Positions 1 through 64,000 of a stretch of DNA of 64,000 bases are shown one piece after another (position 1 is the stretch's first letter; each line of letters opens with the position of its first letter). Under the pieces are notes generated by a model, which did not search any database, was not told the DNA's origin, and saw only the letters and a list, made by a program, of their open reading frames with translations. Origin of the DNA: Streptomyces tsukubensis (lineage in GTDB: Bacteria > Actinomycetota > Actinomycetes > Streptomycetales > Streptomycetaceae); assembly GCF_003932715.1 (NCBI RefSeq), contig NZ_CP020700.1, positions 3,680,501 to 3,744,500 on the forward strand, given 5' to 3'. A program made the position numbers and the translations under genes.

Positions 1-1118
1 AGCAGTACGGCCCGTTCCCGCATGCCGGTGAGGCCGTATCCGGAGCCCGCCGTGGCCGCCGCCGCGCCCCGCCCGTCGTCGGTGATCTCCACGAGGAGTT
101 CGTCCTCCCGGTAGTCGACGACGACACGGCACCGGTCGGCGCCCGCGTGGCGCACCACGTTGGTGACGGCCTCCTGGACGATGCGGAACGCGGAGAGTTC
201 GACCTCGGCGGGCAGCTCCCGGTGCTCGCCCCGCCGGTCGAGGTCGACCCGTACCCCGCCGTCGCCCGTGATCTCCGCCAGCCGTTCCAGGTCCCCGAGC
301 CCGGGTGCGGTGGTCAGCGGTACGCCCTCCGGATCGGCTCTGCGCAGCGCGCCCAGCATGCGCCGCAGCCCGGCGAGGGTGTCGCGGCTGGTGGTCTCGA
401 TGACGGCGAGCGCCTTCCGGGCCTCGTCGGGCTGGGTGTCGATGACCCGGCGGCCGGTGCCCGCCTGGATGGCGATGATCCCGATGCTGTGGGCGACCAT
501 GTCGTGCAGTTCGCGGGCGATCCGCAGCCGCTCCGCCATCACCGCCTGCGCCGCCGTCTGGGTGCGTACCGTCTCGGCGTGGTCGCGCCGTTCGCGGACC
601 ATGGAGCCGGTCATCCAGGCGAGGGCGAGAACCAGGGTGAGAAGGAGCAGGTGGGAGACGAGGAGTTCCGATCCGGCGCGCTGGTGGAATACGGCCGCCA
701 CCTGGACGGCGAAGGTCATGACCGCGGCGGCGGCCGCGGTGCGGCGCGGCCGGCCTGCGGCGATGCAGGCGACGGCGATATCGGTCAGCAGGGCCTGGAG
801 GTAGCCGAACTGCGCCGTCTGCGGCGATCCGGGGGCCGGCCACGGCAGCGGCTGTCGATCCGCGGCCAGCAGCGCGGTGAACGAGCCGGTCAGCATCAGC
901 GCCAGGGCGGGCAGCGGCCGCCGCCTCAGCAGCGGGAACGGCAGCACGGCCAGCAGCAGTGACGGCAGCAGCCGGGTGCCGGTGAGCTCCGGCTCGTTGC
1001 GGACGGCGAAATACAGGAGTACGGGGTACGCGAGGGCCCCGGCCCAGCTCAGGGCGGTCACCGCGGTCGGCCCGGGGCGCCGCGGGCGGGCGGTGCGGGG
1101 CTGCGGTTCGACGGTCAT
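1..1118 (-). CDS. Two-component sensor histidine kinase, HPK7/NarL-type (3' end outside window)
   Basis: Membrane histidine kinase that would autophosphorylate and pass phosphate to a NarL-type response regulator, probably encoded beyond base 1. The visible 372 residues start with hydrophobic segments (roughly residues 20-155) and continue with a HisKA_3 dimerisation box reading ERLRIARELHDMVAH, in which His is the phosphoacceptor. The N box follows (IVQEAVTNVVRHA), then the DDGRG G-box of the HATPase_c domain. The ATG at 1118 is the first good start. The gene diverges from the ABC transporter at 1252, which it may regulate, as is common for such pairs; that link is inference. The product is truncated only by the window edge. 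Confidence 0.93.
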   Translation of the reverse strand, partial: MTVEPQPRTARPRRPGPTAVTALSWAGALAYPVLLYFAVRNEPELTGTRLLPSLLLAVLPFPLLRRRPLPALALMLTGSFTALLAADRQPLPWPAPGSPQTAQFGYLQALLTDIAVACIAAGRPRRTAAAAAVMTFAVQVAAVFHQRAGSELLVSHLLLLTLVLALAWMTGSMVRERRDHAETVRTQTAAQAVMAERLRIARELHDMVAHSIGIIAIQAGTGRRVIDTQPDEARKALAVIETTSRDTLAGLRRMLGALRRADPEGVPLTTAPGLGDLERLAEITGDGGVRVDLDRRGEHRELPAEVELSAFRIVQEAVTNVVRHAGADRCRVVVDYREDELLVEITDDGRGAAAATAGSGYGLTGMRERAVL

Positions 1119-1251
1119 GCCGGGATCATAGGGACGGTTCGGTGCAGGGGGCATCGGGCGGCGGGCGTACGCCTGTGGGCTACCCGCCGCTCCCCCGGTT
1201 GTGGTCCGCGGCCCGATGCCACGCGGTCCCGGTGCACGGGACGGTGAACCG

Positions 1252-2163
1252 GTGATCGAAGCAGATGAACTGACGAAACGTTACGGGGCGGTGACCGCCG
1301 TCGACGGGCTGAGCTTCACCGTCCGGCCCGGTGTGGTCACCGGCTTTCTGGGGCCCAACGGCGCGGGCAAGTCCACCACCCTGCGCCTGATCCTCGGACT
1401 GGGCGGCCCGACCGCCGGCACCGTCACCGTCGACGGGCGCCCGTTCGCCGGCCGGCCGCGCGGACTGCGGTACGCGGGAGCGCTGCTGGACGCCCACGAC
1501 GTGCACGGCGGCCGCACTGCGCGGGCGCATCTGACGGCGCTGGCGCTGAGCAACGGGCTGCCGCGGCGCCGGGCCGGCGAGGTCCTGGAGGAGGTGGGCC
1601 TGGCGGCCGCGGCCCACCGCCGGATCGGGGGCTTCTCGCTGGGCATGAAACAGCGGCTCGGCATCGCGGCCGCCCTCCTCGGCGATCCGCCCGCACTCCT
1701 CTTCGACGAACCGCTCAACGGACTCGACCCGGACGGGGTGCTGTGGGTGCGCGGCCTGTTCCGGCGGCTCGCGGGCGAGGGCCGGACGGTCTTCGTCTCC
1801 AGCCATCTGATGCGCGAGATGGAGCAGACGGCGGAGCAGCTCGTCGTCATCGGACGGGGAAGGCTGATCGCCGCGGAGAGCCTGGCGGACTTCGCCGCAC
1901 GGGGCACGCGGCGGAGCGTGACCGTCCGCACGCCGGACGGGGCGGCGCTGGTGTCCGCCGTGACGGCGGAGGGCGCGGAGATCACCCGCGAGGACGGCGG
2001 CCGGTACACGGTGACGGGGCTGGAGCCGCGCCGGATCGCCGAACTGGCCCGGGGCCGCGGGGTGCTGCTGGACGAGCTGACACCGGTGTCGGCTTCGCTG
2101 GAGGAGGCGTTCATGGAACTCACCGCGCGGAGCGTCGAGTACGGGGCGGGGGAAGCGTCATGA
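1252..2163 (+). CDS. ABC transporter ATP-binding protein
   Basis: ATPase subunit of an ABC-2 type exporter, working with the permease encoded next. About 303 residues. It shows Walker A (GPNGAGKST), a variant signature (FSLGMKQR in place of LSGGQ), Walker B (ALLFDEP) followed by LNGLDPDG, and the switch His in VSSHLM. The C-terminal ~90 residues form the extra domain usual in drug or lantibiotic-type exporters. The GTG at 1252 (reading VIEADELTKRYG) fits the family N-terminus better than the in-frame GTG at 1201. Its stop overlaps the next start (ATGA), so the two genes are translationally coupled. The substrate cannot be told. Confidence 0.94.
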   Translation: MIEADELTKRYGAVTAVDGLSFTVRPGVVTGFLGPNGAGKSTTLRLILGLGGPTAGTVTVDGRPFAGRPRGLRYAGALLDAHDVHGGRTARAHLTALALSNGLPRRRAGEVLEEVGLAAAAHRRIGGFSLGMKQRLGIAAALLGDPPALLFDEPLNGLDPDGVLWVRGLFRRLAGEGRTVFVSSHLMREMEQTAEQLVVIGRGRLIAAESLADFAARGTRRSVTVRTPDGAALVSAVTAEGAEITREDGGRYTVTGLEPRRIAELARGRGVLLDELTPVSASLEEAFMELTARSVEYGAGEAS

Positions 2164-3023
2164 GCGCGACAGAGGTACGGGCTGCCGCCGCGACCCCGCG
2201 GACGGTCCGCGTCCGGTTCCGGGATCCGCTGCTCGCCGAGTGGATCAAGTTCTGGTCGCTGCGGTCCACGTACGCGGTCCTCGCGGGCGGCGCCCTGACC
2301 GTCACCGGGATCAACGTCAACTCCGCCCGGGTCAACGCGGACCGGCTCACGAAGAACCCCGAGCCGCCCCTGGACGACCCCGCCGGCCTGCCGTTCGTGT
2401 TCGACCCGCTGGCGGCGGCGTTCACCGATCCGGCGTGGCAGCTCTTCATGGTGTTCACCGCGTGCGTCGGGGCGGCGGTGGTCTTCGGGGAGTACGGCAG
2501 CGGTCTGATCCGTACGACCTTCACCGCCGTACCCGCGCGGCGGACGGTGGCGGCGGCCAAGCTCACGGTCGTGGTGGCGGTGGCGCTCGGCTACGGCGCG
2601 CTGGTGTCGGGTGCGTCGTTCGGGCTGACGCAGGCGATCCTCCGGGACCACCACGGTCTGTCGATCGGTGACCCGGGCGCGCTCCGGGCAGTTGTGGCGT
2701 CGGCGCTGCTGGCGCCGGTGTGCGCGCTGGTGGGCATGGCGCTGGCGGTGCTAGTGCGGCATGCGGCGGGCAGTGTGGGGGCGGTCGTCGGGGTGCTGGT
2801 GCTGCTGCCGGGGCTGTTCAACGGGGACACGTACCGCTGGGTGCGGGAGATCGGCAATGTGATGCCGGTGAACGCGTGGCGGGAGCTGGTGAAGAACCCC
2901 GAGCGGGCGATCGGCGCCGCGAAGTACCCGATCACGCCGCTGGAGGCATGGCTGGCCCTCGGGGGCTGGGCGCTGGTGGCGGGGGTGCTGACGGTGCTGG
3001 TGATGGGGCGGCGGGAGGTCTGA
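2160..3023 (+). CDS. ABC-2 type transporter permease
   Basis: Membrane subunit partnering the ATPase upstream, with a 4-nt ATGA overlap. 287 residues. After a short cytosolic N-terminus (FRDPLLAEWIKFWSLRSTYAVL, typical of this permease family) there are about six hydrophobic spans, the last ending near the C-terminal RREV. It contains the common EYGSGLIRTTFTAVP segment after the second span. Substrate unknown. It converges with the asparagine-synthetase-like gene 45 bases downstream. Confidence 0.93.
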   Translation: MSATEVRAAAATPRTVRVRFRDPLLAEWIKFWSLRSTYAVLAGGALTVTGINVNSARVNADRLTKNPEPPLDDPAGLPFVFDPLAAAFTDPAWQLFMVFTACVGAAVVFGEYGSGLIRTTFTAVPARRTVAAAKLTVVVAVALGYGALVSGASFGLTQAILRDHHGLSIGDPGALRAVVASALLAPVCALVGMALAVLVRHAAGSVGAVVGVLVLLPGLFNGDTYRWVREIGNVMPVNAWRELVKNPERAIGAAKYPITPLEAWLALGGWALVAGVLTVLVMGRREV

Positions 3024-3068
3024 GCGCGCCGGTCTCCGGTCCTCAGCGGGTCGGGCCCTGTCGTTTCC

Positions 3069-5180
3069 TCAGTGGGTCGCGCCCCCGCGCAGGGACGGGC
3101 GCGGCGGGACCCCGGTGGAGACCGCGCGGGAGCGGGGGGCGGCCGAACCGGTCCAGCAGGTGCCCCGGCGCGACAGCAGCCGGCGCAGCCACAGCTCGGT
3201 GGAGACCAGGTCCGCCAGTCCGTCCAGGGGTACGGGTTCGCCGTCGGCCGCGCCGCGCAGTGCCTTGCGGACGACCCGGGCGTCGATGAGACCGGCGTCG
3301 GCGAGGAGCGGCGCGTCGAAGAGGGCGAGCAGGGTGGGGAGGGCGGCCCGCAGTCCCTTGTGGGCGGTGACGGTCTGCGGGGTGAGGGGGGTGGTGCCCC
3401 AGCCGGGGGGCAGTTCATGGACGCCTGCGCCCGCGAGCACGGTACGGAGGATTTCGGCGCGGGCCCCCGGCCGTACCCGGAGGGCCTCCGGGAGGTCGCG
3501 GCAGGCGCGGACGACCTGGTTGTCGAGGAAGGGGGCGTGGACGCGCTGGCTGCGTACCTCCGCGGCCTGTTCGAGGATCCGCTGGTCGAAGGCGTGCCGG
3601 GCGAGGGCGGCGCGGGCCCGGGCCTCCCCGGGCCGCTGGACGGGCGCCGCGCGGGTGGCGACGCCCGTGAGCCGTACGGCGACGTCCGCGAGCGCCTCGC
3701 CGGTCAGCCAGCGGGCGGCGGGCCCGGGCCGGGACCAGGTGAGGGCGGCCAGGGAGGCGTCGAGGGGGCCGAAGGCGGGGAGCCGGCCGCCGCGGTTGGC
3801 CTGGAGCAGCCGGTCGGCGGCGGTTTCGAGGCCGGTGCGGTACGGCGTACGGGCGAGGCGGCGCGCGGCCCGGTAGACCGTGAGGGGTGCCAGCAGCGAC
3901 TGCGTCGACGGCCCTTCGGCACGGGCGAGCGCGGTCACCGGCCGGAACAGATGGCGGCGTCTGCGGTCGATGAGGAGGTCGGCGAGGCGGGCCGGATGGG
4001 CGTCGAGTACCTGGCGGGCGCCCGCGCCGGTGATGTGGTCGGCGCTGCCGGACGCGAGGCGGACCCGGTGGCGTTCGGCGGTGACGAGGCTGGGGGCGGG
4101 TTCGTCGGTGAGCGGCCCGTTCTCCAGATTGGCGTACGGCAGGCCCTCCTCCCCCGCGGTGACGACGAGGTGGTGCAGCCGGGGGTCGGCGGCGAGGGCG
4201 CGGGCGCGTTCCAGTTCGGGTTCGAGGCCGGGTTCGGTGAGGTCGTTGAAGGTGACGGCGAGGAGGCGTTCGCCCGCGCCGGTCGCGCCGTGGCCGGCGA
4301 GGGTGCCGGGGCGGCCGGGCAGTCCGGCGGCGAGCAGCGCCAGGGTGGCGGAGGCGCTGCCGCCGGAGAGGTCGGCGCCGATACCGGGGACGGGGGCGCC
4401 GCGGCGGGCGCGCCGGTCGGCGGGGCCCATACCGGGGACGGGCCCGGGGTCGGGGGGCGCGGTCTCCGGGGCGTGCCGCGGGGCGGTGAGCCGGGCGCGT
4501 ACGGCGTCGACGAGTGCGTCGCGGACACCGTCGACGGCCCGGTCGGCGGCCATCTGGGGGCCGGCGACGGCAAGGGAGGCGACGGGTTCGTAGCCGGTGA
4601 TCTCGCGGGAGCCCTCGCGGAGGATCAGCGCATGGCCGGGCGGGATGCGCTTGACCCCGTCGTAGGGGGTGGCGTCGCGCAGGGCTTCGGGGGTTTCGGG
4701 GCAGGCCAGCAGGGCGGCGAGATAGCCGATGTCGAGCTGGGCCTCGATGAGGTCCGCGAGGGGGAGCGCGGCGGTGGCGAACGCGGTGCCGTTGGCCCAG
4801 GGGGTGTGGAAGACCGGGCGGGCGCCCGCGAGATCACCGATGACGGTGATCCGGCGGCCCGACCGGACGACGACGGTGTAGCTGCCGGGCCACGCGGTGA
4901 GGTGGCGCAGGGCGCCGCCGCGGGCGGAGAGCAGTCCGGTGCGGAGTTCGGCGTCGGACGCAGCGCAGCAGCCGAGGACGGCCATTTTGGTGAACTCGTC
5001 GGCGGCGACGACGCGGATCTCGTCGGGGCGCCAGTCACCGACGGCCCAGAGGGGGTCGGGGTCGCCCCACAGGAGCTGGGAACCGACGGGGTGGACCGTG
5101 CGGCCCTCGTCGGCGGCGCCGACGGCCCCGGCCGTACCGAAGTTCGCGGCGATACTGCTCCAGCCCACCAACCACCGCAT
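3069..5180 (-). CDS. Asparagine-synthetase-like / lasso-cyclase-like protein (albusnodin/ikarugamycin-type macrolactam cyclase family)
   Basis: 703 residues. The N-terminal ~190 residues resemble a class II glutamine amidotransferase fold that lacks the catalytic N-terminal Cys (it starts MRWLVGW), as in lasso-peptide cyclases and beta-lactam synthetase. The C-terminal half is the asparagine-synthetase-like AMP-forming domain. The PP-loop reads LSGGSASAT, where the usual form is SGG(I/L/V)DS, so the Asp is replaced by Ala. I recall a similar SGGTAS in Streptomyces relatives, so this may be a family trait rather than local decay. I see no lasso precursor, leader peptidase or RRE protein nearby, so calling it a peptide cyclase is tentative. 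The ATG at 5180 is preceded by GGAGG at good spacing; the GTG at 5198 has no ribosome site. Confidence 0.85.
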   Translation of the reverse strand: MRWLVGWSSIAANFGTAGAVGAADEGRTVHPVGSQLLWGDPDPLWAVGDWRPDEIRVVAADEFTKMAVLGCCAASDAELRTGLLSARGGALRHLTAWPGSYTVVVRSGRRITVIGDLAGARPVFHTPWANGTAFATAALPLADLIEAQLDIGYLAALLACPETPEALRDATPYDGVKRIPPGHALILREGSREITGYEPVASLAVAGPQMAADRAVDGVRDALVDAVRARLTAPRHAPETAPPDPGPVPGMGPADRRARRGAPVPGIGADLSGGSASATLALLAAGLPGRPGTLAGHGATGAGERLLAVTFNDLTEPGLEPELERARALAADPRLHHLVVTAGEEGLPYANLENGPLTDEPAPSLVTAERHRVRLASGSADHITGAGARQVLDAHPARLADLLIDRRRRHLFRPVTALARAEGPSTQSLLAPLTVYRAARRLARTPYRTGLETAADRLLQANRGGRLPAFGPLDASLAALTWSRPGPAARWLTGEALADVAVRLTGVATRAAPVQRPGEARARAALARHAFDQRILEQAAEVRSQRVHAPFLDNQVVRACRDLPEALRVRPGARAEILRTVLAGAGVHELPPGWGTTPLTPQTVTAHKGLRAALPTLLALFDAPLLADAGLIDARVVRKALRGAADGEPVPLDGLADLVSTELWLRRLLSRRGTCWTGSAAPRSRAVSTGVPPRPSLRGGATH

Positions 5181-6828
5181 CGCCGTTTTCGCCTCCACAG
5201 GCTGTGGACAACCGGGCCGGGGCCCGGGCCGTTCGGGAACATGCTGCCACGAAGGAGACGCACGGGACGGGCCCCGGGTCGCACGAGCAAAAAGTGAAAG
5301 AGCCTGCCCGGGGCCTGATATGGCGGGGCGTCATGAGGCCTGTGAGAGATCGCGTCAACCGCATATGGGGTGAAAGTCCATGAGAAGGACAGTCGACATT
5401 CAGCCATTCTCATGACATCGGTGGAACCGGGGGCGGGCACGGAGAGCTTCCGGACCGGTGGCTCTCCGTCCGCTTTTTGCTCCGTTTTTCCCTCCGCTCC
5501 GGTCCGTCCGTTGCCCGTCGGTTGCCCGTCCGCCGCCGGTTCGTCGCCGGTTCGTCGCCGGTTCGTCGCCGGTTCGACGTTGCTTCGCCGTCTGCTCGGC
5601 GTCTGCTCGGCGTCGTTGCGGGGCGGGTTCGGTGCCGGTACGGGCCCGATGCGGCGGAGGTACGGGGACGGTCCGGCGCCCTTGCGGGGGCGGGGCCCGT
5701 GGTGGGCCGGGGTCCGGCGGGGTGCCGCAACCTGCGGGCCGGAAGGCCCGTGAACCGGGCGGTTCGGGGCGATTCCGGGCGGTTGGGACGGGTTGTCCGG
5801 CTGCAGGCTCGGGAGGAAGCGACCGCGACCGTACGGGTACGGCGCGCGGCGCCGATGCCCGGCCCGGGCCCGCGGCGTCCGGCCCCGTACACCCGTCCGT
5901 ACGGCCGCCGGGCGGAACCGCGCCCGGATATGACAGTCCGGGAGGCGCCACACGCCTCCCGGACCGTCCGCCGCCCGCGGGGATTGAAGGCGGCGGTGTC
6001 CCCCAGCCCACTGGTTCCACTACCAGCGGGCCGACCCACGCGGTTCTCATGGAAAACCTCGGGGAACCCCCCGGCCAGAGCGCACGGGCGGGCGCACGGC
6101 CACACACCCGGAGCACGCGCGCCGCCCCTGCGCCCCGGCGCGGGAACGGCCGCCGCACCCCGGCGGCGACCGGGGCACAAGGGGGGTACGTGCCCCTCGG
6201 GCTCCCCCGCACGCGCCCCCGGGCGGGCGGGTTCGGGGCCTCGCGCGGGGGCACGCTCCGACCGCAGGGCCGGGGCCGGGACAGGGCCGAGTCGGGGGCG
6301 AATCGGGGCCGAATCGCGGGTATTGCGGCGGCCCGCGGCGGGGGTTTCACCGCCGCTCCGGACGCGGCCCGCGAGACGGCCGGGGTCGGCCCCGGCGAGG
6401 CGGCGCGCCGGTGGCTCCGGCAGGTGGCCGGGCCGTGGTCCGGGCCCCGTCCAGGGATGGTTCGGCGGTACGCGGCCGGACCCCGGCCACCGGTCCCGCC
6501 GGGAGCGGTGGCGAGGACCCGCCACCGGTGGCGCGTTCACGGTGCGTCCACAGTGCGCCCCGGCGGAGTTCGCTCGCACGCACAACAATCCCGCCATAGG
6601 GAACACCGCCCCTTAACGGTCGGGATCCGGCGAACTACGCTGGGTTTGCTGATGTTCTGAACTGATGGGCATATTCCGGAGGGCTCGGCCAGACGCTTTT
6701 GCAGCCGGGACCGACCGGCCCGGTGGCAGCCGGGTTCCGGAGCCGTGCCGTCGGGACGGGACGTCGCTACGCATGCCGGACGCGAGGCAGCGTCACGGCG
6801 GCCGTCGGCGTGTCGAGGGGTGGGGCGC
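5181..6828. other. 1.65 kb intergenic region without a convincing gene
   Basis: Open frames here are Arg/Pro/Gly-rich in every reading and none has a good ribosome site with family-like sequence, so I call no gene. It holds an 11-bp periodic repeat block (5510-5612), a small hairpin at 6007-6030, and near its right end the leader of the NsdA-like gene. A short peptide gene for the neighbouring cyclase-like protein could be hidden here, but I found no Gly-first core with an Asp/Glu at position 7-9 behind a convincing start. Confidence 0.6.
5510..5612. repeat. Tandem 11-bp periodic repeats
   Basis: Four consecutive copies of GCCGGTTCGTC (last copy ...GAC) occupy 5535-5578. They are preceded by two copies of GTTGCCCGTC(G/C) at 5510-5531 and followed by two copies of GTCTGCTCGGC near 5591-5612. 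All three families share an 11-bp period. The block is too short and too tightly packed for CRISPR. It could be slippage-born minisatellite or helically phased protein sites. Confidence 0.75.
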
Positions 6829-8673
6829 ATGTCCAGGGAGCAACGCGGGCCGAACGAGAAACTCGGCACCGTCCTCGCCCTCGCGGGAATCAGCAACGCC
6901 GGGCTCGCCCGGAGGGTCAACGACCTGGGCGCACAGCGCGGTCTGACCCTCCGCTACGACAAGACGTCGGTGGCGCGCTGGGTCTCCAAGGGCATGGTCC
7001 CGCAGGGCGCCGCCCCCCATCTCATCGCCGCCGCGATCGGCTCCAAACTGGGCCGGCCCGTACCGCTGCACGAGATCGGCCTGGCCGACGCCGACCCGGC
7101 CCCCGAGGTCGGGCTGGCCTTCCCCCGCGACGTCCGGGAAGCGGTGAAGTCGGCGACCGACCTCTACCGGCTCGACCTGGCCGGCCGACGGGCGGGCAGC
7201 GGCGGGATCTGGCAGTCCCTGGCCGGTTCCTTCTCGGTCAGTGCCTATGCGACACCCGCGTCCCGCTGGCTGATATCCCCCGCCGACCCGTCGGTGGAGC
7301 GCCCGGCGCCGGCCTATATGACCCGCAGGGCGGCCGATATCTGCGGCCCCGACGAGGCTGATGGGATAGACGGGGCCGAGGGCACGAGAGCGACCGGGGA
7401 ATCCCCGGGGACCGGTGGGCCGGGCGGGGGAAGCGGAAGCAGCGGGGGCGAAGGGGGCCTCGGGGACGGTGGTCGTGCGCCCGCGCGCCCGCCCGCGCAC
7501 CCCGGCCTGCCCGGGACGGCCCCGGGCTCCGGTTTCGGATCCGGTCCGGGCCCTGCTCCGGGCTCCGGTGGCACCTCCGGTTCCGGTTCCGCTTCGGTCT
7601 CCGGTTCTGGTTCCGGTTCCGCTTCGGTTGCCGGTTCGGTTTCTGCTTCAGTTTCTGCTTCGGTCGTCGGTGCCGGTGCCGGTGCAGCCGTGCTCCCGGG
7701 TACGGCCCCGCCCGGCCAGGCGCCCGGACACCCCGGCCACCCCGACGACACTGCCACCCGCGTCGGCCACAGCGATGTGGCCAAACTGCGCGAGGCCGCG
7801 GAGGACGCCCGCCGCTGGGACTCCAAGTACGGCGGCGGGGACTGGCGCTCGTCGATGGTCCCCGAATGCCTGCGCGTCGACGCCGCGCCGCTGCTCCTCG
7901 GCTCGTACTCGGACGAGGTCGGCCGCGCGCTGTTCGGCGCCACCGCCGAACTGACCCGGCTGGCCGGATGGATGGCCTTCGACACCGGGCAGCAGGAGGC
8001 CGCCCAGCGGTACTACATCCAGGCGCTGCGCCTGGCCCGCGCCGCCGCGGACGTACCGCTCGGCGGATATGTCCTGGCCTCCATGTCCCTGCAGGCCGTC
8101 TACCGCGGCTTCGCCGACGAGGGCGTCGACCTCGCGCAGGCGGCGCTGGAGCGCAACCGGGGGCTCGCGACCGCGCGCACGATGAGCTTCTTCCATCTGG
8201 TGGAGGCGCGGGCGCACGCCAAGGCGAGCGACGCATCGGCCGCGGGCGCCGCGCTGAAGGCGGCCGAGGGCTGGCTGGAGCGGTCCCGCGACGGCGACCC
8301 CGACCCCTCCTGGCTGGGTTTCTACAGCTATGACCGGTTCGCGGCGGACGCGGCCGAGTGCTACCGCGATCTGAAGCTGCCCCGGCAGGTGCGGCGCTTC
8401 ACCGAGAAGGCCCTGTCCCAGCCGACGGACGAGTTCGTCCGCTCGCACGGGCTGCGGCTGGTGGTGGGCGCCTTCGCCGAGCTGGAATCGGGCAATCTGG
8501 ACGCGGCCTGCGCCGCGGGGGCCCGGGCGGTCGAGGTCGCGGGCCGGATCTCGTCCGTACGGACCACGGAGTACGTACGGGATCTGCTCCACAAACTGGA
8601 GCCGTACGGGGACGAGCCCCGGGTCGCCGAGCTGCGCGAGCGGGCCAGACCGCTGCTGATGGCCCCGGCGTAG
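6829..8673 (+). CDS. NsdA-like / sporulation-associated regulatory protein with TPR-like repeats
   Basis: 614 residues. The N-terminal ~90 residues look like a helix-turn-helix of the kind in Streptomyces NsdA-type proteins ([24 protein letters not shown]). A Gly/Ser/Pro-rich linker (about residues 190-300) follows. The C-terminal ~300 residues are helical repeats of TPR type ([20 protein letters not shown] and later units). NsdA negatively regulates sporulation and antibiotic production in S. coelicolor; I recall this syntenic relative as SCO4114, sporulation-associated. The ATG at 6829 has a GAGGGGTGGGG ribosome site; the upstream in-frame ATG at 6745 does not. The linker is encoded by near-perfect GGTTCC-type hexanucleotide repeats, so its length likely varies between strains. 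Confidence 0.88.
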
Positions 8674-8872
8674 CGCGGTCGCGGAGGGCACTGTCAGTGG
8701 CGGGGTGCAGTATTCGGATGGGGCGGACGCGACATCGGGGTACGGCATCGGGGTGCGGCATCGGGGGTACGACAGCCGGGTACGGCATCGGCACAGGGCC
8801 GGAGCACAGGGGCAGGGCAGCGGGGCACGTCAGCGGGGATTCCCGGGTGAGCGGGCGGCGGGAGGTGGAGTG

Positions 8873-10099
8873 ATGACGAGGACCGGAAGACGGCGGGTCG
8901 TGAGCGGGTTCGACTGCGACGTGCTGGTGATCGGCGGTGGGATCGTCGGCCTGTCGACGGCGTATGCCCTCACGCGTTCGGCACCCGGCACCCGGGTGGT
9001 CGTGCTGGAGAAGGAGGAGGCCCCCGCCCGGCATCAGACCGGCCGGAACAGCGGTGTGATCCACAGCGGGATCTACTACCGCCCCGGCTCCCTCAAGGCG
9101 CGGTACGCCGTCACGGGCGCGGCCGAGATGGTGAAGTTCTGCGCCGAGCACGGACTGCCCCACCGGGTGACGGGCAAGCTGATCGTCGCCACCCGGCGCG
9201 ACGAGCTGCCCCGGCTGCACTCCCTGGTCCAGCGCGGCCGGGAGAACGGGATCCCGGTGCGTGAGCTGGGCCCCGCGCAGATCGCGGAGTACGAGCCGGG
9301 GGTGCGCGGTCTGGCCGCGATCCACGTCGGCACGACGGGGGTGTGCGACTACGGCGCGGTGGCGGAGCAGCTCGCCGTGCTGGCGGGCGCGGCAGGCGCG
9401 GAGGTGCGCTGCGGGGAGGAGGTCGTCGTGGTGGACCGCCGGCCCTGGGGCGTCGCGGTGCGCACGGCCTCCGGGACGGTCCTGCGGGCCCGCGCCCTGG
9501 TGAACTGCGCGGGACTGCACTGCGACCGGGTGGCCCGGCTGACCGGCGACGACCCCGAGATGCGGATCGTCCCCTTCCGCGGGGAGTACTACGAACTGAC
9601 GGATCCGTCGCTGGTCAGGGGCCTGGTCTATCCCGTGCCGGATCCGGCGTTCCCCTTCCTCGGGGTCCATCTGACCCGGGGGATCGACGGCTCGGTCCAC
9701 GTCGGGCCGAACGCGGTCCCGGCCCTCGCCCGCGAGGGGTACGGCTGGGGCGTGGTCCGCCCCGGTGAGCTGGCGGCCACCCTGAGCTGGCCCGGCTCCT
9801 GGCACATCGCCCGCCGCCACTGGCGTTACGGCGCGGGCGAGCTGCGCCGCTCGCTGTCGAAGGAGGCTTTCGCCCAGGAGGTCCGGCGGCTGCTCCCGGC
9901 GGTCACGGAGGAGGCCCTGCGGCCCACGGACGCGGGGGTGCGCGCCCAGGCCGTGCTCCGGGACGGCACCCTCGTCGACGACTTCCTGATACGGGAGACC
10001 CGCCAGGTCGTCCATGTGCTGAACGCTCCTTCCCCGGCGGCGACGGCGTCCCTCCCGATCGGCCGTGAGGTGGCCCGCCGGGTGCGGGCGATGCTGTAG
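8873..10099 (+). CDS. lhgO: L-2-hydroxyglutarate oxidase (LhgO-type FAD oxidoreductase)
   Basis: 408 residues, DAO-type FAD oxidoreductase that would oxidise L-2-hydroxyglutarate to 2-oxoglutarate. The dinucleotide motif VIGGGIVGLSTAYAL is followed by an Asp/Glu ending (VVVLEKE), and the family signature HQTGRNSGVIHSGIYY is intact. A C-terminal segment (NAPSPAATASLPIG) matches the usual LhgO ending. The ATG at 8873 has GGGAGGTGGAG immediately upstream. It lies between the NsdA-like gene and trmB on the same strand, with about 200 and 48 bases of spacing. The assignment to LhgO rather than another DAO-family enzyme rests on the HSGIYY motif and length. Confidence 0.9.
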   Translation: MTRTGRRRVVSGFDCDVLVIGGGIVGLSTAYALTRSAPGTRVVVLEKEEAPARHQTGRNSGVIHSGIYYRPGSLKARYAVTGAAEMVKFCAEHGLPHRVTGKLIVATRRDELPRLHSLVQRGRENGIPVRELGPAQIAEYEPGVRGLAAIHVGTTGVCDYGAVAEQLAVLAGAAGAEVRCGEEVVVVDRRPWGVAVRTASGTVLRARALVNCAGLHCDRVARLTGDDPEMRIVPFRGEYYELTDPSLVRGLVYPVPDPAFPFLGVHLTRGIDGSVHVGPNAVPALAREGYGWGVVRPGELAATLSWPGSWHIARRHWRYGAGELRRSLSKEAFAQEVRRLLPAVTEEALRPTDAGVRAQAVLRDGTLVDDFLIRETRQVVHVLNAPSPAATASLPIGREVARRVRAML

Positions 10100-10147
10100 G
10101 GCGTCCCGGCGCGGGCACCGGCGTACCCCCGTAGAATTGGTCCCACT

Positions 10148-11014
10148 GTGTCGACACCGCGCCCCCACACCCCCGAATCCCCCGCCCCCGGCTCCGGCTC
10201 CGAACCCGCCTCCGGGTCCACGGCCGATTCCGGCTCCGCTTCCGCTCCCGGCTCTGCTTCCGGTTCTGCTTCCGGGTCCGGCCGGGCGCGGCGTGAGCCG
10301 AGGTTCCCCGGAGGGCCGGCGGCCGATCCCGCGGGCTCGCACCACGAGCGGCGGATCCGGAGCTTCCAGCCCCGCCGCAGCCGGGTCACCACCGGCCAGG
10401 GCGATGCGCTCCAGCGGCTCTGGCCGGTCTGGGGCCTCGATATCGACGGACGGGAGCGGCTCGACCTCGCCGCGATGTTCGACGGGCTGCCGGTGGTGCT
10501 GGAGATCGGCTTCGGCATGGGCGAAGCCACCGCGGCCATGGCGGCCGCCGATCCCGCGACCGGGATCCTCGCCGTGGACGTCCACACCCCGGGTCAGGGC
10601 AATCTGCTCGGCCTCGCCGAGCGGAACGGGCTGACGAACGTCCGGGTGGCCAACGGGGACGCGATCATCCTGCTGCGGGAGCAGCTCGCACCGGGCGCCC
10701 TCGACGGAATGCGGGTGTACTTCCCGGACCCGTGGCCGAAGAAGCGCCACCACAAGCGGCGGCTGATCCAGCCCGAGTTCCTGACGCTGGCCGCCGGGGC
10801 CCTGAAGCCCGGTGCGGTGCTGCACTGCGCGACGGACTGGGAGCCGTACGCGGATCAGATGCTGGAGGTGCTGACCGCGCACCCCGACTTCGAGAACACG
10901 GCCGAGGACGGCGGCTTCGCCCCCCGGCCCGACTTCCGGCCCCGGACCCGCTTCGAGGGCCAGGGCCTGGACAAGGGGCACATCGTCCGCGATCTCCTCT
11001 TCCGCCGGGTCTGA
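10148..11014 (+). CDS. trmB: tRNA (guanine-N7-)-methyltransferase TrmB
   Basis: Uses SAM to make m7G46 in tRNA variable loops. 288 residues. The first ~70 are a Ser/Gly/Ala/Pro-rich extension absent from typical ~220-residue TrmB. The catalytic domain follows: LEIGFGMGEA (SAM motif I), VDVHTPG (acidic loop), and the diagnostic VYFPDPWPKKRHHKRRL motif that binds tRNA. The GTG at 10148 is used because homology begins well downstream and no better start is visible; translation could also begin nearer the conserved part. The extension is coded by simple TCCGG-type repeats like the linker of the gene at 6829. Confidence 0.95.
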   Translation: MSTPRPHTPESPAPGSGSEPASGSTADSGSASAPGSASGSASGSGRARREPRFPGGPAADPAGSHHERRIRSFQPRRSRVTTGQGDALQRLWPVWGLDIDGRERLDLAAMFDGLPVVLEIGFGMGEATAAMAAADPATGILAVDVHTPGQGNLLGLAERNGLTNVRVANGDAIILLREQLAPGALDGMRVYFPDPWPKKRHHKRRLIQPEFLTLAAGALKPGAVLHCATDWEPYADQMLEVLTAHPDFENTAEDGGFAPRPDFRPRTRFEGQGLDKGHIVRDLLFRRV

Positions 11015-11110
11015 CCGCGGGGCTCCGGAGCGGACCTTCCGGACGCCCCGACCGACCTGAACGCCGTATCCCCGTCGCGTGTTGTCGGTGGAGGTCGTTA
11101 GTGTCGACAG

Positions 11111-12634
11111 GTGTCAGAGCCGTCGCCCCCGCAGCCCGATCCCAGCCCGCAGCCGCCCCGCCCGGCGGGCGCGGCACCCTCGGAGCCCCTCCCGTATGCC
11201 GTGGATACGGATACGTCGGGGCATTCCACACCCCTCGGGGAGGCCGGACGCCGGGCGACGCCTCCTGAACCCCGGCCCGCGCCGTCCGCCCCAGGACCTG
11301 GCGCACCCGCCACCCCCGGCGGCGATGCCGGGCCCACCGGGCCTGCCGTCCCCGCCTACGCCGCGGAGCCGGTGTTCGACGCGCTGCCCGAGCGGTCGCG
11401 CTGGCGCTACCAACCGCGCGCCTCCCGGATCTGGCGCAGCAAGGTGCTCCGGGCCGGGGTGCTGATCGTCCTGCTCGCGCTCTGCGCCCTCGCCATCCTC
11501 GCGACGGTCCGCGACGAGACCGGCACCCAGGGCTTCCTGGTCGGTCTCGGTCTGGCCACCCTCCCGGTCCCCCTGCTGCTCGCCGCCTTCCGCTGGCTGG
11601 ACCGGGTCGAACCGGGCCCCTGGCGCAATCTGGCGTTCGCCTTCGCCTGGGGCGCCTTCGCCGCCGCCCTGATGTCGATCACGGCGAACACCTTCGCCAT
11701 CCAGTGGATCGCCAACAGCACCGCGGACCCGACCGACGCGGACAACCTCGGCGCGACGGTGGTCGCGCCGATCGTCGAGGAGACCGCGAAGGGCGCCGCG
11801 ATCTTCCTGCTCTTCTTCTTCCGGCGCCGGCACTTCACCGGTCTGGTCGACGGCATCGTCGTCGCCGGGTTCACCGCCACCGGCTTCGCGTTCACCGAGA
11901 ACATCCTCTATCTCGGTACGGCCTTCGACGGCGACCGGCTGCCGGGCGAGTCCGGCCTCGTCTCGGTGACGGCGACGTTCTTCGTACGGATCGTCATGTC
12001 GCCGTTCGCGCATCCGCTGTTCACCGTGCTCACCGGTATCGGTCTGGGTCTCGCCGCGTCGGCCGCACGCCGCCACCGGTTCCGGAGGTTCGCCTTCCCC
12101 ACGCTCGGGCTGCTGCTGTCGATGGGTATGCACGCCCTGTGGAACGGCTCGGCGTCGTACCTCGGCCCGATCGGCTTCTATCTGGTCTACGGAATGTTCA
12201 TGGTCCCGGTCTTCGCGCTGCTGACCTGGCTGACGATCTGGTCCCGCCAGCGCGAGCTGCGGACGATCTCGGCCGCCCTGCCGCCGTACGCCACCGCCGG
12301 CTGGCTGGCACCGGCCGAACCGGCGGCGCTGGCCTCGATGCGGGCCCGTAACGAAGCCCGGAACATCGCCCGGCGCACCCATGGACCGGCCGCGGCACAC
12401 GCGGTCGCGGAGTACGTCCGCTTCGCGACGTCCCTGGCGTTCCTGCGCGACCGGGCGCAGCGCGGCACGGCGGATCCGGACTTCACGGCGCGGGAGCAGG
12501 AGTTGCTGCACCATATGTGGCTGCGGAAGCCGGTGGCCGGTCCGGCGCTGGCCTATGCGGCCAGGGCGAGCGGTGTGGTCTCCGTACCGCCGCCGTACCG
12601 GGACTACGAGGGGTACAACCCGTACCGCGTCTGA
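11111..12634 (+). CDS. PrsW-family intramembrane metalloprotease
   Basis: Multi-spanning membrane protease related to PrsW, which cleaves anti-sigma factors in Bacillus. 507 residues. A Pro/Ala-rich cytosolic N-terminus of ~105 residues is followed by about eight spans. The conserved protease elements are VAPIVEETAKG (EExxK glutamates), GFAFTENILYL, SPFAHPLFT and SMGMHALWN. The C-terminal ~120 residues are soluble. It starts with GTG at 11111. The natural substrate in Streptomyces is unknown. Confidence 0.93.
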   Translation: MSEPSPPQPDPSPQPPRPAGAAPSEPLPYAVDTDTSGHSTPLGEAGRRATPPEPRPAPSAPGPGAPATPGGDAGPTGPAVPAYAAEPVFDALPERSRWRYQPRASRIWRSKVLRAGVLIVLLALCALAILATVRDETGTQGFLVGLGLATLPVPLLLAAFRWLDRVEPGPWRNLAFAFAWGAFAAALMSITANTFAIQWIANSTADPTDADNLGATVVAPIVEETAKGAAIFLLFFFRRRHFTGLVDGIVVAGFTATGFAFTENILYLGTAFDGDRLPGESGLVSVTATFFVRIVMSPFAHPLFTVLTGIGLGLAASAARRHRFRRFAFPTLGLLLSMGMHALWNGSASYLGPIGFYLVYGMFMVPVFALLTWLTIWSRQRELRTISAALPPYATAGWLAPAEPAALASMRARNEARNIARRTHGPAAAHAVAEYVRFATSLAFLRDRAQRGTADPDFTAREQELLHHMWLRKPVAGPALAYAARASGVVSVPPPYRDYEGYNPYRV

Positions 12635-12666
12635 TCCGGCCGGTACGAGCACGGCCGGGGAAAAGA

Positions 12667-12712
12667 ACCGGCAGCCCTGACGTCGGGGGGTTGGTGCGTC
12701 AGAGCTGCCGGT
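12667..12712 (+). terminator. Rho-independent-type hairpin after the PrsW gene
   Basis: ACCGGCAGC-CTGACG pairs with CGTCAG-GCTGCCGGT around a 14-nt loop, giving a nearly perfect long stem just after the stop codon. There is no strong T-run, as is common in Streptomyces. Confidence 0.8.
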
Positions 12713-12839
12713 GGTCGTGAAGGCCAGGACCCGCCGTCCGTTGGACAGCGGTCTCCCTGGATCCCGGAGTCCGGGACCGCGGGAGCTTCAGGGCCGGGCG
12801 GGATGCACCGGTGGCGGGAACCCGCGATTCACCGGTTGC

Positions 12840-12864
12840 GGACCGGCCGGTGCCCGGCCGGTCC
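12840..12864 (-). terminator. Hairpin terminator after the M23 peptidase gene
   Basis: A perfect 11-bp stem (GGACCGGCCGG / CCGGCCGGTCC) with a 3-nt loop sits 15 bases past the stop of the peptidase gene on the minus strand. Confidence 0.7.
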
Positions 12865-12878
12865 GGAACCCGCGGGCG

Positions 12879-13889
12879 TCAGGGCCGCAGACCCTTGCTG
12901 CGCAGCCAGGCGCCGGGGTCGATGGTCGTACCGCCGGGCGTCTTGACCTCCAGGTGGAGGTGGTTGCCGGTGGAGTTGCCGGTGGAGCCGACCCGTCCGA
13001 CCATATCGCCCGCGACGACCTTCTGGCCCACGTTGGCGTTGATCGACGAGAGGTGGGCGTACATGACCTCGGTGCCGTCGTTCAGCTCGATGACGACCTG
13101 GTAGCCGTACGAGCCCGCGTAACCGGCGGACTTGACGGTGCCCGCGCCGACGGCCTTGACCGGGGTGCCCGCCGGGGCGGCGAAGTCCAGACCGGTGTGC
13201 TGGCCGGAGGACCAGAGTCCGCCGGACGAACCGAAGGTCGAGGTGATGTTGTACGAGGAGGTGGGGAGCGCGAAGCTCTTCGCCAGCTTGGCGAGGCGCT
13301 CGGCCTCCGCCTTCTTCTTGGCTTCCTCGGCGGCCTTCTTCTTCGCCTCGTCCGCCTTCTTCTTGGCGTCGGCGGACGCCTTCAGCGCATCCGCGGCGGC
13401 GGCTTCGGCGGCGGCCTTCTCGGCCACGGCCCGGCGCTCCGCCTCGGCCTGCGCCTGCTGCTGCTCGGCCTGCTGGAGGATCCGGGAGCGCAGCGCCTCA
13501 CCCGCGTTGTCGTCGGCCTTGGACTGCTCGCCCGCCTCGGTGACGGTGTCGCCCATGGTGGCGAGGCCGGCGTTCGGCGCGCCGTCCTCGGTGCCGCCGA
13601 GCCCGTCGGGGAGGGAGATGGTGATGGGGGCCTTGTCCTGCGCGGTGGCGATGCCGCCCGCGCCGACCGCGGCGATCACACCGACACCGAGGACGGTGGA
13701 GCTGCGGGCGAAGGCCCGGCGCTGCTGCCGCAGCACGCGGTGGCGGCCACGGTTCGGGAGAAGCGTTTCCGCGCTGGGGTTCCACTCACCGGTGGACGGC
13801 TCGGCACCACCGTCTTCGCCGAAGCGGGTGCCGTTGCTCATGTACCCGGGCCCGGCGGGGGCTTGCGGGGCAGGACTGTTGGACGCCAC
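12879..13889 (-). CDS. Secreted M23-family peptidoglycan endopeptidase (LytM domain)
   Basis: Cell-wall hydrolase, 336 residues. A cytosolic/signal region ends in a hydrophobic stretch (STVLGVGVIAAVGAGGIATAQ). A long Ala/Lys/Glu coiled coil (about residues 145-220) leads to the C-terminal LytM domain with GQHTGLDFAAPAGTPV (zinc ligands His and Asp) and GNHLHLEV. The start is GTG at 13889, because AAGGAAAGGAG lies just upstream, and because sequence further upstream is the riboswitch below rather than protein. Control by c-di-AMP fits the known link between this messenger and resuscitation/cell-wall hydrolases in Streptomyces. Confidence 0.94.
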   Translation of the reverse strand: MASNSPAPQAPAGPGYMSNGTRFGEDGGAEPSTGEWNPSAETLLPNRGRHRVLRQQRRAFARSSTVLGVGVIAAVGAGGIATAQDKAPITISLPDGLGGTEDGAPNAGLATMGDTVTEAGEQSKADDNAGEALRSRILQQAEQQQAQAEAERRAVAEKAAAEAAAADALKASADAKKKADEAKKKAAEEAKKKAEAERLAKLAKSFALPTSSYNITSTFGSSGGLWSSGQHTGLDFAAPAGTPVKAVGAGTVKSAGYAGSYGYQVVIELNDGTEVMYAHLSSINANVGQKVVAGDMVGRVGSTGNSTGNHLHLEVKTPGGTTIDPGAWLRSKGLRP

Positions 13890-13909
13890 TGAGGCGTACT
13901 CCTTTCCTT

Positions 13910-14050
13910 CCTTCTCGCCTACCGGGTTAGCTGACGGGTTCGGAGCAGGAAGGTCTCCTACGGAGTCTCCGCAGGCTGCGGAGGCATCCGATTCACCCCA
14001 AGAAGTGGTTCCCCGGTTCCCTTGCGGGATTCGGCGCATGAGCACGGAGC
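13910..14050 (-). promoter_or_regulatory. c-di-AMP riboswitch (ydaO/yuaA leader) of the M23 peptidase gene
   Basis: On the minus strand the leader contains, in order, the ydaO core pieces: GCCGAATCC, GGGAACCGGGGAACC, TTGGGGTGAAT, GGAGACCTTCCTGCTCCGAA and CCGTCAGCTAACCCGGTAGGC. These end about 25 nt before the GTG start. This order and wording match actinobacterial ydaO elements, which sit in front of cell-wall hydrolase genes and switch them off at high c-di-AMP. Recognition is by eye; no covariance model was run. Confidence 0.92.
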
Positions 14051-14351
14051 CACCCTGACGGCGACTGGGACGACCGCGCTGCGTTATCGAACGTTAATAG
14101 ACACGGGGAATGTTTTCCAAGTGTTCCTGATGATCGTTAAACCCGGACGGCGAACCAACTGGGACAGAAGGCTTCCAAATCGGGCGAGTTACCCGCCCCT
14201 GAGACCTGTTCAGGGCCTCTCCGCCCCCTCCACACCCCTGATGGTTCGTCAGATGTTATGGCGACAGCGATGGTTCGATCACGCACCGTGCAGAAAACGG
14301 CAGTGCAATGGCACATAGCCCCCAGCACTTGGCCAATCGTTGGTCAACTCT
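14051..14351. other. 300-bp intergenic region upstream of the riboswitch
   Basis: Contains the promoter side of the riboswitch-controlled gene, including AT-richer sequence (TATTAACG around 14092-14100) and a short CGGGCGA..ACCCGCC hairpin near 14180-14197. No coding sequence seen. Confidence 0.5.
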
Positions 14352-15551
14352 TTATCCATCGGCCCGGAGAGGCGGCTGTTCCGACGGCCGGCCCCCCGCC
14401 CCGGCCCCGTTGACCTCAGCGGTCCCGACGGGACCACCCGGACCACTGCCTCCAGCCGGGCGGGTGACCGCGAGCAGCGCCATATCGTCCGTCGATCCGC
14501 CGCCCGTATGCCGTCGTACGTCGTCCACCAGCGCGTCCAGCAGCTCCCCCGGCCCCGGGAACGACCGCCCGTCGAGCTGCTCCTCCGGGTCGTAGAACAC
14601 CCCGGCCGCGTTCCGCGCCTCCGAGAGCCCGTCCGTGTAGAGCAGCAGGGTCGACCCGTCGGGCATCGGATGCGATTCGGCCCGCCCCGGCCAGTTCCCC
14701 AGCTCCTTCATGCCCAGCGGCAGCGCCGCCTCGTCGGGCGGCAGGGTGCGCAGCCGCCCGTCGGCGTGGAGCAGCAGCGGCTCGGGGTGCCCCCGGTTCA
14801 GCAGGCGTACGGCCCCGAAGCCACGCGGGATCTCCGCGAACACGGCGGTCGCGAACCCCTCGAAATCGTCGAGATCGCCCGCTCCGCGCCGTAGCGCCTC
14901 CCGGACGAGCGCCTGCTCCAGCCGGTCGGCGACGCACTCCAGCGTGGCCTCCCGCTCGGCCGCCTCCCGGAAGGCCCCGATCAGGATGGCCACGGCCTCC
15001 ACGGCCCCCAGACCCTTGCCCCGGACGTCCCCGACCACCAGCCGTACACCGTGCGGAGTGTCCTGTACGGCGAAGAGGTCGCCGCCGATGAAGGCGTCGG
15101 CGAGGGCCGCCTCGTACCGTGCGGCGATCCGCAGCCCGCCGATCTCCTCGGCGGGCGTGGGCAGCACGGCCCGCTGCGCGGCCTCGGCGATCACCCGGGC
15201 CGAGGCCAGTTTCTGGTTGCTGCGGGTGATGACCCGGTTGATGAAGAGCGCCAGGGCGGAGACGGTGACGACCGTACTCAGCTCGGTATAGGCCTGGGTC
15301 TGGCCGAGGGAGCGGTTGTAGATGTCCAGACCCAGCTCGGTCAGGACGGCGAAGGCGCCCGTCGCCAGCGTGACGGCGAAGGAGAAGAAGGGGGCCGCGA
15401 TCAGCGGGGCGGCCGTGAACATGGGCACGGCGGTGAACTTCGCGGGGGTCGTGAGGTCGTACACCACCCCGAAGACGATCATCAGCGACGGCAGCATCCG
15501 GGCGAAGCGCCGGGCACCGCCGTATCCGTTCCGCTGTGTCTGCTCCGCCAC
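14352..15551 (-). CDS. Membrane-anchored PP2C/SpoIIE-family serine/threonine phosphatase
   Basis: 399 residues. The first ~120 residues form about four membrane spans. A linker reading AEAAQRAVLPTPAEEIGGL, the usual entry to SpoIIE-type domains, leads to the PP2C catalytic domain: GGDLFAVQDTPHGVRLVVGDVRGKGLGA carries the metal-binding Asp residues, and LLLYTDGLSEAR and GGSTDDMALLAV carry the rest. Such proteins dephosphorylate anti-anti-sigma factors; the partner is not visible here. The C-terminus is a disordered Gly/Ala/Pro tail. Confidence 0.93.
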   Translation of the reverse strand: MAEQTQRNGYGGARRFARMLPSLMIVFGVVYDLTTPAKFTAVPMFTAAPLIAAPFFSFAVTLATGAFAVLTELGLDIYNRSLGQTQAYTELSTVVTVSALALFINRVITRSNQKLASARVIAEAAQRAVLPTPAEEIGGLRIAARYEAALADAFIGGDLFAVQDTPHGVRLVVGDVRGKGLGAVEAVAILIGAFREAAEREATLECVADRLEQALVREALRRGAGDLDDFEGFATAVFAEIPRGFGAVRLLNRGHPEPLLLHADGRLRTLPPDEAALPLGMKELGNWPGRAESHPMPDGSTLLLYTDGLSEARNAAGVFYDPEEQLDGRSFPGPGELLDALVDDVRRHTGGGSTDDMALLAVTRPAGGSGPGGPVGTAEVNGAGAGGRPSEQPPLRADG

Positions 15552-15682
15552 AGGTGCTCTCCTCCCCTCCCAGCCTCACGGCGGCGGGTGCACGGGGCGA
15601 GCCGCGCTGGACCGGCCGGGTGACCCCCCGGGCCCCTGCCCGGCCTCCGGAGACCGCGAGCCCCTCACGGAATACGACAACA

Positions 15683-15715
15683 GCCCGGTGCTCTCGTAGA
15701 ACGAGAGCACCGGGC
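15683..15715 (-). terminator. Terminator of tRNA-fMet
   Basis: Perfect 15-bp stem (GCCCGGTGCTCTCGT / ACGAGAGCACCGGGC) with a 3-nt loop, 12 bases past the tRNA 3' end on the minus strand. Confidence 0.85.
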
Positions 15716-15726
15716 CGTGTCTTCAG

Positions 15727-15800
15727 TAGCGGGGACAGGATTTGAACCTGCGACCTCTGGGTTATGAGCCCAGCGAGCTACCGAGCTGCTCCACCCCGCG
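15727..15800 (-). tRNA. tRNA-fMet (initiator), anticodon CAT
   Basis: Full cloverleaf of 74 nt. Acceptor starts CGCGGGG, anticodon loop is CTCATAA, and the T-arm reads GCAGGTTCAAATCCTGT. The anticodon stem carries the three G-C pairs (GGG/CCC) and position 1 is an unpaired C, both hallmarks of the initiator. The 3' CCA is not encoded. Confidence 0.96.
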
Positions 15801-15931
15801 TCGGTAAACACAACCTTACGCCATCCGGAGCACCTCTGGTGACCACTTCCCCACGAGTTCCCCCGCGACTTCCCCCGCGACCTCGCCGGGAGGTCCTTCC
15901 ACCCCCGCCGGAAGCCCCGTTTTCCGGCCGG

Positions 15932-16678
15932 TCAGTCGGTGAGGTGACGCTCCGCGTACACCCGCATCGCGTCCCGGACGAAGGCCGCCGTACCCACCCC
16001 GTACTTGTCGTAGTTGTCGCCGAAGCGCGGGTCCGCGGCGAACATCTCGCCGAGCCCCGTGAAGTGGGACTTCGACGGCGGGGCCAGCAGCGACTGCCAG
16101 GCGTACATCCGCCGGGTGATCGCCTGGACGGTCTCGTCACCGGGCGCGGCGCCGTCCTTGAGGGCCCGGGCGTAGTCGCGGGCGATCGTCTCGTGGTCCA
16201 GCAGATGCGCCCGCCGCTCGTCCTCGCCGAGCTGCTGCCACCGCCGGCTGCTCGCACGCCAGGCGTCCGCGCCCCAGCGCTCCGTGACCTCCTTCTCGTA
16301 CTTCCTGTTGTCGAAGCCGTCGAGTACGTCTTCCGCCATGAGTTCCTCCCCTAGTTCGGTCTTGCGGAGAGTGGTCCGCACGGACGCGATCCGGCGGGCA
16401 AGCCGGTCCCGCTCAAGCTCCAGCAGCTCCAGATGGGCCCGGAGCGCCGCGGTCGTGTCCTGCTGGCCCGCCAGCACCTCGGCGATGGCGGGCAGCCCGA
16501 GACCCAGCTCGCGCAGGAGCAGGATCCGCTGGAGGCGCACCAGCTCGTCCGGCCCGTAGTAGCGGTAGCCGTTGGCCCCGATCCGGCGGGGTGCCAGCAG
16601 CCCGATGTCCGCGTAGTGCCGCAGGGTGCGGCTGGTCGTCCCGGCACGCCGGGCGACCTCTTGGATCGACCACTCCAT
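15932..16678 (-). CDS. MerR-family regulator of TipA type (TipAS C-terminal domain)
   Basis: 248 residues. The N-terminal winged helix MEWSIQEVARRAGTTSRTLRHYADIGLL is classic MerR. A coiled coil (about 75-110) leads to a TipAS-like helical domain, which in TipAL binds thiopeptides. This protein contains no cysteine at all, so it cannot form the covalent Cys-thiostrepton adduct known for TipA; any ligand would bind non-covalently. In front of it are an inverted repeat and direct repeats listed separately, suggesting autoregulation. Confidence 0.93.
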   Translation of the reverse strand: MEWSIQEVARRAGTTSRTLRHYADIGLLAPRRIGANGYRYYGPDELVRLQRILLLRELGLGLPAIAEVLAGQQDTTAALRAHLELLELERDRLARRIASVRTTLRKTELGEELMAEDVLDGFDNRKYEKEVTERWGADAWRASSRRWQQLGEDERRAHLLDHETIARDYARALKDGAAPGDETVQAITRRMYAWQSLLAPPSKSHFTGLGEMFAADPRFGDNYDKYGVGTAAFVRDAMRVYAERHLTD

Positions 16679-16694
16679 GACCTGAACGGTAGAA

Positions 16695-16743
16695 GTTGAC
16701 GTTGCGTAAAGGTCAACCCCATTGAAAAACGGCGTAAAGGTCA
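16695..16743 (-). promoter_or_regulatory. Candidate MerR operator/promoter
   Basis: GTTGAC (16695-16700) and GTCAAC (16712-16717) form a dyad. The 12-mer GCGTAAAGGTCA occurs twice as a direct repeat at 16704-16715 and 16732-16743. On the minus strand this gives a TTGACC -35-like element 20-40 bases before the ATG. Such spaced dyads are the usual MerR target; binding is inferred. Confidence 0.6.
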
Positions 16744-16771
16744 GTACGCCAGGTAGGGGGCGATCACAGCA

Positions 16772-18187
16772 TCAGCGGGCAAGGCGGGCGGCGCGGGCGC
16801 GCAGATAGCGGGCCTCCGGAGCGCTGAGGGTGCCCGCCGCGGCCTTCTCGTACGCCTCCCGGGCCGCGGCCCGCTCCCCCGCCTCCTCCAGCAGATGCGC
16901 CCGGACCGCGTCGATCCGGTGGTGCCCGGGGAGCCGGTCCGCCAGTGCCGCCACCTCCGCGAGCCCGGCCGCGGGCCCGTGCACCCGGGCCACCGCGACC
17001 GCCCGCCCCAGCCGGGCCATCGGCTCCGGGGCGCGGGCGACCAGGAGGTCGTACAGCGCGAGGATCTGCGGCCAGTCGGTGTCCTCGGCGCGTCCGGCCT
17101 CGTCGTGCAGGGCCGCGACGGCCGCCTGGAGCTGGTAGACCCCGGCCGGTCCCTGTCCGAGCGCCGCCTCGACCAGGGCGGTGCCCTCGGCGATCGCCGT
17201 ACGGTCCCAGAGCGTCCGGTCCTGCTCGTCCAGCGGGATCAGCTCGCCGTCCGGCCCACTGCGGGCGGGCGTGCGCGCCTCGGTGAGCAGCATCAGCGCC
17301 AGCAGCCCGGTGACCGCGCCTTCGCCGGGCAGCAGCAGCTGGACCCGGCGGGTCAGCCGGATCGCCTCCCGCGCCAGGTCGGCGCGGTGGAGGTGCTCGC
17401 CGGACGAGGCCGTGTAGCCCTCGTTGAAGATCAGGTACAGCACTTCCAGTACGGCGGCGAGCCGCCGGTCGCGGTCCTCGGGCCCGGGCGGGACGAACGG
17501 CAGCCCTTTGATCCGCTGCTTGGCCCGGCTGACGCGCTGCGCCATGGTCGCCTCGGGGACGAGATGGGCCCGGGCGATCTCGGCGGTGGTCAGCCCGCCG
17601 ACGGCCCGCAGGGTCAGCGCGATCTGCGCGGCGGGCGTGAGGTCGGGGTGGCAGCAGAGGAAGAGGAGGGTGAGGGTGTCGTCGTCGGAGGGGGCCCGGC
17701 CCTCGCCGGGCGGCGGTGCGGTGAAGGAGTCGCGCGGGGCGAGGTTCGCGGCGCTCTCCTCCCGGCGGCGGCGGGCCTCCTCGGCGCGGAGCAGATCCGT
17801 GAGCCGGCGCGCGGCGACCTTGATCAGCCAGCCGCGGGGGTTGGCGGGGAGGCCCTCGGCGGGCCACTGCCGGGCGGCGGCGAGCAGCGCTTCCTGGACG
17901 GAGTCCTCGGCGAGGTCGAAGTGTCCGTACCGGCGTACGAGAGCGCCGAGGACCTGCGGCGCGTGGCGGCGCAGCAGGTCCTCGACGGTGTCGGCACCGG
18001 GGCCGCCGGTCGTCCCGGCGGCCCGGGGGGTGCCGGTGGTCCCGGCGGCCCGGGGGGTGCCGGTGGTCCCGGCGGTGTCGGCGGTCCCGGCTGTGTCGGC
18101 GGTCCCGGCTGTGTCGGCTGTGTCGGCTGTGTCGGCGGTGGGATCGGAGTCGGAGTCGGCAGGGGCGTTCTTACGGCTACGGCTCAT
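16772..18187 (-). CDS. ECF RNA polymerase sigma factor, ECF42 type
   Basis: 471 residues. After a low-complexity N-terminus (about residues 10-65, repeats of TADTAGT and GTPRAAGT) come sigma region 2 (VLGALVRRYGHFDLAEDSVQEALLAA) and region 4 (LTLRAVGGLTTAEIARAHLVPEATMAQRVSRAKQRI). The ~250-residue C-terminal extension is TPR-like (DUF6596; signature LIFNEGYTASSG). ECF42 factors have this extension in place of an anti-sigma factor and sit beside DGPF/YCII genes, as here. The repetitive N-terminus is encoded by tandem DNA repeats at about 17995-18150. Confidence 0.93.
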   Translation of the reverse strand: MSRSRKNAPADSDSDPTADTADTADTAGTADTAGTADTAGTTGTPRAAGTTGTPRAAGTTGGPGADTVEDLLRRHAPQVLGALVRRYGHFDLAEDSVQEALLAAARQWPAEGLPANPRGWLIKVAARRLTDLLRAEEARRRREESAANLAPRDSFTAPPPGEGRAPSDDDTLTLLFLCCHPDLTPAAQIALTLRAVGGLTTAEIARAHLVPEATMAQRVSRAKQRIKGLPFVPPGPEDRDRRLAAVLEVLYLIFNEGYTASSGEHLHRADLAREAIRLTRRVQLLLPGEGAVTGLLALMLLTEARTPARSGPDGELIPLDEQDRTLWDRTAIAEGTALVEAALGQGPAGVYQLQAAVAALHDEAGRAEDTDWPQILALYDLLVARAPEPMARLGRAVAVARVHGPAAGLAEVAALADRLPGHHRIDAVRAHLLEEAGERAAAREAYEKAAAGTLSAPEARYLRARAARLAR

Positions 18188-18295
18188 GCCGCTGTACGTA
18201 TCACGGCCCCGGGCCGCACCGTACGGCTCCGGGCCGCTCCCGCGCCGTACCGGAACCGGCCGACGGGCTCCGGCGGGCGCCCGGACGGGTCCCCG

Positions 18296-18706
18296 TCAGG
18301 CTTCGGGACCCGAGTCGATCGGGCGGATCACGACCGGCGAGGGGGTGCTGCCCTCCGGCTCCGGACAGGCGACGACCCGGGCCGCGATCTCGGTCACCCG
18401 CTCCAGGCTCGCGCAGTCGACCACCCAGTAGCCCGCGAGGACCTCCTTGGTCTCGCCGTAAGGACCGTCGGTGATCACCGGCTTGCCGTCGGGCCCCGCC
18501 AGAACGGTGCGGCTCTGCGCGGGAGCGGCCAGCCCGTTCCCGTCGACCAGCTCGCCGGTCTCGGCGAGGTCGTCGTTGATGGCACCCATGTGCGCGAACA
18601 TCGCGGCGAGGTCGGCTTCGCTCCAGACCGGGTTGCCCGGGGAGGGCCTGCCCTCCATCGCGTCGTAGGAGGCCTGGGTGCCCTGGATCATCACGAGGTA
18701 CTTCAT
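18296..18706 (-). CDS. YCII/DGPF-domain protein
   Basis: 136 residues, a YCII-like fold starting MKYLVMIQGTQ and containing the DGPYGETKEVLAGYWVVDC signature that gives the DGPF family its name. It is transcribed in the same direction as the ECF42 sigma gene, 108 bases upstream of it. Members are conserved partners of ECF42 factors; their biochemical role is not established. A GGAG ribosome site precedes the ATG. Confidence 0.93.
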   Translation of the reverse strand: MKYLVMIQGTQASYDAMEGRPSPGNPVWSEADLAAMFAHMGAINDDLAETGELVDGNGLAAPAQSRTVLAGPDGKPVITDGPYGETKEVLAGYWVVDCASLERVTEIAARVVACPEPEGSTPSPVVIRPIDSGPEA

Positions 18707-18936
18707 GGGGTCCACTCCCTGCGGTCGCTGTTCCTCGGGGCGGGGTCCTCCCCGCCGCTGCCCGTCGTGGGCAACTTTCACAGGGGACGTCGGAGCCGGT
18801 GCCGGGTTCTCGACACCGGTCGACGGATTTCCCGGAAGTTTTTTCCGGCAGGCCTTCCCCGGGGCGGAGGCAGAGGCGGAGGCGGTACGGGCGGTACGGG
18901 CGGTACGGGCTCCGGGCCCGGCGACCGGCCCGGTGG

Positions 18937-19191
18937 TTACTGAAGGGCGCCCGCGACCTGGGCGACCGGGCCGATCAGCGGGGCCAGGTGGTTGGGAACC
19001 TCCATCAGCTGGTTGAGCTGGTTCAGGTCCTTGATGCCGCCGTTGATGGCCTCCACCCCGTCGGCGAGGGACGTCGCGCCCTGCGGCGCCTGCGTGCTGT
19101 GGTGTCCGTTCGCGGCGGCGGCGGAGACGGAGAGGGCGGAGGCACCGGCGGCAAGGGCGACGGCAGTGAGGATGCGCTTCGTCTTGGTCAT
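18937..19191 (-). CDS. Small secreted protein
   Basis: 84 residues. A clear signal peptide (MTKTKRILTAVALAAGASALSVSAAAA, cut probably after Ala-27) is followed by a ~57-residue mature chain ending LIGPVAQVAGALQ, with an Asn/Leu-rich segment (LNQLNQLMEVPNHL). No Cys. I do not recognise a characterised family; similar short secreted proteins are common in Streptomyces. It diverges from the secreted nuclease gene. Confidence 0.85.
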   Translation of the reverse strand: MTKTKRILTAVALAAGASALSVSAAAANGHHSTQAPQGATSLADGVEAINGGIKDLNQLNQLMEVPNHLAPLIGPVAQVAGALQ

Positions 19192-19334
19192 GCCGGGACA
19201 ACGCCCCCGCGGCGGAGCGGGTCACGGGCGCGGAACCCCGGCAGGGGGCCGCCCGGCTCACAGAAACGTTTCCCCGGTGAACACGCGCCTCCATTCGGCC
19301 CAGTGAGCCGATTCATCGCATCGCGAAGGAGTGA

Positions 19335-20165
19335 ATGCCACGTACTCAAGTTGACGTGATCAACCACGCGAACCACACAGACCGCACCAGGCACTCCTCG
19401 GGCCGCGGGCGTCTCCGGCGGGCTGCCACGGCCGCCGTCCTCGCCCTCGTCCCCCTCGTCCCTCTCACCGCCGGCACCGTGCCGGCGACGGCAGCCGCCG
19501 CCGTACCGGCTCCGACGGCGGAGACCGCGCCCGCGCCCGCGGCCGGGAACTCACCGGCTCAGCAGGCCGAGGCCCCCCGGGCGGCCGCCGAGACCGTGCC
19601 GATCCTCGTCGCCGTCGCCGGCCTGTCCGTCGCGGACGAGAGCCGCGCGGGCTACAACCGGGACCTCTTCAAGCACTGGAACGCGGGCCTGAACCTCTCC
19701 GACGGCTGCAACACCCGCAACGAGGTGCTGATCTCCGAGGCGGTCACCGCGCCGGCCGTGGGTGCCCGCTGTGCGCTGACCGGCGGCCAGTGGTGGTCGT
19801 ACTACGACGACACGTACGTCACCCCGGCGGGCTCGCTGGACATCGACCACATGGTTCCGCTGGCCGAGGCCTGGGACTCCGGGGCCTCCGCCTGGACGGC
19901 GGCGCGGCGCGAGGCGTACGCGAACGACCAGGGCCAGGCCGCCTCCCTGGTCGCCGTGACGGCCAAGTCCAACCGGGCCAAGGCGGACCAGGACCCCGCC
20001 CAGTGGCTGCCGCCCGCGGCGGACGCCCACTGCCGCTACACCTCGGAGTGGCTGGCCACCAAGCTCCGCTGGGGCCTGAGCATCGACGAGACCGAGCAGA
20101 AGGCGCTGTACCGGCTGGCCGCGGACTGCCAGGGTGACAAGGTCACGTACACCGTGGCCCCGTAA
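19335..20165 (+). CDS. Secreted HNH-family nuclease (DUF1524-like)
   Basis: 276 residues. A positively charged start and hydrophobic core (AATAAVLALVPLVPLTA) make a secretion signal, followed by an Ala/Pro linker. The catalytic part shows GSLDIDHMVPLAEAWDSGA, the DHxVPLxEAW motif of secreted Streptomyces nucleases, and NRAKADQDPAQWLPP, the usual second half of the beta-beta-alpha metal motif. Two Cys (NTRNEVL region and ARCALTG) could form a disulphide. The start has GAAGGAG upstream. It probably degrades extracellular nucleic acid. Confidence 0.93.
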   Translation: MPRTQVDVINHANHTDRTRHSSGRGRLRRAATAAVLALVPLVPLTAGTVPATAAAAVPAPTAETAPAPAAGNSPAQQAEAPRAAAETVPILVAVAGLSVADESRAGYNRDLFKHWNAGLNLSDGCNTRNEVLISEAVTAPAVGARCALTGGQWWSYYDDTYVTPAGSLDIDHMVPLAEAWDSGASAWTAARREAYANDQGQAASLVAVTAKSNRAKADQDPAQWLPPAADAHCRYTSEWLATKLRWGLSIDETEQKALYRLAADCQGDKVTYTVAP

Positions 20166-20186
20166 ACCCGTCCACGGAGGTCAACC

Positions 20187-20218
20187 GCCCGTCCCTGCAC
20201 CGCCGGTCAGGGGCGGGC
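20187..20218. terminator. Bidirectional hairpin between convergent genes
   Basis: GCCCGTCCCTG pairs with CAGGGGCGGGC (one G-T) over a 10-nt loop. It lies between the nuclease gene and the PadR-methyltransferase fusion and overlaps the stop of the latter. Confidence 0.6.
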
Positions 20219-21277
20219 CGCCGGGATCCCGGCCGCGGCCGCGGGGATCTCGGCCACGACGACGTACAGCGTCACCGATGCCAGGAAGGGTCCTTCGGAG
20301 GCCAGGTCCGCCAGGAGCCGCTCCCCCTGCTCCTCGGTCAGATATCCGGCGGCGACCGCGCGCCGGGTGTTGCGGTGGAGCCCGAGGACCTCGTCCGCGG
20401 CCCTCACGTCCCGGAAGACGGAGGTCGTCGCGGTGACGCTCGGTACGACGAAGCCCGCTTCCCGGACGAGCCGCGGCAGCTGCCGTCCGATGATCCCGTT
20501 GCGGACGATCCGGTCCGTGATGTGCCGGGTATAGGCGCGGGCGGCGTCCAGGTCGGTGTGGTCCAGGGCGAGGGAGTCCCAGTCGGGTTCGGCGAGCACC
20601 AGCCGCCCGCCGGGCCGCAGCACGCGCCGCACCTCGGCGAGGACGGCGGCCGGGTCCTCGACGTGCTGGAGGACCCGGTCGGTACGGGCCCGGTCCGCGC
20701 CGGCGTCCGGCAGGGGCAGCCGGTGGATGTCCGCGAGCCGTACGTCGACCGTGGCCAGCCCCTCGGTCCGCTCCCGCGCCAGCTCCACCATCTCGCGGCT
20801 GGCGTCGATCCCGATCACCGCGCCCCCGGGCCCCACGGATCCGGCGAGGGCCGCCAGATCGGTGCCGGGGCCGCAGCCGAGGTCGAGGACGGTGTGACCG
20901 GGTCCAGCCCGGAGTTCGTACCGCGCGACGTGCTTGTACGTCCGGCCCGCGCCGGTCGCGGCCACCCGGTCCAGATACTGCACCTCGTCGGGGGTCACGG
21001 TCTCGAAGACCTGCCCGCTGACCCGCTCCATGGTCCGGGCCTCGCGCGCCAGCAGCTCCCGGCCCCGACCGGTGATCCGGTACGGCCGCCGGCGGCCCTC
21101 GACGGCCAGGGCCTCGACCAGCCCCTTCTTCTCCAGCCGGGCGAGGGCACCGTAGAGACTGCCCGCGCCGAGCGGGGCGCCGGAGAGCTTCTCGACGGCG
21201 GCGTTGACGGCGTAGCCGTGCAGGGGGCCCTCGGTGAGCGCGGTCAGAACGAGGGTCTGGGCGTCATGGGTGTGCAT
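20207..21277 (-). CDS. PadR-type winged helix fused to a SAM-dependent methyltransferase
   Basis: 356 residues in one open frame. Residues 1-~85 are a PadR-like winged helix (LVLTALTEGPLHGYAVNAAV, then GSLYGALARLEKKGLVEA). Residues ~100-345 are a UbiE/class I methyltransferase with motif I VLDLGCGPGTDLAAL, acidic loop VIGIDAS, and the ARTDRVLQHVEDP post-motif typical of ubiquinone-type enzymes. Most PadR proteins end in a dimerisation helix, so a fused enzyme is uncommon. A 19-bp palindrome sits 9 bases before the start, so autoregulation is likely. The substrate is unknown. Confidence 0.92.
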   Translation of the reverse strand: MHTHDAQTLVLTALTEGPLHGYAVNAAVEKLSGAPLGAGSLYGALARLEKKGLVEALAVEGRRRPYRITGRGRELLAREARTMERVSGQVFETVTPDEVQYLDRVAATGAGRTYKHVARYELRAGPGHTVLDLGCGPGTDLAALAGSVGPGGAVIGIDASREMVELARERTEGLATVDVRLADIHRLPLPDAGADRARTDRVLQHVEDPAAVLAEVRRVLRPGGRLVLAEPDWDSLALDHTDLDAARAYTRHITDRIVRNGIIGRQLPRLVREAGFVVPSVTATTSVFRDVRAADEVLGLHRNTRRAVAAGYLTEEQGERLLADLASEGPFLASVTLYVVVAEIPAAAAGIPAARP

Positions 21278-21285
21278 GCCGGGGA

Positions 21286-21304
21286 TAGTACACAGCGCGT
21301 ACTA
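21286..21304 (-). promoter_or_regulatory. Candidate PadR operator
   Basis: TAGTAC-N7-GTACTA, a perfect 6+6 palindrome directly upstream of the PadR-methyltransferase start. Position and symmetry suit an autoregulatory operator. Confidence 0.65.
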
Positions 21305-21832
21305 CGCGGCACGAGGCATTCGCCGTACGGCTGTTCACCCGCATATCCCGGTACGGGGCGGGCAGCAGCCCGTCAGGCCCCGCCGCGCTCCCCCCCCTCA
21401 CGGCGGGGCCCGTCGCTCTTTCGTTCGCCTGGCCCGAAACTCCCGTACGAAGCCCAGGAATTCGAAGGAAACCCCTTCCCCGCTCGCCATATTTCCTTCA
21501 CTCACCGCAGGATCGTTTCCCCCTGGACCGGACCCGGAAAACAGGCCTCACGAAGCATTTGCATCTCCACAGACCTGCCATGACCTGCGGCTACTTAAGG
21601 CGTACCGGAGGCGGCGCACTCTTCGCACACCCCTGGCGAAACAGGCGCCCGGGGGCGTTGATTATCGCCGCCGAGCCAAAACGCGCCGCCGCTCCGGGCT
21701 TGGCGCGCGGACCGATCAACGGGAAATTCATCGAGCGGGAAATATGCCCGCCGTTCCGGTCGATCCGGTCCGGTCCGGCCTCGTTTTCCGTGTTCCCGTG
21801 TCCCCGTTTCCCTGCGTATTCACGGAGGTTCC
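21305..21832. other. 528-bp intergenic region, no gene seen
   Basis: More AT-containing than its surroundings (for example around 21480-21600 and 21655-21750). It carries the promoter region of the DUF642 protein, with GGAGG just before the ATG. No frame shows protein-like sequence. Confidence 0.55.
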
Positions 21833-22441
21833 ATGTCAGCCTTGCGTGCCTGCACCACCGCCGTCGCCGGGGCGCTCGCCCTCGCCGCCACCTGCGCCGC
21901 CCTCGCCGCGCCCGCCCAGGCGGCGGCGCTCAGCCGCTTCGACGACGGCAGCTTCGAGTATCCGGTCGCCCCCGCGAACTCGTTCAGCACCTTGACGAAC
22001 GGGCAGTCCCTGGGCCCGTGGCGGGTGACGGCGGGCTCGGTCGACCTCATCGGCAGCGGCTTCTGGCAGGCGGCCGAGGGGAACCAGTCCGTCGACCTGA
22101 GCGGTGGCGGCCCCGGTACGGTCGCCCAGACCTTCACGACGGTGCCCGGAACGACGTACTCCGTCAGCTACTCGCTGGCCGGCAATATCGACGCCGCGTC
22201 GCAGCCGGCCGTGAAAACGGGCCGGGCGCTGATCGACGGCCAGGTCTTCCAGGACTTCACCTTCGACATCACCGGCAAGACCCGGCCGAACATGGGCTAT
22301 GTGAACCGCCAGTTCACCTTTGTCGCCTCGGCCGCGTCGACCACGCTCGCCTTTGCCAGCACGACCGCGGGCGCGCACGGCCCGGTACTGGACAACGTGC
22401 AGGTCAAGGCCGCGTGTTGCGGCTGTTCGGCAAGCTGCTGA
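21833..22441 (+). CDS. Secreted DUF642 / choice-of-anchor C family protein
   Basis: 202 residues. A signal peptide (AVAGALALAATCAALAAPAQA) is followed by a jelly-roll carbohydrate-binding-like domain with the DUF642 marks FDDGSFEYP, GPWRVTAGSVDLIGSGFW, QSVDLSGGGPGTVAQTF and LDNVQV. The C-terminus ends in a four-cysteine cluster, CCGCSASC. DUF642 domains bind cell-wall polysaccharides in plants; the bacterial role is not settled. The Cys cluster could be a disulphide knot or a metal site. Confidence 0.92.
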   Translation: MSALRACTTAVAGALALAATCAALAAPAQAAALSRFDDGSFEYPVAPANSFSTLTNGQSLGPWRVTAGSVDLIGSGFWQAAEGNQSVDLSGGGPGTVAQTFTTVPGTTYSVSYSLAGNIDAASQPAVKTGRALIDGQVFQDFTFDITGKTRPNMGYVNRQFTFVASAASTTLAFASTTAGAHGPVLDNVQVKAACCGCSASC

Positions 22442-22454
22442 ACGTCTCGCGCAC

Positions 22455-22487
22455 GGTACGGGCCCCGCGTCGCACGGGGCCCGTACC
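22455..22487 (+). terminator. Hairpin terminator after the DUF642 gene
   Basis: Perfect 13-bp stem (GGTACGGGCCCCG / CGGGGCCCGTACC), 7-nt loop, followed by CCCTTTCT. Confidence 0.85.
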
Positions 22488-22493
22488 CCTTTC

Positions 22494-23231
22494 TCACCCC
22501 AGGCTGGTGACCGGGTCGCGGTCGGTGAGGCAGTACGTCCCGCCGGCCGGATCACGCATGACGGTCCAGTGGTCGAACACCTCGACCACGGTCGCCCCCA
22601 GCTTCTCGTGCGCGGCGGCGGCACCGGCCCGGTCGGCGGCGGAGAAGTCCAGATGCGCACCGGTCGCCCGGGGCTCGTCGAGCCGCTGGAGCAGCACCCG
22701 TACCGGCAGACCCGCGGGCCCCTGCACGGCGCGGTACTCGGAGCGCGGCGCGTACAGCAGCGGCCAGCCGGTCAGCGCACTCCAGAACTCGGTCTCCACC
22801 TCGTACGACTCCGGCGGAACGTCCACGCACATCTGGTCGAGCCGGGTGCCGTCGAACGGATCGGGGCGCCGGGACTCGCCCTGCCAGGGCACCGCGCAGA
22901 AGGCCTGCCCGGCGGGGGACGCGAACACGACGCAGCCGTCGAACTCCGCGACGATATCGGCGCCGACGGCGACGGCGCGGGCCGCGAACGCGGACACGTC
23001 GTCGACGGAGAAGTCGATATGGGACCCGCGCAGCCCGTTGTCCCAGGAGTGGAGGCCCTGGAGCTTCAGATACGGATCGGCGGCCTCCGGGTCCGGCAGG
23101 AAGGTCGCGTACTCGCCGTACTCGCTGCGGCGCGGGGAGAGTTGCGTCCCCGTCACCGCCGTCCAGAACTCGGCGGCCACGTCCATCCGCTCCCGCGGCC
23201 GGTCCACGAACACACACACCCAGCGGATCAT
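22494..23231 (-). CDS. VOC (glyoxalase/bleomycin-resistance fold) protein, two domains
   Basis: 245 residues in two tandem VOC modules, each beginning with FVDRPRER..FWTAVTG- or VDVPPESY..FWSALTG-like helices, with HIDFSVDD and HLDFSAAD as paired metal-ligand strands. Function cannot be fixed from sequence. It reads away from the truncated FAA-hydrolase gene, on the same strand. Confidence 0.9.
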   Translation of the reverse strand: MIRWVCVFVDRPRERMDVAAEFWTAVTGTQLSPRRSEYGEYATFLPDPEAADPYLKLQGLHSWDNGLRGSHIDFSVDDVSAFAARAVAVGADIVAEFDGCVVFASPAGQAFCAVPWQGESRRPDPFDGTRLDQMCVDVPPESYEVETEFWSALTGWPLLYAPRSEYRAVQGPAGLPVRVLLQRLDEPRATGAHLDFSAADRAGAAAAHEKLGATVVEVFDHWTVMRDPAGGTYCLTDRDPVTSLG

Positions 23232-23315
23232 TCCGTGCTCCCCTCCACCGATGATTCCTGCGCTCCGCAGCCTAGGCTTTCGGCTTCGATCACGCGGGGC
23301 GCGCCGAAGCGGGCC

Positions 23316-23525
23316 TCAGGGACTCATGGGATTCCGGACCGTCCCGATCCCGTCGACGGCAACACCGACCCGGTCCCCGGCGCGCAGCGGTACGGCCCCG
23401 GCCGGGGCGCCGGTCAGGACGGTGTCGCCGGGTTCGAGGGTGATCCTGGCGGTGATGTGCGCCAGGAGTTCGGCAACCGGCATCAGCATGGAACGCGCAC
23501 TTCCGCGCTGCCGGTACACACCGTT
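23316..23525 (-). pseudogene. 3' remnant of a fumarylacetoacetate-hydrolase-family gene
   Basis: The last ~70 codons of an FAA-hydrolase/2-keto-4-pentenoate-hydratase-like gene remain in frame: MLMPVAELLAHITARITLEP, then GDTVLTGAPAGAVPLRAGD and a GIGTVRNP end, all standard family C-terminus. Upstream of about 23525 homology stops abruptly, and the catalytic EGE/E-x-D part is missing. The sequence beyond belongs to the accessory segment. The gene was therefore cut, which marks one edge of an insertion or rearrangement. Confidence 0.85.
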
Positions 23526-23590
23526 AGGGAGGGCAGAGGGGCGGCCAAGGCCTGTAGGCAAAGCCACCGTATTCGCCATATGTTGCTGTC

Positions 23591-24160
23591 GTGGCGACGA
23601 CCGAGGTGGCGTGGGCGCATGCTCTGGCGGAGTGGCTGTTGGCGGGGACCGTTCCGCGGAGGTGGAGGCACTCCCTCGGGGTGGCCGCCTGCGCCAAGCG
23701 GTTGGCACCGGTCGTGGGGGTGCAGGCGCCACTCCTGGAGGCTGCCGCGGTACTGCACGACATCGGATACGCGCCGTCCCTCGTCGACACCGGATTCCAT
23801 CCGCTCGACGGAGCGCGTCATCTGAGAGATGCGTACACGGTAGATCAGCACGTTACCCGTCTCGTGGCCAACCATTCCTTCGCCCTGCTGGAGGCGGAGG
23901 AGCGAGGTCTCCGCTCCGAGCTGGCGGACGAGTTCCCGTTGCTCGGTGATCCGCTGCTGGTCGACGCATTGGTCTACTGCGACATGACCACGACGCCGAA
24001 CGGAGAGCGTACGACGTCGCGGGCGCGTGTGGACGAGATCCTCAGACGCTACGGGGAGGACGGCATCGTCGGGCGGTTCATCCGTCGGGCCGAACCCTTG
24101 ATCCACGAAAGCGTGGATCGCATCGAGGCCGCAGCGACCGAAGCGGGCGCGGCCCTCTGA
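23591..24160 (+). CDS. HD-domain phosphohydrolase
   Basis: 189 residues. HD motif spread as RHSLGVAACA (first His), LLEAAAVLHDIGYAP (HD pair) and a later Asp in LVDALVYCDMTT. The form is close to small HD hydrolases acting on nucleotides or phosphate esters. It starts with GTG at 23591, lies just inside the left edge of the accessory segment, and converges with the Nudix gene with only 3 bases between stops. Confidence 0.9.
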   Translation: MATTEVAWAHALAEWLLAGTVPRRWRHSLGVAACAKRLAPVVGVQAPLLEAAAVLHDIGYAPSLVDTGFHPLDGARHLRDAYTVDQHVTRLVANHSFALLEAEERGLRSELADEFPLLGDPLLVDALVYCDMTTTPNGERTTSRARVDEILRRYGEDGIVGRFIRRAEPLIHESVDRIEAAATEAGAAL

Positions 24161-24163
24161 GAC

Positions 24164-24631
24164 CTATCCCAGGTAGGGGTAGTCGCCGGTCAGATAGTGG
24201 CCGATCTGTTCGCGCATGCTCGGGTGGATATCGAGGGTTCCGAAGTCCTCAGGCCGGACCCACCGGACGCCGTCCGCCTCGTCGTTGACCGTGGGGGATC
24301 CGCCGACGGGGCGGCCGATGTACACGGCCTCGTACTGCTGCCGGATCTCACCGTCGGTGTACTCGATGATGTGCCGCGGGTTGGAGTAGACGCCGAGGAA
24401 GCCGGTGACCTCGGCGACGATGCCGGTCTCCTCCTCGCACTCACGGACCGCGCACTGCGCGGGGCTCTCCCCGATGTCCTGGGCGCCGCCGGGCAGCGCC
24501 CACTGTCCGGTGTCGCGCCGCCGTTGGAGCAGGACGGCGCCGTCGTCGTCTATGACCAGCATGTTGCTCGCGGGGATCAAGGTGTTGGCCTTGGGCGCCT
24601 TGGGGTCGTGGTAGTACTCAGTCCTGCCCAT
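24164..24631 (-). CDS. Nudix hydrolase
   Basis: 155 residues. A complete Nudix box, GAQDIGESPAQCAVRECEEE plus TGI, fits GX5EX7REUXEEXGU with no missing residue. The start MGRTEYYHDP follows a GGAG-like site and overlaps the end of the XRE/DUF5919 gene by 14 bases, so the two are co-transcribed. Nudix genes often sit beside DUF5919 regulators in Streptomyces. Substrate unknown. Confidence 0.94.
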   Translation of the reverse strand: MGRTEYYHDPKAPKANTLIPASNMLVIDDDGAVLLQRRRDTGQWALPGGAQDIGESPAQCAVRECEEETGIVAEVTGFLGVYSNPRHIIEYTDGEIRQQYEAVYIGRPVGGSPTVNDEADGVRWVRPEDFGTLDIHPSMREQIGHYLTGDYPYLG

Positions 24632-25388
24632 GGTGGTACTGCTCCTGACTGTCGGGCACCCACGGGCGCGCGGTTGACCACACGGCGTCGAAGCTCTCGC
24701 CGTACCGCTCGAACCATTCGCCACCGGGCGTACGCCTGAGCTGGAGGAGCGGGTTCGCGCTGGCCGGCAGGCCCCAGATGTGCGGGTTGGCCATGAGGTG
24801 GTCGTCGTACCGGAAGATCGAGGTGTAGAGCGTGGTGTCGTGGAGACGCACCTCGCAGCCCGGATGGCCGACGAGGTCCCGGTAGTACGTGAGCGACGCC
24901 CTGATCTTCGCGGCCAGGGTGTCCCCGATGCCTTCCTCCTCGCCTCGGATCCGGACGGCTTCGCCTTCGGGGTCGCCGAAGCAGAGCCGTACCCGGACTC
25001 CCGCCTGCGCCCGCTCCTGGAGCATGCGCGTGATGTGCGGGTTGGTCTGGGCAAAGAAGGTCCCCGAGAAGACCAGGACGTCGATCTGTTTCATCGCTCC
25101 TGACAACAGGGACATCCAGATATCACGCGGCACACTCGCCCGGTTCGCGTAGGTGTCCACCAGTTCCGACTGAGCGGCGCCCAGCCGGGACGTCCGCTGC
25201 CCTGTTTCCGGCCAGAGGTACGCCTCGTCGATCTTGAGAAGGTTGGCCACGGTCCAGCGGTTCCGACGGTGTGGAACCCGGCCGGCCACCCATCGGCTGG
25301 CGGTCTTGGGATCGACCTCACAGGCCGCGGCCACCTCATCCACGGTCAGCCCGCGTTGCACGAGCGCAGAACGAAGTCGCTCATTCAC
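24618..25388 (-). CDS. XRE-type regulator with DUF5919 (PLD-like) effector domain
   Basis: 256 residues. The N-terminal helix-turn-helix (VQRGLTVDEVAAACEVDPKT) is followed by the DUF5919 region: MSLLSGAMKQIDVLVFSGTF, a Rossmann-like VRVRLCFGDPEGEAVRIR, EGIGDTLAAKIRASL, and a terminal YGESFDAVWSTA. Many Streptomyces carry this family, often next to nucleotide-active enzymes; its ligand is unknown. The GTG at 25388 (reading VNERLRSAL) is the natural start. It diverges from the HAD gene at 25485, so the 96-bp gap holds both promoters. Confidence 0.92.
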   Translation of the reverse strand: MNERLRSALVQRGLTVDEVAAACEVDPKTASRWVAGRVPHRRNRWTVANLLKIDEAYLWPETGQRTSRLGAAQSELVDTYANRASVPRDIWMSLLSGAMKQIDVLVFSGTFFAQTNPHITRMLQERAQAGVRVRLCFGDPEGEAVRIRGEEEGIGDTLAAKIRASLTYYRDLVGHPGCEVRLHDTTLYTSIFRYDDHLMANPHIWGLPASANPLLQLRRTPGGEWFERYGESFDAVWSTARPWVPDSQEQYHHGQD

Positions 25389-25484
25389 CTGGACACCCAA
25401 CCCGACACGACAGCCGGGCCGCAAGTGCGTCAGGCGGTGCCCTATCGACCTGGCCGGAATCGGTGGGCGACATAGGCTGGCCGT

Positions 25485-26183
25485 GTGCCACTCATCGTGC
25501 TCTGGGACGTCGACCACACCCTCATCGAGAACTCCGGTGTGAGCAAGGAGATCTACGCCGCGGCCTTCGCCGCCGCCACGGGCCTCGACGCTGCCCGGCC
25601 GGCTCGCACGGAGGGAAGAACTGACAGGCTGATCCTCGCCGAGATGTTCCGGGACCATGAGGTGAACGCTCCGGAGTGGGAGACGGTCAACCGAGCGCTC
25701 ACGGCCGCGGGGGCCGCACGCGAAGGCGACCTCAGTCGGCGGGGACGCGTCCTTCCCGGTGCGCGTGAGGCCCTTGTCGCGGTCGCAGCGGAACCCGCCA
25801 TGGTCTCGTCGGTGCTCACCGGGAACATCTACGCCAATGCTCGGGTGAAGCTGAGGGCCTTCGGCCTGGACACACTCGTCGACATGGGCTGCGGGGCCTA
25901 CGGTGCGGACGCGACGGACCGTGCGGCCCTGGTGGACATCGCCCGCCACCGGGCACGTACGGCCTACGGCCTTCCTGCCCACACCCCGGTCGTCCTGATC
26001 GGCGACACCCCACGTGACGTCCGTGCCGCCCTCGATTCCGACGCTCACGTCGTCGCCGTGGCATCCGGTATCCACGGTGCCGACGAACTCCGGGAAGCCG
26101 GAGCCACCGTCGTTCTCCCCGACCTTCTGGACGGGCCGGCGTTGATGCGCCACCTGCGAACGCTGGCGCCCAGCACCGTGTAA
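25485..26183 (+). CDS. HAD-superfamily phosphatase
   Basis: 232 residues, phosphoglycolate-phosphatase-like HAD. Motif I is WDVDHTLIE (nucleophile Asp and general acid Asp present), motif II SSVLTGN, motif III a conserved basic residue in ARVKLRAFGL, motif IV LIGDTPRDVRAA. GTG start. It is separated from the radical SAM start by about 140 bases and may be outside the operon proper, though on the same strand. Confidence 0.92.
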   Translation: MPLIVLWDVDHTLIENSGVSKEIYAAAFAAATGLDAARPARTEGRTDRLILAEMFRDHEVNAPEWETVNRALTAAGAAREGDLSRRGRVLPGAREALVAVAAEPAMVSSVLTGNIYANARVKLRAFGLDTLVDMGCGAYGADATDRAALVDIARHRARTAYGLPAHTPVVLIGDTPRDVRAALDSDAHVVAVASGIHGADELREAGATVVLPDLLDGPALMRHLRTLAPSTV

Positions 26184-26325
26184 ACGTCCCAGGACGTCCT
26201 TTGGAAGTCCCGGGGTGAGGTTCGACGTCCCGTCGACCGACGGCAGTCTCATGCCTGCCGTCGTCGGCGGGTCCCCTCGGACCGCCGACGACGCGCCTTC
26301 CCACCCCTCCGGATGGAGTGAGCGC

Positions 26326-27420
26326 ATGACGGCCTTACTCAGCGGACCGCCCGGCGCGGTCTCCACGCTCGCAGCATGGGAACGCCTTGCGATCCGGTAC
26401 CGCGTCCCCGTCGAGGACGCGTTGCTCATCGCGATCAACCTTCACGGCATCGACGCGCAGCCGCCGCGCCACCGGGCCCGCGTACAGGTGAGGCTGTCGA
26501 GTGCCCCGACGGTTCCGTGGCAACTGATCGTCCCGCTGAACGCCACCGGTTCCCCGTTCCGGCTCGACGAGGGCAGCCTGACGCTCGGTGGTATGCCGAT
26601 CGCCACCGTCGAACGCGTCGACGCGGATGACGCGGTGGGCGGGTACTTCCGGAACGGCGGTGCCGCCGCGACGCTCAACCCGAACGCGCGCAGCCGGTGT
26701 GTGGGCTGCGCCTTCTGCCCCAACACCCTGGAGGCCGCGGCAGACCCGCGGCTCTCCGAGGAGAGAGACCTCCGTGAGCTGTTCTCGGCGCTGCGCGAGC
26801 AACACCCACGACGTGACCTGACGGAACTACGCGAAGTGACTGTGTCGACAGGCTGCTTCGAACGGGAAGCCGCGGCCATCGACCACATCCGTGCGCTGCG
26901 GAAGGTGCTCGGCGATTACGACATCGCAGCCCGGGTCAGCTTCCTGACCTCAGTGCTCCAATCCCAGGAGGCCTTCTACTCACTCGCCGAGGAGGCCGTG
27001 CCCTTCGTCCTGCGTCTGACAGCGGAGTGCTTCACGCGGCGGGATCTTCTGCTGAAGGCCAGCAAGGCCCGCCTGGCCGCCCAGGAGATGCCGGAGGTGC
27101 TCCAACGGGCGCTCAGCACCGGCCACGGCACATCGTTCACCTACATCGTCGGCCTGGACGACCTCGATGCCCTCCGTTCGGGGGTCGGCGCTCTGGCGCC
27201 GTTCGTCACCGAGTTCCCCAACTTCCAGGTCTATCAGGCGCACAACTCCGTCATGACCGGTCTGCGTACGGCTGGAGCGGGTGATCTGGAGTACTACCTT
27301 CGTGCCCGTGAGGTGATCGAAGAGATCACCGGACCGTCCGGGCTCCGGCCGGCGGCGTGGGAGTGCTACCGCCCGCTCTGGTACTTCACCTTCGCCGACG
27401 AAGCCTTGGTCGACCCGTGA
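26326..27420 (+). CDS. Radical SAM protein with a CX2CX2C cluster motif, operon gene 1
   Basis: 364 residues. A ~115-residue N-terminal region of no known family precedes a cluster-binding-like motif, CVGCAFC (Cys 125, 128, 131). Canonical radical SAM enzymes use CX3CX2C. Downstream parts read like a radical SAM barrel: EVTVSTGCFERE, VSFLTSVLQS, FTYIVGLDDLDAL. The ATG at 26326 has GGATGGAG at 8-nt spacing; starts further upstream (26215, 26251) lack a site and add Pro/Ser-rich sequence. Its stop overlaps the next start (TGATG). It would cleave SAM to a 5'-deoxyadenosyl radical if the cluster forms; the substrate is unknown. Confidence 0.85.
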   Translation: MTALLSGPPGAVSTLAAWERLAIRYRVPVEDALLIAINLHGIDAQPPRHRARVQVRLSSAPTVPWQLIVPLNATGSPFRLDEGSLTLGGMPIATVERVDADDAVGGYFRNGGAAATLNPNARSRCVGCAFCPNTLEAAADPRLSEERDLRELFSALREQHPRRDLTELREVTVSTGCFEREAAAIDHIRALRKVLGDYDIAARVSFLTSVLQSQEAFYSLAEEAVPFVLRLTAECFTRRDLLLKASKARLAAQEMPEVLQRALSTGHGTSFTYIVGLDDLDALRSGVGALAPFVTEFPNFQVYQAHNSVMTGLRTAGAGDLEYYLRAREVIEEITGPSGLRPAAWECYRPLWYFTFADEALVDP

Positions 27421-29462
27421 TGCCCGATTCCGCCCTGCTGGCGGACGCACTGTGGAGGGCCATCTGCTACGCCTCCGTGTGCCAGATCCATCTGCGGGAC
27501 AACGTACTGCTTCGCCGACGGTTGACCACCCGGCATGTGAAGGAGCGCCCGAGCGGCCACTGGGGAACGGTCCCCGGCACCGCGTGGGCCCTGTCGCACC
27601 TCGCCCTGGCGACAGGGCGTCCGGACGGTGTGGACCTCGTCCCGCTCCTCGGTGCCGGGCACGCGGGCGTCGTCCAGCTCTCGGCCGCGTGGGTCACCGG
27701 CGAGCTGGGGAGAGTCCGGCCGCGGTTCAGCCCGGACGCCGAGGGCCTTCGGCAGTTGGCCCGCTCCTTCCCCGACGTGGAGGGAATCGGAGCAGAGGTC
27801 CACCCGGCGCTACCCGCCGGAGCTTTTCTCGGCGGCCGGATCGGTGGCTGCCTCGCCTTCGCGCAAGGCGCTGCCCTGGACTCGCCGGGCAGGATCGTGG
27901 TGCCCGTCATCGGCGACGGCGAGTGCGAGACACCCACGACCGCGGCGAGCTGGCCGGCACAGCGGCTCCTTCCGCACGCGCCGGTCCTGCCTCTGGTGCA
28001 CGTGAACGGCTTCCGCATGGCCGCCCGGTCCCTCCTCGGAGCCATGGACGACGACACGCTTCGTTCGTACTTCGGCGGCTTCGGCTGGGAGGCACAGGTC
28101 GTGCACATCACCGGCTCCCTGGCGGACCACACCGCCTTCGGGGCCGCGCTGGGGAATGCGGTGGAGTCAACGCTCGACCGTCGCCCCACGGCCCTTGTGA
28201 TGCGGTGCGTGAAGGGGTGGAGCGGCCCCGCCTCCCTGGCCGGCCGTGGTCTTCTCGGCACCCCCGAGCTGCACAAGACGCCACTGATCAGCCCACGCAC
28301 CGAGCCGGAACACCTGACGCAGCTGGCCCTCTGGTTGGCGTCCTACCGCCCCGCAGACCTCTTCGACGAGAAGGGACGGCCGAAGGGCATGCTCGCCGAA
28401 GCCGTGGCCGAGACCCGATGGGGTTCCCTCCCTTCACCTCTCCCGATGCCGAGATCGACCACGGTGTCCGGCGGCCGTGCCACCACATTCACCGACGCCG
28501 TCGCAGGCGTCGTACGGAAACACGGCGCACACGGCGACTTCCTCCTCGTGAGCCCGGACGAACTGGCATCCAACCGACTCGCCGAGCTCGCGGATGAGCC
28601 CTGGGCCCATGAACTCCTGGCGGAAGAGGTGCTGCTGGAGTGGCTGGCCGGATGGACCGCAAGCGGGCGTCGAGGCGTACTGGTCTCGTACGAGGCTTTC
28701 GCCCCACTGTTCACCAGCGGCCTGGTGGGACACATCAAGCAGCGACGGCTCGTCGGGGCGCAGGGGCGGCCCAGTCTCAATCTGCTTCTCACCTCGTACG
28801 GCTGGCACAACGTCCACACGCACGGGGATCCTTCCCTCGCCACCGCGCTCCTGGCCCTGTGCGCCCCGGCGGTCCGGGTGCTGACACCGGCCGATCCGGC
28901 GAGGGCGGCCACCGTCCTGGACGACGCCTTCGACTCCTTCGACCGCGTCAACCTCGTCGTCGCCGGAAAGCACAGCCGCACCGTTCACCCTGCCGATCCG
29001 ATCGCCGAAGAACACCAGCGCGGTCTGGCCATGTGGGCCCATCTCAGCGACGAGGGCGAGCCGGACCTGACCGTCATCACGGCCGGAGACATTCCGGCCG
29101 CCGTCGCCACCGATGCCGTGGGCCACGTACGGCACCGCCACCGATGCCGCGTACGGGTGGTGAACCTGCTCGACCTCACCGTCCTCGGCGACCCCTCCCT
29201 CTGGCCACGCGGACTGAACGCCCAGGAGATCGACCACTACCTGGGCGCCCATGCCCCGGTTCTCGTCCTCACCCTCGGGCATCCGGCAGCCGTCTGGGGC
29301 CTCCTGGCGGGTCGGCTGCGGCGCCCTGTCGATGTCATCGGGTGGCACGAACCGGCCGGCCCTCTGTCTCAGGAACGTCTGGCCCGGACCCTGGGGATGG
29401 ACCGGGCGGGGGTCGCGCGGGCCGCCGGAGTCCTCCTGGCCGCGCGCGAGGTGGTCCGATGA
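27420..29462 (+). CDS. Divergent phosphoketolase-like ThDP enzyme, operon gene 2
   Basis: 680 residues, against ~800 for true phosphoketolases, but colinear with them. Matches are PSGHWGTVPG (His 47), GAGHAG (His 81; usual GxGHGG), a ThDP/Mg2+ motif GDGECETPTTAASW (165-178) with Asn 196 in HVNGF, VSPDELASNRL (usual GPDExxSNRL), SYEAF, and SLNLLLTSYGW then THGDPS (usual FSHQDPG). The EGGELGY loop is replaced by LGGRIGG. Phosphoketolases split xylulose-5-P or fructose-6-P with phosphate; the altered loops suggest a different substrate or acceptor. The start overlaps gene 1 by one base and the stop overlaps gene 3 by four. Confidence 0.85.
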   Translation: MPDSALLADALWRAICYASVCQIHLRDNVLLRRRLTTRHVKERPSGHWGTVPGTAWALSHLALATGRPDGVDLVPLLGAGHAGVVQLSAAWVTGELGRVRPRFSPDAEGLRQLARSFPDVEGIGAEVHPALPAGAFLGGRIGGCLAFAQGAALDSPGRIVVPVIGDGECETPTTAASWPAQRLLPHAPVLPLVHVNGFRMAARSLLGAMDDDTLRSYFGGFGWEAQVVHITGSLADHTAFGAALGNAVESTLDRRPTALVMRCVKGWSGPASLAGRGLLGTPELHKTPLISPRTEPEHLTQLALWLASYRPADLFDEKGRPKGMLAEAVAETRWGSLPSPLPMPRSTTVSGGRATTFTDAVAGVVRKHGAHGDFLLVSPDELASNRLAELADEPWAHELLAEEVLLEWLAGWTASGRRGVLVSYEAFAPLFTSGLVGHIKQRRLVGAQGRPSLNLLLTSYGWHNVHTHGDPSLATALLALCAPAVRVLTPADPARAATVLDDAFDSFDRVNLVVAGKHSRTVHPADPIAEEHQRGLAMWAHLSDEGEPDLTVITAGDIPAAVATDAVGHVRHRHRCRVRVVNLLDLTVLGDPSLWPRGLNAQEIDHYLGAHAPVLVLTLGHPAAVWGLLAGRLRRPVDVIGWHEPAGPLSQERLARTLGMDRAGVARAAGVLLAAREVVR

Positions 29463-30529
29463 GCCCGTGGACCGTCGAGAGCATGGACGTCGTCGAAGCG
29501 GAGCAGCCCGTCCACCCCGGTGACGACGCGCACTTCGTGGTCGTACGAGGCTCAGGGCAGGCCGGCTGCTACGGCCCGGTCGGCGAGCGGATCGCTCGCT
29601 TCGCGGAGAGCTCCCTGTCGGCTGCGGTGATGGGGGCATGCGTCACGGACCACTGCGGGATGCTGGACCGACTGCGCGCTGCAGCCCGGACGACACCGTC
29701 GGACATCGCCTCGTGGGCCGTCGGCACGGTCGACTGCTCAGTCTGGGACCTCCACGGCCGGCTGGCCTCCCGTTCCGTCGCCGGCCTGCTGACGACGGAG
29801 AGGCCGCGTTCGACCGTGCCGGCCTACGCGTCGTGGCTCTCCCGGGACCTCGTCCGTGTCCACGACCTCGGCGAGTTGCGCGATGTCGCCGCGGACGGCT
29901 GGAGCTTCACCAAGTGGGGGCTTCGCCGTGATCCAGCCGAATCACCCGCGACGGCCGCCGCGCGAATGGCCCAGGCAGTGAAGCGCTGCTCTCAGGCCAT
30001 CGGTCGCCCGGTGGCAGTCGATGCGGTCGGCACCTGGACCCCGCGGGTGGCCATGCTGTTCGCGCAGACCTGCGATCCGTCCTGCCTGCTATGGCTGGAG
30101 GACCCGCTGCCCCAGCACGACCTGGACATGTACGAGCTCTTGTCCGCGACATGGATGCCCTTGGCGGTCGGAGAGCGAGCGCACTGTGACGAGGACCCCG
30201 GCGGACTCGTCCACTACGTCAGACCGAGCGCGCTGACGTTGGACGTCGTGGGCTGCGGCGGTCTGACCCGTGCGACGCAGATTCTGCCCATCGCCCGCCG
30301 GCAGAACATCCCGCTCTACCCGCACGGGCGCTCGTTCCTGCCCGGCCTCCACCTTTCAGCCGCTTTCCCCGACGCCGTACCCGCTGTCGAGTACCGACTC
30401 CAATGGGAACCAGGTCGCCGGCGGCTCTATGACGAACCCCTCCGGCCCGAGGGCGGGCACATCGAACTGCCGGACTCCCCCGGTCTCGGCACTACCCCCA
30501 GGAGGGCATCATGCCCGGCACCGCCGTGA
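29459..30529 (+). CDS. Enolase-superfamily enzyme, mandelate racemase-like, operon gene 3
   Basis: 356 residues. The metal ligands of this superfamily are all visible: Asp 188 (VDAVG), Glu 214 (LEDPLP), Glu 239 (VGERA). The general base Lys lies in SFTKWG (Lys 152). Asp 262 and His 289 (YPHGRS) stand 27 apart, as Asp270/His297 do in mandelate racemase. It therefore looks catalytically complete and would abstract a proton alpha to a carboxylate, giving an epimerisation or a sugar-acid dehydration. The ATGA start overlaps gene 2, and its 3' end overlaps gene 4 by 19 bases. Confidence 0.88.
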   Translation: MSPWTVESMDVVEAEQPVHPGDDAHFVVVRGSGQAGCYGPVGERIARFAESSLSAAVMGACVTDHCGMLDRLRAAARTTPSDIASWAVGTVDCSVWDLHGRLASRSVAGLLTTERPRSTVPAYASWLSRDLVRVHDLGELRDVAADGWSFTKWGLRRDPAESPATAAARMAQAVKRCSQAIGRPVAVDAVGTWTPRVAMLFAQTCDPSCLLWLEDPLPQHDLDMYELLSATWMPLAVGERAHCDEDPGGLVHYVRPSALTLDVVGCGGLTRATQILPIARRQNIPLYPHGRSFLPGLHLSAAFPDAVPAVEYRLQWEPGRRRLYDEPLRPEGGHIELPDSPGLGTTPRRASCPAPP

Positions 30530-30957
30530 CCATCCGTGTCGATGGCGTGGTCAGCCCAGGCGTGGACGGACCACTGCTGGTCCTGTCCGAACGGCTCGAC
30601 GGTCACGACACCTTCCTGACCGGAGCTCTGAACATCGGTGGGACCGCCTTCCCTGTCCGCATCCTGACCTTGGACGACGTCACCGTGCTGCGTCCAGTGG
30701 AGGACCTGCCCGCACTGGCTGAAGGCACACGGTGGCAGGGAACGCTCCACCTACCGCACGGGACGCGCCCACGCAGCGCCCCACCGGACCTCCGCGAGGC
30801 GGCCGCACGGAAGGGACGGTTCCTCGACGGGCTCGACGACGCCGAATTGCGTTACGTCCTGACCTTCCTCTCCGAGGCCACGACGGCCGCCATCCGGCAG
30901 GCCCGCATCCAGGCCGTCGTCTCCGCCCTTCCAGCAGCCGTGGGAAGTGCCCTATGA
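30511..30957 (+). CDS. Unknown protein, operon gene 4
   Basis: 148 residues and not recognised. The first ~75 residues look beta-rich (VTIRVDGVVS, FPVRILTL, GTLHLPHG). The last ~60 are helical, with FLDGLDDAELRYVLTFLSEA then TTAAIRQARIQ. No Cys and no signal or membrane segment. AGGAGG precedes the ATG, and the frame overlaps its neighbours at both ends, which with the ribosome site supports a real gene. A small binding or partner protein for another operon enzyme is possible. Confidence 0.82.
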   Translation: MPGTAVTIRVDGVVSPGVDGPLLVLSERLDGHDTFLTGALNIGGTAFPVRILTLDDVTVLRPVEDLPALAEGTRWQGTLHLPHGTRPRSAPPDLREAAARKGRFLDGLDDAELRYVLTFLSEATTAAIRQARIQAVVSALPAAVGSAL

Positions 30958-31622
30958 CCCCACCACAGCTCACGCTCCTGGTCACCGTCGATGTCGGCGG
31001 AACCTTGGGAACCGCCGAGGGGCCCGGACTGGCCATGAGGCTTGCCAAGGCGTCCCCGCTGCCGGGGGCTCGTGCCCGCGAGATCATGCGGTCCACCCTC
31101 CACACCTACCCCTCCCTCACGGAGTCCGTGGTCACGGAGGTGTGCCAAGCGCTCCAGGTCTCGCCGGAAGACTTCCCCCGTGACCTCCGCCCGGCGTCGT
31201 TCGTCCTCTTCCCGGGCACGGTCGAAGCGCTGGAGAGGATCAGTGGCGTAGCGATGGTGGTGACCCTGTCGAACGTCACGTGCGTCGACGCGGACACCGA
31301 CGGTCTTCGAGCCCTCCTCTCGCCGTGGATCAGCGACTTCTTCCCCTCGTGCCGCATCGCGCACAGCAAGCCCGACCCACGTGCTTTCCACGCCGTGGCC
31401 GAGTACTTCGACACCGCGCCTGAAGTCCTGGTCCATGTCGGTGACGACTGGAACTGCGACATCGTGGGTGCTGTCGAAGCCGGGGCCAAGGCCGTGTGGA
31501 TCTCGCGGGGGCGGAAAATCCCGGACGAGTCCCTGGTCGTTGACCACGGCGTGCATGTCGCCCACGACCTGGCGGCAGCCGCCGTACACATCCAGTACCT
31601 CGCAGCACGGAGCGATACATGA
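30954..31622 (+). CDS. HAD-superfamily hydrolase with DxG motif I, operon gene 5
   Basis: 222 residues. Motif I reads TVDVGGTL: the nucleophile Asp 13 is present, but the +2 residue, usually Asp and the general acid, is Gly 15. Motif II TLSNVT, motif III HSKPDPRAF, and motif IV VGDDWNCDIVGA are intact. Loss of the second Asp is known in HAD members that are not phosphatases (phosphonatase, dehalogenase types) and in weak ones. It starts by ATGA overlap with gene 4 and ends overlapping gene 6. Confidence 0.9.
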   Translation: MTPPQLTLLVTVDVGGTLGTAEGPGLAMRLAKASPLPGARAREIMRSTLHTYPSLTESVVTEVCQALQVSPEDFPRDLRPASFVLFPGTVEALERISGVAMVVTLSNVTCVDADTDGLRALLSPWISDFFPSCRIAHSKPDPRAFHAVAEYFDTAPEVLVHVGDDWNCDIVGAVEAGAKAVWISRGRKIPDESLVVDHGVHVAHDLAAAAVHIQYLAARSDT

Positions 31623-32413
31623 ACCTCTTCGCCGGAACGTCCACGTACTACCGTCAGTTCCGTCCCGGCGTTCCCCGGGAAGTCGCCGACATCCTTGACC
31701 GAGCGGCCCCCACGCGTCCCGGTGGGCATCGGCGGCTCTTGGACATCGGCACAGGGACCGGGCTGGTGGTCGAAGCACTGCTGGGCAGGTTCGACGACAT
31801 CATCGCCGCCGACAACGACGCCGAGATGCTCGCCACTGCCGAGTCGGTGCTTCGTCCGAAGCTTCCCGGGGACTCCCGGCTGATGCTCGTGGAGAGTGCC
31901 GCCGAGGATTTCGTGCCCCCGGCCGGCTGGACGGCCGACCTGGTCACGATCTGCCGCGCGTTCCACTGGCTGGACCAGGCCACCGTCCTGTGCCTGCTGG
32001 ACAGTCAGGTTGCCCCTGACGGTGTCGTCGCCGTCTTCGGCGACAACAGCTTCTGGGCCGCGGGCAGCCCCTGGAAGGATGCTGTACGCGACGTCATCAA
32101 GTCATTCCTCGGCGAAGAACGCCGCGCGGGCACCGGCACCTTCCAGCACCACGACCGTCCTTACAGCGAGATCATGGAAGAGTCCCCCTTCGACCAGGTC
32201 GAGGAGGTCCGTGTGCCCGTCCACCGCACATGGACCGAGGAGGGCATCCTGGGCTATCTGTACTCGACCTCCTTCGCGGCCCCACACCTCTTCGGAGACC
32301 GGCTCAAGGAGTTCGAGTCCACGGTGCGGACCAGGCTCGCCGACTTCGGCGACGATGCCTTCCCCGAGGACAACGAGTTCCTGATCCGTATCGGGCGGCG
32401 GAGCAGGACATGA
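31619..32413 (+). CDS. SAM-dependent methyltransferase, operon gene 6
   Basis: 264 residues, class I fold. Motif I is RRLLDIGTGTGLVVEAL, the acidic loop IIAADND, and AFHWLDQ is the post-II motif common to small-molecule methyltransferases of this type. ATGA overlap on both sides. The target could be an O, N or C atom of the operon product. Confidence 0.92.
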   Translation: MNLFAGTSTYYRQFRPGVPREVADILDRAAPTRPGGHRRLLDIGTGTGLVVEALLGRFDDIIAADNDAEMLATAESVLRPKLPGDSRLMLVESAAEDFVPPAGWTADLVTICRAFHWLDQATVLCLLDSQVAPDGVVAVFGDNSFWAAGSPWKDAVRDVIKSFLGEERRAGTGTFQHHDRPYSEIMEESPFDQVEEVRVPVHRTWTEEGILGYLYSTSFAAPHLFGDRLKEFESTVRTRLADFGDDAFPEDNEFLIRIGRRSRT

Positions 32414-33240
32414 TGAGCGACAGCTCCTGGCGTTCGTACGGAAAGCTGACAGCGCCTCGGGTCACGGCCGAACTGAACGAACGATCCGTCCTCTGCCTAC
32501 CGGTGGGCTCACTCGAACAGCACGGCCCCCATCTGCCGCTCGACACCGACACCGTCATCGCCGAGGGCCTTACGCTGCGCCTGGCGGCACACGTCGCGAA
32601 CCGGCACGACCTCTGGGTCGCGCCACCCATCCCGTACGGCCTCTCCCCGGAGCACGCCTGGGCACCCGGCACCGTAACCCTGGGACTCGCCCAGTACGCC
32701 GGCCTGATCACCACGCTCTTGGAGGAGTACCTCCGAGCCACCCCCGTTCGCACGGTGATCATCGTCAACGGGCACGGCGGCAACAGGGGGGTTCTAGAGG
32801 GTCTGGTGCACCAGTTCAGGCACATCCACGGTGTCGCCGTCTGCGCATGGCACCCCAGCTCCCTCGGCCGGGGCACGGTCGGCAACGCCCTGCCGGAAGT
32901 CCACGCGGGCATCCACGAGACGTCGCTGATGCTCGCCCTGGCCCCGGACCACGTACGAATGGACCTCCTTCCCGCCGAAGCGCCCCCGGTCCGCCACCAG
33001 CGGGAGACGATCCGACGTCTCGTCCTCGACCGGGGGGCCACGTGGCCGTGGACATCGGACGACCCGACGCTGGCCACGCACGGGGTCATCGGCGGTGACC
33101 CGCGCCAGGCCGGTCCGGAACTCGGTGAGGGACTCATCGCCGCGGCGCTGAACACCGGCACGGCTGTCCTCGACCGGCTGGCATACCCCGGCCCGGCCGA
33201 ACCGATCACCTCACGGAGGACTCATGCCCCTCACGGTTGA
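32410..33240 (+). CDS. Creatininase-family amidohydrolase, operon gene 7
   Basis: 276 residues. The zinc-site motifs of the family are present: PVGSLEQHGPHLPLDTDT (Glu 36, His 38, Asp 45), IVNGHGGNRG and EVHAGIHETSLMLAL. Known members open cyclic amides (creatininase), deformylate FAPy, or trim the mycofactocin precursor (MftE). No mycofactocin MftA/B/C is seen. An amide or formamide hydrolysis step in the pathway is the plain reading. ATG at 32410 overlaps the preceding stop; its 3' end overlaps gene 8 by 17 bases. Confidence 0.93.
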   Translation: MMSDSSWRSYGKLTAPRVTAELNERSVLCLPVGSLEQHGPHLPLDTDTVIAEGLTLRLAAHVANRHDLWVAPPIPYGLSPEHAWAPGTVTLGLAQYAGLITTLLEEYLRATPVRTVIIVNGHGGNRGVLEGLVHQFRHIHGVAVCAWHPSSLGRGTVGNALPEVHAGIHETSLMLALAPDHVRMDLLPAEAPPVRHQRETIRRLVLDRGATWPWTSDDPTLATHGVIGGDPRQAGPELGEGLIAAALNTGTAVLDRLAYPGPAEPITSRRTHAPHG

Positions 33241-33991
33241 GGAAAAGGCCACGTTCAAACGGGATGGAGTACTCATCTGCCGAGGACTGGTCGCCCCATA
33301 CCTGACCAGGCGCGCCATACCCCTTATCGACACCTGGTACCGCCACCGTCTGGCCCCGGGCAACATCTCGGCGTACTCACAACGCACCTTCGCCCCGGAG
33401 CTGGGAACCCACCGCGACATCCTCGCCCTCTACGCGGAATCCGAGGCTGCGGTCATCGCCTCCGACCTGCTCGGCGAATCCGCTCCCGTCACCACCGCCC
33501 AGATACAGATCCGCGTACCCGAATCCGAACATCCCGGTGTGCAGCCCGAGAAGCCGATGCACGTCGACGGCGTCTCCTGCCCCCACCTCGATCCACAGGA
33601 ACTGCGCACCTTCTCCCTGCTCGTCGGCGTGATCCTGTCCGAGATCAACGACCCCCGAGACGGCGCATTGCGATATCTGCCCGGTGGGCACCGCACGATG
33701 GCCGAGTGGTTTCGTGACCAGTGGTCGCTCGGGATCACGGAACAGGTCCCACCGAAGGTGGACCGCGGGCACGGGGTCCCCTTTCTCGGTGCGCCCGGAG
33801 ACGTACTCCTGATGCACCACCTGGTCCCCCACGCCGTCGGGCTGAACCTCGCGCCGTACCCGAGGGTGACGGCGTACTTCCGGATTTCTCATCCGGAGCA
33901 CCGTAGTCGTCGGCTCGATGCCCTACGCGATCCGTGGCTCGACTACCCGGGCCTCGCGTTCGCCCCGCCCACCCCGGACTCCAAGGAGTAG
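33224..33991 (+). CDS. Fe(II)/2-oxoglutarate oxygenase, PhyH (phytanoyl-CoA dioxygenase) family, operon gene 8
   Basis: 255 residues. Facial triad visible as His 113 and Asp 115 (KPMHVDGV) with distal His 203 (VPHAVGLN), and Arg 214, 11 residues later, to hold 2-oxoglutarate. Many PhyH members hydroxylate or halogenate natural products. Asp 115 is intact, so hydroxylation or desaturation is expected rather than halogenation. A GGAGG site precedes the ATG. Confidence 0.92.
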   Translation: MPLTVEEKATFKRDGVLICRGLVAPYLTRRAIPLIDTWYRHRLAPGNISAYSQRTFAPELGTHRDILALYAESEAAVIASDLLGESAPVTTAQIQIRVPESEHPGVQPEKPMHVDGVSCPHLDPQELRTFSLLVGVILSEINDPRDGALRYLPGGHRTMAEWFRDQWSLGITEQVPPKVDRGHGVPFLGAPGDVLLMHHLVPHAVGLNLAPYPRVTAYFRISHPEHRSRRLDALRDPWLDYPGLAFAPPTPDSKE

Positions 33992-33995
33992 CCGC

Positions 33996-34646
33996 GTGCG
34001 CACCGTCAGCCCTCAGGACCTCGGTCTCGCGGTCCGGGCGGTCGAGTCCGGAGAACTCGTTGTGATCCCGACGACTCGCTGGTACATGATCTGCGCAGAT
34101 GCCGGCAACGCCCAGGCGTGCGAGAGCATCTTCATGGGGAAGCGTCGTCCCGGCGCCAAGTCCCTTGCCTATGTCGCCCAGTCGCTGAGCGCCTGCCGGG
34201 ACCGCTTCCACCTCAGTACCGAAGCCGAACGACTCGCTACCGCTTTCTGGCCCGGAGACCTCGCGCTGCTCCTGCCCTGGCGGGACCCGGAGGAGGCTGC
34301 CAAACACTCAGCGGTCGGCTCCCCCTCGCTCACGACGGTGGCGCCCGGCACCCTCGGGAAACTCGCGGCGGTGTCGACGGTGCCGATCGCCGCCACCACG
34401 GCCAACATCTCCGGCGACGCCAGTCCTGAAGACCCCGGCCCCGCCGTGACCATCGCCGAGGTACACCGCTTCCTGACAGCCTCCGGCTTGAAGCCCTCCG
34501 TCATCGTCGACGGCGGTGTGTGCCCCGCCGCCAATCACATGACCATCGTGGACTGCTTCACTCCGGAGGCGAGACTCATCCGTACAGGCCTTGTTCACCA
34601 GAGATCTGTCTCGGCGGCTCTCGGACGCGAGGTTCAAAGCATCTGA
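33996..34646 (+). CDS. Stand-alone YrdC/Sua5/YciO-type protein, operon gene 9
   Basis: 216 residues. Resembles the YrdC fold: VVIPTTRWYMICADAG (usual PTDTVYGLGC), KRRPGAKSLAY (KxR-type nucleotide motif), FWPGDLALLLP and IAATTANISGDASPEDPG (usual TSANxSG). YrdC proteins make threonylcarbamoyl-AMP from Thr, bicarbonate and ATP, or act in O-carbamoylation. The changed first motif suggests a specialised copy. A housekeeping Sua5 should exist elsewhere in the genome. GTG at 33996 has AAGGAG upstream, and the gap to gene 8 is 4 bases. Confidence 0.9.
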   Translation: MRTVSPQDLGLAVRAVESGELVVIPTTRWYMICADAGNAQACESIFMGKRRPGAKSLAYVAQSLSACRDRFHLSTEAERLATAFWPGDLALLLPWRDPEEAAKHSAVGSPSLTTVAPGTLGKLAAVSTVPIAATTANISGDASPEDPGPAVTIAEVHRFLTASGLKPSVIVDGGVCPAANHMTIVDCFTPEARLIRTGLVHQRSVSAALGREVQSI

Positions 34647-34675
34647 GGTCCCGAAGGAAGAAGCCCCCCAACACC

Positions 34676-34713
34676 GAAGCGCCCCACCCGGCTGATGCCA
34701 GGTGGGGCGCTTC
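34676..34713 (+). terminator. Terminator of the nine-gene operon
   Basis: Perfect 13-bp stem GAAGCGCCCCACC / GGTGGGGCGCTTC with a 12-nt loop, 30 bases after the YrdC-like gene and followed by TTCG. Confidence 0.88.
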
Positions 34714-34751
34714 TTCGCAGGTCACGGGCCAGCGCCCGCCCCCGCACTCGG

Positions 34752-34824
34752 TAGGCCGCGTGGGACTCGAACCCACAACCAACGGATTAAAAGTCCGCTG
34801 CTCTGCCAATTGAGCTAGCGGCCC
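34752..34824 (-). tRNA. tRNA-Lys, anticodon TTT
   Basis: 73-nt cloverleaf. Acceptor GGGCCGC, D-arm GCTCAATTGGCAGAGC, anticodon loop CTTTTAA, T-arm GTGGGTTCGAGTCCCAC. No CCA encoded. Its 3' end faces the accessory segment. I looked for a duplicated 3' end near 23525 and found none. Confidence 0.96.
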
Positions 34825-34913
34825 TCGGCCGAACCACACCTGAGCATAGCCGGACCCGGCGCAAGAGCCGATCGGGTATCCCGTGGTAGCGGTGTGGCGT
34901 CGGACAAAGAGGG

Positions 34914-34947
34914 CCGTCGCCGGGGTGCGGGAGCGCCCCGGCGACGG
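34914..34947 (-). terminator. Terminator of FG-GAP paralogue 1
   Basis: 12-bp perfect stem CCGTCGCCGGGG / CCCCGGCGACGG with a 10-nt loop, about 10 bases after the stop of paralogue 1. Confidence 0.85.
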
Positions 34948-34956
34948 TTCCCGGGG

Positions 34957-37900
34957 TCAGTGCAGGGACGTGTACCGCTGCCAGCCCGTACCCACCTGGG
35001 TCGCGGCCGAAAGCGTGCCCTTGCCCGTGCCCAGGTGCTGCCACAGACGGCCCGCGGTGTCGCGCGAGACCAGATCCGCGTTGCCGTCACCGTTGAGGTC
35101 ACCGACACCCGAGAACGTTTTACTGGTCACCGCCCAGTCCTTCTGGACCAGAGTTCTGACACCGAGGGTCTTCTTGCCGGTGCCGTTGTAGCGCCACAGC
35201 TCGCCGCCCGCGTCCCGCGCCAGCAGATCACCGTGGCCGTCACCGTTCAGATCCCCCGGGGCGATCAGGGTGAGGCCCTTGAAGGAGCCGCTGAGGATCC
35301 CGGCCGAGCGCAGGGTGCCGGTGGGGGTGACCGCGTACAGATACAGCTTCCCGTCCGGCTTGCGGCCCAGCAGGTCGCCCTGGCCGTCTCCCGTCAGATC
35401 ACCGGCGGGCAGGATCGTGTCGAAACCGGCGAAACCTATACCGATCCGGACCTTGGTGGAGGTCGGGCCGGGCAGCCCGGCGCACGCACCCTCGTACCGC
35501 CACAGCTCCCCCGCCGTGTTGCGGACCACCAGGTCGTCGCAGCGCTGGTTGTTCATGTCCCCCATGGGCAGGACAGCGGTGATGTTCTTCCAGCCCTTGG
35601 ACACCCGCTGCACCGCGCCGCCCGTGGCCGCCTTGGTGAGCCCCTGGTGGGCGACGAGGTCCGCGCCGAGGCGGGTGACGACCTCGGGGATACCGTCCGC
35701 GAGGTAATCGCGGGGCACATCCGGGCCGCCGGACACGGTGATCCACTGGCTGGTGGCCACCCGTCCGTCGACGGTCAGGGTCACCCCGTACTTGCCGTTG
35801 CGCACGGTCCGGCCGGCCGAGTCCCTCGTATCCCACGCTGCCGCGAGCTGGGCACCGGTTTGCGGTATCGAGTTCTGTGCCAGGGTGCGTACGACGTTGC
35901 CCGCCGCGTCCTTGACCGTGATGGACCAGGAGCCCGCCGGGCGGCTGAGCTGCCAGCGCCCCTCCCATCTGCGGCTCTGAGGGGCATTGACCAGCTGGGA
36001 GGGGGCGTCCCCGGACTCGATGACCGCGACGGGGCTGCGGGGCACATCCACCGTCCGAACCCTGATCGCCTGCTCGGCATCCACGTACGCGAGATGGCCG
36101 CCGAACTTGTCGACCGCCCACTTCGCGTTCGCCGGGACCGTGGCGACCGGGGCCGTAACCCCGGTGTGCAGGTTCGTCAGCGCCAGCTTGCCGCCGTCCT
36201 CGCGGACCACGAAGCCGTCTCCCAGCTTCGTCTTCCCGCCCGCCGTCACCGGAAGGTTCTTCGCCGCGGTGCGGTCATACACCCCCGCATCGGTGGTGCC
36301 GCAGGCCCAGTACAGCCAGCGGCCCACGGCCTGAAGGTGGTCCGGTGCACAGCCGGAGCCCGTGTTGAGCTCGGCACCCGACTTCTTGGTCTTCAGGTCG
36401 TACGGGACGACGCTGCCGGCCTTCTTGCCGGGGGTCCACAGAGTGCTGCCCCAGACCGACGCGGCGGTCGCGGGCCGTTCATGGGCGATGAGGCCGGAGC
36501 TCCATGTCCGGCTGTCCTGAATGTACTGCCAGTGGGGGTAGTCGCCGTCGGTCAGGATGGCGTACCGACCGGTGGCCTCGCTCAGTGACGGCGGCGTCCC
36601 CGGGGCGTACTGGCTCGCGGAGCGACCCGGCTCGACGGTCTGCATTCCGGCCCCGTTGACGAAGGCACTGCGGCCGTCGCCGGGGGAGTGCAGCTCGCCC
36701 TTGACCGGACTGAGCAGCTGGGCGGGTGCAAGGCGCGCACCGATAACCGGGGTACCGGTGTCCGTGGCAGAAAGGTCATGACTGTAGACGGCCCGCAGGG
36801 GGGCGCCGTCGGTGTGCACGGCATAGCTGAGCCTGCCACCGCCGATGGCGAGGCCCTCGATGGGCGCGACCGTCTTCGGTATGCCGCGTGCGACGGCCAT
36901 CTCCAGGGTGCCGTCGGCTGCCGCGGTGACCCGGCGCACGGCCCAGTCCTTCGGTCCGGTGCCCCCGGTGAAGAGCACGCTGCCGTCGGGAGCCGGGGCG
37001 AATTCACCGGTCGCGTATGGAAGCAGTTCCCGAGGCTCGCCGGTGTTGCCGATGGGGACCGCGAGCAGCTTCGTCCCGGGCCGGGTCAGCCGCCTGGACG
37101 AGTCACCCCCGCGGTTGACCAGGATGGAGTCGCCCACCACGGCGAGTTCGGCGTAGTAGCTCTCGAAACGCTCCTGTGCGGGGAGGTCGGTCACCACGGG
37201 AGCCGCGTCCGGTGTGCGCGTATCGAGCGTGGTGACCTTCTGGGTGACATGGTCGTACGCGGTGATCACATGATGCCGTCCGAGCTGGTAGCCGTACGGT
37301 CCGGCCTCGGGCACCCGGGTGAGCCGCGCGGTGGTGAAGTCGAGGTGCCACTTCGCCTGGGCGCCGGACCAGATGCTGATGACGGCACCGAAGCCGGTCT
37401 GGACGGCGGACGGGTGGCGCGGCAAGAATTTGCTGTTCGCCGGCACACCGGTGACCGCGGTCTCCTCGGTGGTGCCGTCGGCGGCCCGCCGCAGGATGGT
37501 CATCGAGGTGACGTACTGCGAGGCATCCCACCGGAAGACGACGATCGCGTCATGGGTGAACAGCCCCGTGTAGAAGGCACCCTGGGGCAGGCTGTGGAGA
37601 GTCCTCTCACCTGTGGCCTGGTTGGTGACGGCGACGGCCCGGGTCCCGTCCGGGGCCGTTGTCTGGGCGGCGTACAGCCCGGAGTGTCCGGCGTAGTTGC
37701 CGATGCTCCGGGTCTCGCCCGTCGCGAAGTCGGTCCAGAAACGGTTGTTGCTGCCCGGCAGGGAAGCCGAGTAACCGGTGGGGCCCGCCTCGTGCAGGGT
37801 GATGTGGTCGGGCAGGACCGGATTCTGCGGCGGCAGTACGGCCTCACCGGCCGCAATGCCCTGCAAAGTCGTGGCCGTCGCGGCGGGTGCCACGGCGGTG

Positions 37901-37986
37901 ACCAGGCCCGCGCCCAGGGCGACCGTGACCGCCGTCGCCACGGAGCGACGGATGGCCGTACGGGAACGGCCGTTGTGGTGCTGCAA
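34957..37986 (-). CDS. Secreted FG-GAP/VCBS-repeat protein, tandem paralogue 1
   Basis: About 1009 residues. Signal peptide follows the start (TAIRRSVATAVTVALGAGL). A long beta-propeller-like region follows (about 60-640), then a FlgD-type Ig-like domain (WDTRDSAGRTVRNGKYGV, ~735-790), and the C-terminal ~210 residues hold FG-GAP/VCBS units with DGxGDLLGR- and DLNGDGNADLVSRD-type calcium loops, ending in GWQRYTSLH. The start is TTG at 37986 after GGGGAGGGGATT, as in the two paralogues. Function unknown; likely extracellular binding or structural. It shares a 181-nt identical block with paralogue 2. Confidence 0.9.
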   Translation of the reverse strand: MQHHNGRSRTAIRRSVATAVTVALGAGLVTAVAPAATATTLQGIAAGEAVLPPQNPVLPDHITLHEAGPTGYSASLPGSNNRFWTDFATGETRSIGNYAGHSGLYAAQTTAPDGTRAVAVTNQATGERTLHSLPQGAFYTGLFTHDAIVVFRWDASQYVTSMTILRRAADGTTEETAVTGVPANSKFLPRHPSAVQTGFGAVISIWSGAQAKWHLDFTTARLTRVPEAGPYGYQLGRHHVITAYDHVTQKVTTLDTRTPDAAPVVTDLPAQERFESYYAELAVVGDSILVNRGGDSSRRLTRPGTKLLAVPIGNTGEPRELLPYATGEFAPAPDGSVLFTGGTGPKDWAVRRVTAAADGTLEMAVARGIPKTVAPIEGLAIGGGRLSYAVHTDGAPLRAVYSHDLSATDTGTPVIGARLAPAQLLSPVKGELHSPGDGRSAFVNGAGMQTVEPGRSASQYAPGTPPSLSEATGRYAILTDGDYPHWQYIQDSRTWSSGLIAHERPATAASVWGSTLWTPGKKAGSVVPYDLKTKKSGAELNTGSGCAPDHLQAVGRWLYWACGTTDAGVYDRTAAKNLPVTAGGKTKLGDGFVVREDGGKLALTNLHTGVTAPVATVPANAKWAVDKFGGHLAYVDAEQAIRVRTVDVPRSPVAVIESGDAPSQLVNAPQSRRWEGRWQLSRPAGSWSITVKDAAGNVVRTLAQNSIPQTGAQLAAAWDTRDSAGRTVRNGKYGVTLTVDGRVATSQWITVSGGPDVPRDYLADGIPEVVTRLGADLVAHQGLTKAATGGAVQRVSKGWKNITAVLPMGDMNNQRCDDLVVRNTAGELWRYEGACAGLPGPTSTKVRIGIGFAGFDTILPAGDLTGDGQGDLLGRKPDGKLYLYAVTPTGTLRSAGILSGSFKGLTLIAPGDLNGDGHGDLLARDAGGELWRYNGTGKKTLGVRTLVQKDWAVTSKTFSGVGDLNGDGNADLVSRDTAGRLWQHLGTGKGTLSAATQVGTGWQRYTSLH

Positions 37987-38185
37987 GGAATCCCCTCCCC
38001 TGGAACCGTCGTACCGCACAAGCCAATACGGCGGATCCGTCCTGCATCAGTGACCCACGGACAACGGGAGGAGCGGACGGGAATCGGCCGCTGCCGGCGA
38101 GAAACTCCCGTCCCGGGTGGCGGACATCGTAGCAACGGGATAGATGCCATGAGCAGCTATTACGAGGGGGATTCGGGCCGGTACG
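37987..38185 (-). promoter_or_regulatory. Promoter and leader of FG-GAP paralogue 1
   Basis: Conserved leader shared with paralogues 2 and 3. On the minus strand GTTGCTACGATG (with a TACGAT -10-like hexamer at 38126-38131) stands ~140 nt before the TTG start, followed by sequence nearly identical to the other two copies. Confidence 0.6.
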
Positions 38186-38226
38186 GGACAGGGCCCGCCC
38201 CCCTGTCAGGAGTGCGGGCCCTGTCC
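38186..38226 (-). terminator. Terminator of FG-GAP paralogue 2
   Basis: 13-bp perfect stem GGACAGGGCCCGC / GCGGGCCCTGTCC, 15-nt loop, directly after the paralogue-2 stop. Confidence 0.85.
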
Positions 38227-38237
38227 TCGGAAAGGTG

Positions 38238-41138
38238 TCAGTGCAGAGACGTGTACCGCTGCCAGCCCGTACCCACCTGGGCCGGTGCCGAAAGGGTGCC
38301 CTTCCCCGTGCCCAGGTGCTGCCACAGACGGCCCGCGGTGTCGCGCGAGACCAGGTCCGCGTTGCCGTCGCCGTTGAGGTCACCGGTGCCCGAGAACGCC
38401 TTGCTGGTCACTGCCCAGTCCTTCTGGACCAGGGTCTTGGCGCCCAGCGTGCCCTTACCGGTGCCGTTGAAGCGCCACAGCTCACCACCGGCATCACGGG
38501 CCAGCAGATCACCGTGGCGGTCGCCCGTCAGATCACCCGCGGCGATCAGCGTCAGACCCTTGAAAGACCCGCTGAGGATCCCCGCCGAACGCAGCGCACC
38601 GCCCGAGCTGACCGCGTACACGTACAGCTTCCCGTCCGGCTTGCGCGCCAGCAGATCACCACGGCCGTCGCCCGTCAGATCACCCGCGGGCAGGATCGTG
38701 TCGAAGGACCCGAACCCCGTACCGATCCGGACCTTCGCCGACGTCGGCCCCGGCAGCCCGAGACGGCTGCCCTCGTAGCGCCACAGCTCACCCGCCGTGT
38801 TCCGGACCACCAGATCGTCGTAGCCCTGGTTGTTCATATCGCCCATGGGCAGGACGGACGTGATGTTCTTCCAGCCCTTGGAGACCCGCTGCACCGCACC
38901 GCCCGCGGCCGTCTTCACCAGACCCTGGTGGGCGACGAGGTCCGCGCCGAGGCGGGTGACGACCTCGGGGATACCGTCGGCGGTGTAGTCGCGCGGCGCG
39001 TCGTGGCTGCCGTGCAGAGTGAGCCAGCTGCTGGCGAGCGGACGCCCGTCGACGATCAGAATCACCCCGTACTTGCCGTTGGGCATGGCCCGGCCGGCCG
39101 CGTTCTTCCCGTCCCAGACGGCGCTGATCCGGGCGCCTATCTGCGGTACGGAGCCCTGCGGCAGGGTGCGTACGACCGTGCCCGCCGCGTTCTTGATCGC
39201 CACGGACCAGGAGCCGGCCGGGCGGCTGAGCTGCCAGCGGCCGTTCCAGGTGCGGTCATCGAAAGCGGCTGCGAGCGTGAAGGACCCGTCGATCTCGGAT
39301 TCGGCGACGACGAGGGGGCTGCGCGGTACGTCCACGGACGGGACCCTGATCGCCTGCTCGGCGTCCACGTACGCGAGATGGCCGCCGAACTTGTCGACCG
39401 CCCACTTCGCGTTCGCCGGGACCGTGGCGACCGGGGCCGTAACCCCGGTGTGCAGGTTCGTCAGCGCCAGCTTGCCGCCGTCCTCGCGGACCACGAAGCC
39501 GTCTCCCAGCTTCGTCTTCCCGCCCGCCGTCACCGGAAGGTTCTTGGCCGCGGTGCGGTCGTACACGCCCGCCTTGGTGGTTCCGCAGGCCCAGTACATC
39601 CAGCGGCCCACGGCCTGAAGGTCGTCCGGTACGCAGCCGGAGCCCAGCTTCAGTTCGGCACCGGCCTTCCTGGTCTTCAGGTCGAACGGGAGGACATGGC
39701 CCACCGTCTTGCCGGGCGTCCACAGGGTGGTGCCCCAGACCGACGCGGCCGTCTTGGCCCGCGACAGCACGACATTGCTGCTGTAGTTCGTCCAGACATC
39801 GACAATGTTCTGCCGGTTGTCGCCGTCGTTGACGATCGCATAGCGGCCGCTCGCCTCGCGCAGCTCCGGCCCTGATACCCGGAAGCTCTTGTTCCGCGGG
39901 CCGATGACAGGCGTACCCGAACCCGTGATGTCATGGCTGTGGCTGTTCCACCACTGGCCTGTCTCCGTCTGCGCCGTATAGGTGAGCCTGCCGCCGCCGA
40001 GTGCGAGACCGTCGATCGCCGCGGTGGTCGCCGGGATCCGGTGAGCGGTGGTCAGCTTGAGGCTGCCGTCCGCTTCCGCGGTGACCCGGCGGACGCCCCA
40101 GTCCCGGGACGTACTGCCGCCCGTGACGAGCACGCTGCCGTCGGGAGCCGTGGCGAACCGGTCGATCGAGTGCGGCAGCAGTTCCCGCGGCTCGCCGGTG
40201 TTCCCTATGGGGACGGCCATCAGCCTCGCGCCGAGCACGGGGGCCTTGTCGTGCGAGTAGACATCACGGCTGACGAGGATCGTGTCACCGACCACGGCGA
40301 ACCTGGGCGTCCACCCCTCGGCACCCTGCCGCAGGGAGATATCGGTCACCACGGGCGCCGCGTCGGGATTGCGCAGGTCGACGGTGGTGATCTTGTCGGT
40401 GAAGCGGTCGAAGCCGGTGATGACCTGGTGCCGGCCGGGCTGCTGGCCGCTCCAGCCGGGCACCTTGGTGAGCCGCGCGGTGGCGTAGTCGAGGTGCCAG
40501 TAGACGTTGCTGCTGCTGCCGTTCTTGGCGGCGATGAAGGCCCCGAAGCCGCTCTGCCCCTGCGGATAGGAGACCAGGGAGGTACTGATCCCCGGGACAC
40601 CGGTCACCGGGGTCTCCTCGGTGGTGCCGTCGGCGGCCCGCCGCTGGATGCCCAGCGATGCGACGAGACCTTCGGCGTTCTTCCGGTAGACGACGATCGC
40701 GTCGTGGGTGTGGGCCAGGGTGTAGAAGACGTCCGGGGGCAGGCTGTAGACCGTCTTCCCGCCCGTGGCCAGGTCGGTGACGGTCACGGTCCGGGTGCCG
40801 TCCGCGCCCGTCGTCTGGGCGCTCCGCAGTCCGGAGTGGCCGGAGACGTTGTCGGCGGGCTTGGTCTCGCCCGTCGCGTAGTCGGTCCAGAGGCGGGTGC
40901 CGGAACCCTCGACCTCGGCCGTGTAGCCGGTGGGTCCCGCCTCGTGGAGTGCCACGCGTTGGGGCATCAGACGGTCCTGCGGCGGCAGTACGGCCTCACC
41001 GGCCGTGATGCCCTGCGAAGTCGTGGCCGTCGCGGCGGGTGCGACCGCCGTGACCAGGCCCGCGCCCAGGGCGACCGTGACCGCCGTCGCGACGGAGCGG
41101 CGGATGGCCGTACGAGGACGGCCGTTGTGGTGCTGCAA
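38238..41138 (-). CDS. Secreted FG-GAP/VCBS-repeat protein, tandem paralogue 2
   Basis: 966 residues, the shortest of the three; it lacks a ~40-residue piece of the mid propeller present in paralogues 1 and 3. Start is TTG at 41138 (reading QHHNGRPRTAIRRSVATA). Same order: signal, propeller-like region, Ig-like FlgD domain (WDGKNAAGRAMPNGKYGV), FG-GAP units ending GWQRYTSLH. The C-terminal ~180 residues are almost identical to paralogue 3, whereas the block at 39365-39545 is identical to paralogue 1. Confidence 0.9.
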   Translation of the reverse strand: MQHHNGRPRTAIRRSVATAVTVALGAGLVTAVAPAATATTSQGITAGEAVLPPQDRLMPQRVALHEAGPTGYTAEVEGSGTRLWTDYATGETKPADNVSGHSGLRSAQTTGADGTRTVTVTDLATGGKTVYSLPPDVFYTLAHTHDAIVVYRKNAEGLVASLGIQRRAADGTTEETPVTGVPGISTSLVSYPQGQSGFGAFIAAKNGSSSNVYWHLDYATARLTKVPGWSGQQPGRHQVITGFDRFTDKITTVDLRNPDAAPVVTDISLRQGAEGWTPRFAVVGDTILVSRDVYSHDKAPVLGARLMAVPIGNTGEPRELLPHSIDRFATAPDGSVLVTGGSTSRDWGVRRVTAEADGSLKLTTAHRIPATTAAIDGLALGGGRLTYTAQTETGQWWNSHSHDITGSGTPVIGPRNKSFRVSGPELREASGRYAIVNDGDNRQNIVDVWTNYSSNVVLSRAKTAASVWGTTLWTPGKTVGHVLPFDLKTRKAGAELKLGSGCVPDDLQAVGRWMYWACGTTKAGVYDRTAAKNLPVTAGGKTKLGDGFVVREDGGKLALTNLHTGVTAPVATVPANAKWAVDKFGGHLAYVDAEQAIRVPSVDVPRSPLVVAESEIDGSFTLAAAFDDRTWNGRWQLSRPAGSWSVAIKNAAGTVVRTLPQGSVPQIGARISAVWDGKNAAGRAMPNGKYGVILIVDGRPLASSWLTLHGSHDAPRDYTADGIPEVVTRLGADLVAHQGLVKTAAGGAVQRVSKGWKNITSVLPMGDMNNQGYDDLVVRNTAGELWRYEGSRLGLPGPTSAKVRIGTGFGSFDTILPAGDLTGDGRGDLLARKPDGKLYVYAVSSGGALRSAGILSGSFKGLTLIAAGDLTGDRHGDLLARDAGGELWRFNGTGKGTLGAKTLVQKDWAVTSKAFSGTGDLNGDGNADLVSRDTAGRLWQHLGTGKGTLSAPAQVGTGWQRYTSLH

Positions 41139-41335
41139 GGAATCCCCTCCCCTGGAACCGCGGCACCTGCAAAAGCGGTACGGCGGATCCGTCCTGCATC
41201 AGTGAACCCACGGACAACGGGAGGAGCGGACACGAATCGGCCGCTGCCGGTGAAAACACACTCCCGTCCCGGGTGGCGCACATCGTAGCAACGGGATACA
41301 TGGCATGAGCAGCTGTTACGGGCCGGATACGGGAC
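41139..41335 (-). promoter_or_regulatory. Promoter and leader of FG-GAP paralogue 2
   Basis: Second copy of the conserved leader; TACGAT -10-like hexamer on the minus strand at 41282-41287, then the shared ~140-nt untranslated segment up to GGGGAGGGGATT and TTG. Confidence 0.6.
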
Positions 41336-41368
41336 GGGGCCCGCGCTCCTGTCCGGAGTGCGGGCCCC
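41336..41368 (-). terminator. Terminator of FG-GAP paralogue 3
   Basis: GGGGCCCGC / GCGGGCCCC outer stem plus CTCC/GGAG inner stem, just after the paralogue-3 stop. Confidence 0.8.
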
Positions 41369-41382
41369 TTCTCGGGAAGGTG

Positions 41383-44300
41383 TCAGTGCAGGGACGTGTA
41401 CCGCTGCCAGCCCGTACCCACCTGGGTTGCGGCCGAAAGCGTGCCTTTGCCCGTGCCCAGGTGCTGCCACAGACGGCCCGAAGTGTCCCGGGAGATGAGA
41501 TCCGTACGGCCGTCGCCGTTGAGGTCGCCGACTCCCGCGAACGCCTTGCTGGTCACCGCCCAGTCCTTCTGGACCAGGGTCTTGGCGCCCAGCGTGCCCT
41601 TACCGGTGCCGTTGTAGCGCCACAGCTCACCACCGGCATCGCGCGCCAGCAGATCACCGTGGCGGTCGCCCGTCAGATCCCCCGGGGCGATCAGCGTCAG
41701 GCCCTTGAAGGAACCGCTGATGATCCCCGCCGAGCGCAGCGCACCGGCGGAAGTGACCGCGTATACGTACAGCTTGCCGTCCGGCTTGCGCGCCAGCAGA
41801 TCACCACGGCCGTCGCCCGTCAGATCACCGGCGGGCAGGATCGTGTCGAAGGACCCGAACCCCGTACCGATCCGGACCTTCGCCGACGTCGGGCCGGGCA
41901 GCCCGGCGCACGTACCCTCGTGCCGCCACAGCTCCCCCGCCGTGTTCCGGACCACGAGGTCGTCACAGCCCTGGTTGTTCATATCGCCCATGGGCAGGAC
42001 GGACGTGATGTTCTTCCAGCCCTTGGAGACCCGCTGGACTCCGCCGCCCGTCGCCGCCTTCGTCAGGCCCTGGTGGGTGACGAGGTCCGCGCCGAGACGG
42101 GTGACGACCTCGGGGATGCCGTCGGTGATGTAGTCGCGCGGCGCGTCATGGCTGCCGGAGAGGGTGATCCACTGGCTGGCGGCCACCCGTCCGTCGATGG
42201 TCAGCGTGACGCTGTACTTGCCGTTGCGTACGGTCCGGCCGGTGTTGTCCTTCCCGTCCCAGGCAGCCGTGAGCTGGGCGCCCTTCCCGGCCGGGGAGGT
42301 CTGGGCCACGGTCCGTACCGCATTGCCCGCCACGTCCTTGATACCGATCGACCAGGAGCCGGCCGGGCGGCTGAGCTGCCAGCGGCCGTCCCAGGTGCGG
42401 TCCTGGGAGGAGGCCGCGACCGTCAGCGACGCGTCGGTCTCGGACTCGACGACGGCGAGCGGACTGCGCGGTACGTCCACGGGCCGGACCCGGATCGCCT
42501 GCTCGGCGTCCACGTACGCGACCTGGCCGCCGAACTTGTCGACCGCCCACTTCGCGTTCGCCGGAACGGTGACGAACGGGCTCGTGACTCCGGTGTGGAG
42601 GTTGGTCAGCGCCAGCTTGCCGACGCCGTCCTCGCGGACCACGAAGCCGTCTCCGAGCTTCGCCTTGCCGCCCGCCGTCACCGGGAAGGCCCGGCCCGTG
42701 GTCCGGTCGTAGGCGCCCGCGGCGGTGGTTCCGCAGGCCCAGTAAAGCCAGCGGCCCACGGCTTGGAGGTCGTTCGGTACGCAGCTCGGGTTCAGCTTCA
42801 GCTCGGGCTGCGACTTCTTGGTCTTCAGGTCGTACGCGACGACACTGCCGGCCGTCTTGCCGGGCGTCCACAGGGTGGTTCCCCAGATCGACGCGGCCGT
42901 CTTGGCCCGGGACAGCACGACATTGCTGCCGTAGTTCATCCGGACATCGCCGATGTACTGCCGGTTGTCGCTGCCGGTGAGGAGCAGATAGCGGCCGCTC
43001 GCCTCGTTCACCGTCGGGGGACCGGGCACATTGACCGTGCTGAAGCTGCCTTCCGGGTTCGGCACCTGGAGCCCGGACGCGTTCACGAAGGCGGTCCGGC
43101 CGTCGCCGAGGGAGTGCAGCTCGCCGGTGGCCGGGCCGGGGCTCCGGAAGCCCTTGTCCCGCGGGCCGATGACGGGCGTGCCCGAACCGGTGACGTCGTG
43201 GCCGTAGAGGGCCCGCCCCTGGCTGCCCTCGGTCTCGGCCAGGTAGCCGAGTCTGCCGCCGCCGAACGCCAGGCCCTCGATGGTCGCGGGCGGGGACGGG
43301 AGTTGGTGTGCGGTGGTCAGCTTCAGGGTGCCGTCCGCATCGGCGGTGACCCGGCGCACGGCCCAGTCGCCCGTCCTGTTGCCGCCCGTGACGAGCACAC
43401 TGCCGTCGGGGGCCGGGACGAGGTGTTCGGTCGTATAGCGCAGCAGTTCGCGCGGTTGGCCGGTGTTGCCGATCGGGACCGCGTACAGCTTCGCCCCAGG
43501 CACCGTGGCTCGTGCGTGCACGTTGATCCGGCGGCTGACGAGGATCGTGTCACCGATGGCGTAGACCCCGCCGAAGCTCTCCTCCGGGCCCTCCGGCTTG
43601 GGGATGTCGGTCACCACGGGTGCCGCGTCCGGTGTGCGCGGGTCGAAGGTGGTGATCTTGTTGGCGAAGAAGTCCCTGTCGGTGATCACAGGGCCCTGGC
43701 CGGGCTGGTAGCCGCCCCCTCCGACGTTGCGGGGCAGCTTGGTCAGCCGGGCGGTGGCGTAGTCGAGCAGCCAGTCCGTGGAGAAATCGCCGTAGCGGCT
43801 CCAGATGTTGAAGGTGGCCGCGAAGCCGGTCTGGCCTTCCGGACCGGCGAAGGGGAACCTGCTGTTCTCCGGGAAACCGGTGATCGCGGTCTCTCCGGTG
43901 GTGCCGTCCGCGGCCTGCCGCAGGATGCTCATTCCCACAAGCGTGCCTTCGGCGTCGATCCGGAAGACGACGATCGCGCCGTGGGTGTAGGCACCGGAGT
44001 AGTACACGCCCGAGGGCAGCTTGTAGACGGTGTTGCCGCCCGTGGCCTGGTCGGTGACGGTGACGGTCTGGGTGCCGTCCTCGGCCTCCGTCTTGGTGTC
44101 CCGCAGACCGGAGTGCCCGGGCTGTCCGGGCTCGGTGTCGATGGGCCGGGTCGCTCCCGTCGCGAAGTCGGTCCAGACGCGCTTGTTGCCGGCTCCCGCC
44201 TTGGCCCCGTAGCCGGTGGGCCCCGCGTCCTGCACCTCGACGGGATCGGGTACGAGACGGTCCTGCGGCGGCAGTACGGCCTCACCGGCCGCGATGCCCT

Positions 44301-44424
44301 GCGGAGTGGTGGCCGTCGCGACGGGTGCCACGGCGGTGACCAGGCCCGCGCTCAGGGCGACGGTGACGGCCGTCGCGACGGAGCGGCGGATGGCCGTACG
44401 GGAACGGCCGTTGTGGTGCTGCAA
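41383..44424 (-). CDS. Secreted FG-GAP/VCBS-repeat protein, tandem paralogue 3
   Basis: 1013 residues, TTG start at 44424. Architecture as in paralogues 1 and 2: signal peptide with LSAGLVTAVAPVATATT, propeller-like region, Ig-like domain (WDGKDNTGRTVRNGKYSV), and C-terminal FG-GAP units with DLNGDGRTDLISRD. Relative to paralogues 1/2 it has an extra Val codon in REDGVGKLAL, showing it did not take part in the conversion there. Nothing in the sequence shows a catalytic site. Confidence 0.9.
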   Translation of the reverse strand: MQHHNGRSRTAIRRSVATAVTVALSAGLVTAVAPVATATTPQGIAAGEAVLPPQDRLVPDPVEVQDAGPTGYGAKAGAGNKRVWTDFATGATRPIDTEPGQPGHSGLRDTKTEAEDGTQTVTVTDQATGGNTVYKLPSGVYYSGAYTHGAIVVFRIDAEGTLVGMSILRQAADGTTGETAITGFPENSRFPFAGPEGQTGFAATFNIWSRYGDFSTDWLLDYATARLTKLPRNVGGGGYQPGQGPVITDRDFFANKITTFDPRTPDAAPVVTDIPKPEGPEESFGGVYAIGDTILVSRRINVHARATVPGAKLYAVPIGNTGQPRELLRYTTEHLVPAPDGSVLVTGGNRTGDWAVRRVTADADGTLKLTTAHQLPSPPATIEGLAFGGGRLGYLAETEGSQGRALYGHDVTGSGTPVIGPRDKGFRSPGPATGELHSLGDGRTAFVNASGLQVPNPEGSFSTVNVPGPPTVNEASGRYLLLTGSDNRQYIGDVRMNYGSNVVLSRAKTAASIWGTTLWTPGKTAGSVVAYDLKTKKSQPELKLNPSCVPNDLQAVGRWLYWACGTTAAGAYDRTTGRAFPVTAGGKAKLGDGFVVREDGVGKLALTNLHTGVTSPFVTVPANAKWAVDKFGGQVAYVDAEQAIRVRPVDVPRSPLAVVESETDASLTVAASSQDRTWDGRWQLSRPAGSWSIGIKDVAGNAVRTVAQTSPAGKGAQLTAAWDGKDNTGRTVRNGKYSVTLTIDGRVAASQWITLSGSHDAPRDYITDGIPEVVTRLGADLVTHQGLTKAATGGGVQRVSKGWKNITSVLPMGDMNNQGCDDLVVRNTAGELWRHEGTCAGLPGPTSAKVRIGTGFGSFDTILPAGDLTGDGRGDLLARKPDGKLYVYAVTSAGALRSAGIISGSFKGLTLIAPGDLTGDRHGDLLARDAGGELWRYNGTGKGTLGAKTLVQKDWAVTSKAFAGVGDLNGDGRTDLISRDTSGRLWQHLGTGKGTLSAATQVGTGWQRYTSLH

Positions 44425-44646
44425 GGAATCCCCTCCCCTGGAACCGCGGCACCGGAAAAAGCGGTACGGCGGATCCGTCCTGCATCAGTGAGCCCGCGGA
44501 CAACGGGAGGAGCGGACACGAATCGGCCGCTGCCGGCGAAGTACTCCCGTCCCGGGTGGCGCACATCGTAGCAACGGCATGAGTGGTACGAGCAGTTATT
44601 ACGGGCGGGATATGTGGGATATGCAGGCTGTCGGGCCGGGTACGGG
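44425..44646 (-). promoter_or_regulatory. Promoter and leader of FG-GAP paralogue 3
   Basis: Third copy of the shared leader; TACGAT -10-like hexamer on the minus strand at 44565-44570. Similarity to the other copies runs from the start codon to just past this hexamer and then fades. Confidence 0.6.
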
Positions 44647-44682
44647 ACAGGGCCCGCGCCCCTTCCGGGGTGCGGGCCCTGT
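44647..44682 (-). terminator. Terminator of the DEAD-box helicase gene
   Basis: ACAGGGCCCGC-CCCC / GGGG-GCGGGCCCTGT long stem, 4-nt loop, ~30 bases after the helicase stop. It closely resembles the paralogue-2 terminator. Confidence 0.85.
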
Positions 44683-44713
44683 CGCCTGCTGCTGGTGCTG
44701 GGATGACGCTCGG

Positions 44714-46963
44714 TCAGCCGTTGCGCTTCCAGCGCGGCTTGTCGTCGCGGCGGCCGAACGAGCTGGAGCCGGAGCCGGAGCCCGTGCCGCGGTGGTCGTC
44801 ACGGCGGCCGTACGGACGGTCCGAGGAACCGGAGCGGAAGCCGCCCGAGGGGCGGTCGTCACGGCGGTCGCGGTTGAACGGACGGTCGCTGCCGCGGTGG
44901 CCGCCGCTGGGGCGGTCGTCCCGGCGGAAACCACCCGAGGGGCGGTCGTCACGGCGGTCGCGGTCGAAGGACGGACGGTCGTCGCGGCGGAAACCACCGG
45001 ACGGGCGCTCGTCGCGACGGTCACGGTTGAACGGACGGTCGTCACGGCGGTCGTCGCGGCGGAAACCACCCGAGGGACGGTCATCGCGACGGTCGTCCCG
45101 GCGGAAACCACCCGAGGGGCGGTCGTCACGGCGGAAACCACCGGACGGACGGTCATCGCGACGGTCGTCCCGGCGGAAGCCGCCCGAGGGACGGTCGTCA
45201 CGACGGTCGTCCCGGCGGAAACCACCGGACGGACGGTCGTCACGACGGTCACGGCGCTCGAAGTTGCCCCGGTCGTCACGGCGGTCGCGGTCGCGGTCGA
45301 AGGACCGCTCCTCGCGCTCCTTCTTCGCGGCGGCGGCAGCAGCAGCAGCCTCCGCCTCCAGCTCGGCCTCCACCGCGCCGGCGACCTCGGCCACCGCGGC
45401 CTCGGGGTCATCGCCCCGCTCGCGCGCGGCCCGGGCCACCAGACGGTCGGCCTCGTCGCGCAGCTCGACCGCGCGACGCTGGACCCGCTCCAGCTGCCGG
45501 GTCAGGTCGGCGACCTCGCGCTCGGCCTGCTTGGCGGCGTTGTTCGCGGAGTCGGCCTGCACCTCGGTCAGCGACCGGGCGCCGGTGATCTCGGCGACCT
45601 CGGGGTCGAAGGCGCCCGCGCCGCCCACGATGTGGCGGGAGGCGTCCACGCCCGCGTCCTCCATGAGCCGGAAGATCTGGCGGCGCTGGTGGGGCAGGGA
45701 GAGGGAGACGACCGTGCCGGACTTGCCCGCACGGGCGGTACGGCCGGAGCGGTGCAGATAGTCCTTGTGGTCACCGGCCGGGTCCACGTTCAGGACCAGG
45801 TCGATGCCGTCGACGTGGATACCGCGGGCGGCGACGTCGGTGGCGACGAGCACATTGACGTACCCGTCCTTGAAGTCGGCGAGGGTGCGGGTCCGCGCGC
45901 CCTGCGTCATACCGCCGTGCAGCGCGTCGGCCTTCACACCGGACTCGCGCAGCTGCTCGGCGACGCGGTCGGCACCGAGCTGGGTGCGGACGAAGATGAT
46001 CGTACGGCCCTTGCGGGCGGCGATCGCGGCGGTGACCGGGGCCTTGTCCTTCGGCTTCACGACGAGGACGTGGTGGGTCATGGTGGTGACGTTGCCCTGG
46101 GCGCTGTCGACCTCGTGGCTCACGGGGTCGTTGAGGTAGCGCTTCACCAGGGTGGTGATCTCGTTCTCCATGGTGGCGGAGAAGAGCATCCGCTGGCCGC
46201 CCTGCGGGACCTGGTCCAGCAGCTCGGTCACCTCGGGCAGGAAGCCGAGGTCGGACATCTGGTCGGCCTCGTCGAGGATGGCGACCTGGACCTGCTCCAG
46301 GGAGCAGGCACCGCGGTTGATCACATCGCGCAGCCGGCCCGGGGTGGCGACGAGGATGTCGACGCCGCGCTCCAGGGCGTAGATCTGGTTGCCCATGGAC
46401 GTACCGCCGCAGACGACCTTCATCTTCAGGCCGAGGACGTCACCGTACGGCTGGAGGGCGTCGGCGACCTGCATCGCCAGCTCGCGGGTCGGGGTCAGGA
46501 TGACACCGCGGGGCTTCTTCTTCTCCGTACGGCCGCCGGAGAGGGTCGCCAGCAGCGGCAGACCGAAGGAGAGCGTCTTGCCGGAGCCCGTACGGCCACG
46601 GCCGAGGATGTCCTTGCCGTCCAGGGCGTCCGGGATGGTCGCGGCCTGGATCGGGAAGGGGGTCGTGACGCCGTTCTGCGCGAGCTTGCGCACGATGCCC
46701 TCGGGGAGACCGAGGTCACCGAAGGTGATACCGGGCTCGGCGGAGTCGGCCGGAGCCTCGTCGTCGTCGATGTCGGCGTCGGCAGCCAGGTCGGCGTCAG
46801 CGTCGTTGTCGATGGCAGCGTCGGTGTCGGTGTCGATGGCAGCGTCGACGGCAGTGGTCGTCTCGGCGGTGGCGACAGCGGTCTCCACGGCTTCTACGGC
46901 CTCAACGGCCGCCGCGGACTCGTCCTCGGACACGACGATCTGATCAGAAGAGAAAGTGGACAT
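44714..46963 (-). CDS. DEAD-box RNA helicase with RGG-like basic tail
   Basis: 749 residues. An acidic Asp/Ala N-terminus (1-80) precedes the helicase core: ITFGDLGL and FPIQ (Q motif), GRTGSGKT (I), PTRELA (Ia), DEAD (II), SAT (III), HRSGRTARAG (VI). A helical segment follows (~510-600), then a ~120-residue tail of RRDDRPSGGF(R) repeats typical of RNA-binding RGG tails. Probably acts in ribosome assembly or mRNA remodelling, with cold induction likely for this family. ATG at 46963 is used; in-frame codons upstream lack a ribosome site. The tail DNA is highly repetitive and may vary in copy number. Confidence 0.94.
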   Translation of the reverse strand: MSTFSSDQIVVSEDESAAAVEAVEAVETAVATAETTTAVDAAIDTDTDAAIDNDADADLAADADIDDDEAPADSAEPGITFGDLGLPEGIVRKLAQNGVTTPFPIQAATIPDALDGKDILGRGRTGSGKTLSFGLPLLATLSGGRTEKKKPRGVILTPTRELAMQVADALQPYGDVLGLKMKVVCGGTSMGNQIYALERGVDILVATPGRLRDVINRGACSLEQVQVAILDEADQMSDLGFLPEVTELLDQVPQGGQRMLFSATMENEITTLVKRYLNDPVSHEVDSAQGNVTTMTHHVLVVKPKDKAPVTAAIAARKGRTIIFVRTQLGADRVAEQLRESGVKADALHGGMTQGARTRTLADFKDGYVNVLVATDVAARGIHVDGIDLVLNVDPAGDHKDYLHRSGRTARAGKSGTVVSLSLPHQRRQIFRLMEDAGVDASRHIVGGAGAFDPEVAEITGARSLTEVQADSANNAAKQAEREVADLTRQLERVQRRAVELRDEADRLVARAARERGDDPEAAVAEVAGAVEAELEAEAAAAAAAAKKEREERSFDRDRDRRDDRGNFERRDRRDDRPSGGFRRDDRRDDRPSGGFRRDDRRDDRPSGGFRRDDRPSGGFRRDDRRDDRPSGGFRRDDRRDDRPFNRDRRDERPSGGFRRDDRPSFDRDRRDDRPSGGFRRDDRPSGGHRGSDRPFNRDRRDDRPSGGFRSGSSDRPYGRRDDHRGTGSGSGSSSFGRRDDKPRWKRNG

Positions 46964-47278
46964 GCGAAATGCGAAACCTTCCGGAGTCTCGGCACGCGCC
47001 CAGCTCCGTGATTTCACAAAAGACCGCCTCGATGCGGTCGGCCACGGCAAGGGAGATACGCGCCACACGGCGCGCTCTTTTGGCGCCGGGCAATGGGATC
47101 AAACGATCTACCACCATACGCACCCTCCCCCTCCCGAGGCAAACCGCGATCGCGTGACCCCCGTTACACGGCGGCGACCGCCGGTGACCGGTCGCTCACC
47201 CGTACGTCACATCCGTCCCGCAGCACACAGTTCTCACGCGGAGCACACGGAGCACACGGAGCCGCCCGGTCAGGCCGG
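46964..47278. other. Intergenic region, helicase leader
   Basis: 315 bases between the helicase start and the lipoprotein stop. It serves as the helicase 5' leader; a GGAAGG lies ~15 bases before the ATG. No gene seen. Confidence 0.5.
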
Positions 47279-47866
47279 TCACGCCGGTCCCGGCTGCGGC
47301 GATGCCGTCGGCCGCCCCCGCATCCCCCGCCCGTCGGCCTCCACCAGCCGCATCGCGCCCGCGTGCACCTCCGGCGCCGACGAGGCCGACGGCGGATCGG
47401 TCGGCTGCGGCGGCTCCGAGACAGGCGGGTCGACGGGCTCCTCCACCGGCGGATCCACCGGAGGCGCCGGCTCCTCCGCCGACGGCGTGGGCCGGGGCGC
47501 GGGCGGCTTCGGCGCACCCGGCTGCGGCGGCTGGGGCCGCTCCGCCCCCGGTCCGGGCCGGTCGTCCTCGGGCGCCGCGGATGCGCCGGGGCTCGGCGAC
47601 AGCTCGGGCTTTCCGCCCTTGCGCCCGCCCCCGCCGGGCTTCCCCGAATCCGCGTGCCGACCACCGCCGCCCGCATGCCGGCCACCGCCCGGGCGCTCGT
47701 AGCCGCCGTCCGGGTCCGCGACGGTGTCGCGCCGGTCGGGCGAGCCGCTGGGTGCGGGCTTGGCCCGCTCGTCGTCGCCGACACTCATGCACCCGGCCGA
47801 TGCGGCGAGCGCGAGCGTGACGGCGAAGGCGGCGGCCACACGGCCGGGGACGGACGACTGGCGCAC
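47279..47866 (-). CDS. Proline-rich lipoprotein
   Basis: 195 residues. A short signal with lipobox (VTLALAASAGC) is followed by a Gly/Pro/Glu-rich chain (PPVDPPVEEPVDPPVSEPP) with no folded domain visible. GTG at 47866 has CCGGAGG upstream. Codon bias supports coding. Function unknown; likely a cell-surface spacer protein. Confidence 0.75.
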   Translation of the reverse strand: MRQSSVPGRVAAAFAVTLALAASAGCMSVGDDERAKPAPSGSPDRRDTVADPDGGYERPGGGRHAGGGGRHADSGKPGGGGRKGGKPELSPSPGASAAPEDDRPGPGAERPQPPQPGAPKPPAPRPTPSAEEPAPPVDPPVEEPVDPPVSEPPQPTDPPSASSAPEVHAGAMRLVEADGRGMRGRPTASPQPGPA

Positions 47867-48088
47867 GGGGGCACCTCCGGAGCAGGACGGGAACAGGGGC
47901 GCGCAAAATGCGCCCGGGCGCCCGGACACGAGTCGCGCACCGCGCGCGGGGCTCGTTCCCGTACGCGGCTCTCCCTGCCCAACTCCCGTCGGGCCGCCGG
48001 GGACACGCCCCGCGCTCTGACAAGTACACGACCGTGCCCCTGGCTTCTGCGCCCTGTGCGCCCCCGGACCGCCACCGCCGTGCTCCCG

Positions 48089-48451
48089 TTACCCCCGCAC
48101 CACCCCCGCCAGCTCCGCCCCGAGGACCAGCGCTCCCGTACCCACCAGCACGGAAGCCACGGCATTCGCCGCCGCAAGGGGCCACCGTCCGGTCTCGGCG
48201 AGCCGCAGGGTCTCGTACGAGAAGGTCGAGTACGTGCTGAGCGCTCCGCACAGGCCCGTGCCCAGCAGCGCGTACAGCTCGGTGGAGACGGCGGCGCCCG
48301 CGGTCGCGCCGAGGACCAGGCACGCGACGGCGTTGACGGTGAAAGTGCCCCAAGGGAAGGCCGATTCGTGCCGGGACTGCACCGCCCGGTCGGTCAGATA
48401 CCGCAGCGGTGCGCCCACGGCGGCGCCGAGCGCCACCAGCAGCCAGGTCAA
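48089..48451 (-). CDS. crcB: Fluoride channel CrcB/Fluc, subunit 2
   Basis: 120 residues, four spans. Fluc signature visible as GAPLRYLTDRA, FPWGTFTVNAVACLVLG and GLCGALSTYSTFSYET (the Phe/Thr/Ser fluoride path). The TTG at 48451 overlaps the upstream crcB stop (TTGA), so the pair is coupled and probably forms a heterodimer, as paired Fluc genes do. It exports fluoride. Confidence 0.94.
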   Translation of the reverse strand: MTWLLVALGAAVGAPLRYLTDRAVQSRHESAFPWGTFTVNAVACLVLGATAGAAVSTELYALLGTGLCGALSTYSTFSYETLRLAETGRWPLAAANAVASVLVGTGALVLGAELAGVVRG

Positions 48452-48954
48452 CGGCCCGCCCCCGGCCGCCCGAACACCCGCCGTGTCAGCGTGACGGCCG
48501 CCCAAACCGCGCCCAGAGAGCCCAGGAGCGTCCCGGCCACATAGCCGAAGGCCGCCGCGCCCTCCCCGCGCTCCAGCAGGTCGCGGGCGTCGAGCGCGTA
48601 CGCGGAGAAGGTGGTGAACCCGCCCAGCACCCCGGTCCCGGCGAACGGCCGCAGCAGCGGATGGGGAGTGCGGCGGCCGTGGCCCTCGGCGACCGGCACC
48701 ATCAGCACGCCGATCAGGAACGAGCCGAGGACGTTGATCCCGAGCGTGACGAGCGGGGCGGAGGCCGGATCGCCGGGCCACGCGCGGACCGCCGCGTAGC
48801 GGGCGAGCGCACCGATGATCCCGCCCGCGGCGACGGCGGCGAGCACCAGCAGGACATGTGCCCCGGCGGTCTCGGCGCGCTGGGCGGGGACGTGCAGATC
48901 GACGTCCGGGTCGATCGGGACCGGCTCGTCCCGTCCGCCGCCGGACGAGGTCAC
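48448..48954 (-). CDS. crcB: Fluoride channel CrcB/Fluc, subunit 1
   Basis: 168 residues. The first ~50 are a soluble extension with Asp/Pro (ERAVTSSGGG..DPDVDLHVP). The channel domain has IGALARYAAV, LVTLGINVLGSFLIG and GVLGGFTTFSAYALD, the conserved GxxTTFS core. GTG at 48954 has GGGAG upstream. No fluoride riboswitch recognised in front of it. Confidence 0.92.
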   Translation of the reverse strand: MTSSGGGRDEPVPIDPDVDLHVPAQRAETAGAHVLLVLAAVAAGGIIGALARYAAVRAWPGDPASAPLVTLGINVLGSFLIGVLMVPVAEGHGRRTPHPLLRPFAGTGVLGGFTTFSAYALDARDLLERGEGAAAFGYVAGTLLGSLGAVWAAVTLTRRVFGRPGAGR

Positions 48955-49135
48955 GGCGCGCTCCCGGCCGTACGGCCTCTCCGCACCCCGGGCCACGGCA
49001 CCGGAAGCAGGACGGGCAGGGGAACCACGGGGCGGCGGCAGGCTCTGCGGGTCGGCACAGAACATATTCTTCCGCGCCGGGGGCCTCGCGGACCGCCCGG
49101 AACCGCCCGGGGCGGAGGTCCCGCAGAATGGCCGT

Positions 49136-49486
49136 GTGCTGGAGATGACGCGTGAGGCGTTCGAAGAGCTGGTGAGCGAGGCGCTGGACTCGATCCCGCC
49201 GGAGCTGACCCGGGTGATGGACAACGTGGCCGTGTTCGTGGAGGACGAACCCGACCCGTCCGATCCGGAGCTGCTGGGGCTGTACGAGGGCACCCCGCTG
49301 ACGGAGCGCGGCGAGTGGTACGCGGGGGTGCTGCCGGACCGTATCTCCATCTACATGGGCCCGACGCTGCGCTACTGCGAGACCCCGGAGGACGTGGTCC
49401 ACGAGGTCGCGGTGACCGTGGTCCACGAGATCGCCCACCACTTCGGCATCGAGGACGACAGACTCCACGAACTCGGCTGGGGCTGA
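49136..49486 (+). CDS. Minimal zincin-like metalloprotease (DUF1025/PF06262 family)
   Basis: 116 residues. HEIAHHFGIEDDRLHELGW supplies the HExxHxxGxxD zinc motif near the C-terminus, preceded by VLPDRISIYMGPTLRY. Small cytosolic proteins of this family are conserved in actinobacteria; substrates unknown. GTG at 49136 (reading VLEMTREAFEELV) matches the usual N-terminus better than the internal ATG at 49145. Confidence 0.93.
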   Translation: MLEMTREAFEELVSEALDSIPPELTRVMDNVAVFVEDEPDPSDPELLGLYEGTPLTERGEWYAGVLPDRISIYMGPTLRYCETPEDVVHEVAVTVVHEIAHHFGIEDDRLHELGWG

Positions 49487-49641
49487 GGGGCCCTCCCTGG
49501 GCCGGGTCGCGGGGGTTCCGGGCCCGCCCGTAACCTGCCCGGCCGCTCAGGCCCCACCCGTACCGCCTCCGCAGACCCACGGCCCGTGCCACGCCCGCCC
49601 CCACCCGCATAGGGGCGGTCCCGGCCGGGCATACGGGCCCA

Positions 49642-51327
49642 ATGACAGGCCCATCGGCATCTGCCCGGCAGTTCCGGCACCGCGCCCTGCGCGCGCTGCG
49701 TACTCTCCACGGGCGGGCCGAACCGGCCCGGCCGCGCACCCGCGCGCGGCGGCGGGGGCGCGGCGCCCGGATCCGCACCGTCACAGCCGCCCGGCGGCGA
49801 CCCGCCGCACCCTCTCTCGCCCCCGCACCCCGCCCCTGGGTCCGGGCCCTCGGGCTGGCCGTCGTCGCCGGGCTCGGGGCATGGCTCGGGCTGCTGGTCG
49901 TCGGGAGCGTGCATACGCAGGTCGGGCCGATGGAGACGAGCATGACCCTGCGGCCCGATCTGACCGGCGGAACCCGGATCAACGTCTCCCCCCTCGGCGC
50001 GCTGGAGCTGGCGTCCCACACCGCGCCCCTGCGGCTCGACGTCGACGTGGAGCAGCTCGACCCGGTCCGCTCCACTGCGCTCGTCGAGCATCCGGAGCGG
50101 CTCTCCGGTCTGGAGGACGAGGTCGCGTCCGATGTCGTCGCCGGTACGACGGAGCTGGCCGTACGGTCCTGCGCCGCCGTCGTCGCGGGTGCCACCGCCC
50201 TCGGGCTCGTTGTCTACCGCCGGCCGCGCCGGGCCCTGGCCGCCGGGGGTCTCGCGCTCGCACTGCTCGCCGCCTCCACGGCCACCGCCGCCGCGACCTG
50301 GAACCCGCGGTCCGTGCTGGAGCCGCGCTATTCGGGGCTGCTGACCAGCGCACCGTCCCTCATCGGCAACGCCCGGTCGATCGTCACCGAGTTCGACGTC
50401 TACCAGCAGGAGCTGGCCCGGCTGGTCACCAATGTCACCAAGCTGTACGACGCCACCTCGACGCTGCCCGCGTTCCGGCCGGACCCGGGCAGCATCCGGG
50501 TGCTCCACGTCTCCGACCTGCATCTCAACCCGGCCGCCTGGCACATCATCGCCTCGCTGGTGAAGCAGTACCGGATCGACGTGATCGTCGACTCGGGCGA
50601 CACCATGGACCACGGTTCGGCCGCCGAGAACGCCTTCCTGGACCCGATCCGCGATCTGGGCGCGCCCTATGTGTGGGTGCGCGGCAACCACGACTCCCGG
50701 ACCACCCAGGCCTATCTGTCGCGGATGAAGAACGTGACGGTCCTCGACGAAGGCCGGGCGGCCACGGTCGGCGGGCTGCGGATCGCGGGCACCGGGGATC
50801 CGCAGTTCACCCCGGACCGCTCGGTGGTGGCCCAGGGCGCGCCGGCGGAACGGATGGCGGGCATCCGGCTGGCGTCCGCGATCCGCGACCAGGCCCGGGC
50901 GGGCACGCCGGTGGACCTCGCGGTGGCGCACAACCCGGACGCGGCCCGGGAGACCGACGGCACGGTCCCCCTCGTACTCGCCGGGCATCTGCACCGGCGG
51001 CAGGTGGAGGTGATGAAGTTCGGCACCCGGCTGAAGGTGGAGGGGTCGACGGGCGGCGGCGGTCTGCGGGCGGTCCAGAACGAGAAGCCGGAGAAGGTCC
51101 GGGCCTCGGTGCTCTATCTGGACCGGGCGACGAAGCGGCTCCAGGCCTGGGACGAGATCACGCTCGGCGGTCTCGGACTGACGACGGCCGAGGTCGGCCG
51201 CCATCTGCCGGAGGAGAACAAGCCGGGCGCGAAACCGTCCCCCGAGCCCTTCCCCAAGGCCTCGCCGGCCACTCCGGCGGCCCCGTCCCGGGGGCCGTCC
51301 GGACCCGCTCGTTCCCCGGTGCCGTAA
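49642..51327 (+). CDS. Membrane-anchored metallophosphoesterase
   Basis: 561 residues. Basic N-terminus, a span at ~70-95, an extracytoplasmic region, a second hydrophobic pair (~175-225), then a calcineurin-like domain: VLHVSDLHLNP, VDSGDTMDHG, VRGNHDS, and LAGHLHRRQ carry the bimetal ligands. A Pro-rich tail follows. The position of the domain after two hydrophobic regions suggests an extracellular or membrane-face phosphoesterase. Substrate unknown. Confidence 0.92.
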   Translation: MTGPSASARQFRHRALRALRTLHGRAEPARPRTRARRRGRGARIRTVTAARRRPAAPSLAPAPRPWVRALGLAVVAGLGAWLGLLVVGSVHTQVGPMETSMTLRPDLTGGTRINVSPLGALELASHTAPLRLDVDVEQLDPVRSTALVEHPERLSGLEDEVASDVVAGTTELAVRSCAAVVAGATALGLVVYRRPRRALAAGGLALALLAASTATAAATWNPRSVLEPRYSGLLTSAPSLIGNARSIVTEFDVYQQELARLVTNVTKLYDATSTLPAFRPDPGSIRVLHVSDLHLNPAAWHIIASLVKQYRIDVIVDSGDTMDHGSAAENAFLDPIRDLGAPYVWVRGNHDSRTTQAYLSRMKNVTVLDEGRAATVGGLRIAGTGDPQFTPDRSVVAQGAPAERMAGIRLASAIRDQARAGTPVDLAVAHNPDAARETDGTVPLVLAGHLHRRQVEVMKFGTRLKVEGSTGGGGLRAVQNEKPEKVRASVLYLDRATKRLQAWDEITLGGLGLTTAEVGRHLPEENKPGAKPSPEPFPKASPATPAAPSRGPSGPARSPVP

Positions 51328-51407
51328 ACCGTTTTGGCGATACCTCCCGCCATCCCATATGCTTCTCACGTCCCCGAGGCGCTGCGAAGCGCCCAGGCGG
51401 GCCCTTA

Positions 51408-51480
51408 GCCCTCATCGTCTAGTGGCCCAGGACGCCGCCCTTTCAAGGCGGTAGCACGGGTTCGAATCCCGTTGGGGGCA
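51408..51480 (+). tRNA. tRNA-Glu, anticodon TTC
   Basis: 73-nt cloverleaf: acceptor GCCCTCA, anticodon loop CTTTCAA, T-arm CGGGTTCGAATCCCG, 3' strand TGGGGGC plus A. First of a three-tRNA cluster. Confidence 0.96.
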
Positions 51481-51524
51481 CGCAACACCTGTGCGAGAAT
51501 ATCGCTCGCGCAGCTGCATTACCT

Positions 51525-51599
51525 GGTCCTGTGGAGCAGTTTGGAGTGCTCGCCACCCTGTCAAGGTGGAGGCCGCGGGTTCAAATCCCGTCAGGACCG
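51525..51599 (+). tRNA. tRNA-Asp, anticodon GTC (copy 1)
   Basis: 75-nt cloverleaf: acceptor GGTCCTG/CAGGACC, anticodon loop CTGTCAA, T-arm GCGGGTTCAAATCCCGT. Identical to the copy at 58149-58223. Confidence 0.96.
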
Positions 51600-51629
51600 C
51601 TACAGCTCGTGCGAACCGCACAGTTGTTT

Positions 51630-51703
51630 GGCTGGGTAGCTCAGTTGGTACGAGCGATCGCCTGAAAAGCGATAGGTCGCCGGTTCGATCCCGGCCCCAG
51701 CCA
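51630..51703 (+). tRNA. tRNA-Phe, anticodon GAA
   Basis: 74-nt cloverleaf: acceptor GGCTGGG/CCCAGCC, anticodon loop CTGAAAA, T-arm GCCGGTTCGATCCCGGC. Last of the Glu-Asp-Phe cluster. Confidence 0.96.
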
Positions 51704-51712
51704 CAGCTTCCC

Positions 51713-51746
51713 GCTCAGGCCCCGTCCTCCAGGACGGGGCCTGAGC
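51713..51746 (+). terminator. Terminator of the Glu-Asp-Phe tRNA cluster
   Basis: 15-bp perfect stem GCTCAGGCCCCGTCC / GGACGGGGCCTGAGC, loop TCCA, then CGTTTCC. It also faces the end of the ccdA-like gene. Confidence 0.9.
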
Positions 51747-51759
51747 CGTTTCCGTACCC

Positions 51760-52614
51760 CTACACCTCCTGTGCCTCCTGCACTTCTTTTGCGCCGGGGG
51801 TACGGCGGCGGGCGGCGCGGACCGCGAGCACGGCACCGGCCACCGCCACCACCCCCACCAGCAGCACCCAGTCCGGCACGGCGGCCCCCACCTCACCGGC
51901 CCACTGCTCGGCCTCGAAGGAGCGGTCCACGGAGACCAGCCCGGGCAGGGCGGTCGCCCCGTCGAAGACCAGGAAGAGCACCCCGAGGAGCACGAAGAAC
52001 AGCCCGGAGAGCAGTGAGGTGGTGTGCAGCCGGAGCCGGCCCACCGAGAAGCCCCGGCCGCGCAGCCAGCGCCGCCGGCCCAGGTCGAAACGGTCCCAGA
52101 GCAGGGCGAGGAAGAACAGCGGTACGGCCATCCCCAGGGCGTACACGGCGAGCAGCAGCCCGCCGTAGACCGGGCTGCCGCTGAACGCGGAGACCGTGAG
52201 CACGCTGCCGAGGATCGGCCCGGCGCAGAAGCCCGCGAAGCCGTAGACCAGGCCGAGGGCGTAGACCGGGGCCGCCGTGGTGGGGCGGATCCGGCCGGAG
52301 AGCGCGGCGAGCCGGCGGGAGGCGAAGCCCAGGCCGAGGAGCTGCGCCACGCCCAGCGCGATGATCAGCCAGCCGCCGACGGCGACGAGCAGATCGCGGT
52401 TGCCGTAGAAGAAGCGGGCGGCGTACGAACCGGCGACGCCGAGCGGGACGAGGGTGGTGGCCAGTCCGGCGTAGAAGATGCCGGTACGGGCCAGCAGCCT
52501 GCCCGTCGAGTCGAGGGAGTAGGCGAAGAAGGCCGGGAGCAGCAGGGCGCTGCACGGGCTGATCAGGGCGAGCAGACCACCGAGGAAAGCGGCCAGATAG
52601 CCGATCTCGGTCAT
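51760..52614 (-). CDS. CcdA/DsbD-like cytochrome c biogenesis membrane protein
   Basis: 284 residues, about seven spans. The first span pair has LLALISPCSALLLPAFF and a later span AGFCAGPILGSVLTV; these two Cys (SPC and FCAGP) form the CcdA-type redox pair. It would carry reductant across the membrane to the DsbA-like protein upstream. The ATGA start overlaps that gene's stop, so the two form a unit. A short C-terminal cytosolic tail is Glu/Ala-rich. Confidence 0.93.
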   Translation of the reverse strand: MTEIGYLAAFLGGLLALISPCSALLLPAFFAYSLDSTGRLLARTGIFYAGLATTLVPLGVAGSYAARFFYGNRDLLVAVGGWLIIALGVAQLLGLGFASRRLAALSGRIRPTTAAPVYALGLVYGFAGFCAGPILGSVLTVSAFSGSPVYGGLLLAVYALGMAVPLFFLALLWDRFDLGRRRWLRGRGFSVGRLRLHTTSLLSGLFFVLLGVLFLVFDGATALPGLVSVDRSFEAEQWAGEVGAAVPDWVLLVGVVAVAGAVLAVRAARRRTPGAKEVQEAQEV

Positions 52615-53426
52615 GAGCCCGATCCGTCCCCCGGTCCGGCGGGGACGCCGGACTTCGCGGCTCCGGTGCCGCCCGCGGTCTTCAGGGCGGCCTCGATGGC
52701 GTCCGTGAAGGCCTGCTCGGGCTGGGCGCCCGCGATCGGGCGGCCGTTGATCAGGAAGGAGGGGGTGGAGGTGGCACCCAGGGCGTAGGCCTCGTCCTGG
52801 TCCCGCTTGACGGACTGCTTCGCCGCGTCGCTCTCCATGTCCTCGGCGAACCGGTCCGCGTCGGGCACGCCCGCCTGCTTCGCCAGCTCCTTCACCCGGT
52901 CGGCGGAGAAGCCCTTCTCCTTGGAGCCCTTGGCGTAGGCGGCGGCGTGGAACTCCCAGAACTTGCCCTGCCGGGAGGCGGCCCAGGCGCCGCGGGCGGC
53001 GTTCTCGGAGGGTTCGCCGAAGATCGGGAAGTTGCGCCATTCGATACGCAGCTTGCCCTGGTCGACGTACTTCTTGATGAGCCCGGGCTCGGTGTCGCGG
53101 GCGAACTTCCCGCAGAAACCGCACTGGAAGTCGGCGTACTCGATCATGACGACGGGCGCTGTGGCGCTGCCGATCGCGAGCCCGTCGCCGGCCTCGCGGC
53201 GGGCGAGCCGCTCCAGCTCGGGGTAGGCGCCGGTCTTCTCCTCGGCGGTCGCGGGGGCCTCACCAGGCCGGGAGGCGGTGTCGGTGGGGGCGGTGGCCTT
53301 GACCGTGGCGGCGGGGTCGTCCGGGCGGGTCGCGGTGTACGAGGCGAGGCCGAGCACCAGCGCGGCGGTCAGCACGCCCGCACCGATCAGCAGCGGCTTG
53401 CGCTGGGTGGCGGGGATCGACGGCAT
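52611..53426 (-). CDS. Membrane-anchored DsbA/thioredoxin-fold oxidoreductase
   Basis: 271 residues. One N-terminal span (LLIGAGVLTAALVLGLASY) and a thioredoxin fold with CxxC in YADFQCGFCGKFARDTEP; cis-Pro segment GATSTPSFLINGRPI. Acts on disulphides outside the membrane, coupled with the CcdA-like partner downstream. ATG at 53426 follows an AGGAG-like site. Confidence 0.94.
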   Translation of the reverse strand: MPSIPATQRKPLLIGAGVLTAALVLGLASYTATRPDDPAATVKATAPTDTASRPGEAPATAEEKTGAYPELERLARREAGDGLAIGSATAPVVMIEYADFQCGFCGKFARDTEPGLIKKYVDQGKLRIEWRNFPIFGEPSENAARGAWAASRQGKFWEFHAAAYAKGSKEKGFSADRVKELAKQAGVPDADRFAEDMESDAAKQSVKRDQDEAYALGATSTPSFLINGRPIAGAQPEQAFTDAIEAALKTAGGTGAAKSGVPAGPGDGSGS

Positions 53427-53513
53427 AGGGGAACGCTCCTGAACGAAAGACGGGAAGAATGGGGGCAAAGGCCCCGGTCAGCGACGTACCAGGGCATGAC
53501 ATGGCTTCCCGGC

Positions 53514-53942
53514 CTATACGCGCAGGATCGACCGTTCCTCCGAAGAGAGGGGTATCGGCGGCGGACGCCCGTCCGCGACCGGCCCGGCCACGGCGGCGGT
53601 GCGGCCGTGCGGAGCCGTACCGCAGTGGAGGTCGTACGAGGGTGCGGGCGGCGGCTCGTGGGACGCGGCACCGCGCGGCGGGGTGGCGGGCTGTGCGTCG
53701 CGCTCCCCGGCACCGGAGCCGTTGCCGCAGCCCGCGGCGCCCTCCGGGGCCGTCACCACGGGCCGGTCCGCGCGCTCCTGCGCCGCACCCGCGGCACCCA
53801 GAGCGGGACAGAGCACCAGCAACACGGCCGCCAGCACACCCAGCACACCGGATGCACCGCAAACACCGTGTACACCTCGCAGCGCCCCGGCCTGCCGTGG
53901 ACGCGACCGGGCACGGCCCGGGCGCAACGGCTGCGGCGGCAT
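53514..53942 (-). CDS. Small hypothetical protein with one membrane span or signal
   Basis: 142 residues. Basic N-terminus (GRARSRPRQ) followed by a hydrophobic stretch (VLGVLAAVLLVLCPALGAAGA) and a Pro/Gly/Ala-rich outside part with a few Cys. Codon bias fits this frame, and a gene is expected here by synteny as I recall it. Function unknown. Confidence 0.6.
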   Translation of the reverse strand: MPPQPLRPGRARSRPRQAGALRGVHGVCGASGVLGVLAAVLLVLCPALGAAGAAQERADRPVVTAPEGAAGCGNGSGAGERDAQPATPPRGAASHEPPPAPSYDLHCGTAPHGRTAAVAGPVADGRPPPIPLSSEERSILRV

Positions 53943-54086
53943 GGCGGCTGGTCCCCCTTGGGTCGCGTCCGGTGGCGTCCCGCCCGGCGACGGTCGTGAA
54001 CGATCACTCCATACTGCACCAAAGACCGGAAGAGCAGTGAAATGCGTTAGCCCTCCGTTTCCCGGGGGTGCGATGCTGGAGACCGT

Positions 54087-57000
54087 ATGTCTACTTCCTT
54101 CGCCGACCTTCAGACGCTGCTGGCCGGGGCCCCGCTGCGGGACGCCCACCGGCTCGGCCGCCGACTCGAAGGCGCTCGCCGCATCCGTAAGCCCGAGGCG
54201 CGGCAGGCCGTGCTGGACGAGATCGCCGCCGAGGCGGAGAAGGCGGCCGCCCGTACCGCCGCCCGCCGCGGCCGGGTGCCGGAGGTGACGTACCCGGAGC
54301 AGCTGCCCGTCAGCCGTAAACGGGACGAGATCCTGGAGGCGATACGGGACCACCAGGTCGTGATCGTCGCGGGTGAGACCGGCTCCGGCAAGACCACCCA
54401 GATCCCGAAGATCTGCCTGGAACTGGGCCGGGGCGTCCGGGGCATGATCGGCCACACCCAGCCGCGCCGGATCGCGGCCCGTACGGTCGCCGAACGCGTC
54501 GCGGAGGAGCTGCGCACCCCGCTCGGCGAGGCCGTCGGCTGGAAGGTCCGCTTCACCGACCAGGTGAACCAGGACGCGACCTTTGTGAAGCTGATGACGG
54601 ACGGCATCCTGCTCGCCGAGATCCAGACCGACCGCGAGCTGCGCGCCTACGACACGATCATCATCGACGAGGCGCACGAGCGTTCCCTCAATATCGACTT
54701 CCTTCTCGGCTATCTGGCGCAGCTGCTGCCCCGGCGGCCCGATCTGAAGGTGGTCATCACCTCCGCGACGATCGACCCCGAGAGGTTCTCCCGCCACTTC
54801 GGGGAGGCGCCGATCATCGAGGTCAGCGGGCGGACCTATCCGGTGGAGGTCCGCTACCGGCCGCTTCTGGAAGAAGATGCCGACGATGCGGCAGAGAGCG
54901 ACCGCGACCAGATCACCGCGATCTGCGAGGCCGCCGAGGAGCTGATGGCCGAGGGGAAGGGCGATATCCTCGTCTTCCTCTCCGGCGAGCGCGAGATCCG
55001 TGACACCGCGGACGCCCTCAACAAGCGGAACTACCGCTTCACCGAGGTGCTGCCGCTCTACGCCCGGCTCTCCCACGCCGAGCAGCACCGGGTCTTCCAG
55101 CCGCACACCGGCCGCAGGATCGTTCTGGCGACCAATGTCGCCGAGACCTCGCTGACCGTGCCCGGCATCAAGTACGTGATCGACCCCGGCACCGCCCGGA
55201 TCTCCCGCTACAGCCACCGCACCAAGGTCCAGCGGCTGCCGATCGAACGGATCAGCCAGGCCAGCGCCAACCAGCGCAAGGGCCGCTGCGGCCGTACCTC
55301 CGACGGTATCTGCATCCGGCTCTACTCCGAGGACGACTTCGACGCCCGGCCCGAGTTCACGGACGCCGAGATCCTCCGCACCAATCTGGCGTCGGTCATC
55401 CTCCAGATGACGGCCGCCGGACTCGGCGATATCGAGAAGTTCCCCTTCATCGACCCGCCGGACCACCGCAATATCCGCGACGGCGTGCAGCTGCTCCAGG
55501 AGCTGGGTGCCTTCGATCCGGCGCAGAAAGCCCCCAGAGGGAAAGAGGGGCAGAAGCTCACCCCCCTCGGGCGGAAGCTCTCCCAGCTCCCCGTCGACCC
55601 CCGGCTGGCCCGGATGGTCGTCGAAGCCGAGAAGAACGGCTGCGTCCGCGAGGTGATGGTGATCGCCGCCGCGCTCTCCATCCAGGACCCGCGGGAGCGC
55701 CCCGCCGACAAGCAGACCCAGGCGGACCAGCAGCACGCCCGCTTCAAGGACGAGACGTCCGACTTCCTCGCCTTCCTCAACCTCTGGCGGTACGTCCGCG
55801 AGCAGCAGAAGGAGCGCGGCTCCTCCAGCTTCCGCCGGATGTGCAAGCAGGAGTATCTGAACTTCCTGCGGATCCGCGAATGGCAGGACATCTACTCCCA
55901 GGTGCGGCAGGTCGCCAAGTCCATGGGCATCCATGTCAACGAGGAGGACGGTCCGGAGTCCGGAGTCCATGTATCGCTGCTGGCGGGGCTGCTGTCGCAT
56001 ATCGGGCTCAAGGACACCGATGCGAAGAACGAGTTCCTGGGGGCACGCGGCGCCAAGTTCGCCGTCTTCCCCGGCTCCGCGCTCTTCAAGAAGCCGCCGC
56101 GGCTGGTGATGTCCGCCGAGCTGGTGGAGACCTCCCGCCTCTGGGCCCGGGTCAACGCGAAGATCGAACCCGAGTGGGTCGAACCGCTGGCCCAGCACCT
56201 GCTGAAGCGGACGTACTCGGAACCGCACTGGGAGAAGGACCAGGCCGCGGTGATGGCGTACGAGAAGGTCACCCTGTACGGCGTGCCGATCGTCGCCCAG
56301 CGCAAGGTCAACTACGGCCGGATCGACCCCGAGACCTCCCGTGACCTTTTCCTTCGCAACGCCCTGGTGGAGGGCGACTGGCGGACCCACCACAAGTTCT
56401 TCGCCGACAACCGCCGGCTGCTGACCGAGGTCGAGGAGCTGGAGCACCGGGCCCGGCGCCGGGACATCCTCGTCGACGACGAGACCCTCTTCGACTTCTA
56501 CGACCAGCGGGTGCCCGCGCACGTCGTCTCCGGCGCGCACTTCGACTCCTGGTGGAAGCAGAAGCGCCAGGAGGAGCCCGAGCTGCTCGACTTCGAGCGC
56601 GAGATGCTCATCAACGAGAAGGCCGGCGCGGTCACCAAGGACGACTATCCGGACTCCTGGCGCCAGGGGCGGCTGAAGTTCCGCGTGACGTACCAGTTCG
56701 AGCCGGGCGCCGACGCGGACGGTGTCACCGTCCATATCCCCGTCCAGGTCCTCAACCAGGTCACCGACGAGGGCTTCGACTGGCAGATCCCCGGACTGCG
56801 CGAAGAGGTCGTCGTCGAGCTGATCCGCTCCCTGCCCAAACCGGTGCGCCGCCACTACGTGCCCGCACCGAACTACGCGAAGGCCTTCCTGGAGCGGGCC
56901 GTGCCCCTCCAGGAGCCGCTGACGGCGACCCTGGCCCGGGAGCTGAAGCAGATGGTCGGCGTCCCGGTCCACCCCGACGACTTCGACCTCTCCAAGGTCC

Positions 57001-58031
57001 CCGACCACCTCAAGATCACCTTCCGGATCGTCGACGAACGGCGCCGCAGGCTGGCCGAGGCGAAGGATCTGGAGTCCCTGCGGCTGAAGCTGCGCCCCAA
57101 GGCCCGCCAGGCCCTCTCCGAGGCCGCCGCGGGGGCCGCGGGGCCGACGGGGGAGTCCATCGAGCGCACGGGCCTCACGGACTGGACCATCGGCTCCCTG
57201 ACGAAGGTCTTCGAGACCCGGCGGGCCGGACAGCCGGTGAAGGCGTACCCCGCGCTCGTCGACGACGGCGACACCGTCTCCGTACGCCTCTTCGACACCG
57301 AGGCCGAGCAGCGGGCCGCCATGTGGCGGGGCACCCGCAGGCTCATCCTGCGCAACATTCCCGTGAACCCTGCCAAGTTCGCCTCGGACAAGCTGACCAA
57401 CCCGCAGAAGCTGGCGCTCTCCGGCAACCCCCACGGCTCCGTCCAGGCCCTCTTCGAGGACTGCGCGACCGCGGCGGCCGACAAGCTGATCGCCGACCAC
57501 GGCGGTCCCGCGTGGGACGAGGAGTCCTACCGCAAGCTGTACGACGCCGTCCGCGCCGACCTCGTCGACACCACCGTCCGCACGGTCTCCCAGGTACAGC
57601 AGGTGCTGGCCGCCTGGCAGGCCTGCGAACGGCGGCTCAAGACCACCACCAGTCCCGCGCTGGCGGCGAACACCGCGGACGTGCGCCGCCAGTTGGACAC
57701 GCTGATGCCGGCCGGATTCGTCACCCTCACCGGACTGGGCAGGCTGCCCGACCTCATGCGCTATCTGGTCGCCGCGGACCGGCGGCTGACGCAGATGCCG
57801 TCCGGGGTCCAGCGCGACACCTCGCGCATGGAGAAGGTCCAGGACATGCAGGACGAGTACGCCTGGCTGCTGGAGCAGCTCCCCCAGGGGCGGCCGGTGC
57901 CGAAGGACGTCCTCGACATCCGCTGGATGATCGAAGAGCTGCGCGTCAGCTACTTCGCGCATGCGCTGGGGACGGCGTATCCGGTGTCGGACAAGAGGAT
58001 CGTGAAGGCGATCGACGCGGCGGCGCCGTAG
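54087..58031 (+). CDS. hrpA: ATP-dependent RNA helicase HrpA (DEAH box)
   Basis: 1314 residues. DEAH core with GETGSGKTTQIPK (I), TQPRRIAA (Ia), DEAH (II), SAT (III), TNVAETSLTVPG (V) and QRKGRCGR (VI), then winged-helix, ratchet and OB-type domains and the long HrpA C-terminus (DUF3418). It acts on mRNA, and E. coli HrpA has been linked to translating-ribosome rescue. Its opposite strand also stays open for 1526 codons; that frame is an artefact of GC bias. Confidence 0.97.
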   Translation: MSTSFADLQTLLAGAPLRDAHRLGRRLEGARRIRKPEARQAVLDEIAAEAEKAAARTAARRGRVPEVTYPEQLPVSRKRDEILEAIRDHQVVIVAGETGSGKTTQIPKICLELGRGVRGMIGHTQPRRIAARTVAERVAEELRTPLGEAVGWKVRFTDQVNQDATFVKLMTDGILLAEIQTDRELRAYDTIIIDEAHERSLNIDFLLGYLAQLLPRRPDLKVVITSATIDPERFSRHFGEAPIIEVSGRTYPVEVRYRPLLEEDADDAAESDRDQITAICEAAEELMAEGKGDILVFLSGEREIRDTADALNKRNYRFTEVLPLYARLSHAEQHRVFQPHTGRRIVLATNVAETSLTVPGIKYVIDPGTARISRYSHRTKVQRLPIERISQASANQRKGRCGRTSDGICIRLYSEDDFDARPEFTDAEILRTNLASVILQMTAAGLGDIEKFPFIDPPDHRNIRDGVQLLQELGAFDPAQKAPRGKEGQKLTPLGRKLSQLPVDPRLARMVVEAEKNGCVREVMVIAAALSIQDPRERPADKQTQADQQHARFKDETSDFLAFLNLWRYVREQQKERGSSSFRRMCKQEYLNFLRIREWQDIYSQVRQVAKSMGIHVNEEDGPESGVHVSLLAGLLSHIGLKDTDAKNEFLGARGAKFAVFPGSALFKKPPRLVMSAELVETSRLWARVNAKIEPEWVEPLAQHLLKRTYSEPHWEKDQAAVMAYEKVTLYGVPIVAQRKVNYGRIDPETSRDLFLRNALVEGDWRTHHKFFADNRRLLTEVEELEHRARRRDILVDDETLFDFYDQRVPAHVVSGAHFDSWWKQKRQEEPELLDFEREMLINEKAGAVTKDDYPDSWRQGRLKFRVTYQFEPGADADGVTVHIPVQVLNQVTDEGFDWQIPGLREEVVVELIRSLPKPVRRHYVPAPNYAKAFLERAVPLQEPLTATLARELKQMVGVPVHPDDFDLSKVPDHLKITFRIVDERRRRLAEAKDLESLRLKLRPKARQALSEAAAGAAGPTGESIERTGLTDWTIGSLTKVFETRRAGQPVKAYPALVDDGDTVSVRLFDTEAEQRAAMWRGTRRLILRNIPVNPAKFASDKLTNPQKLALSGNPHGSVQALFEDCATAAADKLIADHGGPAWDEESYRKLYDAVRADLVDTTVRTVSQVQQVLAAWQACERRLKTTTSPALAANTADVRRQLDTLMPAGFVTLTGLGRLPDLMRYLVAADRRLTQMPSGVQRDTSRMEKVQDMQDEYAWLLEQLPQGRPVPKDVLDIRWMIEELRVSYFAHALGTAYPVSDKRIVKAIDAAAP

Positions 58032-58148
58032 CGGCGGGGGCCGCGGGAGCTGTGACGGTCCCGTCACCGACGGCGAGTTCGACCGGAGCGGCAAAGCTGC
58101 TGTAGAGTCTCTTCTCGCAGCCCAGCGCAGGAATCGGGCCGCGAATCT

Positions 58149-58223
58149 GGTCCTGTGGAGCAGTTTGGAGTGCTCGCCACCCTGTCAAGGTGGAGGCCGC
58201 GGGTTCAAATCCCGTCAGGACCG
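58149..58223 (+). tRNA. tRNA-Asp, anticodon GTC (copy 2)
   Basis: Identical in sequence to tRNA-Asp copy 1 at 51525-51599, with the same short upstream CTGG context. Confidence 0.96.
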
Positions 58224-58233
58224 CGTTGTTTCT

Positions 58234-58272
58234 CCGAAGGGCCCGCGCCACTTGTTGGTGCGGGCCCTTCGG
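58234..58272 (+). terminator. Terminator of tRNA-Asp copy 2
   Basis: CCGAAGGGCCCGC...CCA / TGG...GCGGGCCCTTCGG, a near-perfect 17-bp stem with a 5-nt loop. Confidence 0.9.
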
Positions 58273-58811
58273 CGTACCCGCCGCCCCCGCGCCGTTTCCA
58301 AGTCCCTTGAGTGTCGCCTGCGGCCCGCAGCGAGTTGCTCGCGCAGTTCCTCGCGCCCCTAGGTACTCGACCTGCCCGCGCCTGCTGGATTGAGCGCCTG
58401 AGGGCCGCATATCAAGGTCGGCGAGGCGAAGGTGTCAGGGGCGCTGGGGGTCCCCCCATTGCCGAAGGCATAGGTGGGGGCACCTCCCACGCCGCCAGGC
58501 GTAGGGGGAGGAACTGCGCGAGCAACCCGCCGACGGGCAGCAGTCGAACGACTCGCGGTGGAGGCACCTCCATAGGCACCCGGGGCGGCGGGCCTGCCCG
58601 CAGGGGCGGGACCTTGGTCCCGGAGGTGGGGGACCTCGGGGGCATGGCGGGGAGCGGCGGAAGATGACACGCTCGACGTTGGCAAGGGTTGCAGCATGTG
58701 ACGGGTGTCACCGTATAGGTTTTGCGTAGACAGGTTTTTAGGCCTCGTTTACAACCAACCAATTTAATATGTGCAATTGCACTGCCCCGATAACCTCCCC
58801 GCTCACCCCCC
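58273..58811. other. Gene-free region with a palindromic intergenic element and an AT-rich stretch
   Basis: 58440-58640 carries GGGGGCACCTCCC- and GTGGAGGCACCTCC-type partial palindromes of a kind common between Streptomyces genes. 58725-58790 is sharply AT-richer than anything around it (TTTAATATGTGCAATTGCA). No protein-like frame was found. Confidence 0.55.
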
Positions 58812-58849
58812 AAAAAAATCGCGCCGGACTCGGCGGAGTCCAGCGCGAT
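58812..58849 (-). terminator. Intrinsic terminator of bldC
   Basis: On the minus strand, ATCGCGC-GGACTC pairs with GAGTCC-GCGCGAT around GGCG and is followed by seven T residues. It is the most classical intrinsic terminator in the window. Confidence 0.9.
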
Positions 58850-58981
58850 CGGTGACCGACGGCCCGTTGGGGCGGGCGCCCGTCGTATGGAGCTATGGGG
58901 TGGGCTTACCGGAATGGGGGTCCCGGAACGCCCTGATCCGGAGAGGCCGCCGAGCAGTGGCCGGCCTCGCCGGGACGAGGC

Positions 58982-59188
58982 TTATGCCTCGCTGCGCTGC
59001 TGCGGAATACCCGCCAGCAGTGCGCGTACTTCCGCCTCGCGGTAGCGGCGGTGGCCGCCGAGCGTGCGGATCGACGTGAGCTTCCCTGCCTTGGCCCAGC
59101 GGGTGACCGTCTTCGGGTCCACACGGAACATCGTGGCGACCTCAGCCGGGGTCAACAGCGGCTCGGCGTCAGGGGTGCGAGCGGTCAT
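58982..59188 (-). CDS. bldC: BldC, MerR-like developmental regulator
   Basis: 68 residues, full length. LLTPAEVATMFRVDPKTVTR is the helix-turn-helix and LGGHRRYREAEVRALL the wing. BldC is a head-to-tail multimerising DNA-binding protein that holds back premature development in Streptomyces. Short N-terminus (MTARTPDAE) and C-terminus (GIPQQRSEA) match known BldC from memory. Confidence 0.98.
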   Translation of the reverse strand: MTARTPDAEPLLTPAEVATMFRVDPKTVTRWAKAGKLTSIRTLGGHRRYREAEVRALLAGIPQQRSEA

Positions 59189-59652
59189 GAGCGGCCTCCT
59201 CGGGAGAACCGAACCTTCTCGGTTCTTTCCTCTAAATTCTGCACCTTGACCCGCGTTGCCCGAAATGGCGTATGCGGGTTGAGTCGGTTATAGGACGAAC
59301 GGCTTGTCCTCGGCACTACAACTACACCATCTGTCCAGCCGCCACGGCCAAACCGTTGGAATTGCCCTCCGAGGTGTTCATCAGTGGCGGAACTCCGATG
59401 GACCATGCCATAGCGGACAGTTACACCACAGTGACGATCAGTCACAGAGCGATCAGGAGCCACCAGACCCCCCATAGAGCACAATGCCGAGCGTTCCGCC
59501 CTCACTTGGACGGAAGGAACCCTCCCCGGACTCCTTGTCCTATTTTGACACGAGGGTAGGCGTTGGGCGCAAGAGCCCTGTTAGTGCAGTCCGTCACGCT
59601 TGACACAAAGGCCCGGATCGGGACCTAGGACCCGCCCCTTTCGGCCCCGTGG
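59189..59652. other. bldC upstream region
   Basis: 464 bases without a gene, AT-richer than average near 59215-59245 (TTCTTTCCTCTAAATTCTG). It holds the bldC promoter(s). Includes CAGTTACACCACAGTGACGA and GATCAGTCACAGAGCGATCA, imperfect repeats that could be regulatory. Confidence 0.5.
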
Positions 59653-60540
59653 TCAGTTCGCGGACTGGAGGCTCCGTACGGCCGTCCACCGCTCGGCCAG
59701 CCGGGCGTAGGCGATCCGGGCCCCCTCCGCGTCGCCCGCCCGCAGCGCCGCGATCCCCGCGGCCACATCCGCCGCGGAGTGATCATCGGCGAGCGCCGGA
59801 CCGGACAGCGCGTGCACCAGTCCGCCGTAGTCCAGTTCGACGAGGGAGCGCGGATGGAATTCCTCCAGCCACTTCCCTACATCTACCAAACCCGCCGCGA
59901 GCTGCTCACCGTCCTGGGACTCCCGCAGCGCCTTCAGCGCCCGGGCGACCCGCCGCCGGGCCTGGGCCATGGGGGTGCGGTAGCGGAGTCCGGGCGGACC
60001 GGCAGGACTGTCAGGACTTTCAGGACTGCCAGGACTGTCAGGACCGGCGGCTCCGCCCGGTACGTACTCCCGCTCCTCGTCCCCGAAGAGGGTGAACCAC
60101 CGGACCGGCACCTGCCACACCGCCGTACGGATCCAGGGGCGCGCGTCCGGGTTCCGCTCCCGCCAGTGCTCCCAGTCCGCCGCGGCCTCCTTCCGCACCA
60201 CCGGCGGCAGGGCCGCGTCCAGCAGGGCCGCCGGAAAACGCTCGGGCGCCTCCTGGAGCGCCAGCCGGCTCCTGAGCTTGGTCCGCCAGGGGCAGATCAG
60301 CACCACACCGTCCACTTCCGTCACGAACGCCTCGGTACTTTCGTGCACCGGGACGGGAACGGGCGGTGTGGGCACCAAGTCCGCCAGCGAGCGGCGGAGT
60401 TCGTCCTGGGCCGTGGGAGCCTCTCCACGGGCCGCGTAGCGCGTCCAGTGGGCCCTTTCCGGCTCCGGGAAGGCGGCCAGGGGCTCGTACACCCGCAGAT
60501 AGGCCGCATAGGGAACGATCACCGAGGACACCGCAGGCAT
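59653..60540 (-). CDS. Conserved hypothetical protein
   Basis: 295 residues, probable cytosolic. N-terminal half reads VPYAAYLRVYEPLAAFPEP and carries the block VDGVVLICPWRTKLRSRLAL, then RWFTLFGDEEREYVPG, a short Gly/Ser/Pro spacer and a C-terminal helical part (VGKWLEEFHPRSLVELDYGGL). Conserved beside bldC and vdh in Streptomyces as I recall; no function assigned. ATG at 60540 fits the conserved start; the frame continues upstream without a ribosome site. It diverges from vdh. Confidence 0.88.
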   Translation of the reverse strand: MPAVSSVIVPYAAYLRVYEPLAAFPEPERAHWTRYAARGEAPTAQDELRRSLADLVPTPPVPVPVHESTEAFVTEVDGVVLICPWRTKLRSRLALQEAPERFPAALLDAALPPVVRKEAAADWEHWRERNPDARPWIRTAVWQVPVRWFTLFGDEEREYVPGGAAGPDSPGSPESPDSPAGPPGLRYRTPMAQARRRVARALKALRESQDGEQLAAGLVDVGKWLEEFHPRSLVELDYGGLVHALSGPALADDHSAADVAAGIAALRAGDAEGARIAYARLAERWTAVRSLQSAN

Positions 60541-60702
60541 ACCGGAAATACTTCCACGCCCGGGCCGTCCTGCACCCCTCACCCGGGTGATCCTCCGCAC
60601 GGAGGCCGATCTACGCCTGCGTAGGACTTACCCTCGTGCCGTCTGGGGGTTTCCCCCACCCCGGGAAACCCACCCGCCGCTTCGTACTTGGGAGTCACCA
60701 CC

Positions 60703-61803
60703 GTGACCGACATGACCGGCGCCGCCGCCCCCGTGCTCCACACCCTGTTCCGATCCGACCAGGGCGGGCACGAGCAGGTGGTCCTCTGCCAGGACCGCGC
60801 CTCCGGCCTCAAGGCCGTGATCGCCATCCACTCCACCGCCCTGGGCCCGGCCCTCGGCGGTACCCGGTTCCACCCCTACGCCTCCGAGGAGGAGGCCCTC
60901 GCCGACGCGCTGAACCTGGCGCGCGGGATGTCGTACAAGAACGCCATGGCCGGACTCGGCCACGGCGGCGGCAAGGCCGTGATCATGGGGGATCCGCAGA
61001 CGCTGAAGTCGGAGGAGCTGCTGCTGGCCTACGGCCGGTTCGTGGAATCCCTCCGCGGGCGCTATGTGACCGCCTGCGACGTGGGGACGTACGTCGCCGA
61101 TATGGACGTCGTCGCCCGGGCCACCCGCTGGGCCACCGGCCGCTCCCCCGAGAACGGCGGCGCCGGCGACTCCTCCGTACTCACCGCCTACGGGGTGTAC
61201 CAGGGCATGCGCGCCAGCGCCCGGCACCTCTGGGGCGATCCGGGGCTCGCCGGGCGCACGATCGGTGTCGCGGGCGTCGGCAAGGTCGGCCATCACCTGG
61301 TGAAACACCTGGTCGACGAGGGTGCCCGGGTGATCGTCACAGATGTCCGCGAAGAGTCCGTACGCCGGGTACTCGACCGCCACCCCCAGGTCACCGCCGT
61401 CCCCGACACCGCCGCCCTGATCCGCACCGAGGGACTGGACGTCTACGCGCCCTGCGCACTCGGCGGTGCACTGGACGACCATTCGGTACCGGTGCTCACC
61501 GCGGCGATCGTCTGCGGCGCGGCCAACAACCAGCTCGCCCACCCGGGCGTGGAGAAGGACCTCGCCGACCGCGGGATCCTCTACGCCCCGGACTATGTGG
61601 TGAACGCCGGCGGTGTCATCCAGGTCGCCGACGAGCTGCACGGCTTCGACTTCGACCGGTGCAAGGCGAAGGCCGCGCTGATCTACGAAACCACCCTGGA
61701 AATCTTCGCACACGCAAATTCGGAGGGTGTTCCGCCGGCCGTGGCGGCCGACCGGATCGCCGAGCGGAGGATGGCCGAGGGGCACCGCCCCGAACACGGC
61801 TGA
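60703..61803 (+). CDS. vdh: Leucine/valine dehydrogenase
   Basis: 366 residues. NAD-dependent oxidative deamination of branched-chain amino acids, feeding acyl-CoA precursors for polyketides and fatty acids. Key features: [19 protein letters not shown] (catalytic Lys in GGGKAV), [11 protein letters not shown], and the Rossmann motif [15 protein letters not shown] at 60703 is preceded by GGGAG and matches the known VTD start. Next to bldC and the conserved hypothetical gene. Confidence 0.97.
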
Positions 61804-62154
61804 GGGTCGGCTCGACAGCGGCCGGCCGGCTGCGGTTCCGAACGGGGCCGCTCCCGCTCCCGCGCTCCGGCCGGAGCCGTCCGCCCGTTCGCGGGGGTCC
61901 GGAATGACGAGACTCACCCCGGACGGGCGGGCCCACCGCCAAGAAGAGGTTAATATCGCAGATGACCAGCGAGGACGGGGCTCCTCGCGGGTTCTGCGAC
62001 GTGGCACGTCATGCGGGCGGCGTACCGTATGGCCGCGGAAGCAGGTACCGTTGAAGCCCTACGGGCCGGTCTCCCCACGGGGAGTCCGTTCCGACTCATG
62101 AACGCGTGTCAAGACTCTGGGGCCGTCGAGCCCCGTCACCGAGGGGGTCGAGCC
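61804..62154. other. Intergenic region between vdh and the DUF3073 gene
   Basis: 351 bases. Carries AGCGGCC/GGCCGCT half-repeats at 61818-61852 (possible weak vdh terminator) and a short AT stretch at 61949-61957 (TTAATATC). A possible 30-codon frame lies at 61962-62054. Confidence 0.5.
61962..62054 (+). CDS. Possible 30-residue small ORF
   Basis: Reads MTSEDGAPRGFCDVARHAGG... and ends at a TGA. AAGAAGAGG lies ~12 bases before the ATG. No family recognised, and in GC-rich DNA a frame this short is weak evidence. It may be an upstream peptide of the DUF3073 gene, or nothing. Confidence 0.22.
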   Translation: MTSEDGAPRGFCDVARHAGGVPYGRGSRYR

Positions 62155-62409
62155 ATGGGGCGCGGCCGGGCCAAGGCCAAGCAGACAAAGGTCGCCCGCC
62201 AGCTGAAGTACAACAGCGGCGGTACAGACCTGACACGACTGGCCACTGAGCTGGGCGCATCGACTTCGAGCCAGCCGCCGAACGCGGAGCCGTTCGAGGA
62301 CGAGGACGAAGAAGACGACCCGTACGCACAGTACGCGGAGCTGTACAACGACGACGAGGACGAGGACGACGAGTCCGGTCCCGCGTCGCAGCAGCGCCGC
62401 GGCGCTTGA
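62155..62409 (+). CDS. DUF3073 family protein
   Basis: 84 residues. Basic N-terminus (MGRGRAKAKQTKVARQLKY) followed by an acidic tail (FEDEDEEDDPYAQYAEL), full length for this actinobacterial family. Its function is unknown; the charge split suggests nucleic-acid or ribosome contact. A GAGGGGG site precedes the ATG. Confidence 0.96.
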   Translation: MGRGRAKAKQTKVARQLKYNSGGTDLTRLATELGASTSSQPPNAEPFEDEDEEDDPYAQYAELYNDDEDEDDESGPASQQRRGA

Positions 62410-62425
62410 CGCTGTACTGACACCG

Positions 62426-62459
62426 ACCCGGTCCGGGGGCGAAAGCTCCGGGACCGGGT
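62426..62459 (+). terminator. Terminator after the DUF3073 gene
   Basis: 9-bp perfect stem ACCCGGTCC / GGACCGGGT with a partly paired interior and a GCGAAAG apex, followed by TCCGT. Confidence 0.75.
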
Positions 62460-62615
62460 TCCGTGCTGTGCGGACCGTGCCGTGAACCCGGTCGGCGGCT
62501 GCCGGAGCGGGCCCGGGCCGCGGCGGGCGGTGCGGCCCGGGGCCGTACCGCCACTGCCTCCGCGTTTGTCTGGTCCACCGCCGGATCCGCTACGGTGCGT
62601 CGCCGCGCCCGTACG

Positions 62616-63686
62616 TCAGACCGCGTAGTCGCCGACGAGTGCGGCCCCCGTGGTGTGCTCGCCGCGTTCGGTGATCTCACCGGCGACCCAGGCCTCCACA
62701 CCGCGGTCCGCCAGTACCGTCAGGGCGGTGTCGGCCGACTCCTGCGGCACCACGGCGATCATGCCGACGCCCATGTTCAGGGTCTTCTCCAGCTCCTCCC
62801 GCTCGACCTGTCCGGCCCGGCCGACCAGATCGAAGACCGGGCCCGGGGCCCAGGTGGAGCGGTCGACGACCGCGTGCAGCCCGTCGGGGACGACCCGCGC
62901 GAGGTTGTTCGCCAGACCGCCGCCGGTGACATGGCTGAAGGCGTGGACCTCGGTGGTCCGGATCAGCGCCAGACAGTCGAGGGAGTAGATCCGGGTGGGC
63001 TCCAGCAGCTCCTCGCCGAGCGTCCGGCCGAACTCCTCGACCTGCTGCTCCAGCGCCATGCCCGCCCGGTCGAACAGCACGTGCCGGACCAGCGAGTACC
63101 CGTTGGAGTGAAGGCCGGACGACGCCATCGCGATCACCGCGTCACCCGTACGGATACGATCCGCGCCCAGCAGCCGGTCGGCCTCGACCACACCGGTGCC
63201 GGCGCCCGCGACGTCGAACTCGTCCGGGCCGAGCAGCCCGGGGTGCTCGGCGGTCTCGCCGCCGATCAGGGCGCAGCCGGCCAGGACACAGCCCTCGGCG
63301 ATGCCCTTGACGATGGCGGCGACCCGCTCCGGGTGGACCTTGCCCACACAGATGTAGTCGGTCATGAAGAGGGGCTCGGCGCCGCAGACGACGATGTCGT
63401 CGACGACCATGCCGACCAGGTCGTGGCCGATGGTGTCGTAGACGCCGAGGCGGCGGGCCAGATCGACCTTGGTGCCGACGCCGTCGGTGGCGGAGGCCAG
63501 CAGCGGGCGCTCGTAGCGCTTGAGGGCGGAGGCGTCGAAGAGTCCGGCGAAGCCGCCGATACCGCCGAGGACCTCGGGGCGGCGGGTCTTCTTCACCCAC
63601 TCCTTCATCAGCTCGACCGCGCGGTCTCCGGCCTCGATGTCGACACCCGCGGCCGCGTAGCTGGCACCGGTGAACTCAGTGGTCAT
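62616..63686 (-). CDS. purM: Phosphoribosylformylglycinamidine cyclo-ligase (AIR synthetase)
   Basis: 356 residues. Purine biosynthesis step 5: FGAM to AIR with ATP. Marks include ATDGVGTKVDLA, DLVGMVVDDIVVCGAEPLF, IGGETAEHPG and SSGLHSNGYSLVR. It lies 88 bases downstream of purF on the same strand, so the two are probably co-transcribed. ATG at 63686. Confidence 0.98.
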   Translation of the reverse strand: MTTEFTGASYAAAGVDIEAGDRAVELMKEWVKKTRRPEVLGGIGGFAGLFDASALKRYERPLLASATDGVGTKVDLARRLGVYDTIGHDLVGMVVDDIVVCGAEPLFMTDYICVGKVHPERVAAIVKGIAEGCVLAGCALIGGETAEHPGLLGPDEFDVAGAGTGVVEADRLLGADRIRTGDAVIAMASSGLHSNGYSLVRHVLFDRAGMALEQQVEEFGRTLGEELLEPTRIYSLDCLALIRTTEVHAFSHVTGGGLANNLARVVPDGLHAVVDRSTWAPGPVFDLVGRAGQVEREELEKTLNMGVGMIAVVPQESADTALTVLADRGVEAWVAGEITERGEHTTGAALVGDYAV

Positions 63687-63774
63687 GACAGGGGGCTTTC
63701 TGGTTCTGAGGGCGGCGCCGTCGCCGTCGACGGCATCCAGGAGGCCGGGAGGGACAGCGGCGGCGCGGCGATCA

Positions 63775-64000
63775 TCAGGGGCGGCGCAGCGCGTCGGCGG
63801 CGTCGGCGCCGCCCGCCAGCTCGGTTTCGAGGAGCTGCTTGCCGAGCAGCTCGGGATCGGGCAGCTCCATCGGGTACTCGCCGTCGAAGCAGGCCCGGCA
63901 GAGGTTCGGCTTGGGGATCGTGGTGGCCGCGATCATGCCGTCGATGGAGATGTAGGCGAGGGAGTCGGCCCCCAGGGAGGCGCCGATCTCGTCGATGGTC
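63775..64000 (-). CDS. purF: Amidophosphoribosyltransferase, C-terminal end (partial)
   Basis: The visible 74 residues end the PurF protein: GASLGADSLAYISIDGM, then PKPNLCRACFDGEYPMELP and a short tail ADALRRP. The conserved NLCRACFDGEYP block near the C-terminus identifies it. The rest, including the catalytic N-terminal Cys, lies beyond base 64000. Confidence 0.96.
   Translation of the reverse strand, partial: TIDEIGASLGADSLAYISIDGMIAATTIPKPNLCRACFDGEYPMELPDPELLGKQLLETELAGGADAADALRRP

Follow-up and report, generated by a model that had tools for sequence, protein, structure and literature searches.

The comparison of loci presented below supports that nine genes in a 64,000-nucleotide stretch of Streptomyces tsukubensis DNA (the window) are one evolving unit, which is conserved across actinobacteria. 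In our preferred reading, to which we give a probability of roughly 60%, the unit is a biosynthetic operon, accessory and capable of horizontal transfer, whose product is a single small, polar specialised metabolite derived from a phosphorylated precursor of the sugar or sugar-acid type.

Results

Layout of the operon and its upstream neighbours

The region from 26326 to 34646 consists of nine + strand ORFs (Table 1), which overlap at seven junctions by 4 (or 1), 4, 19, 4, 4, 4 (or 1), and 17 bases, counted from gene 1 to gene 8, and are separated by a 4-base gap at the junction of gene 8 with gene 9. The ORF coordinates thus bear out an earlier note on this DNA, which had described this arrangement and had also placed a strong terminator at the end of the operon. 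At that end a GC hairpin is present, but it lacks a T run and for this reason a consensus scan called no + strand terminator there. The scan called a weak - strand terminator at 34680-34663, and the two terminator calls made in the operon region are both inside shuffle expectation. A tRNA-Lys gene lies beyond the hairpin (34750-34824, - strand).

Table 1 Positions of the nine genes and adjoining features in the window
Feature	Position	Strand	Remarks
NUDIX hydrolase	24164..24592	-	80-91% identity in the same 13 loci as the regulator
Divergent helix-turn-helix regulator	24618..25388	-	DUF5919 match below cut-off; 66-85% identity in 13 other such loci
Upstream HAD gene	25485..26183	+	Adjoins the operon in 14/24 type-A loci
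Gene 1, radical-SAM-like protein (predicted)	26326..27420	+	364 aa; CX2CX2C formed by C125, C128, and C131; TTA at codon 4
Gene 2, divergent phosphoketolase (XFP) family, ThDP-type	27420..29462	+	GTG at 27417 is an alternative start
Gene 3, mandelate racemase/acid-sugar dehydratase-type enolase	29459..30529	+	D188, E214, E239, H289, and K152 conserved
Gene 4, no family assigned	30511..30957	+	Predicted beta barrel and three helices; C-terminus weakly OmdA/YdeI-like
Gene 5, HAD phosphatase-like	30954..31622	+	D13-V-G15-G-T17
Gene 6, class I SAM methyltransferase	31619..32413	+	
Gene 7, creatininase-family metal amidohydrolase	32410..33240	+	
Gene 8, PhyH Fe(II)/2-oxoglutarate oxygenase	33224..33991	+	H113-x-D115 kept
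Gene 9, YrdC/Sua5-like protein	33996..34646	+	Conserved R-W-Y-M-x-C replaces the Sua5 substrate motif
GC hairpin, 13-bp, 3' of the operon	34676..34713		Terminator-like, without a T run

The upstream HAD gene and the divergent regulator/NUDIX pair accompany the operon in 14 of the 24 type-A loci (architectures introduced below) and are probably part of the unit in this lineage. Codon 4 of gene 1 is TTA in the window and in four relatives, the TTA excess over other ORFs being modest. TTA codons in Streptomyces need the bldA tRNA, and expression of the operon is probably developmentally timed and tied to the divergent regulator.

The nine genes evolve, move, and decay together

We compared 59 loci, including the window, among which are three architectures, types A, B, and C. 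All nine families occur in the window's order in 22 of these loci, while type B (12 loci) and type C (17 loci) are rearranged architectures sharing the same core; one further genome of the same phylum carries all nine families in another order (locus L121). Among 392 Streptomyces genomes, 18 have a strong match to gene 4 (E < 1e-30), and 17 of these match gene 1 as well. Because order is kept in so many loci and genes 4 and 1 co-occur in Streptomyces, the grouping is more than a chance assembly, and the check across relatives called for in the earlier note comes out in favor of conserved order. Pairwise distances of the other genes follow those of gene 1, with rho at 0.88 for genes 3, 4, 5, and 6 and at 0.60-0.74 for genes 2, 7, 8, and 9.

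The unit occurs in Streptomyces, Micromonosporaceae, Nocardia, and others, and also on plasmids (8 of 72,556 plasmid records match). Its carriage is patchy, with 26 of 392 Streptomyces genomes matching (19 of them with at least 310 residues); a Saccharopolyspora copy is nested among Streptomyces copies with support of 100/99, and remnants in decay were found. The genes evolve, move, and decay together as a set and, being co-conserved, mobile, and patchy, this enzyme set has the marks of a specialised-metabolite cluster.

Known families with altered signatures

Seven of the nine genes have Pfam matches (XFP, MR/MLE, HAD, methyltransferase, creatininase, PhyH, and Sua5/YciO/YrdC). In genes 2, 3, 5, 7, and 8, most members keep the residues with which these families carry out catalysis.

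The predicted structure of gene 1 is a radical SAM barrel of the partial TIM barrel fold, and no Pfam or NCBIfam radical SAM model matches it. Its 202 listed homologues all have CX2CX2C and none has CX3CX2C, the canonical motif of the radical SAM superfamily (lipoyl synthase, MqnE, NosL, and viperin); non-canonical members of this superfamily exist. The radical SAM call in the earlier note is consistent with the predicted barrel, with the amendment that the CX2CX2C motif it names characterises the gene 1 family as a whole.

Gene 2, similarly to phosphoketolase (PDB 8io8, 3ai7), has all three XFP domains above the Pfam cut-off (XFP_N, 2.2e-65; XFP, 1.5e-18; XFP_C, 1e-11), and at least 90% of 47 gene 2 rows keep the phosphoketolase motifs GHWG, GAGHAG, GDGE, SNR, and HKTPL. 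It differs in being shorter (681 aa vs 796-845), in scoring at best 366.3 bits against a curated 962, with all NCBIfam phosphoketolase cut-offs missed, and in its pocket, where E127 takes the place of the H in the aligned solved enzymes and a loop is three residues shorter. These pocket changes make it doubtful that gene 2 carries out the true phosphoketolase reaction.

Gene 3 has the MR_MLE domains and the three metal ligands of an MR-subgroup enolase, and it matches no named equivalog (best 67.3 bits vs 500). The DxG of the HAD protein, noted earlier, is indeed present in gene 5 but belongs to the family, since at least 90% of 41 copies keep it. Gene 9 shares the Sua5_yciO_yrdC domain (Pfam, E 1.5e-22) with threonylcarbamoyl-AMP synthase (Sua5/TsaC) but departs from that enzyme in both curated score (TIGR00057, 74.5 bits vs a cut-off of 123.2; NCBIfam) and substrate motif, at least 90% of 33 gene 9 rows having PTxRWYMxC where the aligned solved relative has PTETVYGLG. 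The pairing of gene 7 with gene 1 resembles mycofactocin, in which a creatininase-family protein also stands beside a radical SAM-like protein, and the MftE model matches gene 7 with E 3.2e-38; however, its 131.6 bits fall short of the 172-bit cut-off for the MftE equivalog, and the NCBIfam matches shown for the nine genes include no further mycofactocin model.

Discussion

In our model of the pathway, gene 2 would use ThDP to remove or transfer a two-carbon unit from a ketose phosphate, gene 3 would abstract an alpha proton from, or dehydrate, a sugar acid, and the gene 5 HAD protein would dephosphorylate. Gene 1, as a predicted CX2CX2C radical SAM enzyme, would carry out the scaffold-defining radical step, possibly with gene 4 as its partner or substrate-binding protein, and gene 6 would methylate. 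Because genes 8, 9, and 7 are absent from some relatives, we regard them as tailoring steps, in which the PhyH protein would hydroxylate, gene 9 would form a carbamoyl-adenylate from a non-threonine substrate, and the creatininase-like enzyme would open or trim an amide. The presence of SAM-, ThDP-, and Fe-type enzymes and the lack of an uptake system among the nine genes argue for biosynthesis; against it, the conserved set lacks genes for export or resistance, and those for ABC and MFS proteins and for aminoglycoside phosphotransferases lie near only some copies.

The main alternative, which we consider unlikely, is that the product derives from a nucleotide (a modified nucleoside or nucleotide serving as antimetabolite or signal) and not from a sugar acid. 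Type C loci have GGDEF-like proteins, the domain being either fused to gene 4 or encoded next to it, and lack YrdC, which would indicate nucleotides rather than plain sugars, but the GGDEF matches are under the Pfam cut-off and types A and B have no GGDEF protein. NUDIX genes lie near many copies, the YrdC fold makes adenylates, and the best NCBIfam match of gene 5 is the YjjG pyrimidine nucleotidase, far under its cut-off. Three copies have pyrF within ~2.5 kb of gene 1, two of them with a nucleoside hydrolase nearby, but these are in Nocardia loci only, and the families of genes 2 and 3 are those of sugar and sugar-acid enzymes.

Less probable still is that the operon serves to break down an unusual sugar acid or cyclitol, in which case phosphoketolase would yield acetyl phosphate. 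The phosphoketolase, acid-sugar dehydratase, HAD, and distantly IolN-like creatininase families would suit this, but transporter, kinase, and dehydrogenase are all absent among the nine genes, the operon is rare and partly plasmid-borne, and catabolism is not known to make usual use of radical SAM enzymes, methyltransferases, oxygenases, or adenylate enzymes. A viperin-like defence system making an antiviral nucleotide is highly improbable, given that the viperin-type matches of gene 1 are general to radical SAM enzymes, with lipoyl synthase and MqnE scoring higher, and that a PADLOC search with ten proteins found no system-defining protein of a known anti-phage system, the sole match (E <= 0.01) being the methyltransferase to mad2.

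Returning to a biosynthetic operon acting on a sugar or sugar acid, the unusual iron-binding motif of gene 1 may mark an undescribed pathway. The earlier note would have given up its claim of novelty had the set matched a described pathway; in the open full-text literature, we found no description of this gene set. We tentatively speculate, at somewhat less than even odds, that a radical SAM family with a cluster loop one residue shorter (CX2CX2C), a phosphoketolase turned to a new use, and a YrdC protein of altered specificity define a new biosynthetic pathway class whose scaffold is unlike described natural products, and which has spread among actinobacteria partly by plasmids, with relatives of the radical SAM protein in Bradyrhizobium, the cyanobacterium Coleofasciculus, and an acidobacterial MAG (Pyrinomonadaceae). 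If this is right, the operon represents a type of pathway without the usual scaffold-forming enzymes, and its genes are ready to be expressed in a heterologous host. Adenylate formation of a new specificity may be found in the RWYM YrdC family, and the CX2CX2C family, if its members are radical SAM enzymes, would be a test of how much change the iron-sulphur loop tolerates while still working.

Gene content and conserved residues

The window spans positions 3680501-3744500 on contig 1 of a genome of 8.0 Mb in 3 contigs. The nine ORFs described in the earlier note, with their overlaps and single 4-base gap, were confirmed on the sequence. Pfam assigns seven of the nine genes, namely gene 2 (XFP, phosphoketolase-like), gene 3 (MR/MLE, enolase-type; MR), gene 5 (HAD), gene 6 (class I methyltransferase; MT), gene 7 (creatininase; CRE), gene 8 (PhyH) and gene 9 (Sua5/YciO/YrdC; YrdC), while the radical-SAM-like gene 1 (rSAM) has a chance-level match only and gene 4 has no Pfam match. 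Among the NCBIfam matches shown for the nine genes, no equivalog exceeded its own cut-off and a single broad HAD subfamily model passed. Searches of open full-text papers, a body with few subscription articles and no bioRxiv preprints, listed no description of the nine-gene set.

Residues were counted if kept in at least 90% of aligned rows; those taken to be catalytic follow what is generally known of each family. Kept are D188, E214, E239, H289, D262 and K152 in MR (52 rows), D13, K139 and D164 in HAD (41 rows; G15 occupies the usual second-Asp position), H113, D115 and H203 in PhyH (33 rows), and E36, H38, D47, H122 and E170 in CRE (22 rows). XFP (47 rows) keeps GHWG, GAGHAG, GDGE, SNR and HKTPL but differs from the aligned solved enzymes in having E127 where these have H and in missing three residues from the loop aligned to their W-RQD-HN. 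YrdC (33 rows) keeps R40-W41-Y42-M43-x-C45, whereas the aligned solved relative has E-T-V-Y-G-L.

Architectures and distribution

Across 59 loci, window counted, three gene orders recur. Type A (24 loci) is rSAM-XFP-MR-gene4-HAD-MT-CRE-PhyH-YrdC, with all nine genes in 22 (L059 is without XFP, L067 without CRE). Type B (12 loci) is rSAM-MR-gene4-HAD-MT-PhyH-YrdC-XFP-PhyH2, complete in nine; L079 and L109 are cut by the contig end and L108 is fragmented, with an incomplete gene set. Type C (17 loci) is rSAM-MR-HAD-(GGDEF-like+gene4)-XFP-PhyH2-MT; HAD escapes BLAST in some loci, no PhyH2 is seen in five loci outside Streptomyces, MT is elsewhere or not seen in L091, L092, L095 and L096 (two of them on contigs that end early), L107 is decayed and gene 1 of L092 contains a stop. 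The other six loci show gene 1 and gene 4 only (L093), a contig ending just past gene 1 (L106), a truncated gene 1 (L110) or a short piece only (L112, L113, L114; L112 and L114 were read). At L121, where gene 1 identity is 39%, all nine families are present in a different order, CRE-XFP-rSAM-gene4-PhyH-YrdC-(392-aa protein)-MR-HAD-MT; MR, at E 4.7e-13, and gene 4, at E 9.5e-9, are its least secure assignments, with E-values from a one-sequence database and only 26% probability for gene 4 by profile comparison. In genome G355, gene 1 lies in two pieces ~32 kb apart (L050 and L051), an arrangement suggestive of a large insertion, and the other type-B genes follow the second piece.

Gene 1 is present in 26 of 392 Streptomyces genomes, with a match of at least 310 residues in 19 and fragments only in 7, and in 4 of 396 genomes sampled phylum-wide (own genome counted; one marginal, E 3.9e-4). 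Strong gene-4 matches (E < 1e-30) occur in 18 of the 392, and gene 1 is also matched in 17 of these 18; the exception, G075, has transposase genes next to a truncated remnant of type C. Conversely, 16 of the 19 long-gene-1 genomes have a strong gene-4 match, which is absent in G055, G225 and G316. The remaining 55 gene-4 genomes have weak matches, mostly over C-terminal helices, which is consistent with an OmdA-like domain.

Gene 1 has its closest named relatives in Streptomyces (92% in S. jumonjinensis). Scanning a single genome for each species yielded 58 named loci, in Streptomyces, Saccharopolyspora, Salinispora, Actinoplanes/Paractinoplanes, Plantactinospora, Nocardia, Geodermatophilus, Actinacidiphila, Streptacidiphilus, Actinomadura, Arthrobacter, Actinophytocola, Actinopolymorpha and Nocardiopsis; other relatives, found by sequence match, carry the names Bradyrhizobium, Coleofasciculus, Parafrankia and Pyrinomonadaceae.

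Linkage, transfer and neighbouring genes

Distances for the other operon genes correlate with gene 1 distances (rho 0.60-0.88, values that shared ancestry alone raises). In the gene 1 tree (53 of 56 rows; short or interrupted rows excluded), Saccharopolyspora shandongensis clusters with two Streptomyces species (support 100/99) and an Actinomadura copy is placed among Streptomyces type-C copies (96/90). Matches were found in 8 of 72,556 plasmid records; the plasmid copies viewed are type A in S. goshikiensis and S. avidinii, type B in Streptomyces sp. NBC_01340, type C in Streptomyces sp. NBC_01216, and type C variants on Nocardia farcinica pNF1 and on a plasmid from Mycobacterium intracellulare. 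The first extra radical SAM gene on pNF1 matches the viperin model in the core alone, with a score far under the cut-off.

A further HAD gene precedes gene 1 in 14 of the 24 type-A loci, and beyond it lie a divergent regulator and a NUDIX gene, whose products show 66-85% and 80-91% identity, respectively, in the 13 other loci having the upstream HAD gene. Codon 4 of gene 1 is TTA in the window and in L061, L062, L066 and L068. The aminoglycoside-phosphotransferase-family gene near three type-A copies could serve in self-protection. The tRNA genes at two type-A copies may mark an integration site; the majority of the other scanned loci had none just downstream. The L069 tRNA-Ser is probably a false call, and the three large secreted-type proteins are apparently tandem duplicates.

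Features in and around the operon copies
Locus	Coordinates	Strand	Feature
Window	25485-26183		Upstream HAD gene
Window	34750-34824		tRNA-Lys, just downstream
Window	34957-38019, 38238-41138, 41383-44424	-	Three successive large secreted-type proteins, ~970-1020 aa, N-termini nearly identical
L067	18729-18799		tRNA-Gly, just downstream
L069	10895-10990	-	ARAGORN tRNA-Ser call, antisense to 3' part of gene 1
L070	18222-19214		Aminoglycoside-phosphotransferase-family gene directly after YrdC
L126	20189-21181		As for L070
L139	20195-21181		As for L070
L139 (S. avidinii plasmid)	178-5069		Type I-U CRISPR-Cas gene group, ~7 kb upstream of operon
L124 (pNF1)	18871-20971		Two more radical SAM genes after type-C operon
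L121	12185-13363		392-aa gene inside rearranged operon, without Pfam match

Possible product

The operon combines carbon-skeleton enzymes (radical SAM, ThDP, enolase) with a phosphatase and tailoring enzymes, and none of the nine genes encodes a transporter or assembly line. A product derived from nucleotides is a possible alternative, for which the GGDEF-like proteins in type C, the neighbouring NUDIX genes and the pyrF of Nocardia leave room. The gene content, taken with the patchiness, mobility and decay of the operon, fits an accessory metabolite with a phosphorylated sugar or sugar acid as its precursor; the step order, the substrate and the part played by gene 4 are inferences.
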